Assembly: GCA_947581645.1 (NCBI GenBank)
Contig: CANPVF010000161.1
Location: 1-39,218, forward strand
DNA length: 39,218 nt
Direction: 5' to 3'
Source: Candidatus Caribbeanibacter nitroreducens
GTDB lineage: Bacteria; Gemmatimonadota; Gemmatimonadetes; Palauibacterales; Palauibacteraceae
In this document: positions 1 through 39,218 of the stretch, one piece after another
How the letters are laid out: every line of letters starts with the position of its first letter
Position numbering within the stretch: the first letter of the stretch is position 1
Notes under the pieces: model-generated
The model's database searches: none
What the model was told of the DNA's origin: nothing
Seen by the model: the letters and a program-made list of their open reading frames with translations, nothing else
Position numbers and translations under genes: made by a program

Positions 1-69
1 GCTGAGACGGCCGCCGGGGCCGTCGGCTGAGCCGCGGCCGGCGGACCTCCGGGCGCCACGCGGCCGCGG
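1..69. other. non-coding edge with a GC hairpin
   Basis: There is no gene here. A perfect 7-bp inverted repeat (GACGGCC at 6-12, GGCCGTC at 18-24, loop of 5) lies about 45 bp past the stop of the minus-strand membrane protein. It could act as a terminator for that unit, but there is no T-run on either strand, so the role is weakly supported. Confidence 0.3.
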
Positions 70-1065
70 TCAGACCCCGGGGGCGTCGAACGAGGCCCCG
101 GTCTCCAGCTCCGGATGGAGCACGAAGGGGCCCGCCGCCAGCGTCCGGCGGGTCACGGTGGCGATTCGAAGGATGAAGGAGAGCAGTACCGCGAAGGGGG
201 CGGCCGAGACCGCCACCGCCACGCTCACCGCCCACACCGGATTCGGCACGCCGACCGTACCCCCGCCCGCGAAGCCGCCGGGCTCGAAGTAGAGCAGCAT
301 CAGGACGGCCACCACCAGCGCCGGAAGCGCCAGGGCCAGGAGAGCCCGGGAGAGGTCGATCAGATCGCGCTGGAAGTAGAGCGTCTTGAAGTGCTCCCGG
401 ACGCTGCCGAAGAGGACCAGCCCGCGGACGATCTCGCCCACCTCGCTCCGTGCCTCCGCCGAGAGCTCCACGTCCGGATCGTGCAGGAGGCTCCGCCCCT
501 CCTGGATCTGGCGGGAGTAGTCGTAGTGGAGGGCGGCCCACAGCATGCCGAAGTCGCCGAAGCTCCGTCCGGAGAGGCTGTCCATGACGGCGGAGGCCCT
601 CTCCGACACCGAGCCGGCGTACTCGGCCGCGGGCGCTTCCCGCTCACCTGCGGAACCCGCGTTGGACGCCCGCCGGGCGGCCCGCTCCCCGATCTCGCCG
701 ATCCGCCCCACGAGCTCCCTGAGGAAGGCCGCCGGTTCCGCCGGGCTCACCCCCTCGCGACCGACGAACTCGTCGGCGTCCTCCCGGTAGTCCAGCGCCC
801 CCCGCAGGCGGTCCCTCTGGTCCGACAGCGATCCGAGCTCCTGGGAGAGGACGAGCTGGTTCACGGCCAGGACCAGCGTCACTCCGGTGATGATCGCTGT
901 GACCAGCGCCTGGAAGAGGGTCTCGACGGCGTCTCCTCCCACCAGGGGGTGGAGGTCCGGCCCGACCGCGGCCGACCCCACCAGGAGGAGAGCGGCCAGG
1001 ATCGCGCCGAGGAGGAGGCCGGCGACCGCCCACCGGTCCCCGGTGAGGAGGAGCCAGTCCTTCAG
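70..1065 (-). CDS. Uncharacterised multi-pass membrane protein
   Basis: The function is unknown. The product is 331 aa if translation begins at CTG 1065, or 303 aa from GTG 981. The CTG start is preferred: it lies 7 nt after the pruA stop, has GAGG five bases upstream, and adds a run (KDWLLLTGDRWAVAG, then a strongly hydrophobic stretch) that completes a first membrane helix which GTG 981 would cut in half. A second helix lies around ETLFQALVTAIITGVTLVLA, followed by a long soluble, charged central region, then two hydrophobic segments near the C-terminus and the motif RTLAAGPF. The NQLVLSQELG and RTLAAGPF segments recall uncharacterised haloarchaeal membrane proteins; this is from memory and not a search. 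It probably shares a transcript with pruA. Confidence 0.7.
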   Translation of the reverse strand: MKDWLLLTGDRWAVAGLLLGAILAALLLVGSAAVGPDLHPLVGGDAVETLFQALVTAIITGVTLVLAVNQLVLSQELGSLSDQRDRLRGALDYREDADEFVGREGVSPAEPAAFLRELVGRIGEIGERAARRASNAGSAGEREAPAAEYAGSVSERASAVMDSLSGRSFGDFGMLWAALHYDYSRQIQEGRSLLHDPDVELSAEARSEVGEIVRGLVLFGSVREHFKTLYFQRDLIDLSRALLALALPALVVAVLMLLYFEPGGFAGGGTVGVPNPVWAVSVAVAVSAAPFAVLLSFILRIATVTRRTLAAGPFVLHPELETGASFDAPGV

Positions 1066-1072
1066 GAGAACC

Positions 1073-2803
1073 TCACTTCTCGTCCATGAAGGGGTACTCG
1101 AAGCTGGTGGGCGGGTCCAGGTTCTCCTTCATGGCCCGCGGCGACACCCACCGGAGCAGGTTCAGCTGGCTCCCGGCCTTGTCGTTGGTGCCGCTGGCAC
1201 GGGCGCCGCCGAAGGGCTGCTGCCCCACCACGGCGCCGGTGGGCTTGTCGTTCACGTAGAAGTTGCCGGCGGCCTGCCGGAGCACCGCGGTCCCGGTGCG
1301 GATCGCCCCCCGGTCGCGGGCGAAGATGGCCCCGGTGAGACCGTAGGGGGAGGTCTCGTCGCAGAGATGGAGGGCCTCCTCCCAGTCGTCGTCCGGGTAG
1401 GTGTAGATGGTCACCACCGGCCCGAAGATCTCCTCCCGCATGAGGCGGTGCTTCGGGTCCTCCGTCACGACGACGGTGGGCTCGATGAACCACCCCTCCT
1501 CGTCCGAGTAGCCGCCTCCGGCGATGATCTCGGCATCCGGCGACTCGGCGGCGTGGTCGATGTAGCCGGTGATCTTCTCGTAGGCGTCCTCGTCGATGAC
1601 CGCGGTCATGAAGTTCCGGAAGTCCCGGGGGTCGCCCATCCGGATCTCGTCGATCATCTCCAGCATCCTCTCCCGGGTCTCCTCCCAGATTCCGTCCGGG
1701 ACGTAGCACCGGGCCACGGCGCTGCACTTCTGTCCCTGGTACTCGAAGGCGCCGCGGACGATGGCGGTGGACAGCGCGTCGGGATCGGCGCTCTCGTGGG
1801 CGACGATGAAGTCCTTCCCGCCGGTCTCCCCCACCACCCTCGGGTAGGTGTGGTAGGTGTCCAGGTTCTCGGACACCTGACGCCACAGGTGCCGGAAGGT
1901 GCCGGTGGAGCCCGTGAAGTGGATTCCCGCCAGGTGGGGGCTCGTCATGAGCGGCTCGCTCACCTTCTGCGGCGGTCCCGGAATGAAGTTGATCACGCCG
2001 TCGGGCATCCCGGCCTCCTCCAGGAGCCGCATGATGAAGTAGGAGGAGTAGACCGAGGTCGCCGCCGGCTTCCAGATCGAGACGTTGCCCATGAGGGCCG
2101 GCGCCGTGGGGAGGTTGCCGTTGATGGACGTGAAGTTGAAGGGCGTGATGGCGTAGACGAAGCCCTCCAGCGGCCGGTAGTCCATCCGGTTCCAGACGCC
2201 GTCGCCCGAGAAGGGCTGCCGCCCGTAGATCTCGGCAGCGTACTTCACGTTGAAGCGCCAGAAGTCGATGAGCTCGCAGGCGCTGTCGATCTCCGCCTGG
2301 TGCACGGTCTTGCTCTGGCCGAGCATGGTCGCGCCGTTCACCCTGGGGCGCCACTCGTCGGCGAGCAGGTCGGCGGCGCGCAGGAAGACCGCCGCCCGGT
2401 CCTCGAAGCTCCACGAGGCCCACTCCCGCTTCGCCTGCAGCGCGGCCTCGACGGCCCGCTCCGCCTCGTCGGCCCCGGCCCGGTGGCAGTGGGCCAGGAC
2501 GTGATCGGTGTCGTGGGGCATCACGACCTCGGAGGTGTCGCCGGTCCGGATCTCCTCCCCGCCGACGATCACCGGGATCTCGATCTCACGGTCGGCCAGG
2601 TCGTCGAGCTCCCTCTTCTGGCGCTTCCGCTCGCTGCTCCCGGGCGCGTAGTCCAGCACCGGCTCGTTGGCCGGCTCCGGCGGACGGAAGATCCCGTCGC
2701 CCGTGGACGGGCGCGTGCCGTCGCGGGCGGCCCCGCCGGAGGGGGCTCCGGCCGTCCGGGTCTCGGGCGTCGACTCCGTGGATTCGGTGGACACGGGCTC
2801 CAT
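1073..2803 (-). CDS. pruA: L-glutamate gamma-semialdehyde (1-pyrroline-5-carboxylate) dehydrogenase
   Basis: This NAD-dependent aldehyde dehydrogenase oxidises glutamate semialdehyde/P5C to glutamate, the second step of proline breakdown, in the cytoplasm. The 576-aa product has the stand-alone P5CDH hallmarks: the substrate-pocket stretch YAITPFNFTSINGNLP (about 217-232), nucleotide-site FTGSTGTF (about 296-303), general-base Glu326 in VGETGGKD and nucleophile Cys360 in GQKCSA. It resembles the eukaryote/Bacteroidota-type enzyme rather than a PutA domain. The ATG at 2803 follows a GGAAGG-rich Shine-Dalgarno. The reading frame stays open upstream to 3064 but has no family resemblance there. 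The first ~45 residues are a Ser/Thr/Glu/Pro-rich extension before the family's usual start near NEPVLDYAPGS. No proline dehydrogenase is in the window. Confidence 0.95.
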   Translation of the reverse strand: MEPVSTESTESTPETRTAGAPSGGAARDGTRPSTGDGIFRPPEPANEPVLDYAPGSSERKRQKRELDDLADREIEIPVIVGGEEIRTGDTSEVVMPHDTDHVLAHCHRAGADEAERAVEAALQAKREWASWSFEDRAAVFLRAADLLADEWRPRVNGATMLGQSKTVHQAEIDSACELIDFWRFNVKYAAEIYGRQPFSGDGVWNRMDYRPLEGFVYAITPFNFTSINGNLPTAPALMGNVSIWKPAATSVYSSYFIMRLLEEAGMPDGVINFIPGPPQKVSEPLMTSPHLAGIHFTGSTGTFRHLWRQVSENLDTYHTYPRVVGETGGKDFIVAHESADPDALSTAIVRGAFEYQGQKCSAVARCYVPDGIWEETRERMLEMIDEIRMGDPRDFRNFMTAVIDEDAYEKITGYIDHAAESPDAEIIAGGGYSDEEGWFIEPTVVVTEDPKHRLMREEIFGPVVTIYTYPDDDWEEALHLCDETSPYGLTGAIFARDRGAIRTGTAVLRQAAGNFYVNDKPTGAVVGQQPFGGARASGTNDKAGSQLNLLRWVSPRAMKENLDPPTSFEYPFMDEK

Positions 2804-3130
2804 GGGTCCCTGCCTTCCTGTGTTCTGGCGTATGCGCTCTGGCGTGACGTCTCTTTTCTGGCCCTGCCGGTCCGGCTCTGCCGGTATGATCGTATCGACC
2901 CCATCGCGGACGCGCGCGACAGGCCGGACGCGCACGAATCTTCCGGCAGTGGTCCGTGATGAACTTTCCCGTCCCGGCGGGTGTTGTGGTACCGACGCGG
3001 GAGATGCTGGATCCGACGTTTTCGCCCGCCCGCCGCCGCGGCCACAGGGGTTCGCTCCCCACACGGGGACGGCTCCCCGCGGCGGTTCTCACACGAATGC
3101 GAATTCCATGAACGAGGCCAGTACGAGACC
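2804..3130. promoter_or_regulatory. Divergent intergenic region, pruA / thioredoxin-like gene
   Basis: This 327-bp gap lies between divergently transcribed genes and must hold both promoters. A -10-like TATGAT is visible on the plus strand at 2885-2890, but no convincing -35 lies 16-18 bp upstream. No operator repeats or RNA motif were recognised. Confidence 0.35.
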
Positions 3131-3682
3131 ATGAGCGACATCGACCACCGACGGTACTGGGAGGACGGCTTCACCTTCGACACGTACCTGGAGGCGGAAG
3201 TCGAGGAGAACGAGGACCTGTGGACCGGCGTCTACCGGAAGCACGAGACGCCCGGCTGGGCGCTGGAGCGGCTGGACGAGATCGGCGGCCGGTGGCACCT
3301 GATCGCCATCACCGAGGACTGGTGCGGCGACGCCTCGAACACCGTGCCGGTGGTGGCCCGGCTCGCCGAGGACTCCCCCCGGGTCGACCTCCGGGTCGTC
3401 AAGCGGGACGACAACACCGACCTCATGGACCGGTACCTGACGAACGGCTCCCGCTCGATCCCCGTCGTCGTGATCCTGGACGAAGACTTCGAGCCCGTGG
3501 GCCACTGGGGGCCGCGGCCCGAGGAGCTGCAGGAGCTCGTGATCAGCGAGAAGGAGAAGGGCGAGCGGCCCGTGGACGAGATCTACCGCGACACGCGGAA
3601 GTGGTACGCCCGGGACCGGGGCGAGACGACCCTGGAGGAGCTGCTGGAGAAGATCGAGTCCGCGGCGGCCGTGGAGGCCTGA
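3131..3682 (+). CDS. Thioredoxin-like family protein
   Basis: This is a 183-aa cytoplasmic protein with no signal peptide. The core ITEDWCGDASNTVPVVARL (about residues 59-77) matches the thioredoxin-like family that carries WCGDA in place of a CxxC pair. The following segments KRDDNTDLMDRYLTNGSRSI and PVVVILDEDFEPVGHWGPRP contain the cis-Pro region of the fold and are very typical of that family. A single active-site Cys is normal for it, so this is not a broken thioredoxin. The biochemical role is not established; a monothiol redox or bacillithiol-type reductase role is only a guess. The ATG at 3131 is preferred because similarity begins just after it, although the Shine-Dalgarno is weak. 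The gene is divergent from pruA and convergent with the peptidase gene. Confidence 0.85.
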   Translation: MSDIDHRRYWEDGFTFDTYLEAEVEENEDLWTGVYRKHETPGWALERLDEIGGRWHLIAITEDWCGDASNTVPVVARLAEDSPRVDLRVVKRDDNTDLMDRYLTNGSRSIPVVVILDEDFEPVGHWGPRPEELQELVISEKEKGERPVDEIYRDTRKWYARDRGETTLEELLEKIESAAAVEA

Positions 3683-3725
3683 GCCGGACCGGGAGCCCGC
3701 GCAGGGGTACGCTCCGCCGGCTCAG
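3679..3725. terminator. Possible convergent terminator / inverted repeat
   Basis: CTGAGCCGG at 3679-3687 is perfectly repeated in inverse at 3717-3725, and the two arms contain the two facing stop codons. The 29-base loop and the lack of T-runs make termination only possible. Confidence 0.35.
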
Positions 3726-5407
3726 CCTCCCGCTCGCCCGACGGTGACGGGGCCCAGGATCCGGTTGTCGGGATCCACGGCCACGGCGGAAGGGGGTGCC
3801 GGCAGGGGGACCCGCCGGGTCGCGCTCCGCTCGGCCGGGATCCACAGGGACCGCCGGAGCGTCCCGCCGGGCTCCGTCTCGACCGACACGGGCACCTTCA
3901 GGCGGTAGGGCGGCCACTCCTGCTCCTGGCGGAAGTCCAGCTCCAGCACCCCCTGGTCGGGCAGCCACTCCCAGGTCGCCGCCAGCCGGGGGTGACCCGG
4001 CCGCCGCAGCCACTGGTCGAAGAACCACCCGAGATCGCGCCCCGAGGCCTCCTCCACGGCGGCCCGGAGGTCCCGGGTCAGGGCAGCCCGGTCCCGGTGG
4101 GCCTCGTAGTACCGGCGCAGGCCGTCGAAGAAGGCGGAGTCCCCCACCACCCCCCGGAGCATGTGCAGCACCCAGCCGCCCTTCTCGTAGTTGTTGGCGG
4201 AGAGGAGGTCGGTGAGCTGCGCCGGCCGCTCCGGGCGGATCACGGGGCGGCCGACGGCGTCGGAGGACAGGTATCCCTCCTCCGCCTCCCGCATCTCCCG
4301 GCGGAAGCGCTCCTCGCCGTCGGCGACCCGGTGGAAGACGGCCCCGAAGTAGGTGGCGAAGCCCTCGCTCAGCCACAGGTGCGTCCACCGGGCCTCGGTC
4401 ACGGCGTCGCCGAACCACTGGTGGGCCACCTCGTGCGCCACGGTGGTCTCGCTCATCGTCCCCTCGGCCAGGGCCTCCTCGGAGTAGAAGATCGCCCCGG
4501 CGTTCTCCATCCCGCCGTAGCGGGTGGCCGACTGCACCTGGGCCAGCTTCCGGTACGGGAAGGGGGCCACCAGGCGCGCGAAGATCTCGATCATCTCCAC
4601 GGAGCGGCGGAACGGCCCGGCGGTGACCTCGACGTCCTCCGGGAACACCACCCGGGTGACGGGCACGTCGTGCCCCCCGCGGCCGGCGTCCGGGGCGCGG
4701 CCGTTGTCCACCACCGCCAGGCGCCCGGCCCCGATCACCATGGTGTAGACGGGGATCGCCGCCTCCTGTCTCCACACGTGCAGGCGTCTCCCCGGCCCCA
4801 CGGGCCGGTCGGCGGTCTTCACCCCGTTGGCCACCGTGGCCCAGTCCGCCGGCACCTCCAGGCGGTGGGTGACCGACGCCTTGTCGGCCGGGTGGTCCAC
4901 GGAGGCGAACCAGTGCCGGGCGCGGTTCGGCCAGTTGTCGGCGAAGGCCGTCCAGTCGCCGTGGACGTTCTCACGCAGGATGAGGCCGTCCTCGGGCCGA
5001 CCGCCGTAGAAGAGCGTCACCGTCGCCGTGTCCCCGGGGCGGAGGTCGGCGGAGTCGGCCAGGGGAATCGAGACGGCGGCCCCGCCCGCCCCGCCGGTCC
5101 GCGACGCCGGGACCCGCCGCCCTCCCGCCAGGGCGGAGTCGACCTCCAGCCCCTCCAGGTGGAGCCGCACCCGGGCCAGGCCGCCCCGGTCCACGCGGAA
5201 GCGCACCCGCTGACGGGCCTCGATGGCGGGATCGCGCTCCGCCAGCGAGACGCGGTAGTCGTAGTGCAGGACGTCGAACCCGGGGGACGGGTCGACGTCC
5301 GTCTCGGTGGCCTCCTGCGGAGCCGCCGCGGGGCCCGCGCCCGGACCGCCGAGGAGCGCCGCCAGGGCCAGTGCGGCCGCCGCCCCGACGGGGCCCTCCT
5401 TCCTCAT
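3722..5407 (-). CDS. Secreted M1-family zinc aminopeptidase
   Basis: The gene predicts a 561-aa gluzincin that removes N-terminal residues from peptides. A signal peptide (charged start, Ala/Leu core, about 29 residues) predicts export. The exopeptidase motif is GGMEN (298-302). The zinc site is HEVAH (325-329) with the third ligand Glu348 in LSEGFATYF, giving the HExxH-x18-E spacing of the family. A Tyr in the NNYEKGGWVLHML stretch is the expected transition-state residue. The protein ends with a short beta-rich domain and lacks the long helical C-terminal domain of PepN, like other short bacterial M1 enzymes. Its ATG lies 5 nt past the NhaC stop, so the two genes are cotranscribed. Substrate range cannot be read from the sequence. 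Confidence 0.93.
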   Translation of the reverse strand: MRKEGPVGAAAALALAALLGGPGAGPAAAPQEATETDVDPSPGFDVLHYDYRVSLAERDPAIEARQRVRFRVDRGGLARVRLHLEGLEVDSALAGGRRVPASRTGGAGGAAVSIPLADSADLRPGDTATVTLFYGGRPEDGLILRENVHGDWTAFADNWPNRARHWFASVDHPADKASVTHRLEVPADWATVANGVKTADRPVGPGRRLHVWRQEAAIPVYTMVIGAGRLAVVDNGRAPDAGRGGHDVPVTRVVFPEDVEVTAGPFRRSVEMIEIFARLVAPFPYRKLAQVQSATRYGGMENAGAIFYSEEALAEGTMSETTVAHEVAHQWFGDAVTEARWTHLWLSEGFATYFGAVFHRVADGEERFRREMREAEEGYLSSDAVGRPVIRPERPAQLTDLLSANNYEKGGWVLHMLRGVVGDSAFFDGLRRYYEAHRDRAALTRDLRAAVEEASGRDLGWFFDQWLRRPGHPRLAATWEWLPDQGVLELDFRQEQEWPPYRLKVPVSVETEPGGTLRRSLWIPAERSATRRVPLPAPPSAVAVDPDNRILGPVTVGRAGG

Positions 5408-5412
5408 CTCCG

Positions 5413-6933
5413 TCACACCACGAACCCGGCCATCACCGTGTAGACGATGGCCGCCAGCCCCGCCGCGCCCAGCGCCAGGGGAATCTGGGTGTAGACGTGG
5501 TCCATCAGATCGGTGCCCGTGGCCAGGGAGGAGAGGATCGTGGTGTCGGAGATCGGCGAGCACTGGTCGCCGAAGACGGCGCCGCCGGTGACGGCCCCGA
5601 AGCAGAGAGTCAGGAAGAAGGGGTCGGCCGCCACGTTCCACGCCAGGGGCATGGCCACCGGGAACACCACCGCGTAGGTGCCCCAGGACGTGCCCACCGA
5701 GAAGGCGATGAGCATGCACATGAGGAGGAGGATGGCCGGGAGGGCGATGGGCGCGATGACGTCGCCCAGCGTCTGCACGATGTAGGCGGCCGTGCCCAGG
5801 TCGTCGACCACCGACTTCAGCGTCACGGCCAGTGCCAGCACGATGGCGCCGATCGTCACGCCCTTGCACCCGTCCACGAAGCCGTCGATCACCTTCTGGA
5901 GGGTCATCCCCTTGGTCAGCGCGATGGTCGCCGCCACCAGGACCGCCAGGAGGAAGGCCTCGGCGATGGGGAGGAGCGGATCCTCCTTCTGGCCCATGAT
6001 GAAGTACGTGGTCACGTACGGGATGATGGCCACGCCCAGCAGGGTCCCGATGGGCCCGAAGAAGTCGATGAGCCCGCCGTCGTAGTCCTCCGGCACCTTC
6101 AGCTCGGCCAGCTCCGCGGCGGCCATGGGCTCCGCGCCGTCTCGATCGAGCTTCCCCGTCTCCCGGGCCCGGTCCCGGGCCGCCTCCATCTTGGAGCCGA
6201 TCCAGGGCATCTTCTCCCAGGAGAAGAGGAGCGTGAAGGTGATGGCGAAGATCGCGTAGAAGTTGAACGGCACAGCCTGGAAGAAGAACTGGATGCCCTC
6301 CTGCTGGCTGGCGATCACGGGCACCGTGCCGGCCACCAGCCCGGCCACGTAGATCGGCCACACGTTGAAGGGGATCAGCGTGGCCGCCGGCGAGGCGGTG
6401 GAGTCCACCACGTAGGAGAGCTCCTCGTGGGCCACCCGGTTCCGGTCCGCTACCGGGCGCACGGTGGCGCCGGTGAGCACGGTGCTCACGGTGCCGCCCT
6501 GGTGGAAGACCAGCCCCATGATCCACGCGAAGAACTTGGCCGTGCGGGGGCCCCGGACGATGTGCTCGCCGGCCCACGTCGCGAAGCGATGCGCGCCGCC
6601 GGTCCGCGTCCACAGCCCGATCATCCCGCCCAGCGCCCACAGGTAGACCAGCAGGATCAGGGCGTAGTCCTGCGAGCCGATGGAGGGCATCAGGTAGGCG
6701 TCCACGATGTTGAGCTGGCCCGCGATGACCCCGCCCAGGGCGATGCCGATGAGGAGGGCGGACACCACCTCGCGCAGGGCGAAGGCCAGGACCAGGGCCA
6801 CCAGGGGCGGGATGACCGACCAGAAGCCGTAGTGCTCCCCGCTCTGCGGCACGTCGCCGGCGAAGAAGACTCCGGCTCCCACGAGCACCAGCGCCACGAT
6901 CAGCCCGCCCCAGCGCGTCTTGCTGGACCCCAT
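5413..6933 (-). CDS. nhaC: NhaC-family Na+/H+ antiporter
   Basis: This is a 506-aa inner-membrane transporter with about 11-12 hydrophobic segments. Family features include AWIMGLVFHQGGTVSTVLTG, VDSTASPAATLIPFNVWP and the C-terminal run FSVGTSWGTYAVVFPVAMPL followed by GDQCSPISDTTILSS. These are characteristic of NhaC-type carriers, which exchange Na+ (some members organic anions) for protons. The ATG at 6933 has an AGGAGCGGGAG Shine-Dalgarno. It is the first gene of a two-gene unit with the M1 peptidase (5-nt gap). That pairing could mean the carrier handles an amino acid or other peptidase product rather than Na+, since relatives of the family exchange malate/lactate or arginine/ornithine. 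This alternative is inference. Confidence 0.9.
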   Translation of the reverse strand: MGSSKTRWGGLIVALVLVGAGVFFAGDVPQSGEHYGFWSVIPPLVALVLAFALREVVSALLIGIALGGVIAGQLNIVDAYLMPSIGSQDYALILLVYLWALGGMIGLWTRTGGAHRFATWAGEHIVRGPRTAKFFAWIMGLVFHQGGTVSTVLTGATVRPVADRNRVAHEELSYVVDSTASPAATLIPFNVWPIYVAGLVAGTVPVIASQQEGIQFFFQAVPFNFYAIFAITFTLLFSWEKMPWIGSKMEAARDRARETGKLDRDGAEPMAAAELAELKVPEDYDGGLIDFFGPIGTLLGVAIIPYVTTYFIMGQKEDPLLPIAEAFLLAVLVAATIALTKGMTLQKVIDGFVDGCKGVTIGAIVLALAVTLKSVVDDLGTAAYIVQTLGDVIAPIALPAILLLMCMLIAFSVGTSWGTYAVVFPVAMPLAWNVAADPFFLTLCFGAVTGGAVFGDQCSPISDTTILSSLATGTDLMDHVYTQIPLALGAAGLAAIVYTVMAGFVV

Positions 6934-7316
6934 CTCCCGCTCCTCGGCTGCCGTTCTGTCTCTTCCGACGCGATCGGATGGCCCCGCGAACCGGACGTCG
7001 GTCCGCCGGCCCGCCGCGGCAAGCTACCGTGCCCTGGCGCTCGGATCACCCGCCGGGGACCCGATGTCGCTGGCCGGCGGCGATCGGAGCGGATTTCACG
7101 GGGAGGCCGGCCCCTCCCGATCGTGGATCATCGCTCGCCCCCGCCACACACCGACCTCCCCCGTGGCGCCTCGATCCTACGTCCGCTCGCCGCGGATTTT
7201 CCACATTTCCACACCGCGGAATCCACACGGCGGGCGGTTTTCCCCACCGTTGATAACCCGTTGACTGCCAGGTCGGTGTGCGATCGGCCCGAATTTCGAC
7301 GGCCGCGGTGGGCTTC
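6934..7316. other. Long non-coding spacer with DnaA-box-like words
   Basis: No credible gene occurs in this stretch. At 7197-7262 it is distinctly AT-richer than the surroundings. It holds TTTTCCACA (7197-7205, a full match to TTWTNCACA), ATTTCCACA (7205-7213), GAATCCACA (7219-7227), TTTTCCCCA (7238-7246), and TTATCAACG on the minus strand (7248-7256). The pattern resembles a DnaA-binding cluster. The promoter of nhaC must also lie in the left part, but no clear hexamers were found. Confidence 0.4.
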
Positions 7317-7346
7317 TTGTCACCCTCGAGTCGGCCGATTTATACT
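7317..7346 (+). promoter_or_regulatory. Sigma-70-type promoter of the small gene at 7465
   Basis: TTGTCA (7317-7322) and TATACT (7341-7346) each match the consensus at 5 of 6 positions, with an 18-bp spacer. Transcription would begin near 7353, leaving a leader of about 112 nt before the ATG at 7465. Confidence 0.65.
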
Positions 7347-7464
7347 CGATCCGCGTCGAGGGAGCGCCGCCGTCGCTGGACGTTCGGACGGCCCCGCGCG
7401 ACGGCATCCCCGACCTCTCATTCGCCCCGACTCTCGAATTCCCGCGAGGAGAAGGACTGGGTCC

Positions 7465-7656
7465 ATGTGGCAAGCCCGTGACACCAGGAAAGTCGAATTC
7501 GCGCTCGACCTCCCCGAGGATCTGGCGGAGGACGTGGAGCGGGTTCGGCAGGACGACCCGGAGTTCCTGAGCAAGGTCATCCGGTACGGGCTGACGCGAC
7601 GCGCAGTGTACCAGGAGCTGGATCAGGCCATGGAGGACCGCACGCCGGAAGCCTGA
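7465..7656 (+). CDS. Small uncharacterised protein, possibly ribbon-helix-helix
   Basis: The product is 63 aa. The ATG has a strong GAGGAGAAGG Shine-Dalgarno 8 bases upstream. The protein starts with a short basic segment and a strand-like stretch (RKVEFALDLPEDLAEDVERV) followed by two predicted helices (PEFLSKVIRYGLTRRAVYQE). This order resembles a ribbon-helix-helix DNA-binding fold, but no family was recognised and the size and shape are the only evidence. It forms a single-gene unit between its own promoter (7317-7346) and a strong intrinsic terminator (7732-7774). The promoter and Shine-Dalgarno suggest that it is well expressed. Confidence 0.7.
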   Translation: MWQARDTRKVEFALDLPEDLAEDVERVRQDDPEFLSKVIRYGLTRRAVYQELDQAMEDRTPEA

Positions 7657-7672
7657 TCCGACGGCGTCGGAT

Positions 7673-7693
7673 CCGGGCCCGCCAAGGGCCCGG
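7673..7693 (+). terminator. GC hairpin after the small gene
   Basis: CCGGGCCC (7673-7680) pairs perfectly with GGGCCCGG (7686-7693) around a 5-base loop. It lies 17 bp past the stop codon. There is no T-run, so it may only protect the 3' end, with the true terminator at 7732-7774. Confidence 0.4.
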
Positions 7694-7731
7694 GGAATCC
7701 GCCGCCCCGAACGGAGCGCGCTCCGTCCCCG

Positions 7732-7774
7732 CCCCCGCCCGGCCGGAATCTCCGGTCGCGGCGGGGGTTTTCTT
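7732..7774 (+). terminator. Strong rho-independent terminator
   Basis: The outer stem CCCCCGCC (7732-7739) pairs with GGCGGGGG (7760-7767). An inner stem GGCCGGA (7741-7747) pairs with TCCGGTC (7751-7757) around a 3-base loop. The hairpin is followed at once by TTTTCTT. It ends the transcript of the small gene at 7465. Confidence 0.85.
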
Positions 7775-7803
7775 GACTGCCCGGGGAGGTTCGGCTAGAT
7801 ACT
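7773..7803 (+). promoter_or_regulatory. Candidate promoter of the gene pair at 7888
   Basis: TTGACT (7773-7778) is a 5-of-6 match to the -35 consensus. A -10 could be TAGATA (7796-7801, spacer 17) or GATACT (7798-7803, spacer 19). The -35 overlaps the T-run of the preceding terminator. Confidence 0.45.
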
Positions 7804-7887
7804 TGATTGGAAACCTCTTTCGAGCGGTCGTGCGGAACCCCACACGCTGAAGGGCGGTCGAGAGAGCGCCGCGAGACGGGCGGAGAC

Positions 7888-8286
7888 TTGAACCACCACG
7901 CCGACAGCGACTCGGACTGGCCCCCTCCCGAGGCGGACGAGGGGACCGACTCCACCCTGCGCGCGAAGTATCTCGATTACTGCTCCGCCCGGATCTCGGA
8001 GATCTTCCTCGCCCTCTCCGACGATCGCATCTACGACATCATGGAGGAGGCCGCCCACGAGGCCGGCCTCGAGCCCGGCAAGCTCGGGTACCGGACGCAG
8101 GTTCGGCTGGTCACCGAGAAGCTGCGCGAGAGCGTCCCCCTCCCGGAGATGGACGAGTGGATCCGGGAGTACCGCCAGGACCCCGAGAAATTCGAGCCCT
8201 ATCTCCTGGGCCTGGGCCAGAGCCCGGTGGAGCGGATCTGCGGCTCCGAGGGCCCGAACGACGAGGCCGGCGGACACGGGGAATGA
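7888..8286 (+). CDS. Uncharacterised acidic protein, first gene of a coupled pair
   Basis: The family was not recognised. The product is 132 aa from TTG 7888, which has GGCGGAGAC just upstream. A further in-frame TTG at 7807 lies on the candidate promoter and gives an Arg-rich start, so it is rejected. The N-terminus is acidic and disordered-looking. The middle (STLRAKYLDYCSARISEIFL to LGYRTQVRLVTEKLRESVPL) is predicted helical. The C-terminal stretch MDEWIREYRQDPEKF precedes a low-complexity tail. There is no signal peptide or membrane segment. Its stop overlaps the ATG of the next gene (ATGA), so the two proteins are translationally coupled and probably act together. Confidence 0.7.
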   Translation: MNHHADSDSDWPPPEADEGTDSTLRAKYLDYCSARISEIFLALSDDRIYDIMEEAAHEAGLEPGKLGYRTQVRLVTEKLRESVPLPEMDEWIREYRQDPEKFEPYLLGLGQSPVERICGSEGPNDEAGGHGE

Positions 8287-8597
8287 GCGACGACCGGGCG
8301 GACGGAGAAGAGGGGGACGACGCGTCGCGCCCCCAGCTCCATATGTGGGGAGGCGACGCCGAGGAGATCTCTCTCGGCACCCTGGAGGACTCCGACGACG
8401 GCCCGTGGGAGCTCTACCTGCTGGTCGAGCGCGCGGGACGCGAGCTGGTCCGCGGCAAGATCTCCTTCCGACAGGGCGACCGGCGGCTGGACACGGCGCC
8501 GATCGTGGTGGAGGAGACCGAGGAGGAGGTCATCGAGCGGGCCCGGGGCATGGACGACTCCACCCTCCGCCAGTTCCTCGTCTCCGTCCGCGACTGA
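8283..8597 (+). CDS. Uncharacterised small acidic protein, second gene of the pair
   Basis: The product is 104 aa and the family was not recognised. Its ATG overlaps the previous stop in ATGA, so translation is coupled. After an acidic N-terminus, the region DGPWELYLLVERAGRELVRG to KISFRQGDRRLDTAPIVVEE reads as a compact beta-sheet domain, followed by two helices (TEEEVIERARGMDDSTLRQF). There is no signal peptide. It ends 8 bp from the stop of the convergent glycosyltransferase. A complex with the upstream product is a reasonable but untested inference. Confidence 0.7.
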   Translation: MSDDRADGEEGDDASRPQLHMWGGDAEEISLGTLEDSDDGPWELYLLVERAGRELVRGKISFRQGDRRLDTAPIVVEETEEEVIERARGMDDSTLRQFLVSVRD

Positions 8598-8605
8598 GAC
8601 CTCCC

Positions 8606-9349
8606 TCACCGCCAGCGCGGTCGGATGGCCTCGCGCACCAGCGTGCCGATCATCGTGGCGCCCGCTCGGACCACTGCAGACGGCACCCCGCTGATCTTGG
8701 ACTCGCCCCGTTGCCGCGGCTCGAAGCGCACCGGCACCTCGCGCACCGTGAGGCCGGCCCGGAGGGCGCGCACGTGCATCTGGACGTTCCACCCGAAGTC
8801 CGGGTCGTCGAGGCCGAGGGCCAGCAGGCTCCGGAACCGGATCGCCCTCAGCGGCCCCATGTCGCGGCCGGCCCACCCGTACACCCCCCGGAGGGCGGCG
8901 CTGACCAGGGCGTTGCCGGCGGCGGCGTGGGGCGGCACACCGTCCTCCCGGCGGCGTCGGCCCAGGACCAGTTCGGCGCTCCCGCGGCGCACCGGCTCCA
9001 CGACACCGGGGAGTTCCGCCGGCCCGCGCCGGTCGTCGGCGTCCAGGAAGGCCAGCACCCCGGGGGGATGCCGGCGGCGGGCCTCCGCCGCGATCCCCGC
9101 CTGGCAGGCGCGCCCGTAGCCCGGCCGGGGTTCGGCGACGACCCGGGCCCCGGCCTCCCGGGCCACCCCGGCGGTCGCGTCCGTGGAGCCGTTGTCCACC
9201 ACCAGCACCCGGTAGTCAGGCCGGGTGTCCTCCAGGGCCGCCAGCACCTCGGGCAGGCTCTCCGCCTCGTTTCGCGCCGGGACGAGCACCGTCACGCCGC
9301 CGGCCTTCCCGCTCTCCGATGATCGGCTCGTGGCTGCCATGGTCCCCAT
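8606..9349 (-). CDS. Family 2 glycosyltransferase (dolichyl-phosphate-mannose-synthase-like)
   Basis: This 247-aa GT-A fold enzyme would transfer sugar from an activated nucleotide sugar. Visible motifs are VTVLVPARNEAESLPEVL (about 19-36), the DNGSTDAT nucleotide-binding segment and FLDADDR, the metal-binding DxD-type site. The later stretch PLRAIRFRSLLALGL to WNVQMHVRALRAGL is typical of DPM-like GT2 enzymes. There are no transmembrane anchors. ATG 9349 or ATG 9340 could be used. The start overlaps head-to-head with the GT-C gene if the latter begins at 9319. It could supply lipid-linked sugar to that GT-C enzyme, which would use such a donor; this is inference from the neighbourhood. Confidence 0.88.
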   Translation of the reverse strand: MGTMAATSRSSESGKAGGVTVLVPARNEAESLPEVLAALEDTRPDYRVLVVDNGSTDATAGVAREAGARVVAEPRPGYGRACQAGIAAEARRRHPPGVLAFLDADDRRGPAELPGVVEPVRRGSAELVLGRRRREDGVPPHAAAGNALVSAALRGVYGWAGRDMGPLRAIRFRSLLALGLDDPDFGWNVQMHVRALRAGLTVREVPVRFEPRQRGESKISGVPSAVVRAGATMIGTLVREAIRPRWR

Positions 9350-10656
9350 CGTGGGGCTCGGACGGCGAGGGCGCCACCGTGGTGGCCCTGGGCGTCGTGG
9401 AGGTCGGGCTCCTGGCCGCCGTGGGCTGGCTCCCGGGAGCGCGCGGGACCCCGCTCCCGGCCCTGGCGCTGTGGGGCGGGGCCTTCGCCTGCTACGCCGC
9501 CGCCGCGGCCCGGCTCGGCGGCCCGGGGCTGCGGCCGGGCGCCGGCGCGGAGCGGGCGCCGGGGCTGAGGACGCGGGACCTGTGGATCGTCGGGATCGCC
9601 GCGCGCCTGGCCCTGCTCCCGCTCCTCCCCCACTTCACCGACGACATCTACCGGTACATGTGGGACGGCTGGGTGCAGCTGAACGGGGTGAACCCGTACG
9701 TGCACCCGCCGGCGGCGCCGGAGCTGGCCGAGCTGCGCACGGCCTGGCACGGACTGGTGAACCACCCGGGGGTGTCGACGATCTACCCGCCGGCGGCCCA
9801 GCTCGTCTTCGCGGTCCTGGCCCTGGCCGGGCCCGCGGTGTGGGTCTTCAAGGCCGCCTGGGTGGTCGCCGACCTGGCCGCCGCGGAGGTCATCCGCCGG
9901 CTGGCCCGGCGGCGCGGGGGCGACGGCCGCCTCCCCCTGCTCCTCTACCTCTGGTGTCCGCTGCTCCTGGTGGAGGTGGCGTGGAGCGGACACCTGGAGC
10001 CCCTGGGGCTCCTGCCCATGACGCTGGCCCTGGCCGCCGGAGCCGCGGGAGGAGGTGCGTGGCTGGCCCTCTCCGCCGGCGTGAAGTTCGCCCCGGCGGC
10101 CGCCCTGCCGGCCCTCTGGCGCCGTCGCGGGGGACGGGCCGCCCTGCTCTTCGCCGCCGTGGCCGGCGCCCTGACCCTCCCGTACCTGCTGGGGGCCGGA
10201 AGCGCGATGACGGACGGGCTGCTCGAGTACGCCCGCCGGTGGTCGTTCAACCCGGGCCCCCACCGGCTGCTGTCGGCCGTGCTGGGAGGGGCGGACCCGG
10301 CCCGGTGGGCAGGCGCCGTGGCGGTGGCCGGTGTCGCGGGCTGGGCGGCCTGGCGCCGCTGGCCGCTGGAGCGGACGCTGCTGTGGACGGTCGGCGCGGG
10401 CCTGCTGGTCTCGCCCACGCTCCACCCCTGGTACGTGCTCTGGGTGCTTCCGCTGGCGGCCCTCCGGGGCAGCCGCGGCTGGATTCTCTTCACCGGTACC
10501 GCCCTGCTGGGCTACTGGCACCACGAGACGTTCATGGCCACCGGGCAGTGGCCGCAGCCGGCGTGGCTCTCGGCGCTCACCTGGGCCCCGCCGATTCTCC
10601 TCCTGGCCGTCGACGGCGCCCGGGAGCGGGAGGCTGCGTCTACTCCCGGTAGTTGA
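9319..10656 (+). CDS. Multi-pass GT-C-fold glycosyltransferase (GT87/mannosyltransferase-like)
   Basis: This is a 445-aa (or 425-aa) integral membrane protein with about 10-12 hydrophobic segments. The first external loop contains FTDDIYRYMWDGWVQLNGVN, with paired acidic residues typical of polyprenyl-phosphate-sugar-dependent GT-C enzymes, followed by PYVHPP and STIYPPAAQL. The periplasmic-side end LLVSPTLHPWYVLWVLPL is also common in this group. It probably moves a mannose or hexose from a lipid carrier onto a lipid or glycan. ATG 9319 overlaps the divergent GT2 gene by 31 bp. GTG 9379, preceded by GAGGG, avoids the overlap and is a serious alternative. The 3' end overlaps the convergent lipoprotein gene by 17 bp. 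Confidence 0.85.
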   Translation: MIGSWLPWSPSWGSDGEGATVVALGVVEVGLLAAVGWLPGARGTPLPALALWGGAFACYAAAAARLGGPGLRPGAGAERAPGLRTRDLWIVGIAARLALLPLLPHFTDDIYRYMWDGWVQLNGVNPYVHPPAAPELAELRTAWHGLVNHPGVSTIYPPAAQLVFAVLALAGPAVWVFKAAWVVADLAAAEVIRRLARRRGGDGRLPLLLYLWCPLLLVEVAWSGHLEPLGLLPMTLALAAGAAGGGAWLALSAGVKFAPAAALPALWRRRGGRAALLFAAVAGALTLPYLLGAGSAMTDGLLEYARRWSFNPGPHRLLSAVLGGADPARWAGAVAVAGVAGWAAWRRWPLERTLLWTVGAGLLVSPTLHPWYVLWVLPLAALRGSRGWILFTGTALLGYWHHETFMATGQWPQPAWLSALTWAPPILLLAVDGAREREAASTPGS

Positions 10657-11182
10657 ACGGCTTCCAGCGTCCGTTCCACTCCACCAGGACGTCCAGGATC
10701 TCGATGTAGCCCTCCTCCCCGTCCGGAGCGCGTCGCACCCACACGCGCGCGCCCTTGTGAAGGGTGAAGTCCTCGTAGTGCTCCGGCTCCCGCTGGAACT
10801 CGACGCGGACCAGCTCCAGCTCCGCTCCGCCGTACTTTCTGAGCGCGGCGTCGATTCCCTCGGTCGTGTTGTGCCGGTTCAGCTTTCGCACGTAGCCGAA
10901 GGGAAGCGTCCCCCGCTCCGGCAGGTGGGGCCACAACAGGTTCCGGTGCTCGTCGCGGGTCACCAGCAGCTTCCCGAGCCCCCGCTCGCTCCTCCGCTCG
11001 ATGGCGTCGAGAACGGCTCGCGCCACCGCCTCCGGGCTCTCCTTCGCCCGCGCCATCCCCCGTGCCTGTGCCACGTCGCCGCAGCCAGCGGCGGCCGGAC
11101 CCGTGAGGACGACGGCGATCAGCAGGGCGGCGATGACCGGCGGCGAGGCGGACCTCCGTCCGTCGCGTCGCAGTTTCTCCAT
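10640..11182 (-). CDS. Small secreted lipoprotein, function unknown
   Basis: The product is 180 aa. A basic N-terminus, a hydrophobic core and the lipobox-like AAGC with Cys34 predict a lipidated periplasmic or outer-membrane protein. The mature part begins with a helical segment (SPEAVARAVLDAIERRSERG), continues through RDEHRNLLWPHLPE and ends in a mixed-strand domain (VEFQREPEHYEDFTLHKGAR, then DVLVEWNGRWKPF). The C-terminal part resembles small cystatin/NTF2-like lipoprotein folds, but no named family was recognised. ATG 11182 has a GGAGAAGAGGAGAAG Shine-Dalgarno. It is convergent with the GT-C gene, with a 17-bp overlap. Confidence 0.82.
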   Translation of the reverse strand: MEKLRRDGRRSASPPVIAALLIAVVLTGPAAAGCGDVAQARGMARAKESPEAVARAVLDAIERRSERGLGKLLVTRDEHRNLLWPHLPERGTLPFGYVRKLNRHNTTEGIDAALRKYGGAELELVRVEFQREPEHYEDFTLHKGARVWVRRAPDGEEGYIEILDVLVEWNGRWKPFNYRE

Positions 11183-11223
11183 TCTTCTCCTCTTCTCTCC
11201 TCGCAGGTCGTGATGAACGACGA

Positions 11224-11281
11224 CAGGGGCGCCGGCTGGCGCCCCTGCTCGTCGCTGATTCCGGGCCGACGGCCGTCGGCC
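11224..11281. terminator. Two strong hairpins downstream of the surface lipoprotein gene
   Basis: CAGGGGCGCC (11224-11233) pairs perfectly with GGCGCCCCTG (11238-11247) around a 4-base loop. An 18-bp perfect palindrome spans 11264-11281 (GGCCGAC, GGCC, GTCGGCC). They follow the stop at 11311 on the minus strand. Neither has a T-run, so they may terminate, stabilise the 3' end or separate the two minus-strand units. Confidence 0.5.
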
Positions 11282-11310
11282 GTCTGTCTCGGGGTTCGGC
11301 CGGCGTAGCG

Positions 11311-13122
11311 TCAGCTACCCGGCGCGGGGCGGGAGTCGTCTCCCCCCACGGTCCACACGGTCCACCCGGAGTACCAGGCGTCCGCGACGGCAGTGCCGGG
11401 CTCGACGGCGCCGGCGTAGCTGGTCTGCTGCAGCGTGCGGCCGTCGGTGGGCATCACCAGACCGGGCCCGTTGTTGAGAGCCGAGACGTCCACCGCGGTG
11501 TAACCCGACGGCGTGCCGCTCGGGACCAGGTTGGGCGGGCTGCTCATGCTGCCGATGTCGAAGGCTCCGCTCGCGAGCTGCGGATCGGCGAGCATGTTGT
11601 TGAAGCCGCTCTCGGTGAAGAAGTTCTCGTTCTCCGACTGGCTGTAGCCGTCACCGGACTCGTCGGCCAGGTTGTCGGCCGCGGCTCCGCCCTGGGCCAC
11701 GTTCGAGTACACGATGTTGCCCTCGAAGCGGAGGGTGCTGGACGGATCCGTCTGGCCCGCCAGCCTGTTGTCGGCGTACTGGGCCGTCTGCGCGCCCTCG
11801 ACGTCGAAGCCGCTGGCGCCGAATCCCGTGACGATGCTGTTGAACACGCGGTAGTTGGAGCCCTCGCGGAGCAGGACACCCGCGTCGCTGGAGCTCCCCT
11901 CGGCGGCGATCTCGCCGCTCCCGAGGTCGACGCCCGCGCCCACGAGCGTGGCGTTGGCCAGAACCGCGGACGAGTGCGGGCTGGCGTCCGGCGTCGAGCC
12001 GTTGTTGGACAGCTCCAGGCCCTGGTCGGCGTTGTCGCCGCGCTGCTGGGCGATCAGGAACTGCATGAAGCCCTGGTAGCCGTCGGTGCCGTCGAAGCTG
12101 TCGTCACCGATGCCGGTCATGACCATGTGCGTCTGGGTCGTGGTCCCGCCGAAGGGCTCGGTACCGTCGTCGACGTTGTAGTGCACCTGGACGTAGTCGA
12201 CGGTGGTGGCGGAGCCGGTGCCCTGGAAGGCGATCCCGTTCAGCTGGTCGGTGGCGGTGACGTCGTCGCCGGCGTACTCGACGCGGACGCCGCAGAGCAC
12301 CCCGCTGTCGTCGTCGGCCTCGGTGCCGCCGTACAGGCCGGAGTCACCCTCTCCCTGGGCCTCCTGGCCGGAGTTGATGGGCGCCTGGCCGTTGATGACC
12401 AGCCCTCCCCAGTCGCCCCGGGCGCGCTGGCCCCGCGGCTGGTCGGAAGTGAAGACGATCACGCTGTCCGCCGTCGGCCTGGTGCACCCCTGGTCGTTCG
12501 GATTCGCGTCGGCGATGATCTTCGAGCCGCGCGACACGACCAGGTAGCTGCCCCGGACGCTCGTCGTCGGGTCCTTGCGGCCGTAGACGGTGGTGCCGGG
12601 CTCGATGGTGAGCGTCACGGCGTCGGCGCAGTCCCCGGACGGGCCACAGTCGCCGCCCACGAAGACGGGCCCGTCGAGCACCCAGTCCCTGTCCGCGGTG
12701 AAGGTGGTGTCCGTGGTGATGTCGCTGTCGATCACGGCGACATCGGAGTTCGGCGCCGGCACGTCCACCGATGCGGACGCGCTGTAGCCGGACGATCCCG
12801 CGCCGTTGGACGCCTGCACCTGGGCAGCGTAGGTCTGGCCCCGGTTCACGCCGCCGAACGTGGCCGTCGTGGTGCCGGACTGGACCGTCTGCGTCCGCTC
12901 GTCCGAGCTGGAGGAAATGCGCACCCCGTACTCGTCGGCGCTGGAGACGGCGTCCCAGGTGACCGTGATGGTGTCCTGGCTCACCGTGGCCTGCACGTTG
13001 CCGGGAGCGGAGGGGGCGTCAGGGCCCGTTCCGTTGTTCCCGTTGTCATCGCTGCACGCCGCCAGGGACAGCATCCCCAGCACGGCGACGATCGCAGCGC
13101 CCCTGTACATAGTCAGTTTCAT
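11311..13122 (-). CDS. Surface lipoprotein with Fn3 domain, partner of the TonB receptor
   Basis: The product is 603 aa from ATG 13122, which has a GAGGAAGAGGAA Shine-Dalgarno. A further in-frame GTG 54 bp upstream (13176) lies inside the 13171-13213 hairpins and is disfavoured. A lipoprotein signal ends at LAAC with Cys23. A fibronectin type III domain follows (about 34-125). The larger part begins around TLTIEPGTTVYGRKD, then GSYLVVSRGSKIIADANP and GDWGGLVINGQAPINSG. This pattern is known from Bacteroidota outer-surface proteins, often encoded beside TonB receptors, and probably forms a right-handed beta-helix. Several Cys pairs could form disulfides. It lies 145 bp downstream of the receptor gene in the same orientation, so it is probably part of a PhoB-controlled unit. 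The ligand is unknown; phosphate or a phosphorylated compound is inferred from context. Confidence 0.85.
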   Translation of the reverse strand: MKLTMYRGAAIVAVLGMLSLAACSDDNGNNGTGPDAPSAPGNVQATVSQDTITVTWDAVSSADEYGVRISSSSDERTQTVQSGTTTATFGGVNRGQTYAAQVQASNGAGSSGYSASASVDVPAPNSDVAVIDSDITTDTTFTADRDWVLDGPVFVGGDCGPSGDCADAVTLTIEPGTTVYGRKDPTTSVRGSYLVVSRGSKIIADANPNDQGCTRPTADSVIVFTSDQPRGQRARGDWGGLVINGQAPINSGQEAQGEGDSGLYGGTEADDDSGVLCGVRVEYAGDDVTATDQLNGIAFQGTGSATTVDYVQVHYNVDDGTEPFGGTTTQTHMVMTGIGDDSFDGTDGYQGFMQFLIAQQRGDNADQGLELSNNGSTPDASPHSSAVLANATLVGAGVDLGSGEIAAEGSSSDAGVLLREGSNYRVFNSIVTGFGASGFDVEGAQTAQYADNRLAGQTDPSSTLRFEGNIVYSNVAQGGAAADNLADESGDGYSQSENENFFTESGFNNMLADPQLASGAFDIGSMSSPPNLVPSGTPSGYTAVDVSALNNGPGLVMPTDGRTLQQTSYAGAVEPGTAVADAWYSGWTVWTVGGDDSRPAPGS

Positions 13123-13170
13123 CGTATTCCTCTTCCTCGTATTTGAGGTGGATTCGAAGCTCTCCCGCGT

Positions 13171-13213
13171 GTTCACCGCTCTGGTGAACGGTCCTCTGCG
13201 CCCACCTCGTGGG
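13171..13213 (-). promoter_or_regulatory. Intercistronic hairpins between TonB receptor and lipoprotein genes
   Basis: GTTCACC (13171-13177) and GGTGAAC (13183-13189) form a perfect 7-bp stem with a 5-base loop. CCCAC (13201-13205) and GTGGG (13209-13213) form a second small stem. In the 145-bp gap they could attenuate read-through or mark an RNA-processing site that sets different levels of the two proteins. Confidence 0.45.
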
Positions 13214-13267
13214 TGGACGATTTCCGATGTGCCGTGCCTCGTCAGGAGGCCGTGATCGATCCGGCGG

Positions 13268-16129
13268 TCATCCGCCGTAGGTGAAGCTCACGGAGAACGT
13301 CCGCCCCGTGGTATAGCGCCTCTGCACCCGCGTGATGCCGTTCATCGACTGCTCCCACAGGTGCTCGGAGTCGAGCAGGTTGGTGGCCTCGAGCTCCATG
13401 TCGACGCGGGGCCCCAGGGACTGGCTGACGGTGAAGTCGAGCTCCGGGCGCGGCTGCTCGACCACGTCGGGCTGCCCGGAGCCGCCGGCGGCGGTGATCC
13501 GCTCGCCGAAGACGTTGAAGGAGGCCCCGACCTCGGTTCCCCGGTCCGGCGTCCGGTAGTTGAGCGTCGCGCTGGCGGCGTAGTCGGACTGCCCCTCCAG
13601 GGCGCGCTCGAGGTTCGTCGGGTTGTAGATGCCGCCGCGGCGGACGTTCACCCGGGAGTCGATGAGCGCCAGGTTGCCGCCCACCGTGAACCCGCCGACG
13701 TCGTGGAGCAGGCCGAGCCGCTTCCTGGCGCCGAGCTCCGCGCCGTAGATGCGACCGTCCTCGGCGTTCTGGTAGGAGTACGCCTCGCCGGCGGCCGAGA
13801 TGAAGACCTGCTCGATGGGCTTCTCCAGCTCCTTGTAGAAGCCGCTCAGCGAGACCACCTCGCCGGCCCCCGGGAACCACTCCCAGCGGAGGTCCACGTT
13901 CGTGATCTCGGCGGCCTCCAGCTCCGGGTTTCCGAAGACCTGGCGCAGGCTGGCCGCCTCGGTGAACTGGAAGGGGGCGAGCTCCCGGAACTCCGGCCGG
14001 TCGGTGGTCCTGCTGGCGGCTGCCCGGAGGTTCATGTCGTCGGTGAGCGAGTACGTCAGGTTCACGGCCGGGAAGACGTCGGTGCGCTCCTGGCTCGACA
14101 GCAGGGTCGTGGAGTCCGTCGTCTGCGTGAGATCGCGGAGCGTCAGCTCGTACCGCTCCACCCGGGCGCCCAGTGTGGCCGTGACGTCGCCGGTCAGCGG
14201 AACGGTGATCATCCCGTAGCCGGCGATTCGGTCGTCGTCGGCCGTGTAGGTGTCACCGGGCTCGGAGAGCTCCGTGAGCATCAGGCTGTTCACCCCGTCC
14301 AGGCTCCCGGAGACGTTCTGCGGCGTCAGCACCGAGTCCAGGCTGGTGATCGACGCCCCCTGGTTGAAGCGCCAGCGGAAGCGGCGCGCCGCGAAGTCAC
14401 GTCCCCGGTCCCGGGCCGAGACGCCGACCTTGACCTCCGTGTCCCGCTCGGTGAGGAGCTCGAAGGGGATCGTGAGGTCGAGCCCCCCGCTGACGTCCGT
14501 CTCCGTCAGGTCGCTGAACAGGTAGCGGGCGCTCTCGCCCGTGTTCTCGAGAACGAAGGGCTCGTCCTCGTCGGTGAACCCGCGCTTGTAGATGGCCTCG
14601 CGCAGACCCGGCTCCTCCCGCTTCGCCCGGGCGGCGCCGCCCCGCCACTCCAGGCGGAGGTCGCCGGGTACCTGGTGCTCGCCGGAGAGCTGTCCCCAGG
14701 CCATCTCCCGGGCGATGAACCGCAGCCGCTCGTCCCGGAGCACTCCGCCCAGGTCCTCCCGGTTGGGGCCGACGTAGGTCCGTGCCTCGTCGGAGCCGTG
14801 CCGGTTGTAGAGCGTCTTCAGGCTGATCTGGTGCTTCGGCGTCGGCTGGTAGGTGAAGTTTCCGATGCCGCCCCACTCCACGTCCTGGCTGCCCCGCGTG
14901 AACTCGTAGTTCACGTTGGGCTCGACCTCGCGCTCGGCCACCAGCTCCGGGTCGAAGGCCGTGGTCCTCCACTTCCTCTCGATCTCGTCCCGGCGGATCG
15001 AGTAGCTGTTGGCATAGCTCCCGGCGAGGAAGTAGCCGAAATCGTCGCCGAAGACCTCGGTGCGGTCGCCCAGGGCGAAGCTCCAGTCCACGTTGCTGGG
15101 GGTCGAGCCGGCGGTGGGGGAGAACTGCGAGAGATCGCCGAGGAGCGACTCGCCCAGGCGCTCGCGGCTGGAGGCGCTGGCCGGCAGCGACTGTCCGCTG
15201 AGGCCGCCCAGCTCCTCGGTCATGGTCGACGGCATCTTGCGGCTGCCGTCGTCGATCCCCAGGAAGTCCAGCGACCCGCCCGGGTAGTTCAGGTAGCCGT
15301 CGTTGAACTGGCTCCGGGTGTTGACGCTGCTGCCCACCGAGAACTTCGCGGTAAACCGGTCCGGGAACTCCTTCGTCTCGATCTGCACCGTCCCGCCCGA
15401 GAAGTCCGCCCCCTCGTCCGGCGTGTAGGTCTTCTGGACCTTCACGCTCTGGAGGAAGCCCGCCGGGAAGAGGTCCAGCGGCACCACCGACTTCTCCGGC
15501 TCCGGGCTCGGAAGCGGCGATCCGTTCAGGGACGTCTGGCTGTATCGCTTCCCCAGCCCCCTCACGAAGACGTATTTCCCCTGTGTCACCGTGACACCGG
15601 CGATCTGCTTCGCCGACTCGGCCGCGTTCGACACGGGGAGACCGGAGATCTGCTCCTCGCCGACGGCGTCGCTGACCGTCAGGGACTGCTTCTGCTCGTC
15701 CAGCAGGGCCGCCGCCGACCCCTTCTCCTGCTCCACGGAGACCGTGAGGTCGTTGACCTCCACGGCCTCGGGGGAGAGCGTGACGTCGAGGCTCGTCGCC
15801 TGACCCGCCTCGATGGTCACCCCCGTCACCGTCTTCCGCGAGAAGCCGAGGCTGCTCACGACCAGCTCGTGGGTTCCGGCCGGAACCTGGCTCAGCTGGT
15901 AGCGGCCGTTCAGGTCCGTCAGGGTCCCGATTCGGGTGCCCTGGAGCTGGACCGTCGCCGACGAGACGGGCGATCCGTCCTCGGAGTCGACGACCTGTCC
16001 CTGGATCCGGCCGGTCGCCCGGTCGGTGTCCTGTGCGGGAGCGGGTGCGGCCGCGGCCAGGAGTGCCGCCGCGGCGACGACGCTGGCGAGCCTGCTGCCG
16101 GGGGGGCTGGCCGGTGCTGTTCGGGTCAC
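13268..16129 (-). CDS. TonB-dependent receptor with carboxypeptidase-regulatory domain
   Basis: This 953-aa outer-membrane active transporter begins with a signal peptide ending AAAAPAPAQ. An N-terminal carboxypeptidase-regulatory-like beta domain follows (about 40-125; GQVVDSEDGSPVSSATVQLQ, GRYQLSQVPAGTHELVVSSL). A plug comes next (about 130-260; KYVFVRGLGKRYSQTSLNGS and DEGADFSGGTVQIETKEFPD). The C-terminal beta-barrel ends FSVSFTYGG, without a T9SS tail. GTG 16129 is chosen for its AGGAGG Shine-Dalgarno. Upstream at 16264-16318 are four 11-bp-periodic repeats like those before the pst operon, so it is probably induced by PhoB in phosphate starvation. The substrate cannot be read from the sequence; phosphate esters, polyphosphate or metal-phosphate complexes are possible. 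Confidence 0.92.
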   Translation of the reverse strand: MTRTAPASPPGSRLASVVAAAALLAAAAPAPAQDTDRATGRIQGQVVDSEDGSPVSSATVQLQGTRIGTLTDLNGRYQLSQVPAGTHELVVSSLGFSRKTVTGVTIEAGQATSLDVTLSPEAVEVNDLTVSVEQEKGSAAALLDEQKQSLTVSDAVGEEQISGLPVSNAAESAKQIAGVTVTQGKYVFVRGLGKRYSQTSLNGSPLPSPEPEKSVVPLDLFPAGFLQSVKVQKTYTPDEGADFSGGTVQIETKEFPDRFTAKFSVGSSVNTRSQFNDGYLNYPGGSLDFLGIDDGSRKMPSTMTEELGGLSGQSLPASASSRERLGESLLGDLSQFSPTAGSTPSNVDWSFALGDRTEVFGDDFGYFLAGSYANSYSIRRDEIERKWRTTAFDPELVAEREVEPNVNYEFTRGSQDVEWGGIGNFTYQPTPKHQISLKTLYNRHGSDEARTYVGPNREDLGGVLRDERLRFIAREMAWGQLSGEHQVPGDLRLEWRGGAARAKREEPGLREAIYKRGFTDEDEPFVLENTGESARYLFSDLTETDVSGGLDLTIPFELLTERDTEVKVGVSARDRGRDFAARRFRWRFNQGASITSLDSVLTPQNVSGSLDGVNSLMLTELSEPGDTYTADDDRIAGYGMITVPLTGDVTATLGARVERYELTLRDLTQTTDSTTLLSSQERTDVFPAVNLTYSLTDDMNLRAAASRTTDRPEFRELAPFQFTEAASLRQVFGNPELEAAEITNVDLRWEWFPGAGEVVSLSGFYKELEKPIEQVFISAAGEAYSYQNAEDGRIYGAELGARKRLGLLHDVGGFTVGGNLALIDSRVNVRRGGIYNPTNLERALEGQSDYAASATLNYRTPDRGTEVGASFNVFGERITAAGGSGQPDVVEQPRPELDFTVSQSLGPRVDMELEATNLLDSEHLWEQSMNGITRVQRRYTTGRTFSVSFTYGG

Positions 16130-16263
16130 GCTGAAACCTCCTGCGATCGATGTATCCGAGACGTCGGAGCTGCGAGTCTGTTGGGTCCGACACGGCGAGA
16201 ATCAGGCGCTTCGGCACGGACGGCCGGTCGACCGTCGTCCTTTCCTTCCCCGATTCGGATGGG

Positions 16264-16318
16264 ATGATACCAGCGCTGATTCACGGGGAGGTACAGCCGG
16301 GGTAACGGCGGGGTAACG
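16264..16318 (-). promoter_or_regulatory. Candidate PhoB box and promoter of the TonB receptor gene
   Basis: Read on the minus strand there are four heptamers spaced exactly 11 bp: CGTTACC (16318-16312), CGTTACC (16307-16301), CTGTACC (16296-16290) and CGTGAAT (16285-16279). Nine bases later TATCAT (16269-16264) is a plausible -10. Heptamer direct repeats with 4-bp spacers, ending about 10 bp before a -10 and replacing the -35, are the known arrangement of PhoB boxes. The same arrangement occurs at 20513-20566. Confidence 0.75.
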
Positions 16319-16424
16319 ATCCGCCGCGACCCGGAGATAGCGGGAGGGAGCGGGGTGGGCCGACCCGGGTCGTGGACAGGTCCGGGTTGGGAGCGCCGCG
16401 GGCGGTTCGCCCGCGAGGGTCAGG

Positions 16425-17867
16425 TCAGGAGGCCGCGCCCCGGAGGCTGGAGACCGCCGTCGACAGGTAGCCGGCGGCGAAGAGCAGCGTGAAGGGGACG
16501 GCTGCCGGGTCACCGGCAGCCAGGTGGCGCGCCGTCGCCACCAGCAGCAGGAGCCCGAGGCCGAGCCGGAGGAGGGTCCGGACGGGCCGCAGGGAGACGC
16601 TGTACTGCCGGAGGAGGCCGGAGCCGATCTTCGGGGTGCGGCGGAACGGTGTGTCCTCTCCCGCGTCGACCGCTCCCCGGGCCACGGCGCCGCTCAGCGG
16701 AACCCCCAGGCCGATCCCCAGCGTCATCGCCTCCGCGACCTTCCGCAGCCCGGCCGCGGGACGCGCGCCCCGGAGCCACGCGGCGACCCCGTAGAAGAGC
16801 AGGAAGGGGAGGACGGCCAGCGACAGGGCCAGGGCGTGAAACCAGTCCGGGAGCCCCTGCACACCGCCCAGGAAGCCGGCGGCCGCAAGGGCCACCCCCA
16901 GTGCAGTGGTCAGCGGGTGGGCCAGGTGGCTGAGCAGGTGGGAGGTGGCCTCCATCTTCACGGCGGGAGACTCGCCGCTCCGCCAGATGGCCGGCAGGAG
17001 CTTTCGGGCCGTCTGCACGCCGCCCTGGGCCCACCGCTCCTGCTGGACCTCCAGCGAGCGCACCGAGGCCGGAAGCTCGCCGGCGACCCGGACATCGTCG
17101 CGGTAGACACCCTTCCAGCCCCGGAGCTGGGCCCGGTAGCTCAGGTCCAGGTCCTCGGTCAGGGTGTCCCCCTCCCAGCCGCCGGCGTCGCGGAGACACT
17201 CGCGCCGCCACATCCCCGCCGTGCCGTTGAAGTTGAAGAAGAGCCCGGACCGGCATCGGGCCTCGTGCTCCACCGCGAAATGGGCGTCGAGCAGAACGGC
17301 CTGGGCCCGGGTGAGCCACCCGCCGTCGTCCTCGTTCAGGTGCGACCACGCGCCCTGGACCAGGCCCACCTCCGGGTCGTCGAAGGCGGGAAGCAGACGT
17401 CGGATCAGCTCCGGCTCCGGGACGAAGTCGGCGTCCAGGATCAGGAAGAAGTCGCCGGAAGCGCGCTCCACGCCGTGGGCCAGGGCGCCGGCCTTGTATC
17501 CCTCGCGCGATTTCCGCTGCAGGTGCCGGACGTCGACTCCCCGCTCCCGCCACGCGGCGACGCGGCGGGCGGCGAGCTCGGAGGTCCCGTCGTCGGAGTC
17601 GTCCAGGACCTGCACTTCCAGCCGGTCCGACGGGTAGTCGAGCCGGCAGGCGGCGTCGATGGCCCGCTCCACGACGTTCGCCTCGTTGTAGACGGGGAGC
17701 TGCACGGTGACGGGGGGGAGCTCGCCCGTCCAGGTGTCCCTCTCGTGACCGGGATCCCGCCGGAACCGCAGCCACAGCAGGTAGAGGCGGTGGAGTCCGA
17801 AGGGGAACAGGAGCAGCAGGATCAGGACGTAGGCCCCGGTGGCCGCGAGCTCGACGAATTCGGTCAC
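16425..17867 (-). CDS. Processive family 2 glycosyltransferase (cellulose/mannan-synthase-like)
   Basis: This 480-aa inner-membrane synthase has a membrane helix at its start (AATGAYVLILLLLFPFGL), a GT-A catalytic domain and several C-terminal helices. Motifs in order are VQLPVYNEANVVERAI, the nucleotide-site LDDSDDGT, the metal-site DADF, TEDLDL (catalytic base) and QQERWAQG, the Q-x-x-R-W signature of processive beta-glycan synthases. It resembles CslA/glucomannan-type enzymes more than BcsA, and no PilZ domain is present. GTG 17867 is chosen because the first helix follows at once. GTG 17939 would add an Arg/Ala-rich, unconserved-looking stretch. It is divergent from phoB, with 114 bp between the starts, and may make a phosphate-free surface glycan; that role is inference. 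Confidence 0.85.
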   Translation of the reverse strand: MTEFVELAATGAYVLILLLLFPFGLHRLYLLWLRFRRDPGHERDTWTGELPPVTVQLPVYNEANVVERAIDAACRLDYPSDRLEVQVLDDSDDGTSELAARRVAAWRERGVDVRHLQRKSREGYKAGALAHGVERASGDFFLILDADFVPEPELIRRLLPAFDDPEVGLVQGAWSHLNEDDGGWLTRAQAVLLDAHFAVEHEARCRSGLFFNFNGTAGMWRRECLRDAGGWEGDTLTEDLDLSYRAQLRGWKGVYRDDVRVAGELPASVRSLEVQQERWAQGGVQTARKLLPAIWRSGESPAVKMEATSHLLSHLAHPLTTALGVALAAAGFLGGVQGLPDWFHALALSLAVLPFLLFYGVAAWLRGARPAAGLRKVAEAMTLGIGLGVPLSGAVARGAVDAGEDTPFRRTPKIGSGLLRQYSVSLRPVRTLLRLGLGLLLLVATARHLAAGDPAAVPFTLLFAAGYLSTAVSSLRGAAS

Positions 17868-17981
17868 GTCTTCGATTCCGCGGGCGCGGCTCGGTGCAGC
17901 GCGGTTGCGCGCCGCAGTTTCGCCTCGCCAGTTATCCACGACGGGCGACCGTGCACGGACCCCGAGCCCACGTCAGGAGCC

Positions 17982-18677
17982 ATGGCCGACGAACACATCC
18001 TCGTCGTCGACGACGAACCGGACATCCTCAGCCTCCTCGTGTATCAGCTGAGCCAGGAGGGCTTCAAGGTCAGCACGGCCGTCAACGGCCGCTCGGCGAT
18101 CTCCACGGCCAGGGACGAGCACCCCGACTGCATCGTCCTCGATCTCATGCTGCCGGGCATCGACGGGTACGAGGTCCTCAAGACCCTGCGCCGGGACGAA
18201 GGTACCGAGGACATCCCCATCCTTCTACTCACGGCGCGCCAGGAGGAGGAGGAGCGGGTCAGGGGCTTCGAGTACGGCGCCGACGACTACGTGACGAAGC
18301 CGTTCAGCAACCGCGAGCTCGTGCTCCGGGTGAAGGCGCTCCTCCGGCGCGCGAAGTCCGGGCCCGTCTCGGCCGGCCGCGGCCTGTCGGTGGGCCCCGT
18401 GCGTGTCGATCGCGAGGCCCATCGGGCCTTCGTCCACGACGAGGAAATGGACCTCACGCCGCTGGAGTTCCGCCTGCTGGAGACGCTCGTGGAACGCAGG
18501 GGGCGGGTGCAGTCCCGCCGCCAGCTCCTGCAGGCCGTATGGGAGACCACCGCCGACATCGAGACGCGGACGGTGGACATGCACGTGGCACGGCTCCGCA
18601 CCAAGCTCGGGGACGCCGGCGGCCTGATCGAGACCGTGCGCGGAGTCGGCTACCGCTTCCAGGCGGTGGACCGCTGA
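17982..18677 (+). CDS. phoB: PhoB-type response regulator
   Basis: This 231-aa OmpR/PhoB-family transcription factor has a receiver domain at 1-120 with acidic pocket Asp10/Asp11, phospho-acceptor Asp54 in LDLMLPG, Thr85 and Lys106 in TKPF. The C-terminal winged helix contains LTPLEFRLLETLVERRGRVQ and ends with VRGVGYRF. ATG 17982 follows CAGGAGCC. When phosphorylated by PhoR it is expected to bind 11-bp direct repeats, such as those at 16264-16318 and 20513-20566. No such repeat is visible before phoB itself, so autoregulation is not evident. phoR follows after 64 bp, and the pst operon follows phoR, which fixes its identity as PhoB among similar regulators. Confidence 0.93.
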   Translation: MADEHILVVDDEPDILSLLVYQLSQEGFKVSTAVNGRSAISTARDEHPDCIVLDLMLPGIDGYEVLKTLRRDEGTEDIPILLLTARQEEEERVRGFEYGADDYVTKPFSNRELVLRVKALLRRAKSGPVSAGRGLSVGPVRVDREAHRAFVHDEEMDLTPLEFRLLETLVERRGRVQSRRQLLQAVWETTADIETRTVDMHVARLRTKLGDAGGLIETVRGVGYRFQAVDR

Positions 18678-18741
18678 CCGTGCGCCGTCTCACCCGCCGC
18701 TCTGCCCGGAGGAAGCGGACCATCGCTCGGGAGCGAAGGGC

Positions 18742-20454
18742 ATGACTCTCCGGACGCGGGTCCTCGCCACGGTCGCCCTCTCGGTGGCGGTCCTCTCCTC
18801 GGCCCTCCTCTGGTGGGCCTCGGGGCCCTTCGAGTCGCAGATACGGGACCGGTGGACGGACGAGCTGGAGCGCGAGGCCCGCCTGGCGAGCGAGCACGTC
18901 GGCGACGCCGCCTTCTCGGACTCCCTGGCGGACGCCCTCGGGTCGGTCGTCGGCCACCGTATCACGCTCGTGCGGGAGGACGGCCGCATCGCCGGCGACT
19001 CCGAGGTCTCCTCCGACCGCCTCTCCGCCCTGGGCGACTACTCCGACCGGCCCGAGATCCGGGCTGCCCTCGCCGGCCGGGTGGGATCCGACCTCCGCGC
19101 GAGCACCGTCGTCGCCCGGGAACTCCTCTACGTGGCCGTGCCCCACGGACCCGGGGTTCTGAGGGTGGCGATGCCGGCCTCGGAGCTGGACGGACCCGTC
19201 GTTCAGATCCGCCGGGTCACAGTGGTGGCGGCGGCCGGGGTGCTCCTCCTGCTCCTGGCCCTCGCCGGTCCCCTCGAGCGCTTCCTGGCGGCTCCGATCC
19301 GACGGGTACGGCACGCCCTCGAGGAGCTGCGTGAGGGCCGGTTCGGCGCGCGCCTCGGGCCGTCGGGAGACGACGAGGTGGCACGACTCGCCCGTGCCTC
19401 CGACCGTATCGCCGACCGCCTGGAGCGGATGGAGGAGGGCCTCGAGGAGGGGCAGGAGCTGGAGGACGTCTTCCAGCACATGGACGAGGGCGTGGCCGTC
19501 GTGAGCGGCGACGGCCGGGTGACCCGCGCCAACCGTGCCTTCCTGGACGTGCTGGGCCGCGACGACGCCGTGGGCGAGCGCTTCGGCACGATGTTCCGGG
19601 ACCCGGCGCCGCGGCGGCTCCTGGAGCGGGGGCTGGAGGGCGAGGCCGGGAGCCGGGAGGTCGAGCTCGGGGAGAGCCACGTCCTGCTCTCGGTGCATCC
19701 CCACGGCGACGGGGCCGTGGTCACGTCCCGGGACCTGACCCGGCTCCGCCGGCTCGAGGGGGTCCGCCGTGATTTCGTGGCCAACGTCTCCCACGAGCTG
19801 AAGACCCCGCTCACCAGCGTCCTGGGCTTCGCCGAAGCCCTGGCGGACTCCGAGATGTCGCCGGAGCGGGCCCGTGACTTCGGCCAGCGGATCCTGAAGA
19901 ACGGCGTCCGTATGCGGCGGATGATCGACGAGCTCATGGACCTGTCGCGCGTGGAATCCGGGGCCTGGGAGCCGGAGCCGGTGGAGGTCTCCCTGGCCGA
20001 CGCCACGCGCAGGGCCTGGCAGGCGGTGGCCGGGGGACGCGACGAGGATCTCGAGCTGGACGTCGACCTCGACGAGGACACGGCGGTCCGGGCGGATCGG
20101 GGCGGCCTGCGGTCCATCCTCCGGAACCTGCTGGACAACGCCGCCCGCTACAGTCCGGCCGGAGAACGGGTCACCGTCTCGGCCGCGCCGGTCGACGGCA
20201 TGATCCGCGTCGAGGTCCGGGACCGGGGCCCCGGGATCCCCACGGCCCACCGCGACCGGATCTTCGAGCGATTCTACCGCGTCGACGCGGGACGCTCCCG
20301 CGAGGAGGGCGGCACGGGGCTCGGCCTGGCCATCGTGAAGCACCTCGTCGAGGCCCACGGCGGCGAGGTCGGGGTCGAGAGCCGGGTGGGACGGGGTTCC
20401 ACGTTCTGGTTCACCGTGCCGGCGACATCGGGTCGCGGCACCCCGGCGAGGTAG
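18742..20454 (+). CDS. phoR: Phosphate sensor histidine kinase PhoR
   Basis: This is a 570-aa inner-membrane kinase. The order is TM1 (about 6-26), a periplasmic sensor region of about 130 residues, TM2 (about 159-176), HAMP (about 177-230), PAS (about 240-335), HisKA with His351 in [13 protein letters not shown], and HATPase with N-box [22 protein letters not shown] and [19 protein letters not shown]. The long periplasmic domain makes it the extended PhoR type rather than the short enterobacterial form. It phosphorylates PhoB when PstSCAB/PhoU signal low phosphate; this is the established logic of the family. ATG 18742 follows GGAGCGAAGGG. No in-frame ATG, GTG or TTG occurs between it and the phoB stop. 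Confidence 0.93.
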
Positions 20455-20512
20455 CTCCGCCAGCTCGCCGGGCGCGGTGGCTCCTGGCCTCACGACGTAC
20501 GTGGGGCGGCGA

Positions 20513-20566
20513 CGTGACACGATCGTTACATCCTCATAACGTCACCGTCGCATTCCGCTGTAAACT
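20513..20566 (+). promoter_or_regulatory. Candidate PhoB box and promoter of the porin-pst-phoU operon
   Basis: Four heptamers lie at exact 11-bp steps: CGTGACA (20513-20519), CGTTACA (20524-20530), CATAACG (20535-20541) and CGTCGCA (20546-20552). Eight bases later TAAACT (20561-20566) may be the -10. The layout matches the site before the TonB receptor gene. The region is also AT-richer than its surroundings. Transcription would start about 60 nt before the porin ATG. Confidence 0.75.
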
Positions 20567-20630
20567 TCCATTCTCCGGAGACGCTGTCCGGCGACCTTCT
20601 CCGGGGGCCCTCACAGAGGGAGCGATACCG

Positions 20631-21824
20631 ATGATTGGAGAGCGTTCACTCTCCGGAGGCGACTCTGCGCGCTTCCGGCCGATTCACGTGGCTGCCGTGG
20701 CGCTGATCGGACTGCTGGCGGTGCCGTCGACTGCACCGGCGCAGGAGGGTGTTCCGATCGTGTCCAGCGCCGAGGAGATCGACCTGTCGGGACGGTTCCA
20801 GCTGCAGGCGGTCACGAGCAGCTGCGCCGGGGATCCGCCGGACGCGGAGTCGCCCTGCGCCTCGGTGGCGCCGGGGGTCGACTGGTTCGCCCGCCGGGCC
20901 CGGCTCTCGGCCACGGTCACGGTGAACGACTTCATCTCGGGCAAGATCGAGCCGGACTACGGATCGGTGAGCGGCGTCACGCTCCGCGACGCCTACGGCA
21001 TGCTCACCTTCAGCGAGTCGGCCAGGCTGCAGGTCGGTCAGTTCAAGAAGCCGTTCGACGGCTTCCACCTGACCAGCTCGACGCAGATCCTGACCATCGA
21101 GCGGGACCTGGACGTCCCGGGCGTACCGGGCCCCCGGGCCCTGTCGATGGCGGAGCTCACGACGCGGAACATGCTGTCCAGCTACGACCTGGGCGTCATG
21201 CTCTCCGGCCGGATCGGCGAGAACGTGCGGTACTGGGCCGGGACGTTCGACGGACGCCCCCCGGCGGCCAACGGCGACGTGAACACGGACAAGCAGTTCG
21301 TCGGGCGGCTCCAGTACAGCCTCGAGGCGGGGGAGCTGCCGCTGAAGCTGGCCGTGGCCGGGGCGCTGACGGACCTGCCCTACACCGGCGCGGAGGGACG
21401 CCTGGCCGGACAGTACTACGGAAACGGCGAGCTGTGGGCGGAGCTGGGCGACTTCGAGGGCGGCCCCCACGTGCAGGCCGGATGGGTGTTCGGCGAGAAC
21501 ACCCTGGAGTCGCCGGTCGGCGGTACGCCCACTCCGCCGGACGCGGAGCTGGCCACCATGCACAGCTTCCAGGTGATCGGCAGCTACAGGAGCGACGTGG
21601 AGGACGTGCCGCACGTGGAGGCGGTGGAGCCCCTGCTCCGGATCGCCGTCACCGAGCCGAACACGGACCTCGACAACAACGCGGTTTACGGCTTCACGCC
21701 CGGCGTGCAGGTGTTCTTCGCCGGGCGGAACAAGGTGTCGCTCAACTGGGATTTCGTGAGCTTCGCCGACGACGGGACGTCGTCCGCGAACTCCTTCAAG
21801 ATGCAGTATCAGTTTCACTTCTGA
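20631..21824 (+). CDS. OprO/OprP-like phosphate-selective porin
   Basis: This is a 397-aa outer-membrane beta-barrel. The signal peptide ends PSTAPAQ. The mature part starts with a strand-rich region (EEIDLSGRFQLQAVTS), then ARRARLSATVTVNDFISGKI and YGMLTFSESARLQVGQFKKP, the porin O/P signature with basic residues that could line the channel. It ends in FKMQYQFHF, with the terminal Phe needed for barrel assembly. ATG 20631 has GAGGGAG upstream. The in-frame GTG at 20514 is rejected because it would put the PhoB box inside the gene. As the first gene before pstS (43-bp gap) it would let phosphate cross the outer membrane for PstS. Confidence 0.9.
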   Translation: MIGERSLSGGDSARFRPIHVAAVALIGLLAVPSTAPAQEGVPIVSSAEEIDLSGRFQLQAVTSSCAGDPPDAESPCASVAPGVDWFARRARLSATVTVNDFISGKIEPDYGSVSGVTLRDAYGMLTFSESARLQVGQFKKPFDGFHLTSSTQILTIERDLDVPGVPGPRALSMAELTTRNMLSSYDLGVMLSGRIGENVRYWAGTFDGRPPAANGDVNTDKQFVGRLQYSLEAGELPLKLAVAGALTDLPYTGAEGRLAGQYYGNGELWAELGDFEGGPHVQAGWVFGENTLESPVGGTPTPPDAELATMHSFQVIGSYRSDVEDVPHVEAVEPLLRIAVTEPNTDLDNNAVYGFTPGVQVFFAGRNKVSLNWDFVSFADDGTSSANSFKMQYQFHF

Positions 21825-21867
21825 ATCTGAACGCGACGGACGCACAACGAACCAGCGAGGATAGATC

Positions 21868-22818
21868 ATGAACTGGAAGTCTGCGACGGCGACCATCGCC
21901 GCCGGGGCGGCGATCGCTCTCACGGCCTGCGGAGGCGGAGACGGCGGACCCGAGGGCAACGTGGCCATCGACGGGTCGAGCACCGTCTATCCGATCACCG
22001 AGGCCGTCCTGGAGGAGTTCTCGGCCGCCAACCGGAACATCCGGGTGACGGCCGGCGCCAAGGGCACGGGCGGAGGGTTCGCCCGGTTCTGCCGGGGCGA
22101 GACCGACATCAACGACGCCTCGCGCCCCATCACCGAGGGCGAGCAGGAGCTCTGCGAGGAGAACGGAGTCGACTACGTGGAGATCCCGGTCGCCTACGAC
22201 GGCGTGACCGTCGCGGTCAATTCGGAGAACGACTGGGCGCAGTGCATCACGGTCGAGGAGCTGCGGCGGATCTGGCAGCCCGAGAGCACCATCCAGCAGT
22301 GGAGCCAGGTCCGGGACGAGTGGCCCGAGCGCGAGCTCGTGCTCTACGGGCCGGACACGGACTCCGGAACGTTCGACTACTTCACGGAGACCGTGGTCGG
22401 CGAGGAGGCCGCCAGTCGCTCCGACTACACGGCCAGCGCCGACGACAACGTGCTGGTCCGCGGGGTCCGCGGGGACGTGGGCTCGCTGGGCTACTTCGGA
22501 TTCGCCTACTACATCGAGAATCAGGACGAGCTCAGGGCCCTGGCGGTGGACGGCGGCTCGGGCTGCGTCGAGCCGACCCGGGAGACCATCGAGAGCGGGA
22601 AGTACGCGCCCATGGCCCGCCCGCTCTTCATCTACGTCAAGCAGTCGGCACTCCAGCGCCCGGCCGTGGAGCAGTTCGTCCGCTACTACCTGGACAACGC
22701 ACCGACCCTCGTGCCCGACGTGGGCTACGTCCCCCTCTCCGAGGAGCGGTACCGGAAGATCATGCAGGAGCACCTGGGCTCTGCCGGCGCCGGCCAGGAG
22801 AGCGCCGGCGCGAGCTGA
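21868..22818 (+). CDS. pstS: Phosphate ABC transporter substrate-binding lipoprotein PstS
   Basis: This 316-aa protein captures phosphate in the periplasm. The lipoprotein signal ends LTAC with Cys21. Phosphate-binding segments are visible: IDGSSTVYPITEAV, AGAKGTGGGFARFCRGETDI with NDASRPI, and GPDTDSGTFDYFTE. Cysteines at CRGE and CEENG may form a disulfide, as in the SphX/PstS type found in cyanobacteria and others. The ATG follows CGAGGATAGATC. It is the second gene of the porin-pstSCAB-phoU operon. Confidence 0.95.
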   Translation: MNWKSATATIAAGAAIALTACGGGDGGPEGNVAIDGSSTVYPITEAVLEEFSAANRNIRVTAGAKGTGGGFARFCRGETDINDASRPITEGEQELCEENGVDYVEIPVAYDGVTVAVNSENDWAQCITVEELRRIWQPESTIQQWSQVRDEWPERELVLYGPDTDSGTFDYFTETVVGEEAASRSDYTASADDNVLVRGVRGDVGSLGYFGFAYYIENQDELRALAVDGGSGCVEPTRETIESGKYAPMARPLFIYVKQSALQRPAVEQFVRYYLDNAPTLVPDVGYVPLSEERYRKIMQEHLGSAGAGQESAGAS

Positions 22819-22875
22819 ACGGTGCCCGGCACGACCTTCCCGACGTGTCGCTGACGTGACGCGCCCGGCGACGAG

Positions 22876-23808
22876 ATGAGCGGGCCCGGCCGCCAGGGAC
22901 GGGAGGGGGTCCTGCAGCTGGACCGTCCCTCCACCCGCGTGTGGAGGGAGCGGGTGGTGGAGGGCCTCCTCTTCCTCTGCGGGGTGATCTCGATTCTCAC
23001 GACCGTGGGAATCGTGGTCGTCCTGGTGGGCGAGTCCGTGGCCTTCTTCCGGGAGGTCCCGGCCCTGGAGTTCCTCACGGGCACCGAATGGGAGCCCCTG
23101 ATCGGCAACAGCTACGGCGTGCTCCCGCTGGTGAACGGGACCATGATGATCGCGGTACTGTCGTCGGTCGTTGCCCTCCCCGTGGGGCTCGCCACCGCGA
23201 TCTATCTGTCGGAATACGCCTCGGACCGCGTCCGGGACGTGGTCAAGCCGGCGCTGGAAGTGCTGGCCGGGATCCCGACCGTGGTCTACGGCTATTTCGC
23301 GCTCACCTTCATCACGCCGCTCCTCCGTGACGTCTTTCCGGGGATCGGCGTCTTCAACGCGGTCAGCGCCTCCATCGTCGTCGGGATCATGATCGTACCG
23401 ATGGTGTCGTCGCTGTCGGAGGATGCCATCAGCGCCGTTCCGCGATCGCTGCGGCAGGCGGCCTACGGGGTGGGCGCCACCAAGTTCGAGGTCTCCACCC
23501 GGGTCGTCGTTCCCGCGGCGTTCTCGGGCGTCGTCTCCAGCTTCATCCTGGCCGTCTCCCGGGCCATCGGCGAGACCGTGGCCGTCTATCTGGCGGCCGG
23601 CGTGACGGCCCGGGTCACCGCCGACCCGACGCAGAGCATCCAGACCATCACCTCCTACATCGTGCAGGCGAGCCTCGGAGACGCCTCCCACGGGACGACG
23701 GCCTACCAATCGATCTTCGCCGTGGGCCTCCTGCTCTTCGTCATCACCCTGGGGATCAACCTGCTGAGCGACGTGGTGCGGCAGCGCTTCCGCGAGGTGT
23801 ACGAGTGA
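22876..23808 (+). CDS. pstC: Phosphate ABC transporter permease PstC
   Basis: This is a 310-aa inner-membrane permease with six predicted helices after a cytoplasmic N-terminus of about 30 residues. The family marks are [17 protein letters not shown] and the ATPase-coupling loop [20 protein letters not shown], followed by [15 protein letters not shown]. Together with PstA it forms the channel powered by PstB. Its stop overlaps the GTG start of pstA (GTGA), so the two permeases are made in equal amounts by coupled translation. The gap from pstS is 57 bp. Confidence 0.95.
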
Positions 23809-24734
23809 GCTCGACGGCCGTGGCCGGGGAGACCGGTGCGATGGGATCCGGCGGAGGCGGACTGGAGGCGCAGGAGGACTTCGAGCCCCGTCGTGAGGCC
23901 CGCAGGCGGCTGGGAACGGCTTTCAAGTGGCTGTGCTTCTCCGCCGTGGTCTTCGGCATCGTCGCGCTCGTGGTGCTCCTGGCCGACGTCTTCATCGACG
24001 GCTACCGCTGGGTGGACTGGAGCTTCCTGACCAGCTACCCCTCCCGGTTCCCGGAGCAGGCCGGCATCCGTGCGGCCCTGCTCGGCACCCTGTGGATGAT
24101 GGGGCTGGTGGCGCTGATCTCCTTCCCGCTGGGGGTCGGGGCGGCCATCTACCTGGAGGAGTACGCCCCGAGCAACTGGTTCACCCGGACCCTCCAGATG
24201 AACATCTCGAACCTGGCCGCCGTCCCGTCGGTGGTCTACGGGATCCTGGGGCTGGCGGTCTTCGTCCGCTTCATGGCGCTGGGGCAGAGCGTCCTGGCCG
24301 GAGCGCTGACCCTCTCGCTGCTGATCCTGCCGGTGACGATCATCGCCGCCCAGGAGGCGATCAGGGCGGTGCCCGGCTCGCTGCGGCAGGCCTCCTACGG
24401 CATCGGGGCCACCAAGTGGCAGACCATCCGCCATCAGGTCCTCCCGGTGGCCCTGCCCGGCATTCTCACGGGAACGATCCTCTCCCTCTCCCGGGCCATC
24501 GGCGAGACGGCCCCCGTCCTCCTGGTCGGGGCCGTCACGTTCATCGCCTTCGACCCGGAGGGCCCCCTGGACCAGTTCACGGTGCTGCCGATTCAGATCT
24601 TCAACTGGGCCGCACGTCCCGAGGAGCAGTTTCACGCAGTGGCGGCCGGCGCTATTCTGGTCCTGCTGGTGATCCTCCTCGCCATGAACGCGACGGCCAT
24701 CTATCTCCGCAACAGGTACCGGCAGGAGCTGTAG
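23805..24734 (+). CDS. pstA: Phosphate ABC transporter permease PstA
   Basis: This 309-aa permease is the partner of PstC. A soluble N-terminus of about 35 residues, Gly/Glu-rich, precedes helix 1 ([20 protein letters not shown]). Characteristic segments are [17 protein letters not shown], the coupling loop [20 protein letters not shown] and [17 protein letters not shown]. Translation starts at GTG 23805 in the GTGA overlap with pstC. A later in-frame ATG at 23841 would shorten the tail but loses the coupling. pstB starts 4 nt after the stop. Confidence 0.95.
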
Positions 24735-24738
24735 CGCG

Positions 24739-25620
24739 ATGCCCGAGGAACCGCTCGTCGACATTCAGGCCGATACCGCGGACACGGCCCCGGAGGAGGC
24801 CGGTGGTGCGTCCGGATCGCCCTCGACGTCCGGATCACCGGGAGCGGACACGCCTCCCGTGGCACGGGACCTGGAAGCCGCGCTCGAGACCCGGACGCTG
24901 AGCGTGGACTACGACGGGGATACCGCCGTCAGCGAGATCAGCCTGTCGATCCCCCGGAACCGGATCGTGGCCTTCATCGGCCCCTCCGGGTGCGGCAAGA
25001 GCACCTTCCTCCGCTGTCTGAACCGGATGAACGACCTCATCCCGGCGGCCAACGTCTCCGGGGAGGTGCTCTTCCGCGGCAAGAACCTCTACGACTCCGA
25101 CGTGGATCCCGTGGAGGTGCGCCGACGCATCGGCATGGTGTTCCAGAAGCCGAACCCCTTCCCGAAGTCCATCTACGAGAACGTGGCCTTCGGCCTGCGG
25201 GTGAACGGCTACCAGGGCGACCTCGAGGAGCGGGTGGAGACCTCCCTGCGGGCGGCGGCCCTGTGGGACGAGGTGAAGGACCGGCTGGAGGACAGCGCCC
25301 TGGGGCTGTCCGGCGGCCAGCAGCAGAGGCTGTGCATCGCCCGGGCCCTGGCGGTGGAGCCGGAGATCCTGCTCATGGACGAGCCGGCCAGCGCGCTGGA
25401 CCCCATCGCCACCGGACGCATCGAGGACCTGATCGAGGACCTGAAGCAGGACTACACGATCGTCATCGTCACCCACAACATGCAGCAGGCGGCCCGGGTC
25501 AGCGACCTGACGGCCTTCCTCTACATGGGCGAGCTCGTGGAGTTCGGCGACACCGACCGCCTCTTCACGAATCCCCGGGAGCAGCGGACCGAGCAGTACA
25601 TCACGGGACGCTTCGGATGA
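24739..25620 (+). CDS. pstB: Phosphate ABC transporter ATPase PstB, with N-terminal extension
   Basis: This 293-aa ATPase drives phosphate import. Walker A is GPSGCGKST (81-89), the Q-loop is in [11 protein letters not shown] (132-142), the signature is LSGGQQQR (190-197), Walker B is LLMDEP with Glu215, and the switch His is in VTHNMQQA. PstB is usually about 250-260 aa; here a Ser/Gly/Pro/Glu-rich tail of about 45 residues precedes the ATPase and looks disordered. The start is supported by the 4-nt gap to pstA. A later start near residue 48 would lack a suitable codon next to a Shine-Dalgarno. Confidence 0.95.
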
Positions 25621-25652
25621 GGGCGTCCCGGGCCACGGAGGTGTGACGGGCC

Positions 25653-26366
25653 ATGCCGAAAGAGCACTTCGACCAGCAGCTCGACACGCTCAAGCAGCGG
25701 CTCCTGGACATGTCGCACGGCGTCGAGGAGCAGGTCGCGGAGGCGGTGGCCCTGGCCACGCGCCAGGAGAGCATCGAGCCGGAGGAGATCCTCGAGCGGG
25801 ACCAGGAGATCGACGACGAAGAGGTCGCCATCGAGGAGACGGCCATCGAGCTGCTGGCGCTCCACCAGCCCATGGCCATCGACCTGCGGACCATCGTCAC
25901 GATCCTCAAGATCAACAACGACCTGGAGCGGGTCGGCGATCACGCGGTCAACATCGCCGAGGCGGTTCTGCGGCTGCGGGAGAAGGGCGAGTACCCGCCG
26001 GTGCCCCCGCAGCTGGAGGAGATGAACCGGCTCGCGCGTGGCATCCTTCGGGACGCGCTGGACGCCTTCGTGAACCTGGACGCGGAGACGGCCCGTCAGC
26101 TGGGGGCCCGTGACGACGAGGTCGACGCCCTGCACGAGTCGGTGTTCCGGGTGATGCTCACCCACATGCTGGACGAGGACATCTCGGCCTGCCTCCAGAT
26201 GCTCCTCATCAGCCGCAACATCGAGCGGATCGCCGACCACGCCGTCAACATCGGCGAGGACGTGGTCTACCTGGTGCAGGGCCGCACCATCCGCCATACC
26301 GGAGGAAAGGACGAGGAGGGAGAGGGCGGCGGTCGGCAGCGCGACGGGTCCCCGGTCAGCGCGTAG
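25653..26366 (+). CDS. phoU: Phosphate signalling protein PhoU
   Basis: This 237-aa cytoplasmic helical protein links the Pst transporter to PhoR and represses the Pho response when phosphate is plentiful. Both PhoU repeats are visible, each with the metal-binding pattern: ILKINNDLERVGDHAVNIAE (about 88-107) and LLISRNIERIADHAVNIGED (about 190-209). The length is typical. It is the last gene of the porin-pstSCAB-phoU operon, 32 bp after pstB, and a strong symmetric hairpin follows. Confidence 0.95.
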   Translation: MPKEHFDQQLDTLKQRLLDMSHGVEEQVAEAVALATRQESIEPEEILERDQEIDDEEVAIEETAIELLALHQPMAIDLRTIVTILKINNDLERVGDHAVNIAEAVLRLREKGEYPPVPPQLEEMNRLARGILRDALDAFVNLDAETARQLGARDDEVDALHESVFRVMLTHMLDEDISACLQMLLISRNIERIADHAVNIGEDVVYLVQGRTIRHTGGKDEEGEGGGRQRDGSPVSA

Positions 26367-26381
26367 GCTCGGACCTCCTCC

Positions 26382-26409
26382 CGCGGCGGATCCGGCCGGA
26401 CCCGCCGCG
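26382..26409. terminator. Bidirectional hairpin between phoU and the second porin
   Basis: CGCGGCGG (26382-26389) pairs with CCGCCGCG (26402-26409). The inside is itself a palindrome (TCCGGCCGGA, 26391-26400). The hairpin sits in the 48-bp gap between two convergent genes and could end both transcripts. There is no T-run. Confidence 0.6.
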
Positions 26410-26414
26410 CCGCC

Positions 26415-27614
26415 TCAGAAGCCGGTCTGCAGCCGAATGATGAACTGCCCGTCGGCCAGACCGCCGGGCAGGGGGCTCGGGACCGGCGACGTGACGCCGT
26501 CGTTCGGAGGTGCCGTCGACTCGTCCAGCCGGGCGGCCCACTGCAGCCCGAGCCGGGCGTCCAGCCCGGGATAGACGTTCGCCCCCAGGACCAGGAAGTC
26601 CCTCCGTCCCGCCGCCGGGGGATCGAAGCTGTCCACCCGCCCGATCAGGTCCACCAGGCCGCCCCAGAGCTTGTACCCGCCCTCCACGGAGACCCCCTCG
26701 GCCACCTGCGTCGGCGCCCCGGTGCTCCCGTCGATCAGCGGCTCCGGTTCGTACTCCCCCCGCACGTACTCGCCGGCCAGGAACACGCCCCTGTAGGCCA
26801 CCTGCAGGTCGCCGCCCAGCAGGAGTCGCTCGCCCCGGAAGTCCGTGGCGTCGGCCAGCGGCGCGTGGAAGGGCCCGGCGTCCGAGACGTCCCGCCCGCT
26901 CTCGTCCGCGAAGGCGGCGCTGCCCCCGACGGTGACGTTCAGCTCGTCGTAGAACTGCACGTCGCCGCCGAGGCGGCTGAACTCCAGGCGGCCGGCGTAC
27001 AGCATCAGACCGTCGGGGTTCTCGGCCGTCCGTCCCTCGCCGTTGAACACGCCGGCCCGGTAGCGGAGCCGGCGGTCCAGGACGTCGCCGGCGAGCTGGA
27101 CGCCCACCTGGCGCAGCGGGGCCAGGGCGGCCGGCCCCTGGGCGCGCTCGGCGAACTGGAGCTCCGCCGGCCCCATCAGGGCCTCCCGGCTGAAGGGGGC
27201 CTTGAACTGTCCCGCCGAGACCCGGAGCTCCGGACGCAGGGGAACCGTGAGGCGGGCGTCCAGGAGGCTCAGGTCGCGGTCCGCCGGGTCGAAGCCGGTC
27301 TTCACCAGGTACTCCACGCCGAGCCCGGCGGTGCCGGAGGCGGAGAGGCGCGCGTGGAAGAGGTCGAAGGCGGTGCTGCGGGCCGACTCCGGGGGCTCGG
27401 CCCGAAAGCCGGCGATGAGCAGGCCGCCGACCTCGACGCCGGGGCGGCCCGCCGGGCCGCCCGCTCCGCCGCCCTGGGCCAGCGCCGCGCCGGGGGTGGC
27501 CGGGAGCAGCAGGAGGGCCGCCGCGAGGGCCGCCGCCCATCCGGGCCCGAGCCCCGACGTGTCGGCACGCCCCTCTCCGTCCGTTCTGTCCGTACCGGGA
27601 ATGTGGTGTCTCAC
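26415..27614 (-). CDS. Second OprO/OprP-like porin
   Basis: This 399-aa outer-membrane beta-barrel is of the porin O/P type. GTG 27614 has a very strong GGAGGAGAGGAG Shine-Dalgarno and overlaps the stop of the CPBP gene (GTGA), so translation is coupled. A long polar N-terminus leads into the hydrophobic signal core (AAALAAALLLLPATPGAALAQ). The porin O/P core is seen in LFHARLSASGTAGLGVEYLV, PELRVSAGQFKAPFSREALM and the acidic/basic loop region after it. The last residues QFIIRLQTGF end in Phe, as needed for insertion. No PhoB box is visible before its operon, so its link to phosphate rests on homology and on its place beside phoU. Confidence 0.85.
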   Translation of the reverse strand: MRHHIPGTDRTDGEGRADTSGLGPGWAAALAAALLLLPATPGAALAQGGGAGGPAGRPGVEVGGLLIAGFRAEPPESARSTAFDLFHARLSASGTAGLGVEYLVKTGFDPADRDLSLLDARLTVPLRPELRVSAGQFKAPFSREALMGPAELQFAERAQGPAALAPLRQVGVQLAGDVLDRRLRYRAGVFNGEGRTAENPDGLMLYAGRLEFSRLGGDVQFYDELNVTVGGSAAFADESGRDVSDAGPFHAPLADATDFRGERLLLGGDLQVAYRGVFLAGEYVRGEYEPEPLIDGSTGAPTQVAEGVSVEGGYKLWGGLVDLIGRVDSFDPPAAGRRDFLVLGANVYPGLDARLGLQWAARLDESTAPPNDGVTSPVPSPLPGGLADGQFIIRLQTGF

Positions 27615-28330
27615 GTGATCTCCTCTCCTCCCGGGGGAACGAGCGTCCGCCATCCCCCGAGTCCGATAGCCAGATTGATCCAGAAGTGGGCGACGATGGC
27701 CGGGTACAGGCTGCCCGTGAACACGACGGGCAGCGCCAGGAGGGCCCCGAGCACTCCGGCCCTCACGACGCCGATGGCGCGCTGGTAGCCGTGTCCGACG
27801 CCGAAGGCGACGGAGACCACGGCCACCGCGAGCCAGACGCTCCCCGTCCAGTCGACCAGGCCGTGGAGCAGGAAGCCGCGGAACAGGTACTCCTCGCCCA
27901 CGCCGGCCACGGCCGATACCGCCGCGAAGCCCCACCGCTCGCCCCGGTTCCTGGGGAGCAGGAACCGAACCAGGGGGCTCTCCTCGGCGCCGGCGAGCTG
28001 GCCCAGGCGGGTGAGGGCCCACACCACGGCGAGCCCGGCCAGCGAGAGGCCCACCGTCCACAGGGCCAGCTCCCGGGGCGGGCCCGCCTGCCAGCCCAGG
28101 TCCCCGCCGTCCAGGCCCGTGAGGGCGGCGACGGCCCAGGTGACCAGGGCCAGCGCGCCCACGGAGACCACCGTCGACAGGTAGAGGACGCGGCGGGCGC
28201 CGGGCAGCTCCTCCAGCTCCTCCTCGTCGGGGACCCCCCGTGAGGCCACCAGCGGGAGCCCCACCAGCAGGAGGACGAGGAACCCCCTGGCGACGAGGGT
28301 CCACTCGGCGGATGTGGCCAGTTCGTACAC
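27611..28330 (-). CDS. CPBP-family intramembrane protease
   Basis: This 239-aa membrane protein has about 7-8 helices. It carries the CPBP/Abi motifs: EEYLFRG (Glu146, Glu147, Arg151), a His in AFGVGHGY (His180), and HFWINL (His215, Asn219). These form the glutamic-protease active site of the Rce1-like group. GTG 28330 is chosen because the first helix follows directly. The longer frame upstream runs Arg/Pro-rich into the nadE promoter region. The substrate is unknown. The 4-nt overlap with the porin gene suggests joint expression, although a role in porin or signal processing is only inference. Confidence 0.88.
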   Translation of the reverse strand: MYELATSAEWTLVARGFLVLLLVGLPLVASRGVPDEEELEELPGARRVLYLSTVVSVGALALVTWAVAALTGLDGGDLGWQAGPPRELALWTVGLSLAGLAVVWALTRLGQLAGAEESPLVRFLLPRNRGERWGFAAVSAVAGVGEEYLFRGFLLHGLVDWTGSVWLAVAVVSVAFGVGHGYQRAIGVVRAGVLGALLALPVVFTGSLYPAIVAHFWINLAIGLGGWRTLVPPGGEEIT

Positions 28331-28443
28331 TCGTGCTCGTCCGTTCTGGAGGTGTTCGCTCTGCCTCGACCGGTCGGTGAGGCCCGGGCGGTCCGGCGGC
28401 CTCGTTGACAGGCGCGGAGAGCGGAGAGACGTTTCCGCGCACG

Positions 28444-30318
28444 ATGATCGATCTGGCGATCGCCCAGTACGAGCCGCGGAAGGCTGCCCCGGAGGACAGC
28501 CTGGAGAGTATCGGCGAGGTCCTCCGCCGGGCAACGAGCGGCGACCGGAGCGCCGACCTGGTCCTCTTCCCGGAGGCCTCCCTCACCGGGTACGACCTGG
28601 AGGGCGGCGTGCGGGAGTGCGCCCGGACGGCGACCTGGGTGGACCGGCGGCTGCAGGAGGTCTGGGCCGCCGGGGGAAGCGACGGGGTCGTGGACGTGGC
28701 CCTGGGATTCTACGAGCGCCACGACGGCCACCTGTACAACTCGCTCCTCTACACCCAGCTCGGCGGCCGGGACCCCGGAATCCGGCGCGTGCACCGAAAG
28801 GTCTTCCTCCCCACCTACGGCGTCTTCCGCGAGAGCCGCTTCCTGGACGCCGGAAGCGGCGTCCGGGCCTTCGACACCCGGTGGGGACGCGTCGCGTGCC
28901 TGGTCTGCGAGGACCTGTTCCACTCCCTCCTCCCCACCGTCGCCGCCCTGCAGGGGGCCGAGCTCATCCTGGTCTCCAGCGCCGCCCCGGCCCGCGGCGC
29001 CGGGCCCGGCGGCCGGGGGCCGGACAGCGCGAAGACGTGGGACCGCATCGCCCGCCGGACGGCCTCGGAGCACGGGGTCTACGTGGCGGTCTCCCAGATG
29101 GTGGGCTCCGAGGGAGGAAAGGCCTACGCCGGCCCCGCGCTCCTGGCCGGACCCGACGGGCGGATCCTCCGCCGGGCGCCGCTCTTCGACGAGCACCTGC
29201 TCGCGGCGCGGCTGGACCGGGAGCAGATCTTCCTGGCCCGCCGGGACGAGCCGCTGCTGGCCGACCTGCGGGAGGCCCTGCCCCGGGTGCTGGAGAACTC
29301 ACCGCTGGCGCCGCCGGAGGAGTGGGCGGACCCGGCCGTCGCCCCCGGCGGGGAGACCGCCGGGAAGGCGGACGCAGAGGAGGACGACGACGGAGGCGTC
29401 ACCGCGCAGACGCCCGCTCACCGCGAAGCGCGGGCTCCCGGCGGGGACCCCGAGGCCGCCGGCGCGCCGGACCCGGACGACCGCTCGCCGCTGGAGATCG
29501 ACCCGGAGCTGGTGGAGCAGTGGCTGGTGCGCTTCCTCCGGCGGGAGGTCCGGGAGCAGCGGGGGTTCGACCGGGCCGTGCTCGCCCTCTCCGGGGGCGT
29601 CGACTCGGCCACCTCCCTGGGGCTCGCGGCCCGGGCCCTGGGTCCGGAGAACGTCACCGCGCTCTGGCTCCCCACGGAGACCAATCGGCCGGAGAGCCGC
29701 GAAGACGCCGAAGAGGTGGCGGAGACCTTCTGGGTGGACCTGGAGGAGATCGACATCTCCGACGCCGTCGAGGGCTACGTGCGGGGTCAGGAGCCCGAGA
29801 TCAGCGACCGCCGCCGGGGAAACGTGGCGGCGCGCACCCGGATGATCGTGCTCTACGACCAGTCGGTGGCCCTGGACGCCCTGCCCATCGGAACGGGCAA
29901 CAAGTCGGAGCGCCTGCTGGGCTACTTCACCTGGCACGCCGACGACGCGCCGCCGGTGAACCCGCTGGGCGACCTCTTCAAGTGCCAGGTCCGGGCCCTG
30001 GCGCGGCACCTGGGCGTGCCGGAGGGCGTCGTGGAGAAGCCGCCGAGCGCCGGCCTGGTGGAGGGGCAGACCGACGAGGGCGACCTGGGGGTCACCTACG
30101 ACGAGGCCGACCTGATCCTCCACCACCTCGTCCGGGGGGAGCGCCCCGAGCGGCTGGTGGAGTGCGGCTTCGACGCCGAGGCCGTGGAGATCGTCCACCG
30201 GCGGCTGGAGGGCACCCACTGGAAGCGGCGCCCGCCCACGGTGGCCATGGTCTCCGACTCGGCCATCGGCGAGGGGTATCTGCGGCCGGTGGACTACCCG
30301 CCGCCGGGACGACGCTGA
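28444..30318 (+). CDS. nadE: Glutamine-dependent NAD+ synthetase
   Basis: This 624-aa enzyme amidates nicotinate adenine dinucleotide to NAD+, taking ammonia from glutamine. The N-terminal nitrilase-type glutaminase (about 1-280) shows the triad Glu44 (LFPEASLTGYD), Lys119 (VHRKVFLP) and Cys155 (ACLVCEDLF). The C-terminal synthetase has the PP-loop SGGVDSAT (383-390) and later GTGNKSERLLGYFTWHADDA. Between them about 55 residues (292-348) are rich in Asp, Glu, Gly, Ala and Pro and look disordered, which makes the protein longer than usual. ATG 28444 starts where similarity starts. An in-frame TTG at 28405 is possible. The gene is divergent from the CPBP gene. Confidence 0.93.
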   Translation: MIDLAIAQYEPRKAAPEDSLESIGEVLRRATSGDRSADLVLFPEASLTGYDLEGGVRECARTATWVDRRLQEVWAAGGSDGVVDVALGFYERHDGHLYNSLLYTQLGGRDPGIRRVHRKVFLPTYGVFRESRFLDAGSGVRAFDTRWGRVACLVCEDLFHSLLPTVAALQGAELILVSSAAPARGAGPGGRGPDSAKTWDRIARRTASEHGVYVAVSQMVGSEGGKAYAGPALLAGPDGRILRRAPLFDEHLLAARLDREQIFLARRDEPLLADLREALPRVLENSPLAPPEEWADPAVAPGGETAGKADAEEDDDGGVTAQTPAHREARAPGGDPEAAGAPDPDDRSPLEIDPELVEQWLVRFLRREVREQRGFDRAVLALSGGVDSATSLGLAARALGPENVTALWLPTETNRPESREDAEEVAETFWVDLEEIDISDAVEGYVRGQEPEISDRRRGNVAARTRMIVLYDQSVALDALPIGTGNKSERLLGYFTWHADDAPPVNPLGDLFKCQVRALARHLGVPEGVVEKPPSAGLVEGQTDEGDLGVTYDEADLILHHLVRGERPERLVECGFDAEAVEIVHRRLEGTHWKRRPPTVAMVSDSAIGEGYLRPVDYPPPGRR

Positions 30319-30337
30319 GGCCACCGGGGCCGGGCGG

Positions 30338-30354
30338 CGGAGACGTGCTCTCCG
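30338..30354. terminator. Small hairpin between convergent nadE and DUF488 genes
   Basis: CGGAGA (30338-30343) pairs with TCTCCG (30349-30354) around a 5-base loop, in a very GC-rich 58-bp gap between convergent stops. There is no T-run. Confidence 0.35.
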
Positions 30355-30376
30355 GCCGCGCCCCGGCCGGAACGCC

Positions 30377-30640
30377 TCACTCGAACAGCTCCGGCTGCTC
30401 CACGTCGGTCCCCGGATAGACCACCCGTCCGTCTCCCGCCGCCTCGGCCATCGGACGGAGCGAGTGCCCGTCGGTCCGTCCCTCGTCCAGGATGTGCCGC
30501 ACCCCCAGGCCGCGGGCCACCAGGTGGTCGGCGATGATCTGCCGGTGGCAGCGCCAGGGCACCGCCTCGGCGCACATGGCCGCCACCCGCCGCTCCCGGG
30601 CCTCCGCCGAGCGGGTCGAGTGGCCCACGGTGAACGTCAT
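30377..30640 (-). CDS. DUF488-family protein lacking its middle
   Basis: This 87-aa product joins the two ends of a DUF488 protein. MTFTVGHSTRS is the family's N-terminal strand and loop. It runs directly into RRVAAMCAEAVPWRCHRQII and the C-terminal part (VRHILDEGRTDGHSL to YPGTDVEQPELF), which normally lie about 95-110 residues later. The usual VDVR segment and central helices are missing, while the frame is intact. This looks like an in-frame internal deletion, either a remnant of a gene or a real minimal form. The ATG at 30640 is where similarity begins, but its Shine-Dalgarno is weak. DUF488 function is not established. Confidence 0.75.
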   Translation of the reverse strand: MTFTVGHSTRSAEARERRVAAMCAEAVPWRCHRQIIADHLVARGLGVRHILDEGRTDGHSLRPMAEAAGDGRVVYPGTDVEQPELFE

Positions 30641-30750
30641 GGCACCGAACTGGTACGCGGCCTCTGCGGTTCCGGTTCCCCGCCCGTCCCTGCCTCCACG
30701 CACGCGGGCACCGCGTCTCCGCGGAGAGGCCGCGGCCGGAACGATTCTCG

Positions 30751-30779
30751 TTGAAGCCGCCCCCCTCGTTCGTTACCAT
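30751..30779 (+). promoter_or_regulatory. Candidate promoter of the aconitase gene
   Basis: TTGAAG (30751-30756) and TACCAT (30774-30779) are each 4-of-6 matches, with a 17-bp spacer. The leader would be about 150 nt and shows no RNA motif that I recognise. The rest of the 295-bp gap (30641-30935) holds no gene. Confidence 0.4.
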
Positions 30780-30935
30780 TCCGCGCCCGATGGCGCACGC
30801 GGGCGGTCGACCCGACGGCCCGTCTCCGCCGCCAGGACCGTCGGCCCGTCGGCCGCACCCGCGGCCGGTCCGGCCGACCGACGCAGACGCCGTTCGTCCG
30901 AACGCCGCACGCCTCTTTCCAGACGGGAGAATCAA

Positions 30936-32879
30936 GTGGGCCAGAACGTCGCCGAGAAGCTGATCGATTCGCATCTCCTGGAGGGGGACATGACCCCCGG
31001 CGAGGAGATCGGGATCCGCATGGACCAGACCCTGACGCAGGACGCCACGGGCACCCTGGTCATGCTGGAGCTGGAGGCCATGGGCCTCGAGCGGGTGAAG
31101 ACCGATCTCTCCGCCCAGTACGTGGACCACAACCTCATCCAGGAGGACAACAAGAACCCCGACGATCACTTCTTCCTCCAGAGCGCCTGCAAGAAGTTCG
31201 GCGCCTGGTACAGCCGCCCCGGGAACGGCGTCAGCCACCCGGTGCACCAGGAGCGGTTCGGGAAGCCCGGCAAGACGCTGGTGGGCTCCGACAGCCACAC
31301 GCCGGCGGCCGGCGCCATCGGCATGCTGGCCATCGGGTCCGGCGGCATGGACGTGGCCATGTGCATGGCCGGCGAGCCCTACTACTTCAAGATGCCCGAG
31401 GTGTGGGGCGTGGAGCTCACCGGCGAGCTGCCGGACTGGGTGAGCGCCAAGGACGTGATCCTGGAGATGCTCCGCCGCCACGACGTGGACGGCGCCGTGG
31501 GCCGGATCATCGAGTACTACGGCCCCGGCCTGGACGAGCTCGAGACCATGGACCGCCACGTCATCGCCAACATGGGTACCGAGCTCGGCGCCACGAGCAC
31601 CGTCTTCCCGGCGGACGACGAGGTGCGGCGGTTCATGAAGGGCCAGGACCGCGAGGAGGACTTCACGCGCCTCGAGGCGGACCCCGACGCCACCTACGAC
31701 CACCACGAGCAGATCGACCTCTCCGAGCTGGAGCCGCTCATCGCGAAGCCCTCGAGCCCGGGCAACGTGGTGCCGGTGCGCGAGGAGGTGGGCCGCGACC
31801 TGTCGCAGGCCTACATCGGCTCCTCGGCGAACCCCGGCTACCGCGACTTCGCGGTGGCGGCCGAGATGGTCGAGGGGAAGCAGGTGAAGACGGACGTCTC
31901 CTTCGACGTGAACCCCACGTCGCGCCAGATCCTGGAGAACCTGGACCGGGACGACCACCTGCTGAGCCTCATCCACTCCGGCGCCCGCATCCACCAGGCC
32001 GGGTGCAACGGGTGCATCGGGATGGGCCAGGCGCCGGCCACCGACACCAACAGCCTGCGCACGGTGCCGCGCAACTTCCCCGACCGGTCGGGCACCAAGG
32101 AGGACCGGGTCTTCCTGGTGAGCCCCGAGACGGCCACCGCCTCGGCGCTCCGCGGCGAGATCACCGACCCCCGGGACCTGGACATGCCGTACCCGGACGT
32201 CTCGGACCCCGACGACCCGATCGTCAACGAGCAGTCGCTGGAGGCGCCGCCGTCGCCGGAAGAGAGCCGGAAGGTGGAGCTCAGGAAGGGGCCCAACGTC
32301 TCCTCCATTCCCCACCTGGACCCGATCCCCGACCACGTGGAGATCCCGATCAACTTCAAGGCGGAGGACGACATCTCCACGGACGAGATCCTGCGGGCCG
32401 GCACCGACGTGCTCCCGTACCGGAGCAACATCCCGGAGATCAGCAAGTTCTCCTTCGACGTGGTCGACCCGAACTACTACGACAAGGCCATGGACACCCG
32501 CGACGACGGCGGACACGCCGTGGTCGGCGGCAAGAACTACGGCCAGGGGTCGAGCCGCGAGCACGCCGCCCTGGCGCCCCGCTACCTGGGCCTGCGCGTG
32601 GTGGTGGCCCGCGACTACGCCCGGATCCACTGGCAGAACCTGGTCAACTTCGGCGTCCTGCCGCTCAACTTCATCGACGACCAGGACTACGAGCTCTTCT
32701 CGCAGGGCGACGAGCTCCGGATCCGCGACATCCACGACCAGGTGCGCGCCGGCTCCGAGGTGGAGGTGGAGAACGCCACCACCGGCCGCACCGTCACGAC
32801 CCGCCACCTGCTCTCGGACCGTCAGCAGGAGGTCCTCTTCAAGGGCGGGATGATCAACTGGATGAAGGAACGAATCTGA
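30936..32879 (+). CDS. acn: Aconitate hydratase (single-chain, Aquifex-like type)
   Basis: This 647-aa TCA-cycle enzyme interconverts citrate and isocitrate. GTG 30936 has GGGAGA six bases upstream. Motifs include VDHN (63-66), GSDSHTPAAGAIGML (117-131), AGCNGCIGMGQAP with cluster ligands Cys357 and Cys360, the swivel-domain DDISTDEIL and GGKNYGQGSSREHAALAPRY. It has the domain order and size of the roughly 650-aa aconitase subfamily, shorter than AcnA/AcnB. The usual first ligand region GSCTN reads GSSAN (Ser297), so one of the three cluster cysteines is absent at that place. This may be normal in the subfamily. The SDR gene follows after 17 bp and is probably cotranscribed. Confidence 0.93.
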   Translation: MGQNVAEKLIDSHLLEGDMTPGEEIGIRMDQTLTQDATGTLVMLELEAMGLERVKTDLSAQYVDHNLIQEDNKNPDDHFFLQSACKKFGAWYSRPGNGVSHPVHQERFGKPGKTLVGSDSHTPAAGAIGMLAIGSGGMDVAMCMAGEPYYFKMPEVWGVELTGELPDWVSAKDVILEMLRRHDVDGAVGRIIEYYGPGLDELETMDRHVIANMGTELGATSTVFPADDEVRRFMKGQDREEDFTRLEADPDATYDHHEQIDLSELEPLIAKPSSPGNVVPVREEVGRDLSQAYIGSSANPGYRDFAVAAEMVEGKQVKTDVSFDVNPTSRQILENLDRDDHLLSLIHSGARIHQAGCNGCIGMGQAPATDTNSLRTVPRNFPDRSGTKEDRVFLVSPETATASALRGEITDPRDLDMPYPDVSDPDDPIVNEQSLEAPPSPEESRKVELRKGPNVSSIPHLDPIPDHVEIPINFKAEDDISTDEILRAGTDVLPYRSNIPEISKFSFDVVDPNYYDKAMDTRDDGGHAVVGGKNYGQGSSREHAALAPRYLGLRVVVARDYARIHWQNLVNFGVLPLNFIDDQDYELFSQGDELRIRDIHDQVRAGSEVEVENATTGRTVTTRHLLSDRQQEVLFKGGMINWMKERI

Positions 32880-32896
32880 GGAAGAGGAGCCAGAGG

Positions 32897-33607
32897 ATGG
32901 ACATCTCGACGGCGGGCGCGCTGGTCACCGGCGGGAGCAGCGGCATCGGGCGGGCCACCGCCCGCCTGCTCTCCGACCGGGGCGCCGACGTGGTGATCTG
33001 CGCCCGGGGCGGCGACCGGCTCCGGGAGGCGGCGGCCGAGACCGGCGCCCACCCGGTGCAGGCGGACGTGAGCGACGAGGGGGACGTCCGGCGCCTGGTC
33101 CGGGAGACGGTGGACGAGCTGGACGGCGACTACGACGTGCTGATCAACAACGCCGGCTTCGGCGCCGGCTCCCGGCTGGTGGACCTCACCGCCGAGCAGA
33201 TGCGGAGCGTGTGGGAGACGAACGTCCTGGGCGCCATGTTCGTGGCCCGGGAGTCGGCCCGCCACTTCGTGGAGCGGGAGCGCGGCAACATCGTGAACAT
33301 CGGCTCCACCGCCGGCCGGAACGGCTACCCCGGCGGGACGGCGTACGCCTCCAGCAAGTTCGCGCTCCGGGGCATGTCCGACTGCTGGCGCTCGGAGCTC
33401 CGCTCCCAGGGCATCCGGGTGATGCACCTGGACCCGAGCGAGGTGCAGACGGCCTTCGGCCGCCGCGATCCGGACGAGCAGCCCGAGAACCCGACGAAGC
33501 TCCGTCCCGAGGAGATCGCCCACGCCATCGTGAGCGCGCTGGAGATGGACGACCGGGGCTTCATCCCGGAGTTCAGCGTCTGGGCCACGAACCCGCAGGA
33601 GCGGTAG
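32897..33607 (+). CDS. Short-chain dehydrogenase/reductase
   Basis: This 236-aa NAD(P)-dependent oxidoreductase has a Rossmann fold. The cofactor motif is TGGSSGIG (11-18), NNAG lies at 84-87, and the catalytic residues are Ser137, Tyr150 and Lys154 in the YASSK motif. The Arg in ICARGGDR after the second strand favours NADP(H). The C-terminus (DPSEVQTAFGRR) resembles 3-oxoacyl-ACP-reductase-like SDRs, but the substrate cannot be named. ATG 32897 follows AGGAGCCAGAGG. It lies 17 bp after the aconitase gene and is convergent with the cupredoxin gene. Confidence 0.92.
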   Translation: MDISTAGALVTGGSSGIGRATARLLSDRGADVVICARGGDRLREAAAETGAHPVQADVSDEGDVRRLVRETVDELDGDYDVLINNAGFGAGSRLVDLTAEQMRSVWETNVLGAMFVARESARHFVERERGNIVNIGSTAGRNGYPGGTAYASSKFALRGMSDCWRSELRSQGIRVMHLDPSEVQTAFGRRDPDEQPENPTKLRPEEIAHAIVSALEMDDRGFIPEFSVWATNPQER

Positions 33608-33640
33608 AGAGGCGCAGCCGGGGCGGCGGCCGCCGGGCCC

Positions 33641-34279
33641 TCAGGCCGCGGACGGCGGGCCGGCGCGAGCCGGGGTGACGCGCCCCTCCTCCAGGACCCG
33701 AGAGACGGAGGGGAAGCCGTTCCGGGCGGCCGCGGGTAGATCGGGGACGTCGGAGCCGTCGCCGCCCCGCGGGGCGAGCTCCCGCTCCCGGGCTCCGCCG
33801 TTCCACCCCGGAAGCTCCAGGTGGCTGGTGCGGTCCTCCCGGGCCACCACGATCCGTCCCACCATGCCCGCCGCCTCGTGCGGCCGACAGAGGTAGTCGT
33901 AGACCCCCTCCCGCCGGAACGTGTGCTCGTACGTCTCCCCGGCGCCCGTGAGGTAGCCGGAGTCCCACGCAGCGGCCGCCCCCGGGATTCGGAGCGGAAA
34001 CTCGCCGTTCTCCGGGTGATAGGCCGTGCTCGTGTGCACGCCCCGATCGACGACCCATCGGACCGTCTCTCCCGGCTCGACCCGGAGGCCGACGGGCTCG
34101 AACCAGACGTCGGCTCCTCCGCTGGCGGTTCGCATCCTCACCTCCGCGGGACCCGCCCCTCGGGAGCGCACGCCCCGTATGGACGGGGCCTCCCCGAGGA
34201 GGAGGTGACCGGCGGCGAGGCCGCTGGCCACCAGGAAGCTCCTGCGGGAGACGCTGGACGTCCGTTCGTCCTTCGTCAC
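33641..34279 (-). CDS. Tat-exported plastocyanin-like cupredoxin
   Basis: This 212-aa periplasmic electron carrier has a twin-arginine signal (SRRSFLVASG, Arg12-Arg13) that predicts export of the folded copper protein. The cupredoxin fold runs from about 46 to 146. Copper ligands are a His in GVHTSTAYHPEN (His82 most likely) and the cluster YLCRPHEAAGM with Cys131, His134 and Met139, a type 1 blue-copper site. A hydrophilic C-terminal tail of about 65 residues has no recognised domain. GTG 34279 is chosen because it lies 7 nt after the previous stop and gives a complete Tat signal. It is the last gene of the cytochrome-TTHB210-cupredoxin unit. Confidence 0.88.
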   Translation of the reverse strand: MTKDERTSSVSRRSFLVASGLAAGHLLLGEAPSIRGVRSRGAGPAEVRMRTASGGADVWFEPVGLRVEPGETVRWVVDRGVHTSTAYHPENGEFPLRIPGAAAAWDSGYLTGAGETYEHTFRREGVYDYLCRPHEAAGMVGRIVVAREDRTSHLELPGWNGGARERELAPRGGDGSDVPDLPAAARNGFPSVSRVLEEGRVTPARAGPPSAA

Positions 34280-34286
34280 CGTCCCG

Positions 34287-34730
34287 TCAGCTCCCCAGCG
34301 AGGACGCCCGGTCCTCGGACACGTGCCACAGGACCACGTGGTAGTGGGGCTCGTCGATCCCCGGATGCCCCGGGTTGAAGCGGACGTCCACGTGGTCGAC
34401 CTCGGCGCCCGCGGCATCGAGGTTCGTGAAGGCCTTCTTCTCGTTCATGGCGTCCAGGGGCACCATGTAGATCGTGCTCAGCAGCTCACCCGATCGGTCG
34501 TAGGCCAGGAAGGGCCCCGCCGGGAGCGTCTCCGGGTTCACGTAGAGCACCCCGAGCCCCGGGACGAACTCCGGCAGCTCGACCAGCTGGCTCACCTTCT
34601 GGAACTCGCCTCCGGGGGGAGCCGTCTGCTGGGCCGCGGCGTCGGTGCCCGTGAAGGCGACGGCAGCCAGGGCCAGGGCGGCTCCGGCGAGAAGGGTACG
34701 CGTCCGCTTCGCAGCGATGCTTCGATCCAT
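34287..34730 (-). CDS. Secreted TTHB210-like (DUF5602-type) protein
   Basis: This is a 147-aa protein with a cleavable signal (about 1-34, ending DAAAQ). The mature part contains VPGLGVLYVNPETLPAGPFL, STIYMVPLDAMN and the C-terminal HVDVRFNPGHPGIDEPHYHV with VLWHV. This resembles the TTHB210-like domain first known from a Thermus sigma-factor regulon; the match is from memory. The conserved His cluster (HPGIDEPHYH) suggests metal binding, which is inference. ATG 34730 has GGAGGAATACC upstream. It lies between the peroxidase-like cytochrome and the cupredoxin genes in one orientation, suggesting a shared periplasmic redox role. Confidence 0.8.
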   Translation of the reverse strand: MDRSIAAKRTRTLLAGAALALAAVAFTGTDAAAQQTAPPGGEFQKVSQLVELPEFVPGLGVLYVNPETLPAGPFLAYDRSGELLSTIYMVPLDAMNEKKAFTNLDAAGAEVDHVDVRFNPGHPGIDEPHYHVVLWHVSEDRASSLGS

Positions 34731-34779
34731 CTCGGTATTCCTCCATCTCTCGATTCGAAGTTCGTCGTGACAGCCGCGA

Positions 34780-34796
34780 CGCCGCCTCTCGCGGCG
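34780..34796 (-). promoter_or_regulatory. Intercistronic hairpin
   Basis: CGCCGC (34780-34785) pairs with GCGGCG (34791-34796) around a 5-base loop in the 106-bp gap between the cytochrome and TTHB210-like genes. It may set their relative expression. Confidence 0.35.
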
Positions 34797-34836
34797 CCGG
34801 GGGCGGGATGGTCCTCTCGCTCCTCCCGCGGGGAGA

Positions 34837-36024
34837 TCAGAGCGTCTCCAGGAACTCGACCAGCTCCTCCTTCTCGGTCTGCGTGAGGCCCAGGTCGAGC
34901 TCCCGGTCGTAGTGCTCGACCACGTCCATCAGCGTCTCGGCGCTGCCGTCGTGGAAGTACGGCGGATGGTGGACGAGACCGCGCAGCGGGGTGGTGCGGT
35001 ACTTCCCCGTGATGCTTCGCTCCGCCAGCGTCGGGTCCATCCCCGTCTCCTCGGGATCGTGGAGGCGCTGGCCGGCGTCCGTGTAGGTCGGCGGCACGTG
35101 GCAGCTCGAGCACTCCGCCTTTCCGTCGAAGAGCGCTTCGCCGCGGGCAGCGGCGGCCGGGTCGATCACGCTGTCCGGCGGCGCCGGTGCGGTCAGGCTC
35201 AGCTGGTAGCGACGGAGGGCGGGCAGGCGCGGCTTCACCTTCTCCTCGTCGGCGTCGATGTCGATGCCGAGCGCCGGCTCCTCGAAGGAGCCCTGGCCGT
35301 GCATCTGGGTCACGGCCACGTACTCGTTCCAGTAGGAGATCGGCCCTTCACCGGTGTAGGTCTCCAGCTCCACGTCCTGGAGACCGTAGGCCGGGGGGAT
35401 CACGGCGGGATCGCTGATTCCGTCCTGGTTCCAGTAGGCGTCGTACCGGCCCGGGCCCCAGCTCCGGAGCGTTTCCTTCTGCTGCGGAGAGAGGGCCGGC
35501 GAGAGGGCGATGATGGCACCGACGTTCAGGTCCCGGTTGGGCCAGCCGTCGAGCCGCTGGCCCACCCCCTCCATGACCGAGTTGTCCACCGTGGAGTGGC
35601 AGAGGGCGCAGGTGACCCCCACCTCCGTCAGCCGGCCGGCGGAGTCCACGGACCCCTGGATGCCCACCACGGCGTCGCGTCGGATCAGCTCCACTGTCGT
35701 CGCCGGATCGTCCAGGTCCGCGCTGGACAGCAGGCCCTCCGGCAGCGCCGCGGCGTCCACCTTGAGCCCCACGGAGAGCGCCGTCTTCGGGTCCACGGAC
35801 GACTCGATGACCCGGTGCAGCTGCAGGGTGTCCGTCCAGTAGACCTCGTTGCCGAAAGTGGCATGGCGGAAGACATCCTGCCCGTCGAAGGAGGGCTCCG
35901 GGGGCTCGGGATCGGTGAACACCTCGCAGCCGGCCGCCGCCAACACCAGCACGCCGACGACGGCTGCCCGGAGGCAGGCGGGCCCGATCCCGGTTCGATC
36001 GAAAGCGGTCCTGTCACGGGTCAC
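34837..36024 (-). CDS. Dihaem cytochrome c, peroxidase/MauG-like, lipoprotein
   Basis: The product is 395 aa. GTG 36024 has a GGAAGGAG Shine-Dalgarno. The lipoprotein signal ends AAGC with Cys33, so the protein is anchored outside the cytoplasm. Two haem-binding motifs are present: CALCH (139-143) and CSSCH (305-309). The C-terminal stretch GKYRTTPLRGLVHHPPYFHD with GSAETLMDVVEHYD is typical of bacterial cytochrome c peroxidase/MauG proteins. The N-terminal half differs from classical CCP and has a longer spacing between haems. It would reduce peroxide or oxidise a substrate with electrons from a carrier, possibly the cupredoxin of the same unit. It is divergent from the SufR-like regulator. 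Confidence 0.88.
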   Translation of the reverse strand: MTRDRTAFDRTGIGPACLRAAVVGVLVLAAAGCEVFTDPEPPEPSFDGQDVFRHATFGNEVYWTDTLQLHRVIESSVDPKTALSVGLKVDAAALPEGLLSSADLDDPATTVELIRRDAVVGIQGSVDSAGRLTEVGVTCALCHSTVDNSVMEGVGQRLDGWPNRDLNVGAIIALSPALSPQQKETLRSWGPGRYDAYWNQDGISDPAVIPPAYGLQDVELETYTGEGPISYWNEYVAVTQMHGQGSFEEPALGIDIDADEEKVKPRLPALRRYQLSLTAPAPPDSVIDPAAAARGEALFDGKAECSSCHVPPTYTDAGQRLHDPEETGMDPTLAERSITGKYRTTPLRGLVHHPPYFHDGSAETLMDVVEHYDRELDLGLTQTEKEELVEFLETL

Positions 36025-36116
36025 GGTCTCGACTCCTTCCGATTTCTGTGCGTCCCCCGGCGCGCCGGGACGACGGCCCGGGGCGGACGACGGATTACAC
36101 ATATTAACTAATTTGT

Positions 36117-36209
36117 TACTTCACTTATCGCCGGCTCGTACGCCGCCGTCGCCGGGGCTTCTCCCCGGCGCGGGAAGACAGTAAGGAGGGTCAGTCAGTA
36201 AGTCAAGTA
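36117..36209. promoter_or_regulatory. Divergent control region with an inverted pair of 11-bp words
   Basis: TAAGTGAAGTA on the minus strand (36127-36117) and TAAGTCAAGTA on the plus strand (36199-36209) match at 10 of 11 positions and point in opposite directions. Both are followed by an AGTTA-containing AT-rich stretch. They lie about 93 and 100 bp from the two divergent starts, in DNA far richer in AT than the surroundings. They are good candidates for operators of the adjacent SufR-like regulator. Confidence 0.55.
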
Positions 36210-36308
36210 GTTAGTTGCTTTAGTGGACAAACCGGGCAGGGCCGGGTATCTTGCGGGCGACGTCGAAGCCGAGTCGCCGCACCCGAATTTCACCGGAGGA
36301 CCGCAGCC

Positions 36309-36935
36309 GTTTCCCCGCTGGAGACCAGACAGAGGATCCTGACCGAGCTCCGCCGGGACGGGCACACCGTTCGGGATCTCGCGGAGAAGCTCGGCGTCAC
36401 GAGCAACGCGGTCCGGGACCACGTCGACGTCCTGCGGGAGCGTGGACTCGTCGAGGCCACCGGCCTGCAGCGGGGCACCGGGGGAAAGCCCGCCCGCATC
36501 TACGAGCTCACGGCGGCGGGCGAGGACTCCTTCGGGGCCGCCTACCTGGACGTGCTCCGCTCCATCGTGGAGAGCCTGGAGCGTTCCGTGGACGAGGAAG
36601 ATGTCCACCGCGTCCTGGACGACGCCGGCCGGCGGCTCGGGAGCGAGCTCGCGCCGGCCCGGAACGGCTTCGAGCGCCGGGTGCGGAAGGCCGTCGCCGT
36701 GCTCAACGACATGGGGGGCATGGCCGAGGCCGACTTCTCCGGCGAGGGGGCCACGATTAGGAGCGCCGGCTGTCCCCTCTCCGCCCTCGTGCGGGACCAT
36801 CCCGGCGCCTGCCGCCTGGCCGAGGCTCTGATCGGCGAGATCACGGGCCGCCCGGTCCGGGAGGAGTGCGAGCACGGGGCGAGACCGAGCTGTCGCTTCT
36901 CGATCCCCCGTCCCGAGGACGCGATGAGCGGCTGA
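36309..36935 (+). CDS. SufR-like winged-helix regulator with Cys-rich Fe-S site; non-canonical start
   Basis: The frame encodes a winged helix-turn-helix (LTELRRDGHTVRDLAEKLGV, then TSNAVRDHVDVLRERGLVEA and a GKPARIYELT wing) followed by a helical linker and a Cys cluster. With numbering from 36309, the cysteines are 155, 168, 187 and 195: C-x12-C, then 26 residues to the last. This is close to the C-x12-C-x27-C of the [4Fe-4S] repressor SufR. No ATG, GTG or TTG is in frame before GTG 36552, which would remove the whole DNA-binding domain. A strong GGAGGA (36295-36300) points to GTT 36309, or less well CTG 36318, as the start. It probably controls the divergent cytochrome unit. Redox or Fe-S sensing is inferred. 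Confidence 0.75.
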   Translation, partial: VSPLETRQRILTELRRDGHTVRDLAEKLGVTSNAVRDHVDVLRERGLVEATGLQRGTGGKPARIYELTAAGEDSFGAAYLDVLRSIVESLERSVDEEDVHRVLDDAGRRLGSELAPARNGFERRVRKAVAVLNDMGGMAEADFSGEGATIRSAGCPLSALVRDHPGACRLAEALIGEITGRPVREECEHGARPSCRFSIPRPEDAMSG

Positions 36936-36964
36936 CCCGGGCCGGTCCACGACCCGGACGACCC

Positions 36965-36991
36965 GGACGCCGCCGGAAACCGGCGCCGTCC
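36965..36991. terminator. Hairpin between convergent regulator and propeller genes
   Basis: GGACGCCGCCGG (36965-36976) and CCGGCGCCGTCC (36980-36991) form a 12-bp stem with one mismatch and a 3-base loop, placed in the 69-bp gap between two convergent stops. It could serve both genes. Confidence 0.55.
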
Positions 36992-37004
36992 GTCCGATCC
37001 GGCC

Positions 37005-38408
37005 TCAGTTCCCCCCGGAGGCCGCCGGCCCGGTCTCCCACTTCTGGGCGCTCGAGACGTCGGGCACGCCCCAGTCGTCCCCGTCCCACCCCTGGAAGCC
37101 CTCCATGCGGAAGGCCCAGAAGCCGGTGACCATGTCGCTGATCACGATCAGGCCGTCCTCGTTCCGCACGTCCACGCCGAACGCGCCGTTGCAGACCCGA
37201 TCGCCGCATCCCCCGGTCTTGTGGGGGCCCAGGTAGGTGTCGTACCAGGCCACGGTCTTGGGATGCTCCGGATCCTCCATCGAGAAGACCTGGAGGCCGT
37301 CCTCGTAGCCCGAGACGAAGACCAGGGGCCACCGCACCTCGTGGTTGTGCGCCAGGTTGCGCCAGTTCGCCGTCCACGCCGAGATGGGCGAGCTGATGTT
37401 CTCGACCTCGCCGTCCAGCGCGGGCTGCATGTCGAAGATCCGGAGCGGGGCGTACTGGTACTCCGTCTCGGCCACGGCGTAGCGGCCGTTGGGACCCGGC
37501 GTGAAGGTGTGGCCGCCCCGCACGCCGCTGATGCCCGTCAGGCTGACCAGCTGCTCGGGCTGCTGGAGATCCGTAATGTCGTAGACGTAGTACCCGCCGG
37601 TTCCCCCGCCGTAGAAGCGATCCGTGCCGCTCGGCGGGTGATAGCCGACATAGAAGTCGTGGTAGCCGCGGAAGGCCCCCTGCTCCTCCGCACCGGGCAC
37701 GGGCACCTGCGCGACGAGGGCGTTCTCCACGTCCCCCTCCACCGCGCGGCCCAGGTCGTAGACGTTGGCGTACGGGCCCGACACGGTGGCGAACAGGTAG
37801 ACGCGGCCGTTCGAGTGCTTGTAGACGAAGATGTTGTGGAACCCGCCGGGCGTCTCCGGCGCCCGGATCCGCGCCGCCTCCTCCACGCCGGAGGTGTCCG
37901 GGAGCGAGGTCACGTCCAGGAGCACGGCCCCCAGGTCGTGGTTCGGGCCGCCCTGTCCGAACTGGAGGGACTGGACCACGTAGTAGCGGCCGTCCCACCT
38001 GAAGTACTTGACGTCCATCCCGCCGGTCCGGTCGTGGAGCTCCTGGTTCTCGATGCGCCAGCGGTAGATGACCTCGGCGTTCTCCGGGTCGGCGACGCTG
38101 ACGATGTCCGTGCCCTTCTGTCCCTGCTCCCCGTACTGCATCCGGGCCACGTAGGCGAAGGGCCGACCGACCTCCTGCTCCAGCTCGATGTCGGCGATGC
38201 TGAGGCGGGCCCCCAGGGGAACGTGGGACAGCACCTCGATGTTCTCGCTCCCCCGGGGCTCCAGGGCCTGATCCCCGTGGCCCTGGGCCGCGGCGGGGGC
38301 GCTTCCCAGCGCCAGGAACGCCAGGACCGCCCCGATGGTGGTCATCCATCGCGTCGGGGACAGCGCTTCGGAATCAGGGGCGGACCGTGTCGTCGGGGAA
38401 CGCCTCAT
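37005..38408 (-). CDS. Secreted LVIVD-type beta-propeller protein
   Basis: This 467-aa protein has a signal peptide with its hydrophobic core around TTIGAVLAFLALGSAPAAAQ. The mature part has repeated strand blocks of the LVIVD kind: FAYVARMQYGEQGQKGTDIV, YYVYDITDLQQPEQLVSLTG, PLVFVSGYEDGLQVFSMEDP and DGLIVISDMVTGFWAFRMEG. These would form a beta-propeller on the outside of the cell. His residues in LHDRTGGMDVKYF, GGFHN and AHNHEVRWP might bind metal, and Cys in GGCGDRVCNGAF could form a disulfide. The biochemical role is not known. ATG 38408 has GAAGGAAG upstream. A 16-bp tandem repeat lies in the leader. Confidence 0.85.
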   Translation of the reverse strand: MRRSPTTRSAPDSEALSPTRWMTTIGAVLAFLALGSAPAAAQGHGDQALEPRGSENIEVLSHVPLGARLSIADIELEQEVGRPFAYVARMQYGEQGQKGTDIVSVADPENAEVIYRWRIENQELHDRTGGMDVKYFRWDGRYYVVQSLQFGQGGPNHDLGAVLLDVTSLPDTSGVEEAARIRAPETPGGFHNIFVYKHSNGRVYLFATVSGPYANVYDLGRAVEGDVENALVAQVPVPGAEEQGAFRGYHDFYVGYHPPSGTDRFYGGGTGGYYVYDITDLQQPEQLVSLTGISGVRGGHTFTPGPNGRYAVAETEYQYAPLRIFDMQPALDGEVENISSPISAWTANWRNLAHNHEVRWPLVFVSGYEDGLQVFSMEDPEHPKTVAWYDTYLGPHKTGGCGDRVCNGAFGVDVRNEDGLIVISDMVTGFWAFRMEGFQGWDGDDWGVPDVSSAQKWETGPAASGGN

Positions 38409-38431
38409 GGGAAGACTTCCTTCTCTCGGGG

Positions 38432-38470
38432 GGTGGCTGTGGCGTGCGGTGGCTGTGGCGGGCGGTGGCC
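38432..38470. repeat. 16-bp tandem repeat, 2.4 copies
   Basis: GGTGGCTGTGGCGTGC (38432-38447) is followed by GGTGGCTGTGGCGGGC (38448-38463, 15 of 16 identical) and a 7-base partial copy. It lies 24-62 bp before the ATG of the propeller gene, in its leader or promoter. Confidence 0.8.
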
Positions 38471-38532
38471 GCGTCGACCGGCACGAGATCCTCGGTCCGG
38501 GCGGCCGGGTGATCGTCTCGAGCCGGCGTCCT

Positions 38533-39218
38533 TCAGGGCATCAGTCGTCCGTCGGGGCGACCGGGGGCCTGGGTCCAGATCACGACGACCCCGCAGCCGT
38601 TGAGCTGGAAGGAGAACTCCGGCGGGGTCTCGGAGGCGCCGCGGTACACCTCCATGGCCAGGACGTCCTCTTTGCGGAGCTGATCGATGTCCAGCCCGCG
38701 GGCCTTCTGTCCGTCCAGGTAGATCATGGGAGCGCACTCGTTGTGCCCCCGCACGACCCGGACGCTCGCCTGGCCGAGCATGGGACGGCCCACCCGTACC
38801 CCGGGCAGGTTGCGGAGCAGGTCGCTGGGGTTGTCGGGGTTGCGCCGCTCGATCTCCTCCGGCGTCACGAACACCCCGAGCCCCCGGTCCTGGCGCCGCA
38901 GGAAGCCCACCCGGTCCAGCTTGCCGCTGGTGCCCGAGGGGACGGTGACGGTGAGGTCCTCGACGTGGAGCGCCTCGCGGTCCAGGAGGAAGGTGACCTC
39001 GGTGATCACCTTCGGGCGGATCTCCACGGTGGTCTCGGCGGTGGCGAATCCGATGAGCCTCACACGAACCGTCTGCTCTCCCGGGGAGACGTCCGGGAGG
39101 CGGAACCGGCCGGTGCTGTCGGTGATCGCCCCCTGCCGGGTGCTGTCGAGAATCACCTGCGCCCTGGGCAGCGGCTTTCCGGTCTCCGCCGAGATCACCC
39201 GGCCGTTGAGGCTCGCGG
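38533..39218 (-). CDS. Carboxypeptidase-regulatory plus TonB-plug protein without barrel (5' end outside window)
   Basis: At least 228 residues are visible; the frame is open at the window edge, where residues before the GTG at 39198 (ASLNGR) continue the domain, so the start is outside. The N-terminal part is a carboxypeptidase-regulatory-like beta domain (VISAETGKPLPRAQVILDST, GRFRLPDVSPGEQTVRVRLI). A TonB-receptor plug follows (FVTPEEIERRNPDNPSDLLR, NLPGVRVGR, APMIYLDGQKARGLDIDQL and EDVLAMEVYRGASETPPEF). It ends in GCGVVVIWTQ plus a short tail, with no barrel strands. Stand-alone plug proteins of this kind are known in Gemmatimonadota and Bacteroidota, but their role is unclear. Confidence 0.82.
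   Translation of the reverse strand, partial: ASLNGRVISAETGKPLPRAQVILDSTRQGAITDSTGRFRLPDVSPGEQTVRVRLIGFATAETTVEIRPKVITEVTFLLDREALHVEDLTVTVPSGTSGKLDRVGFLRRQDRGLGVFVTPEEIERRNPDNPSDLLRNLPGVRVGRPMLGQASVRVVRGHNECAPMIYLDGQKARGLDIDQLRKEDVLAMEVYRGASETPPEFSFQLNGCGVVVIWTQAPGRPDGRLMP

Follow-up and report, generated by a model that had tools for sequence, protein, structure and literature searches.

Organisation of the locus

The window, which is the whole stretch of DNA that was analysed (39,218 nucleotides), contains the genes of a TonB-dependent outer-membrane receptor and a putative surface lipoprotein on the same strand with 145 bp between them. The receptor (953 aa; 13268-16129, minus strand) consists of CarboxypepD_reg, plug, and TonB beta-barrel domains as matched by Pfam (PF13715, PF13620, PF07715, PF00593, and PF14905). 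The lipoprotein (603 aa; 11311-13122, minus strand) has a signal peptide, a lipobox, an Fn3 domain, a predicted parallel beta-helix, and a C-terminal GWT motif. Its coordinates are given from the ATG start instead of the GTG at 13176 where its open reading frame starts in the ORF list. The third gene (10640-11182, minus strand) directly follows the lipoprotein gene and encodes a small lipoprotein or secreted protein of 180 aa without a Pfam family.

The phosphate regulation genes are located on the other side of the receptor on the plus strand. They are phoB (response regulator, called from its sequence; 17982-18677), phoR (sensor histidine kinase with HisKA, HATPase_c, PAS, and HAMP domains; 18742-20454), an OprP/O-like phosphate-selective porin (PF07396, E 1.7e-9; 20631-21824 from its ATG start), and pstS-pstC-pstA-pstB-phoU (TIGR02136, TIGR02138, TIGR00974, TIGR00972, and TIGR02135, all above cut-off; 21868-26366). 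The phoB orthologues that adjoin the pair in the closest relatives are 54-75% identical. The preliminary description had placed the receptor and the lipoprotein behind a Pho box beside phoB-phoR-pst, and both the coordinates and the gene calls of this arrangement were borne out by the open reading frames, Pfam, and NCBIfam. Scans of the receptor-lipoprotein unit for sigma-70 promoters and terminators gave no match.

A family 2 glycosyltransferase gene (PF13641, E 1.3e-27; 16425-17939, minus strand) is located between the receptor gene and phoB and is given as context only. The Flavobacterium phoBR cluster also has a glycosyltransferase, although of another family (pf04101), and the enzyme possibly takes part in phosphate-saving lipid remodelling.

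The receptor contains the segment NDLTVSVEQ (15728-15754, minus strand) between the CarboxypepD_reg domain and the plug, which resembles a TonB box and may function as one. It aligns with EEIVVTGRN and EEVVVSASR of the proteobacterial relatives. Nine TonB_C domains were found in the genome. The TonB-ExbBD genes adjoin the pair in loci of Alteromonadales, Myxococcota, and Oligoflexia, often together with phoBR or pst. The energy coupling that had been proposed for the receptor is supported by the TonB-box-like segment, the TonB genes of the genome, and the adjoining TonB-ExbBD genes in other phyla.

Pho-box-like repeats

Two Pho-box-like repeats were identified in the window. The direct repeat GTTACCCCGCCGTTAC (GTTAC-N6-GTTAC; 16302-16317, minus strand) has a period of 11 bp and is located 172 bp upstream of the receptor start. 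The repeat GTGACACGATCGTTAC (GTGAC-N6-GTTAC; 20514-20529, plus strand) is located upstream of the OprP-like porin and the pst genes, where a longer open reading frame of the porin, from 20514, would overlap it. The whole 2.96-Mb genome contains six copies of the pattern including the two in the window, and a shuffled window contains a mean of 0.02 copies compared with the two observed. As the window's own two sites served to define the pattern, it is the recurrence in relatives that counts as independent evidence.

In the Gemmatimonadota loci of the relatives, GTKAC-N6-GTKAC is enriched 38-fold before the receptor (16 sites in 12,160 bases) compared with elsewhere (24 sites in 717,108 bases). 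Most of the 24 sites elsewhere are themselves upstream of the lipoprotein gene, oprP, pst genes, or phoB. The control patterns before the receptor gave no site for spacings of 4, 7, and 8, one site for a spacing of 5, and no site for the reversed pattern. The Pho-box consensus of E. coli (CTGTCAT-N4-CTGTCAT) shows no enrichment upstream of the Gemmatimonadota receptor genes, and the repeat of the window differs from it letter by letter. Judged by its position and its 11-bp period, GTKAC-N6-GTKAC is the Gemmatimonadota form of the Pho box, to which PhoB would bind. The Pho box that had been described upstream of the receptor is real as an 11-bp-period repeat that recurs in relatives. In other phyla, TGTNA-N6-TGTNA is enriched about 12-fold before the pair, an enrichment of 11 sites only in which neighbouring spacings are somewhat enriched too.

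Pairing and phosphate linkage in Gemmatimonadota

The lipoprotein is present in 98 and the receptor type in 101 of the 249 Gemmatimonadota genomes. Both are present in 97 genomes, the lipoprotein only in one, the receptor only in four, and neither in 147. The genomes with the receptor only are G005, G009, G028, and G041, and the match reaches the contig end in at least one of them. The genome with the lipoprotein only is G199, which is mostly one 5.5-Mb contig and in which no receptor of this type was detected. The G199 lipoprotein (locus L038) is the one most identical to that of the window (~61% over the core), and its gene lies opposite a phoR-like gene.

The receptor adjoins the lipoprotein in 39 of 40 Gemmatimonadota loci (stretches up to 20 kb). 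At least one of phoB, phoR, pst, or phoU is located within the stretch in 31 of the 40 loci compared with none of 20 control stretches, which were arbitrarily chosen 20-kb stretches taken mostly from the genomes of the same loci. Several of the nine loci without pho or pst genes are short contigs. The pairwise distances of the receptor and the lipoprotein are correlated (r=0.96, 27 loci; 0.955 after correction for PhoB), whereas their correlations with the PhoB distances of the same 27 loci are 0.53 and 0.64. Linked neighbours that are inherited jointly could also correlate, so the value of 0.96 supports contact between both proteins and does not prove it.

The co-occurrence, the adjacency, and the correlated distances thus support the pairing of receptor and lipoprotein as it was first proposed. 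Its tie to phosphate starvation is supported by the linkage of 31/40 against 0/20 and by the enrichment of the GTKAC repeat, and the linkage to pho genes is conserved in Gemmatimonadota.

The lipoprotein family and the third gene

The lipobox of the window lipoprotein is LSLAAC-SDDN. At least two acidic residues are found at positions +2 to +5 after the lipid cysteine in 26 of 35 Gemmatimonadota lipoproteins. Acidic residues just after the lipid cysteine are the surface-export signal of Bacteroidota lipoproteins. The residues in Gemmatimonadota resemble this signal, which suggests that the lipoproteins are located on the cell surface.

The Fn3 domain (12769-13011, minus strand; PF00041, E 1.4e-9) is the only Pfam or NCBIfam family matched by the lipoprotein, and Fn3 structures are at the top of the fold-search list. 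Beyond Fn3, the protein is predicted to form a parallel beta-helix (AlphaFold2 pLDDT 82, pTM 0.80). No relative of this core was found by the PDB sequence search with the lipoprotein and its profile, and the generic Beta_helix model is matched by only 4 of 52 family members. Seven acidic residues (D318, D319, and E322; D340, D341, and D344; E370) are encoded at 12007-12171 on the minus strand. They form a ladder about one rung apart on the beta-helix, are invariant in the 52 lipoproteins from many phyla, and recur at the same place of the successive predicted strands 321-324, 343-346, and 369-371. The carboxylate ladder of the model would most simply be a divalent-metal site, and it may bind a metal or a ligand.

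The third gene was found in 10 of the 40 Gemmatimonadota loci. Small lipoproteins of 160-190 aa, likewise without a Pfam family, are encoded after the lipoprotein gene in loci of Gemmatimonadota, Acidobacteriota, Poribacteria, and Latescibacteria (L094, L102, L106, L116, L134, L142, L146, and L153). The 180-aa protein of the window is predicted by AlphaFold2 (pLDDT 85) to consist of helices followed by a beta-sheet. Its fold search gave no confident match in the PDB, and the weak matches were NTF2/ketosteroid-isomerase-like (E >0.004, TM ~0.3).

Distribution among other phyla

The pair was identified in plasmid and genome collections from Alpha-, Gamma-, and Deltaproteobacteria, Acidobacteriota, Poribacteria, Latescibacteria, and Bacteroidota. 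The gene order in Alphaproteobacteria is lipoprotein-receptor-type II secretion genes. The gene order in Alteromonadales is phoB-phoR-pstS-(2OG-Fe oxygenase)-lipoprotein-receptor-DUF3450-ExbB-ExbB-ExbD-TonB. In Myxococcota, Oligoflexia, and further lineages of the delta type, the order is lipoprotein, ExbB-ExbD-TonB, receptor, preceded by phoBR or pst in several of them. The order in Acidobacteriota and Poribacteria is receptor-lipoprotein-180-aa protein. Many proteobacterial lipoproteins have two or three beta-helix domains in place of Fn3. Three Alteromonas loci (L074, L136, and L147) combine phoB-phoR-pstS, the 2OG-Fe(II) oxygenase gene, the pair (its lipoprotein with two or three beta-helix domains), and DUF3450-ExbB-ExbB-ExbD-TonB in a single cluster, which amounts to a TonB motor linked to phosphate. 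A paper on the TonB2 system of Vibrio mentions DUF3450 (PMC6957404).

The lipoprotein family was found in 43 of 61 sampled genomes from Bacteroidota, the phylum of Fulvivirga, and one genome has five paralogues of the lipoprotein. The receptor adjoins the lipoprotein in 18 of 20 Bacteroidota loci, and pho or pst genes are nearby in only about 5 of the 20. The synteny of receptor, lipoprotein, and pho genes, which the preliminary description had suggested testing across both phyla, was therefore found in Gemmatimonadota, whereas in Bacteroidota the adjacency of the pair holds and the phosphate linkage is partial (31/40 against ~5/20). Considering this partial linkage and the five paralogues in one genome, some members of the family may serve other ligands.

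Comparison with known systems

ElpS (CC0170) of Caulobacter crescentus is a surface lipoprotein produced during phosphate starvation, and a protease that depends on the type II secretion system releases it (PMC2996285). The overproduction of ElpS leads to higher extracellular phosphatase activity, whereas refolded ElpS and immunoprecipitated ElpS show no phosphatase activity of their own (PMC2996285). The adjoining TonB receptor CC0171 was reported to be constitutive, ElpS was still produced after CC0171 had been deleted, and intracellular phosphate showed no detectable change; a functional link between both proteins was proposed by the authors (PMC2996285). Homology to ElpS was judged by proxy through the pair of Brevundimonas (Caulobacteraceae), which has the same CC0170-CC0171-gsp gene order. 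The window lipoprotein is 37% identical to the Brevundimonas lipoprotein over 363 aa (E 3e-47), and the window receptor is 30% identical to the Brevundimonas receptor over 839 aa (E 1e-87).

Both systems thus share, via this proxy, a homologous lipoprotein, an adjacent homologous TonB receptor, and the phosphate-starvation context. They differ in gene order, which is lipoprotein-receptor-type II secretion in Caulobacter and receptor-lipoprotein beside phoBR-pst in the window. No match to gspD, gspE, or gspN was found in the window. The type II secretion genes were not seen in the non-alphaproteobacterial loci either, so they mark the alphaproteobacterial branch and not the family. The window lipoprotein also has Fn3, unlike many proteobacterial forms, which have two or three beta-helix domains in its place.

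In Flavobacterium johnsoniae, the receptor Fjoh_0545 and the FII lipoprotein Fjoh_0546 are encoded in a phoBR cluster, together with an OprP-like porin and a glycosyltransferase (PMC8115612). Both are induced by phosphate depletion (log2 8.0 and 9.9) and not by nitrogen or iron limitation, and the FI-FIII lipoproteins are related to ElpS at 31-36% identity (PMC8115612). The window receptor has PF07715, PF13715, and PF14905 like Fjoh_0545, and the window lipoprotein resembles Fjoh_0546 in its predicted pectin-lyase-like fold and in a core without a Pfam family. Both pairs are located beside phoB, phoR, an OprP-like porin, and a glycosyltransferase, whereas pstSCAB-phoU and the third gene (180 aa) are additional in the window. 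The presumed kinship of the window lipoprotein with Fjoh_0546 is based on the published comparison of ElpS with FI/FII/FIII and on the cluster and domain descriptions.

PusCD of Flavobacterium, which is of the SusC/SusD type, also combines a surface lipoprotein with a TonB-dependent transporter under phosphate control (PMC8115612). The window lipoprotein is of the Fn3/beta-helix type and not SusD. Membership in SusCD/PusCD was rejected, as the lipoprotein has neither PF07980 nor PF14322 and the receptor scores 46.6 bits against the TIGR04056 cut-off of 368. BtuB-BtuG of Bacteroides (PMC10404256) is an analogy in working only: a surface lipoprotein serves a TonB transporter, and the ligand there is a different one, vitamin B12.

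The only solved or assayed family members found in searches of the open-licence literature are ElpS and the Flavobacterium F proteins. The earlier statement that the pair has no characterised role has to be modified, since ElpS/CC0171 and Fjoh_0545/0546 have been described in the phosphate-starvation response. From the Brevundimonas matches and the likeness to Fjoh_0545/0546, the window pair is a Gemmatimonadota member of this described kind.

Proposed function and alternative explanations

We consider it somewhat probable that the pair performs TonB-powered scavenging under phosphate starvation, i.e., the PhoB-controlled capture and import of a putative phosphorus ligand. Under low phosphate, PhoB would bind the 11-bp direct repeats and switch on the receptor-lipoprotein unit together with oprP-pst. 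The promoter motif and the linkage are observed for the window pair, and its induction by phosphate starvation is inferred from relatives. The lipoprotein would be lipid-anchored on the cell surface and present its beta-helix outward. The conserved Asp/Glu ladder would hold the ligand, probably through a divalent metal, and the lipoprotein would pass the ligand to the adjoining receptor. The receptor would be opened by the pull of TonB-ExbBD, the ligand would enter the periplasm, and PstSCAB would import the phosphate released there. The most likely ligand would be metal-bridged phosphate or an organic molecule rich in phosphate, one whose scarcity or size puts it beyond the OprP porin.

The lipoprotein could instead be a surface enzyme, either a beta-helix hydrolase resembling GH28 and pectate lyases or a phosphatase, that frees a phosphorus compound of which the receptor imports the product. 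This explanation is in line with the invariant acidic residues, the weak fold matches to pectate lyases and to exopolygalacturonase 2uve, the polygalacturonase likeness suggested by homology modelling in PMC8115612, and the extracellular phosphatase activity raised by overproduced ElpS. The fold match has a TM of only 0.12-0.24, no catalytic family including GH28 and pectate lyase was matched in Pfam and NCBIfam, and ElpS lacked phosphatase activity after refolding or immunoprecipitation (PMC2996285). We regard this explanation as unlikely, and the hydrolase-like partner that the preliminary description had offered as an option loses weight, given that no phosphatase activity could be ascribed to the Caulobacter homologue itself. 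Less likely again is the uptake of calcium, iron, or another metal, free or chelated, for phosphate-starvation enzymes instead of a phosphorus source. Most known TonB systems import metal complexes, the acidic ladder suits metal binding, and a 2OG-Fe(II) oxygenase gene adjoins the pair in Alteromonas; however, the Flavobacterium pair responds to the depletion of phosphate and not of iron (PMC8115612), and the Pho-box motif is located upstream of both genes across Gemmatimonadota.

Le Blastier et al. discuss the sensing and activation of ElpS (PMC2996285), and the receptor could mainly be a signalling or lipoprotein-export partner that, for example, activates ElpS-like proteins or an extracellular phosphatase without import. 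This is improbable, as ElpS is still produced after the deletion of CC0171 (PMC2996285) and none of the genes adjoining the pair in the window was recognised as a FecR-type regulator. Gemmatimonadota have many TonB receptors, so a generic receptor and an unrelated repeat protein could be neighbours beside phoBR by chance. The probability of such chance is close to nil, as it is contradicted by the co-occurrence, the linkage control, the promoter motif, and the correlated divergence.

The scavenging reading also has evidence against it. CC0171 was reported to be constitutive with no detected change in intracellular phosphate (PMC2996285), few Bacteroidota pairs are near pho or pst genes, and the G199 lipoprotein is without a detectable receptor. 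An acidic ladder alone is no phosphate site. A fixed lid would also have no need of the partial release from the cell that ElpS undergoes.

A more specific form of the scavenging reading is advanced tentatively, as a possibility that we hold to be rather doubtful. The beta-helix lipoprotein may serve to capture metal-bridged phosphate or a polymer rich in phosphate, and with the receptor it may constitute a widespread TonB-powered phosphorus importer in many phyla, an active second outer-membrane route beside the OprP-type porins. This importer would have its own TonB-ExbBD motor in several lineages and a third small lipoprotein in others.

Significance

Phosphate-regulation genes repeatedly accompany the pair in Gemmatimonadota, in Alteromonadales, and in Myxococcota-type Deltaproteobacteria, and they do so in some Acidobacteriota and a part of Bacteroidota. 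It connects two phosphate-starvation lipoproteins that have been described separately, namely ElpS and FI/FII/FIII. The phylum-wide form of the Pho box, the co-occurrence and linkage figures, the third conserved gene, and the cross-phylum motor linkage are new in this work. Also new is the finding that the lipoprotein family comprising the window lipoprotein and the ElpS branch, with FII included via the published ElpS comparison, lacks a Pfam or NCBIfam model. If active phosphorus import is true, diffusion porins, the usual explanation, do not fully account for how phosphate crosses the outer membrane in many environmental bacteria. Direct tests are feasible in cultured Caulobacter, Flavobacterium, or Alteromonas.

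Further repeats in the genome

The four further GTKAC repeats of the genome adjoin a TonB-receptor-like gene, a sigma factor gene, fusA, and a PAS/GAF sensor gene. These neighbours are not classical pho genes. The repeats on contigs G000:C39 (L158) and G000:C131 (L161) are located before a sigma-70-family factor and beside fusA. The repeat on G000:C55 (L159; 1501-1516) precedes, by about 200-250 bp, a further TonB-receptor-like gene whose product has an N-terminus of the CarboxypepD_reg type. This gene is possibly regulated by phosphate as well.

Follow-up and report, generated by a model that had tools for sequence, protein, structure and literature searches.

A SufR-like regulator gene of Candidatus Caribbeanibacter nitroreducens with no standard start codon ahead of its DNA-binding domain, and GTT as its candidate initiation codon

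Where does a protein begin if its DNA-binding domain is encoded ahead of every standard start codon of its reading frame? This question is raised by a regulator gene in a stretch of 39,218 nucleotides (the window) from the Gemmatimonadota bacterium Candidatus Caribbeanibacter nitroreducens. The open frame on the forward strand extends from 36108 to 36935, with an upstream TAA stop at 36105-36107, and the sequence bears out the original prediction that it contains no ATG, GTG or TTG before GTG 36552, which lies 81 codons past GTT 36309. Gene callers accept only ATG, GTG and TTG and therefore miss non-canonical starts, which are rarely documented in bacteria. A gene caller would thus annotate this regulator without its DNA-binding domain, and the ORF listing indeed reports, as had been anticipated, a 127-aa product from GTG 36552 that has no HTH match. 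The complete winged helix-turn-helix (wHTH) said to be encoded ahead of this codon is recovered as a Pfam HTH_20 match (E 8.4e-11; 42.1 bits, cut-off 27). The conserved beginning of the coding sequence accordingly contains no standard start codon (Table 1).

The regulator frame is not a chance ORF. Its coding score ahead of the first standard start amounts to 29.3, by far the highest among 301 coding ORFs not open at their 5' end across 498 kb of sequence (the window and 40 further stretches of the same genome); the next ORF, a selenoprotein, reaches 13.6, and the 99th percentile is 10.6. Under a codon-usage model that was trained on this genome, the cumulative score in the regulator frame drops to a minimum at 36315 and climbs thereafter, which places the onset of the coding signal at about 36309-36318. 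An AF2 model of the protein started at GTT 36309 has a mean pLDDT of 91.5, a first helix formed by residues 3-16 and an intact wHTH. The start of the protein must lie ahead of the HTH.

Table 1. Features of the regulator locus and its divergent neighbour (window coordinates; residues counted from GTT 36309)
Feature	Position	Strand	Remarks
Divergent neighbour, putative di-haem c-type lipoprotein	34837..36024	-	two CXXCH in translation
TAAC-N6-GTTA inverted repeat, candidate SufR-type operator	36105..36118	+	between the divergent genes
TGGACA, -35-like hexamer	36224..36229	+	equivalents upstream of many orthologues
TATCTT, -10-like hexamer	36247..36252	+	17-nt spacer; overlaps TTG 36251
GGAGGA, Shine-Dalgarno-like	36295..36300	+	
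SufR-like wHTH regulator, 208 aa from GTT	36309..36935	+	stop 36933-36935; alignment with 99 relatives shows conserved wHTH and C-terminal domain
GTT, most probable start of translation	36309..36311	+	codon-usage onset; GGAGGA 8 nt before; complete helix 1
wHTH core, residues 5-49	36321..36455	+	HTH_20 match; model
GTG, first in-frame standard start, inside the gene	36552..36554	+	use would delete the HTH
Four conserved Cys codons	36771..36893	+	C155 36771, C168 36810, C187 36867, C195 36891

An Fe-S-type regulator had been proposed, and the protein fits this description as a SufR-like regulator with four conserved C-terminal cysteines: C155 is kept in 100, C168 in 99, C187 in 98 and C195 in 99 of 100 sequences. 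To judge from these cysteines and from the family, it may bind an Fe-S cluster, and its putative DNA target is deduced in the same way. The NCBIfam SufR model (TIGR02702) gives the best score of the library for the regulator (E 1.8e-12), but its 47.4 bits are far below the equivalog cut-off of 178.8 of this cyanobacterial model, and suf families are absent among the five neighbouring genes scanned at the locus as well as among ten neighbours scanned in seven relative loci; we therefore name it SufR-like rather than SufR. The structure of the C-terminal domain (residues ~70-200) resembles the BcsD/CesD and the TRAPP (Bet3-type) fold, and there is a weak resemblance to BcsD in sequence as well, a likeness that may point to the fold of the sensor domain in SufR-like regulators.

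No genome of the same genus was found among the 60 relatives searched. Class-wide, 85 of 394 genomes contain a match at E 1e-20 or better, with a best identity of ~46%, and the closest relatives found are just ~40-46% identical to the regulator. A scan of public genome contigs with alignment A2 retrieved 66 loci with named records, mostly from Gemmatimonadota MAGs, and in a contig scan with the single protein 179 stretches matched the pattern, none of which encoded a relative. A DNA search of family set f1 with positions 34837-36952 returned short matches only and did not turn up the promoter-start region a second time, and the plasmid collection returned no match.

These relatives possess ordinary starts. 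A standard start lies at most 40 codons upstream of query residue 5 in 98 of 99 relatives at loci registered by tblastn, and at -7 to -17, mostly at -12 and -10, in 97 of them; all 99 loci were re-registered for these counts, the contigs of L034 and L038 being clipped, and loci that represent the same place fetched twice (e.g. L009/L119) are counted unmerged. A start at the equivalent of 36552, which the original prediction had suggested looking for in orthologues, is supported by none of the 98 relatives with a standard start. Relatives begin ~8 codons further upstream (typically at -10 to -12, against -4 for GTT 36309), the distant ones with ATG, GTG or TTG, and the present protein is ~6-8 residues shorter than theirs at the N-terminus; at their low identity the idea of a former GTG receives orthologue support in neither direction. 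The N-terminal segment of the family (W..RFL, at -7 to -2) has no recognisable counterpart upstream of GTT in any frame. The only relative without a start, L085, repeats the regulator gene of L084 within one and the same MAG, with a T run that is shorter by one T and an upstream sequence that is unrelated. L085 is probably an assembly artefact of a public MAG, and it serves as a warning that MAG errors can mimic a startless gene.

The region 36050-37050 contains a single sigma-70-like site, TGGACA-N17-TATCTT (36224-36252), upstream of GTT, and none occurred in shuffles (mean 0.0, n=50). GTG 36223 and TTG 36251 are nearby standard starts in the other two frames, and the promoter-like hexamers sit on both of them, which argues against either as a start. 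Many relatives possess the same kind of promoter-like site 5 to ~60 nt before their start: at a loose threshold, 61 of 92 distinct upstream regions (from 102 loci, query included) contain a match and 31 do not. The message likely has a leader of ~50 nt with GGAGGA near its end, and folding of the RNA at 36259-36345 revealed no unusual structure (z 0.63). In the subgroup L101, L102, L103, L117, L118 and L120, a TAGACA-N17-TATnnT site ends 5 nt before the start codon, an arrangement that suggests leaderless messages there. A perfect eight-base Shine-Dalgarno (SD) word, TAAGGAGG, is also found at 36182-36189, with no start codon behind it; the AT-rich sequence around it, which lies upstream of the promoter, contains short direct repeats.

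The original prediction put a GGAGGA nine bases before GTT 36309; the hexamer is present, with 8 bases between it and GTT, and the difference of one base comes from the way of counting. Its SD core is only GGAGG, at an aligned spacing of 9 from GTT, whereas the genome peaks at 4-7. A GGAGG is expected by chance within a 7-position range at ~3.2% of sites in this genome, in which SD matches are only mildly enriched over in-gene controls; as codons just one step removed from a standard start occur frequently, a GTT beside an SD is weak evidence alone. Together with the onset of the coding signal and the completeness of helix 1, we nevertheless consider it fairly probable that the protein starts at 36309, and infer that ribosomes initiate at this GTT, the evidence coming from one MAG locus and a query chosen for being odd. 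That the cell's DNA truly reads GTT at this place, and that GTT is used, is a joint claim that we hold tentatively and at less than even confidence.

The same start site would be used if the cell possessed an ordinary GTG and the T were an error of sequencing, of assembly or of a minor-strain consensus, an explanation that we regard as rather unlikely. The genome is a MAG-like assembly of 199 contigs, and the sole other startless relative among the 99 looks like an artefact, both of which speak for such an error. Errors, however, should hit stops ~16 times as often as starts, since an in-gene stop is a 15.8 times likelier outcome of a random base change than the loss of a start, and no nonsense change was recognised in 313 genes. 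The 28 stops flagged, judged by eye on whether a start followed close behind the stop or the other strand was the stronger coding one, included no convincing case apart from UGA at selenocysteine-like sites; the detector flagged 63% of mock stops. Among these sites, selD (L158:10602-11642 (-)) has an in-frame UGA before Ala-Cys-Lys, and SelA is present as well, so that the product is likely a selenocysteine-containing SelD; in-frame UGA at Cys-like positions in L079:978-1160 (-) and L073:41-223 (-), in PrdB-like and SelL/peroxiredoxin-like stretches, likely marks further selenoproteins.

A base error is also opposed by two other startless genes in this genome, although the numbers are small and one of the two is an orphan. 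A TerC-like gene (Pfam TerC; L069:14071-15009 (-), which is C128:34071-35009 (-) of this genome) reads GGAGG-CAGCC-ATC, and its first standard start comes only 7 residues after the reference Trp, while all six relatives fetched have one before this Trp; its ATC is a candidate start. The orphan, a membrane-protein frame at 70-1128 (-) of the window with no homologue in the 60 relative genomes searched (its own excluded), carries a coding signal from GAGG-TTCTC-CTG-AAG onwards, well before its first standard start, and appears to begin with CTG behind GAGG. The infC gene of this genome reads AGGAGGTAGCAGG-ATT, but it is not a clean control because an in-frame ATG lies 7 codons before the ATT. 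Taken as support rather than proof, and on small numbers, these same-genome controls favour a real odd start over a base error.

Alternatively, an indel of a single base within the C run at 36313-36316 could have separated the frame 36242+3k (...SPEDRSRFP) from LETRQ. Joined, the two yield RFPLETR, which resembles the RFFxSTR of the family, with R and F at -4 and -3 as the commonest residues there and a length that fits relatives starting at -11/-12. Even so, we find this improbable: the profile score of the joined terminus is no better than chance (p 0.38 for the single frame, 0.85 for the best of frames), and the only standard start that this frame has nearby, TTG 36251, lies inside the -10 box, so that an odd start would still be needed. 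The N-terminus profile was built from 86 hand-listed loci, reduced to 74 distinct N-termini, with L085, L010, L107, L148 and L149 among the loci left out. A frameshift before residue 5, whether by skipping or by repeating a single base, was rejected on the same profile, as the R-F likeness noted by eye failed this test.

It is also conceivable that the start was lost by mutation and that the gene is untranslated or decaying. The missing family N-terminal segment and the non-standard start would agree with decay; on the other hand, the remaining frame is intact, with its four cysteines and the wHTH, and both promoter-like and SD-like sites are present, which leaves this explanation little probability.

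Initiation at CTG 36318, read as fMet and giving METRQRIL, had been proposed beside GTT. The minimum of the codon score at 36315 lies close to this codon, and among the non-standard starts of E. coli, CTG is stronger than GTT. The GGAGG core, however, lies 18 nt ahead of CTG 36318, for which the range scanned shows no SD match, so that of the two codons proposed GTT stands as the best-placed candidate and CTG is hardly likely. Translation from GTG 36552 into a 127-aa protein without HTH, although this is the first standard start and the one a gene caller would report, is very improbable, with no SD within range, a standard start upstream of the HTH in nearly all relatives and a coding signal that reaches 81 codons further upstream.

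Under initiation at GTT 36309, the gene would be complete: it would encode a SufR-like transcription regulator of 208 aa with the four cysteines, be transcribed from TGGACA-N17-TATCTT with the short leader described above and be translated from GTT, read as fMet, behind GGAGGA. By analogy with sigR of Streptomyces, the third-position mismatch would make initiation weak and IF3-sensitive and would hold the regulator at a low level. It is a more doubtful extension of this analogy that the lineage uses third-position-mismatched starts (GTT, the ATC of the TerC-like gene, the ATT of infC) as a throttle on selected genes, with the level or activity of IF3 setting that of the Fe-S regulator; if so, such regulators would be annotated without their DNA-binding domain by standard gene calling. 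Should the GTT be confirmed, a GTY start would be documented for a second redox/Fe-S-type regulator, from a phylum other than that of Streptomyces, and this would suggest that IF3-throttled regulators are more widespread. If the GTT is an error, the locus shows how one base can hide a domain in a MAG.

The gene is divergently arranged with that of the di-haem lipoprotein, which has a GTG start behind AAGGAG with an 8-nt spacer and no Pfam match at 1e-3. The inverted repeat between the two genes, a possible operator of the SufR type, is the only match of TAAC-N6-GTTA in the window (0.13 expected, for a pattern picked after seeing the sequence). In the simplest picture, the regulator would sense the Fe-S or redox state and act on the divergent pair.

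Among known regulators, cyanobacterial SufR and Rv1460 of M. tuberculosis share with this protein an N-terminal wHTH and C-terminal cysteines. Three of its cysteines, which all or all but one of 100 sequences retain, show the C-X12-C-X~27-C spacing, C155-X12-C168-X26-C195 standing against C203-X12-C216-X27-C244 in Rv1460, as compared by eye from the residue numbers in the available part of PMC6034842. According to the same part of that source, the three cysteines of Rv1460 are needed for function and the protein binds an Fe-S cluster (PMC6034842). A score above the SufR equivalog cut-off and a linkage to suf genes among the neighbours scanned are both lacking here, and C187 is a fourth conserved cysteine, unlike in SufR.

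Among known odd starts, that of infC, which encodes IF3 and begins with ATT or ATC, is well studied, and IF3 autoregulates the gene. As with GTT 36309, this start follows an SD and mismatches the initiator anticodon at its third position; the autoregulation by IF3 sets it apart from the regulator as known here from its sequence. The nearest documented case is sigR of Streptomyces, which, in the part of PMC5472188 available, starts with GTC and, in S. griseoflavus and S. griseorubens out of 34 species, with GTT, the GTT start of these two being rated as probable; IF3 represses its translation, and levels of the regulator stay low (PMC5472188). No bacterial report of a GTT start besides sigR was recognised among the matches listed, and the available portion of PMC11497404 contains no mention of GUU. 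As far as that portion of the sigR study goes, the two genes have much in common, namely a redox or stress regulator, a GTY start, a ribosome-binding site ahead of it and a beginning of the gene that lacks a standard start. They differ in that sigR has a long ribosome-binding site, AGGAGGTG, and the regulator a GGAGG core, and in that the study of sigR compared the codon among 34 Streptomyces genomes and probed it by mutation and with IF3, as against one MAG sequence here. If its GTT is real, the regulator would by analogy work as sigR does, and it is likely, if unproven, that its gene joins this documented kind of non-canonical-start genes.
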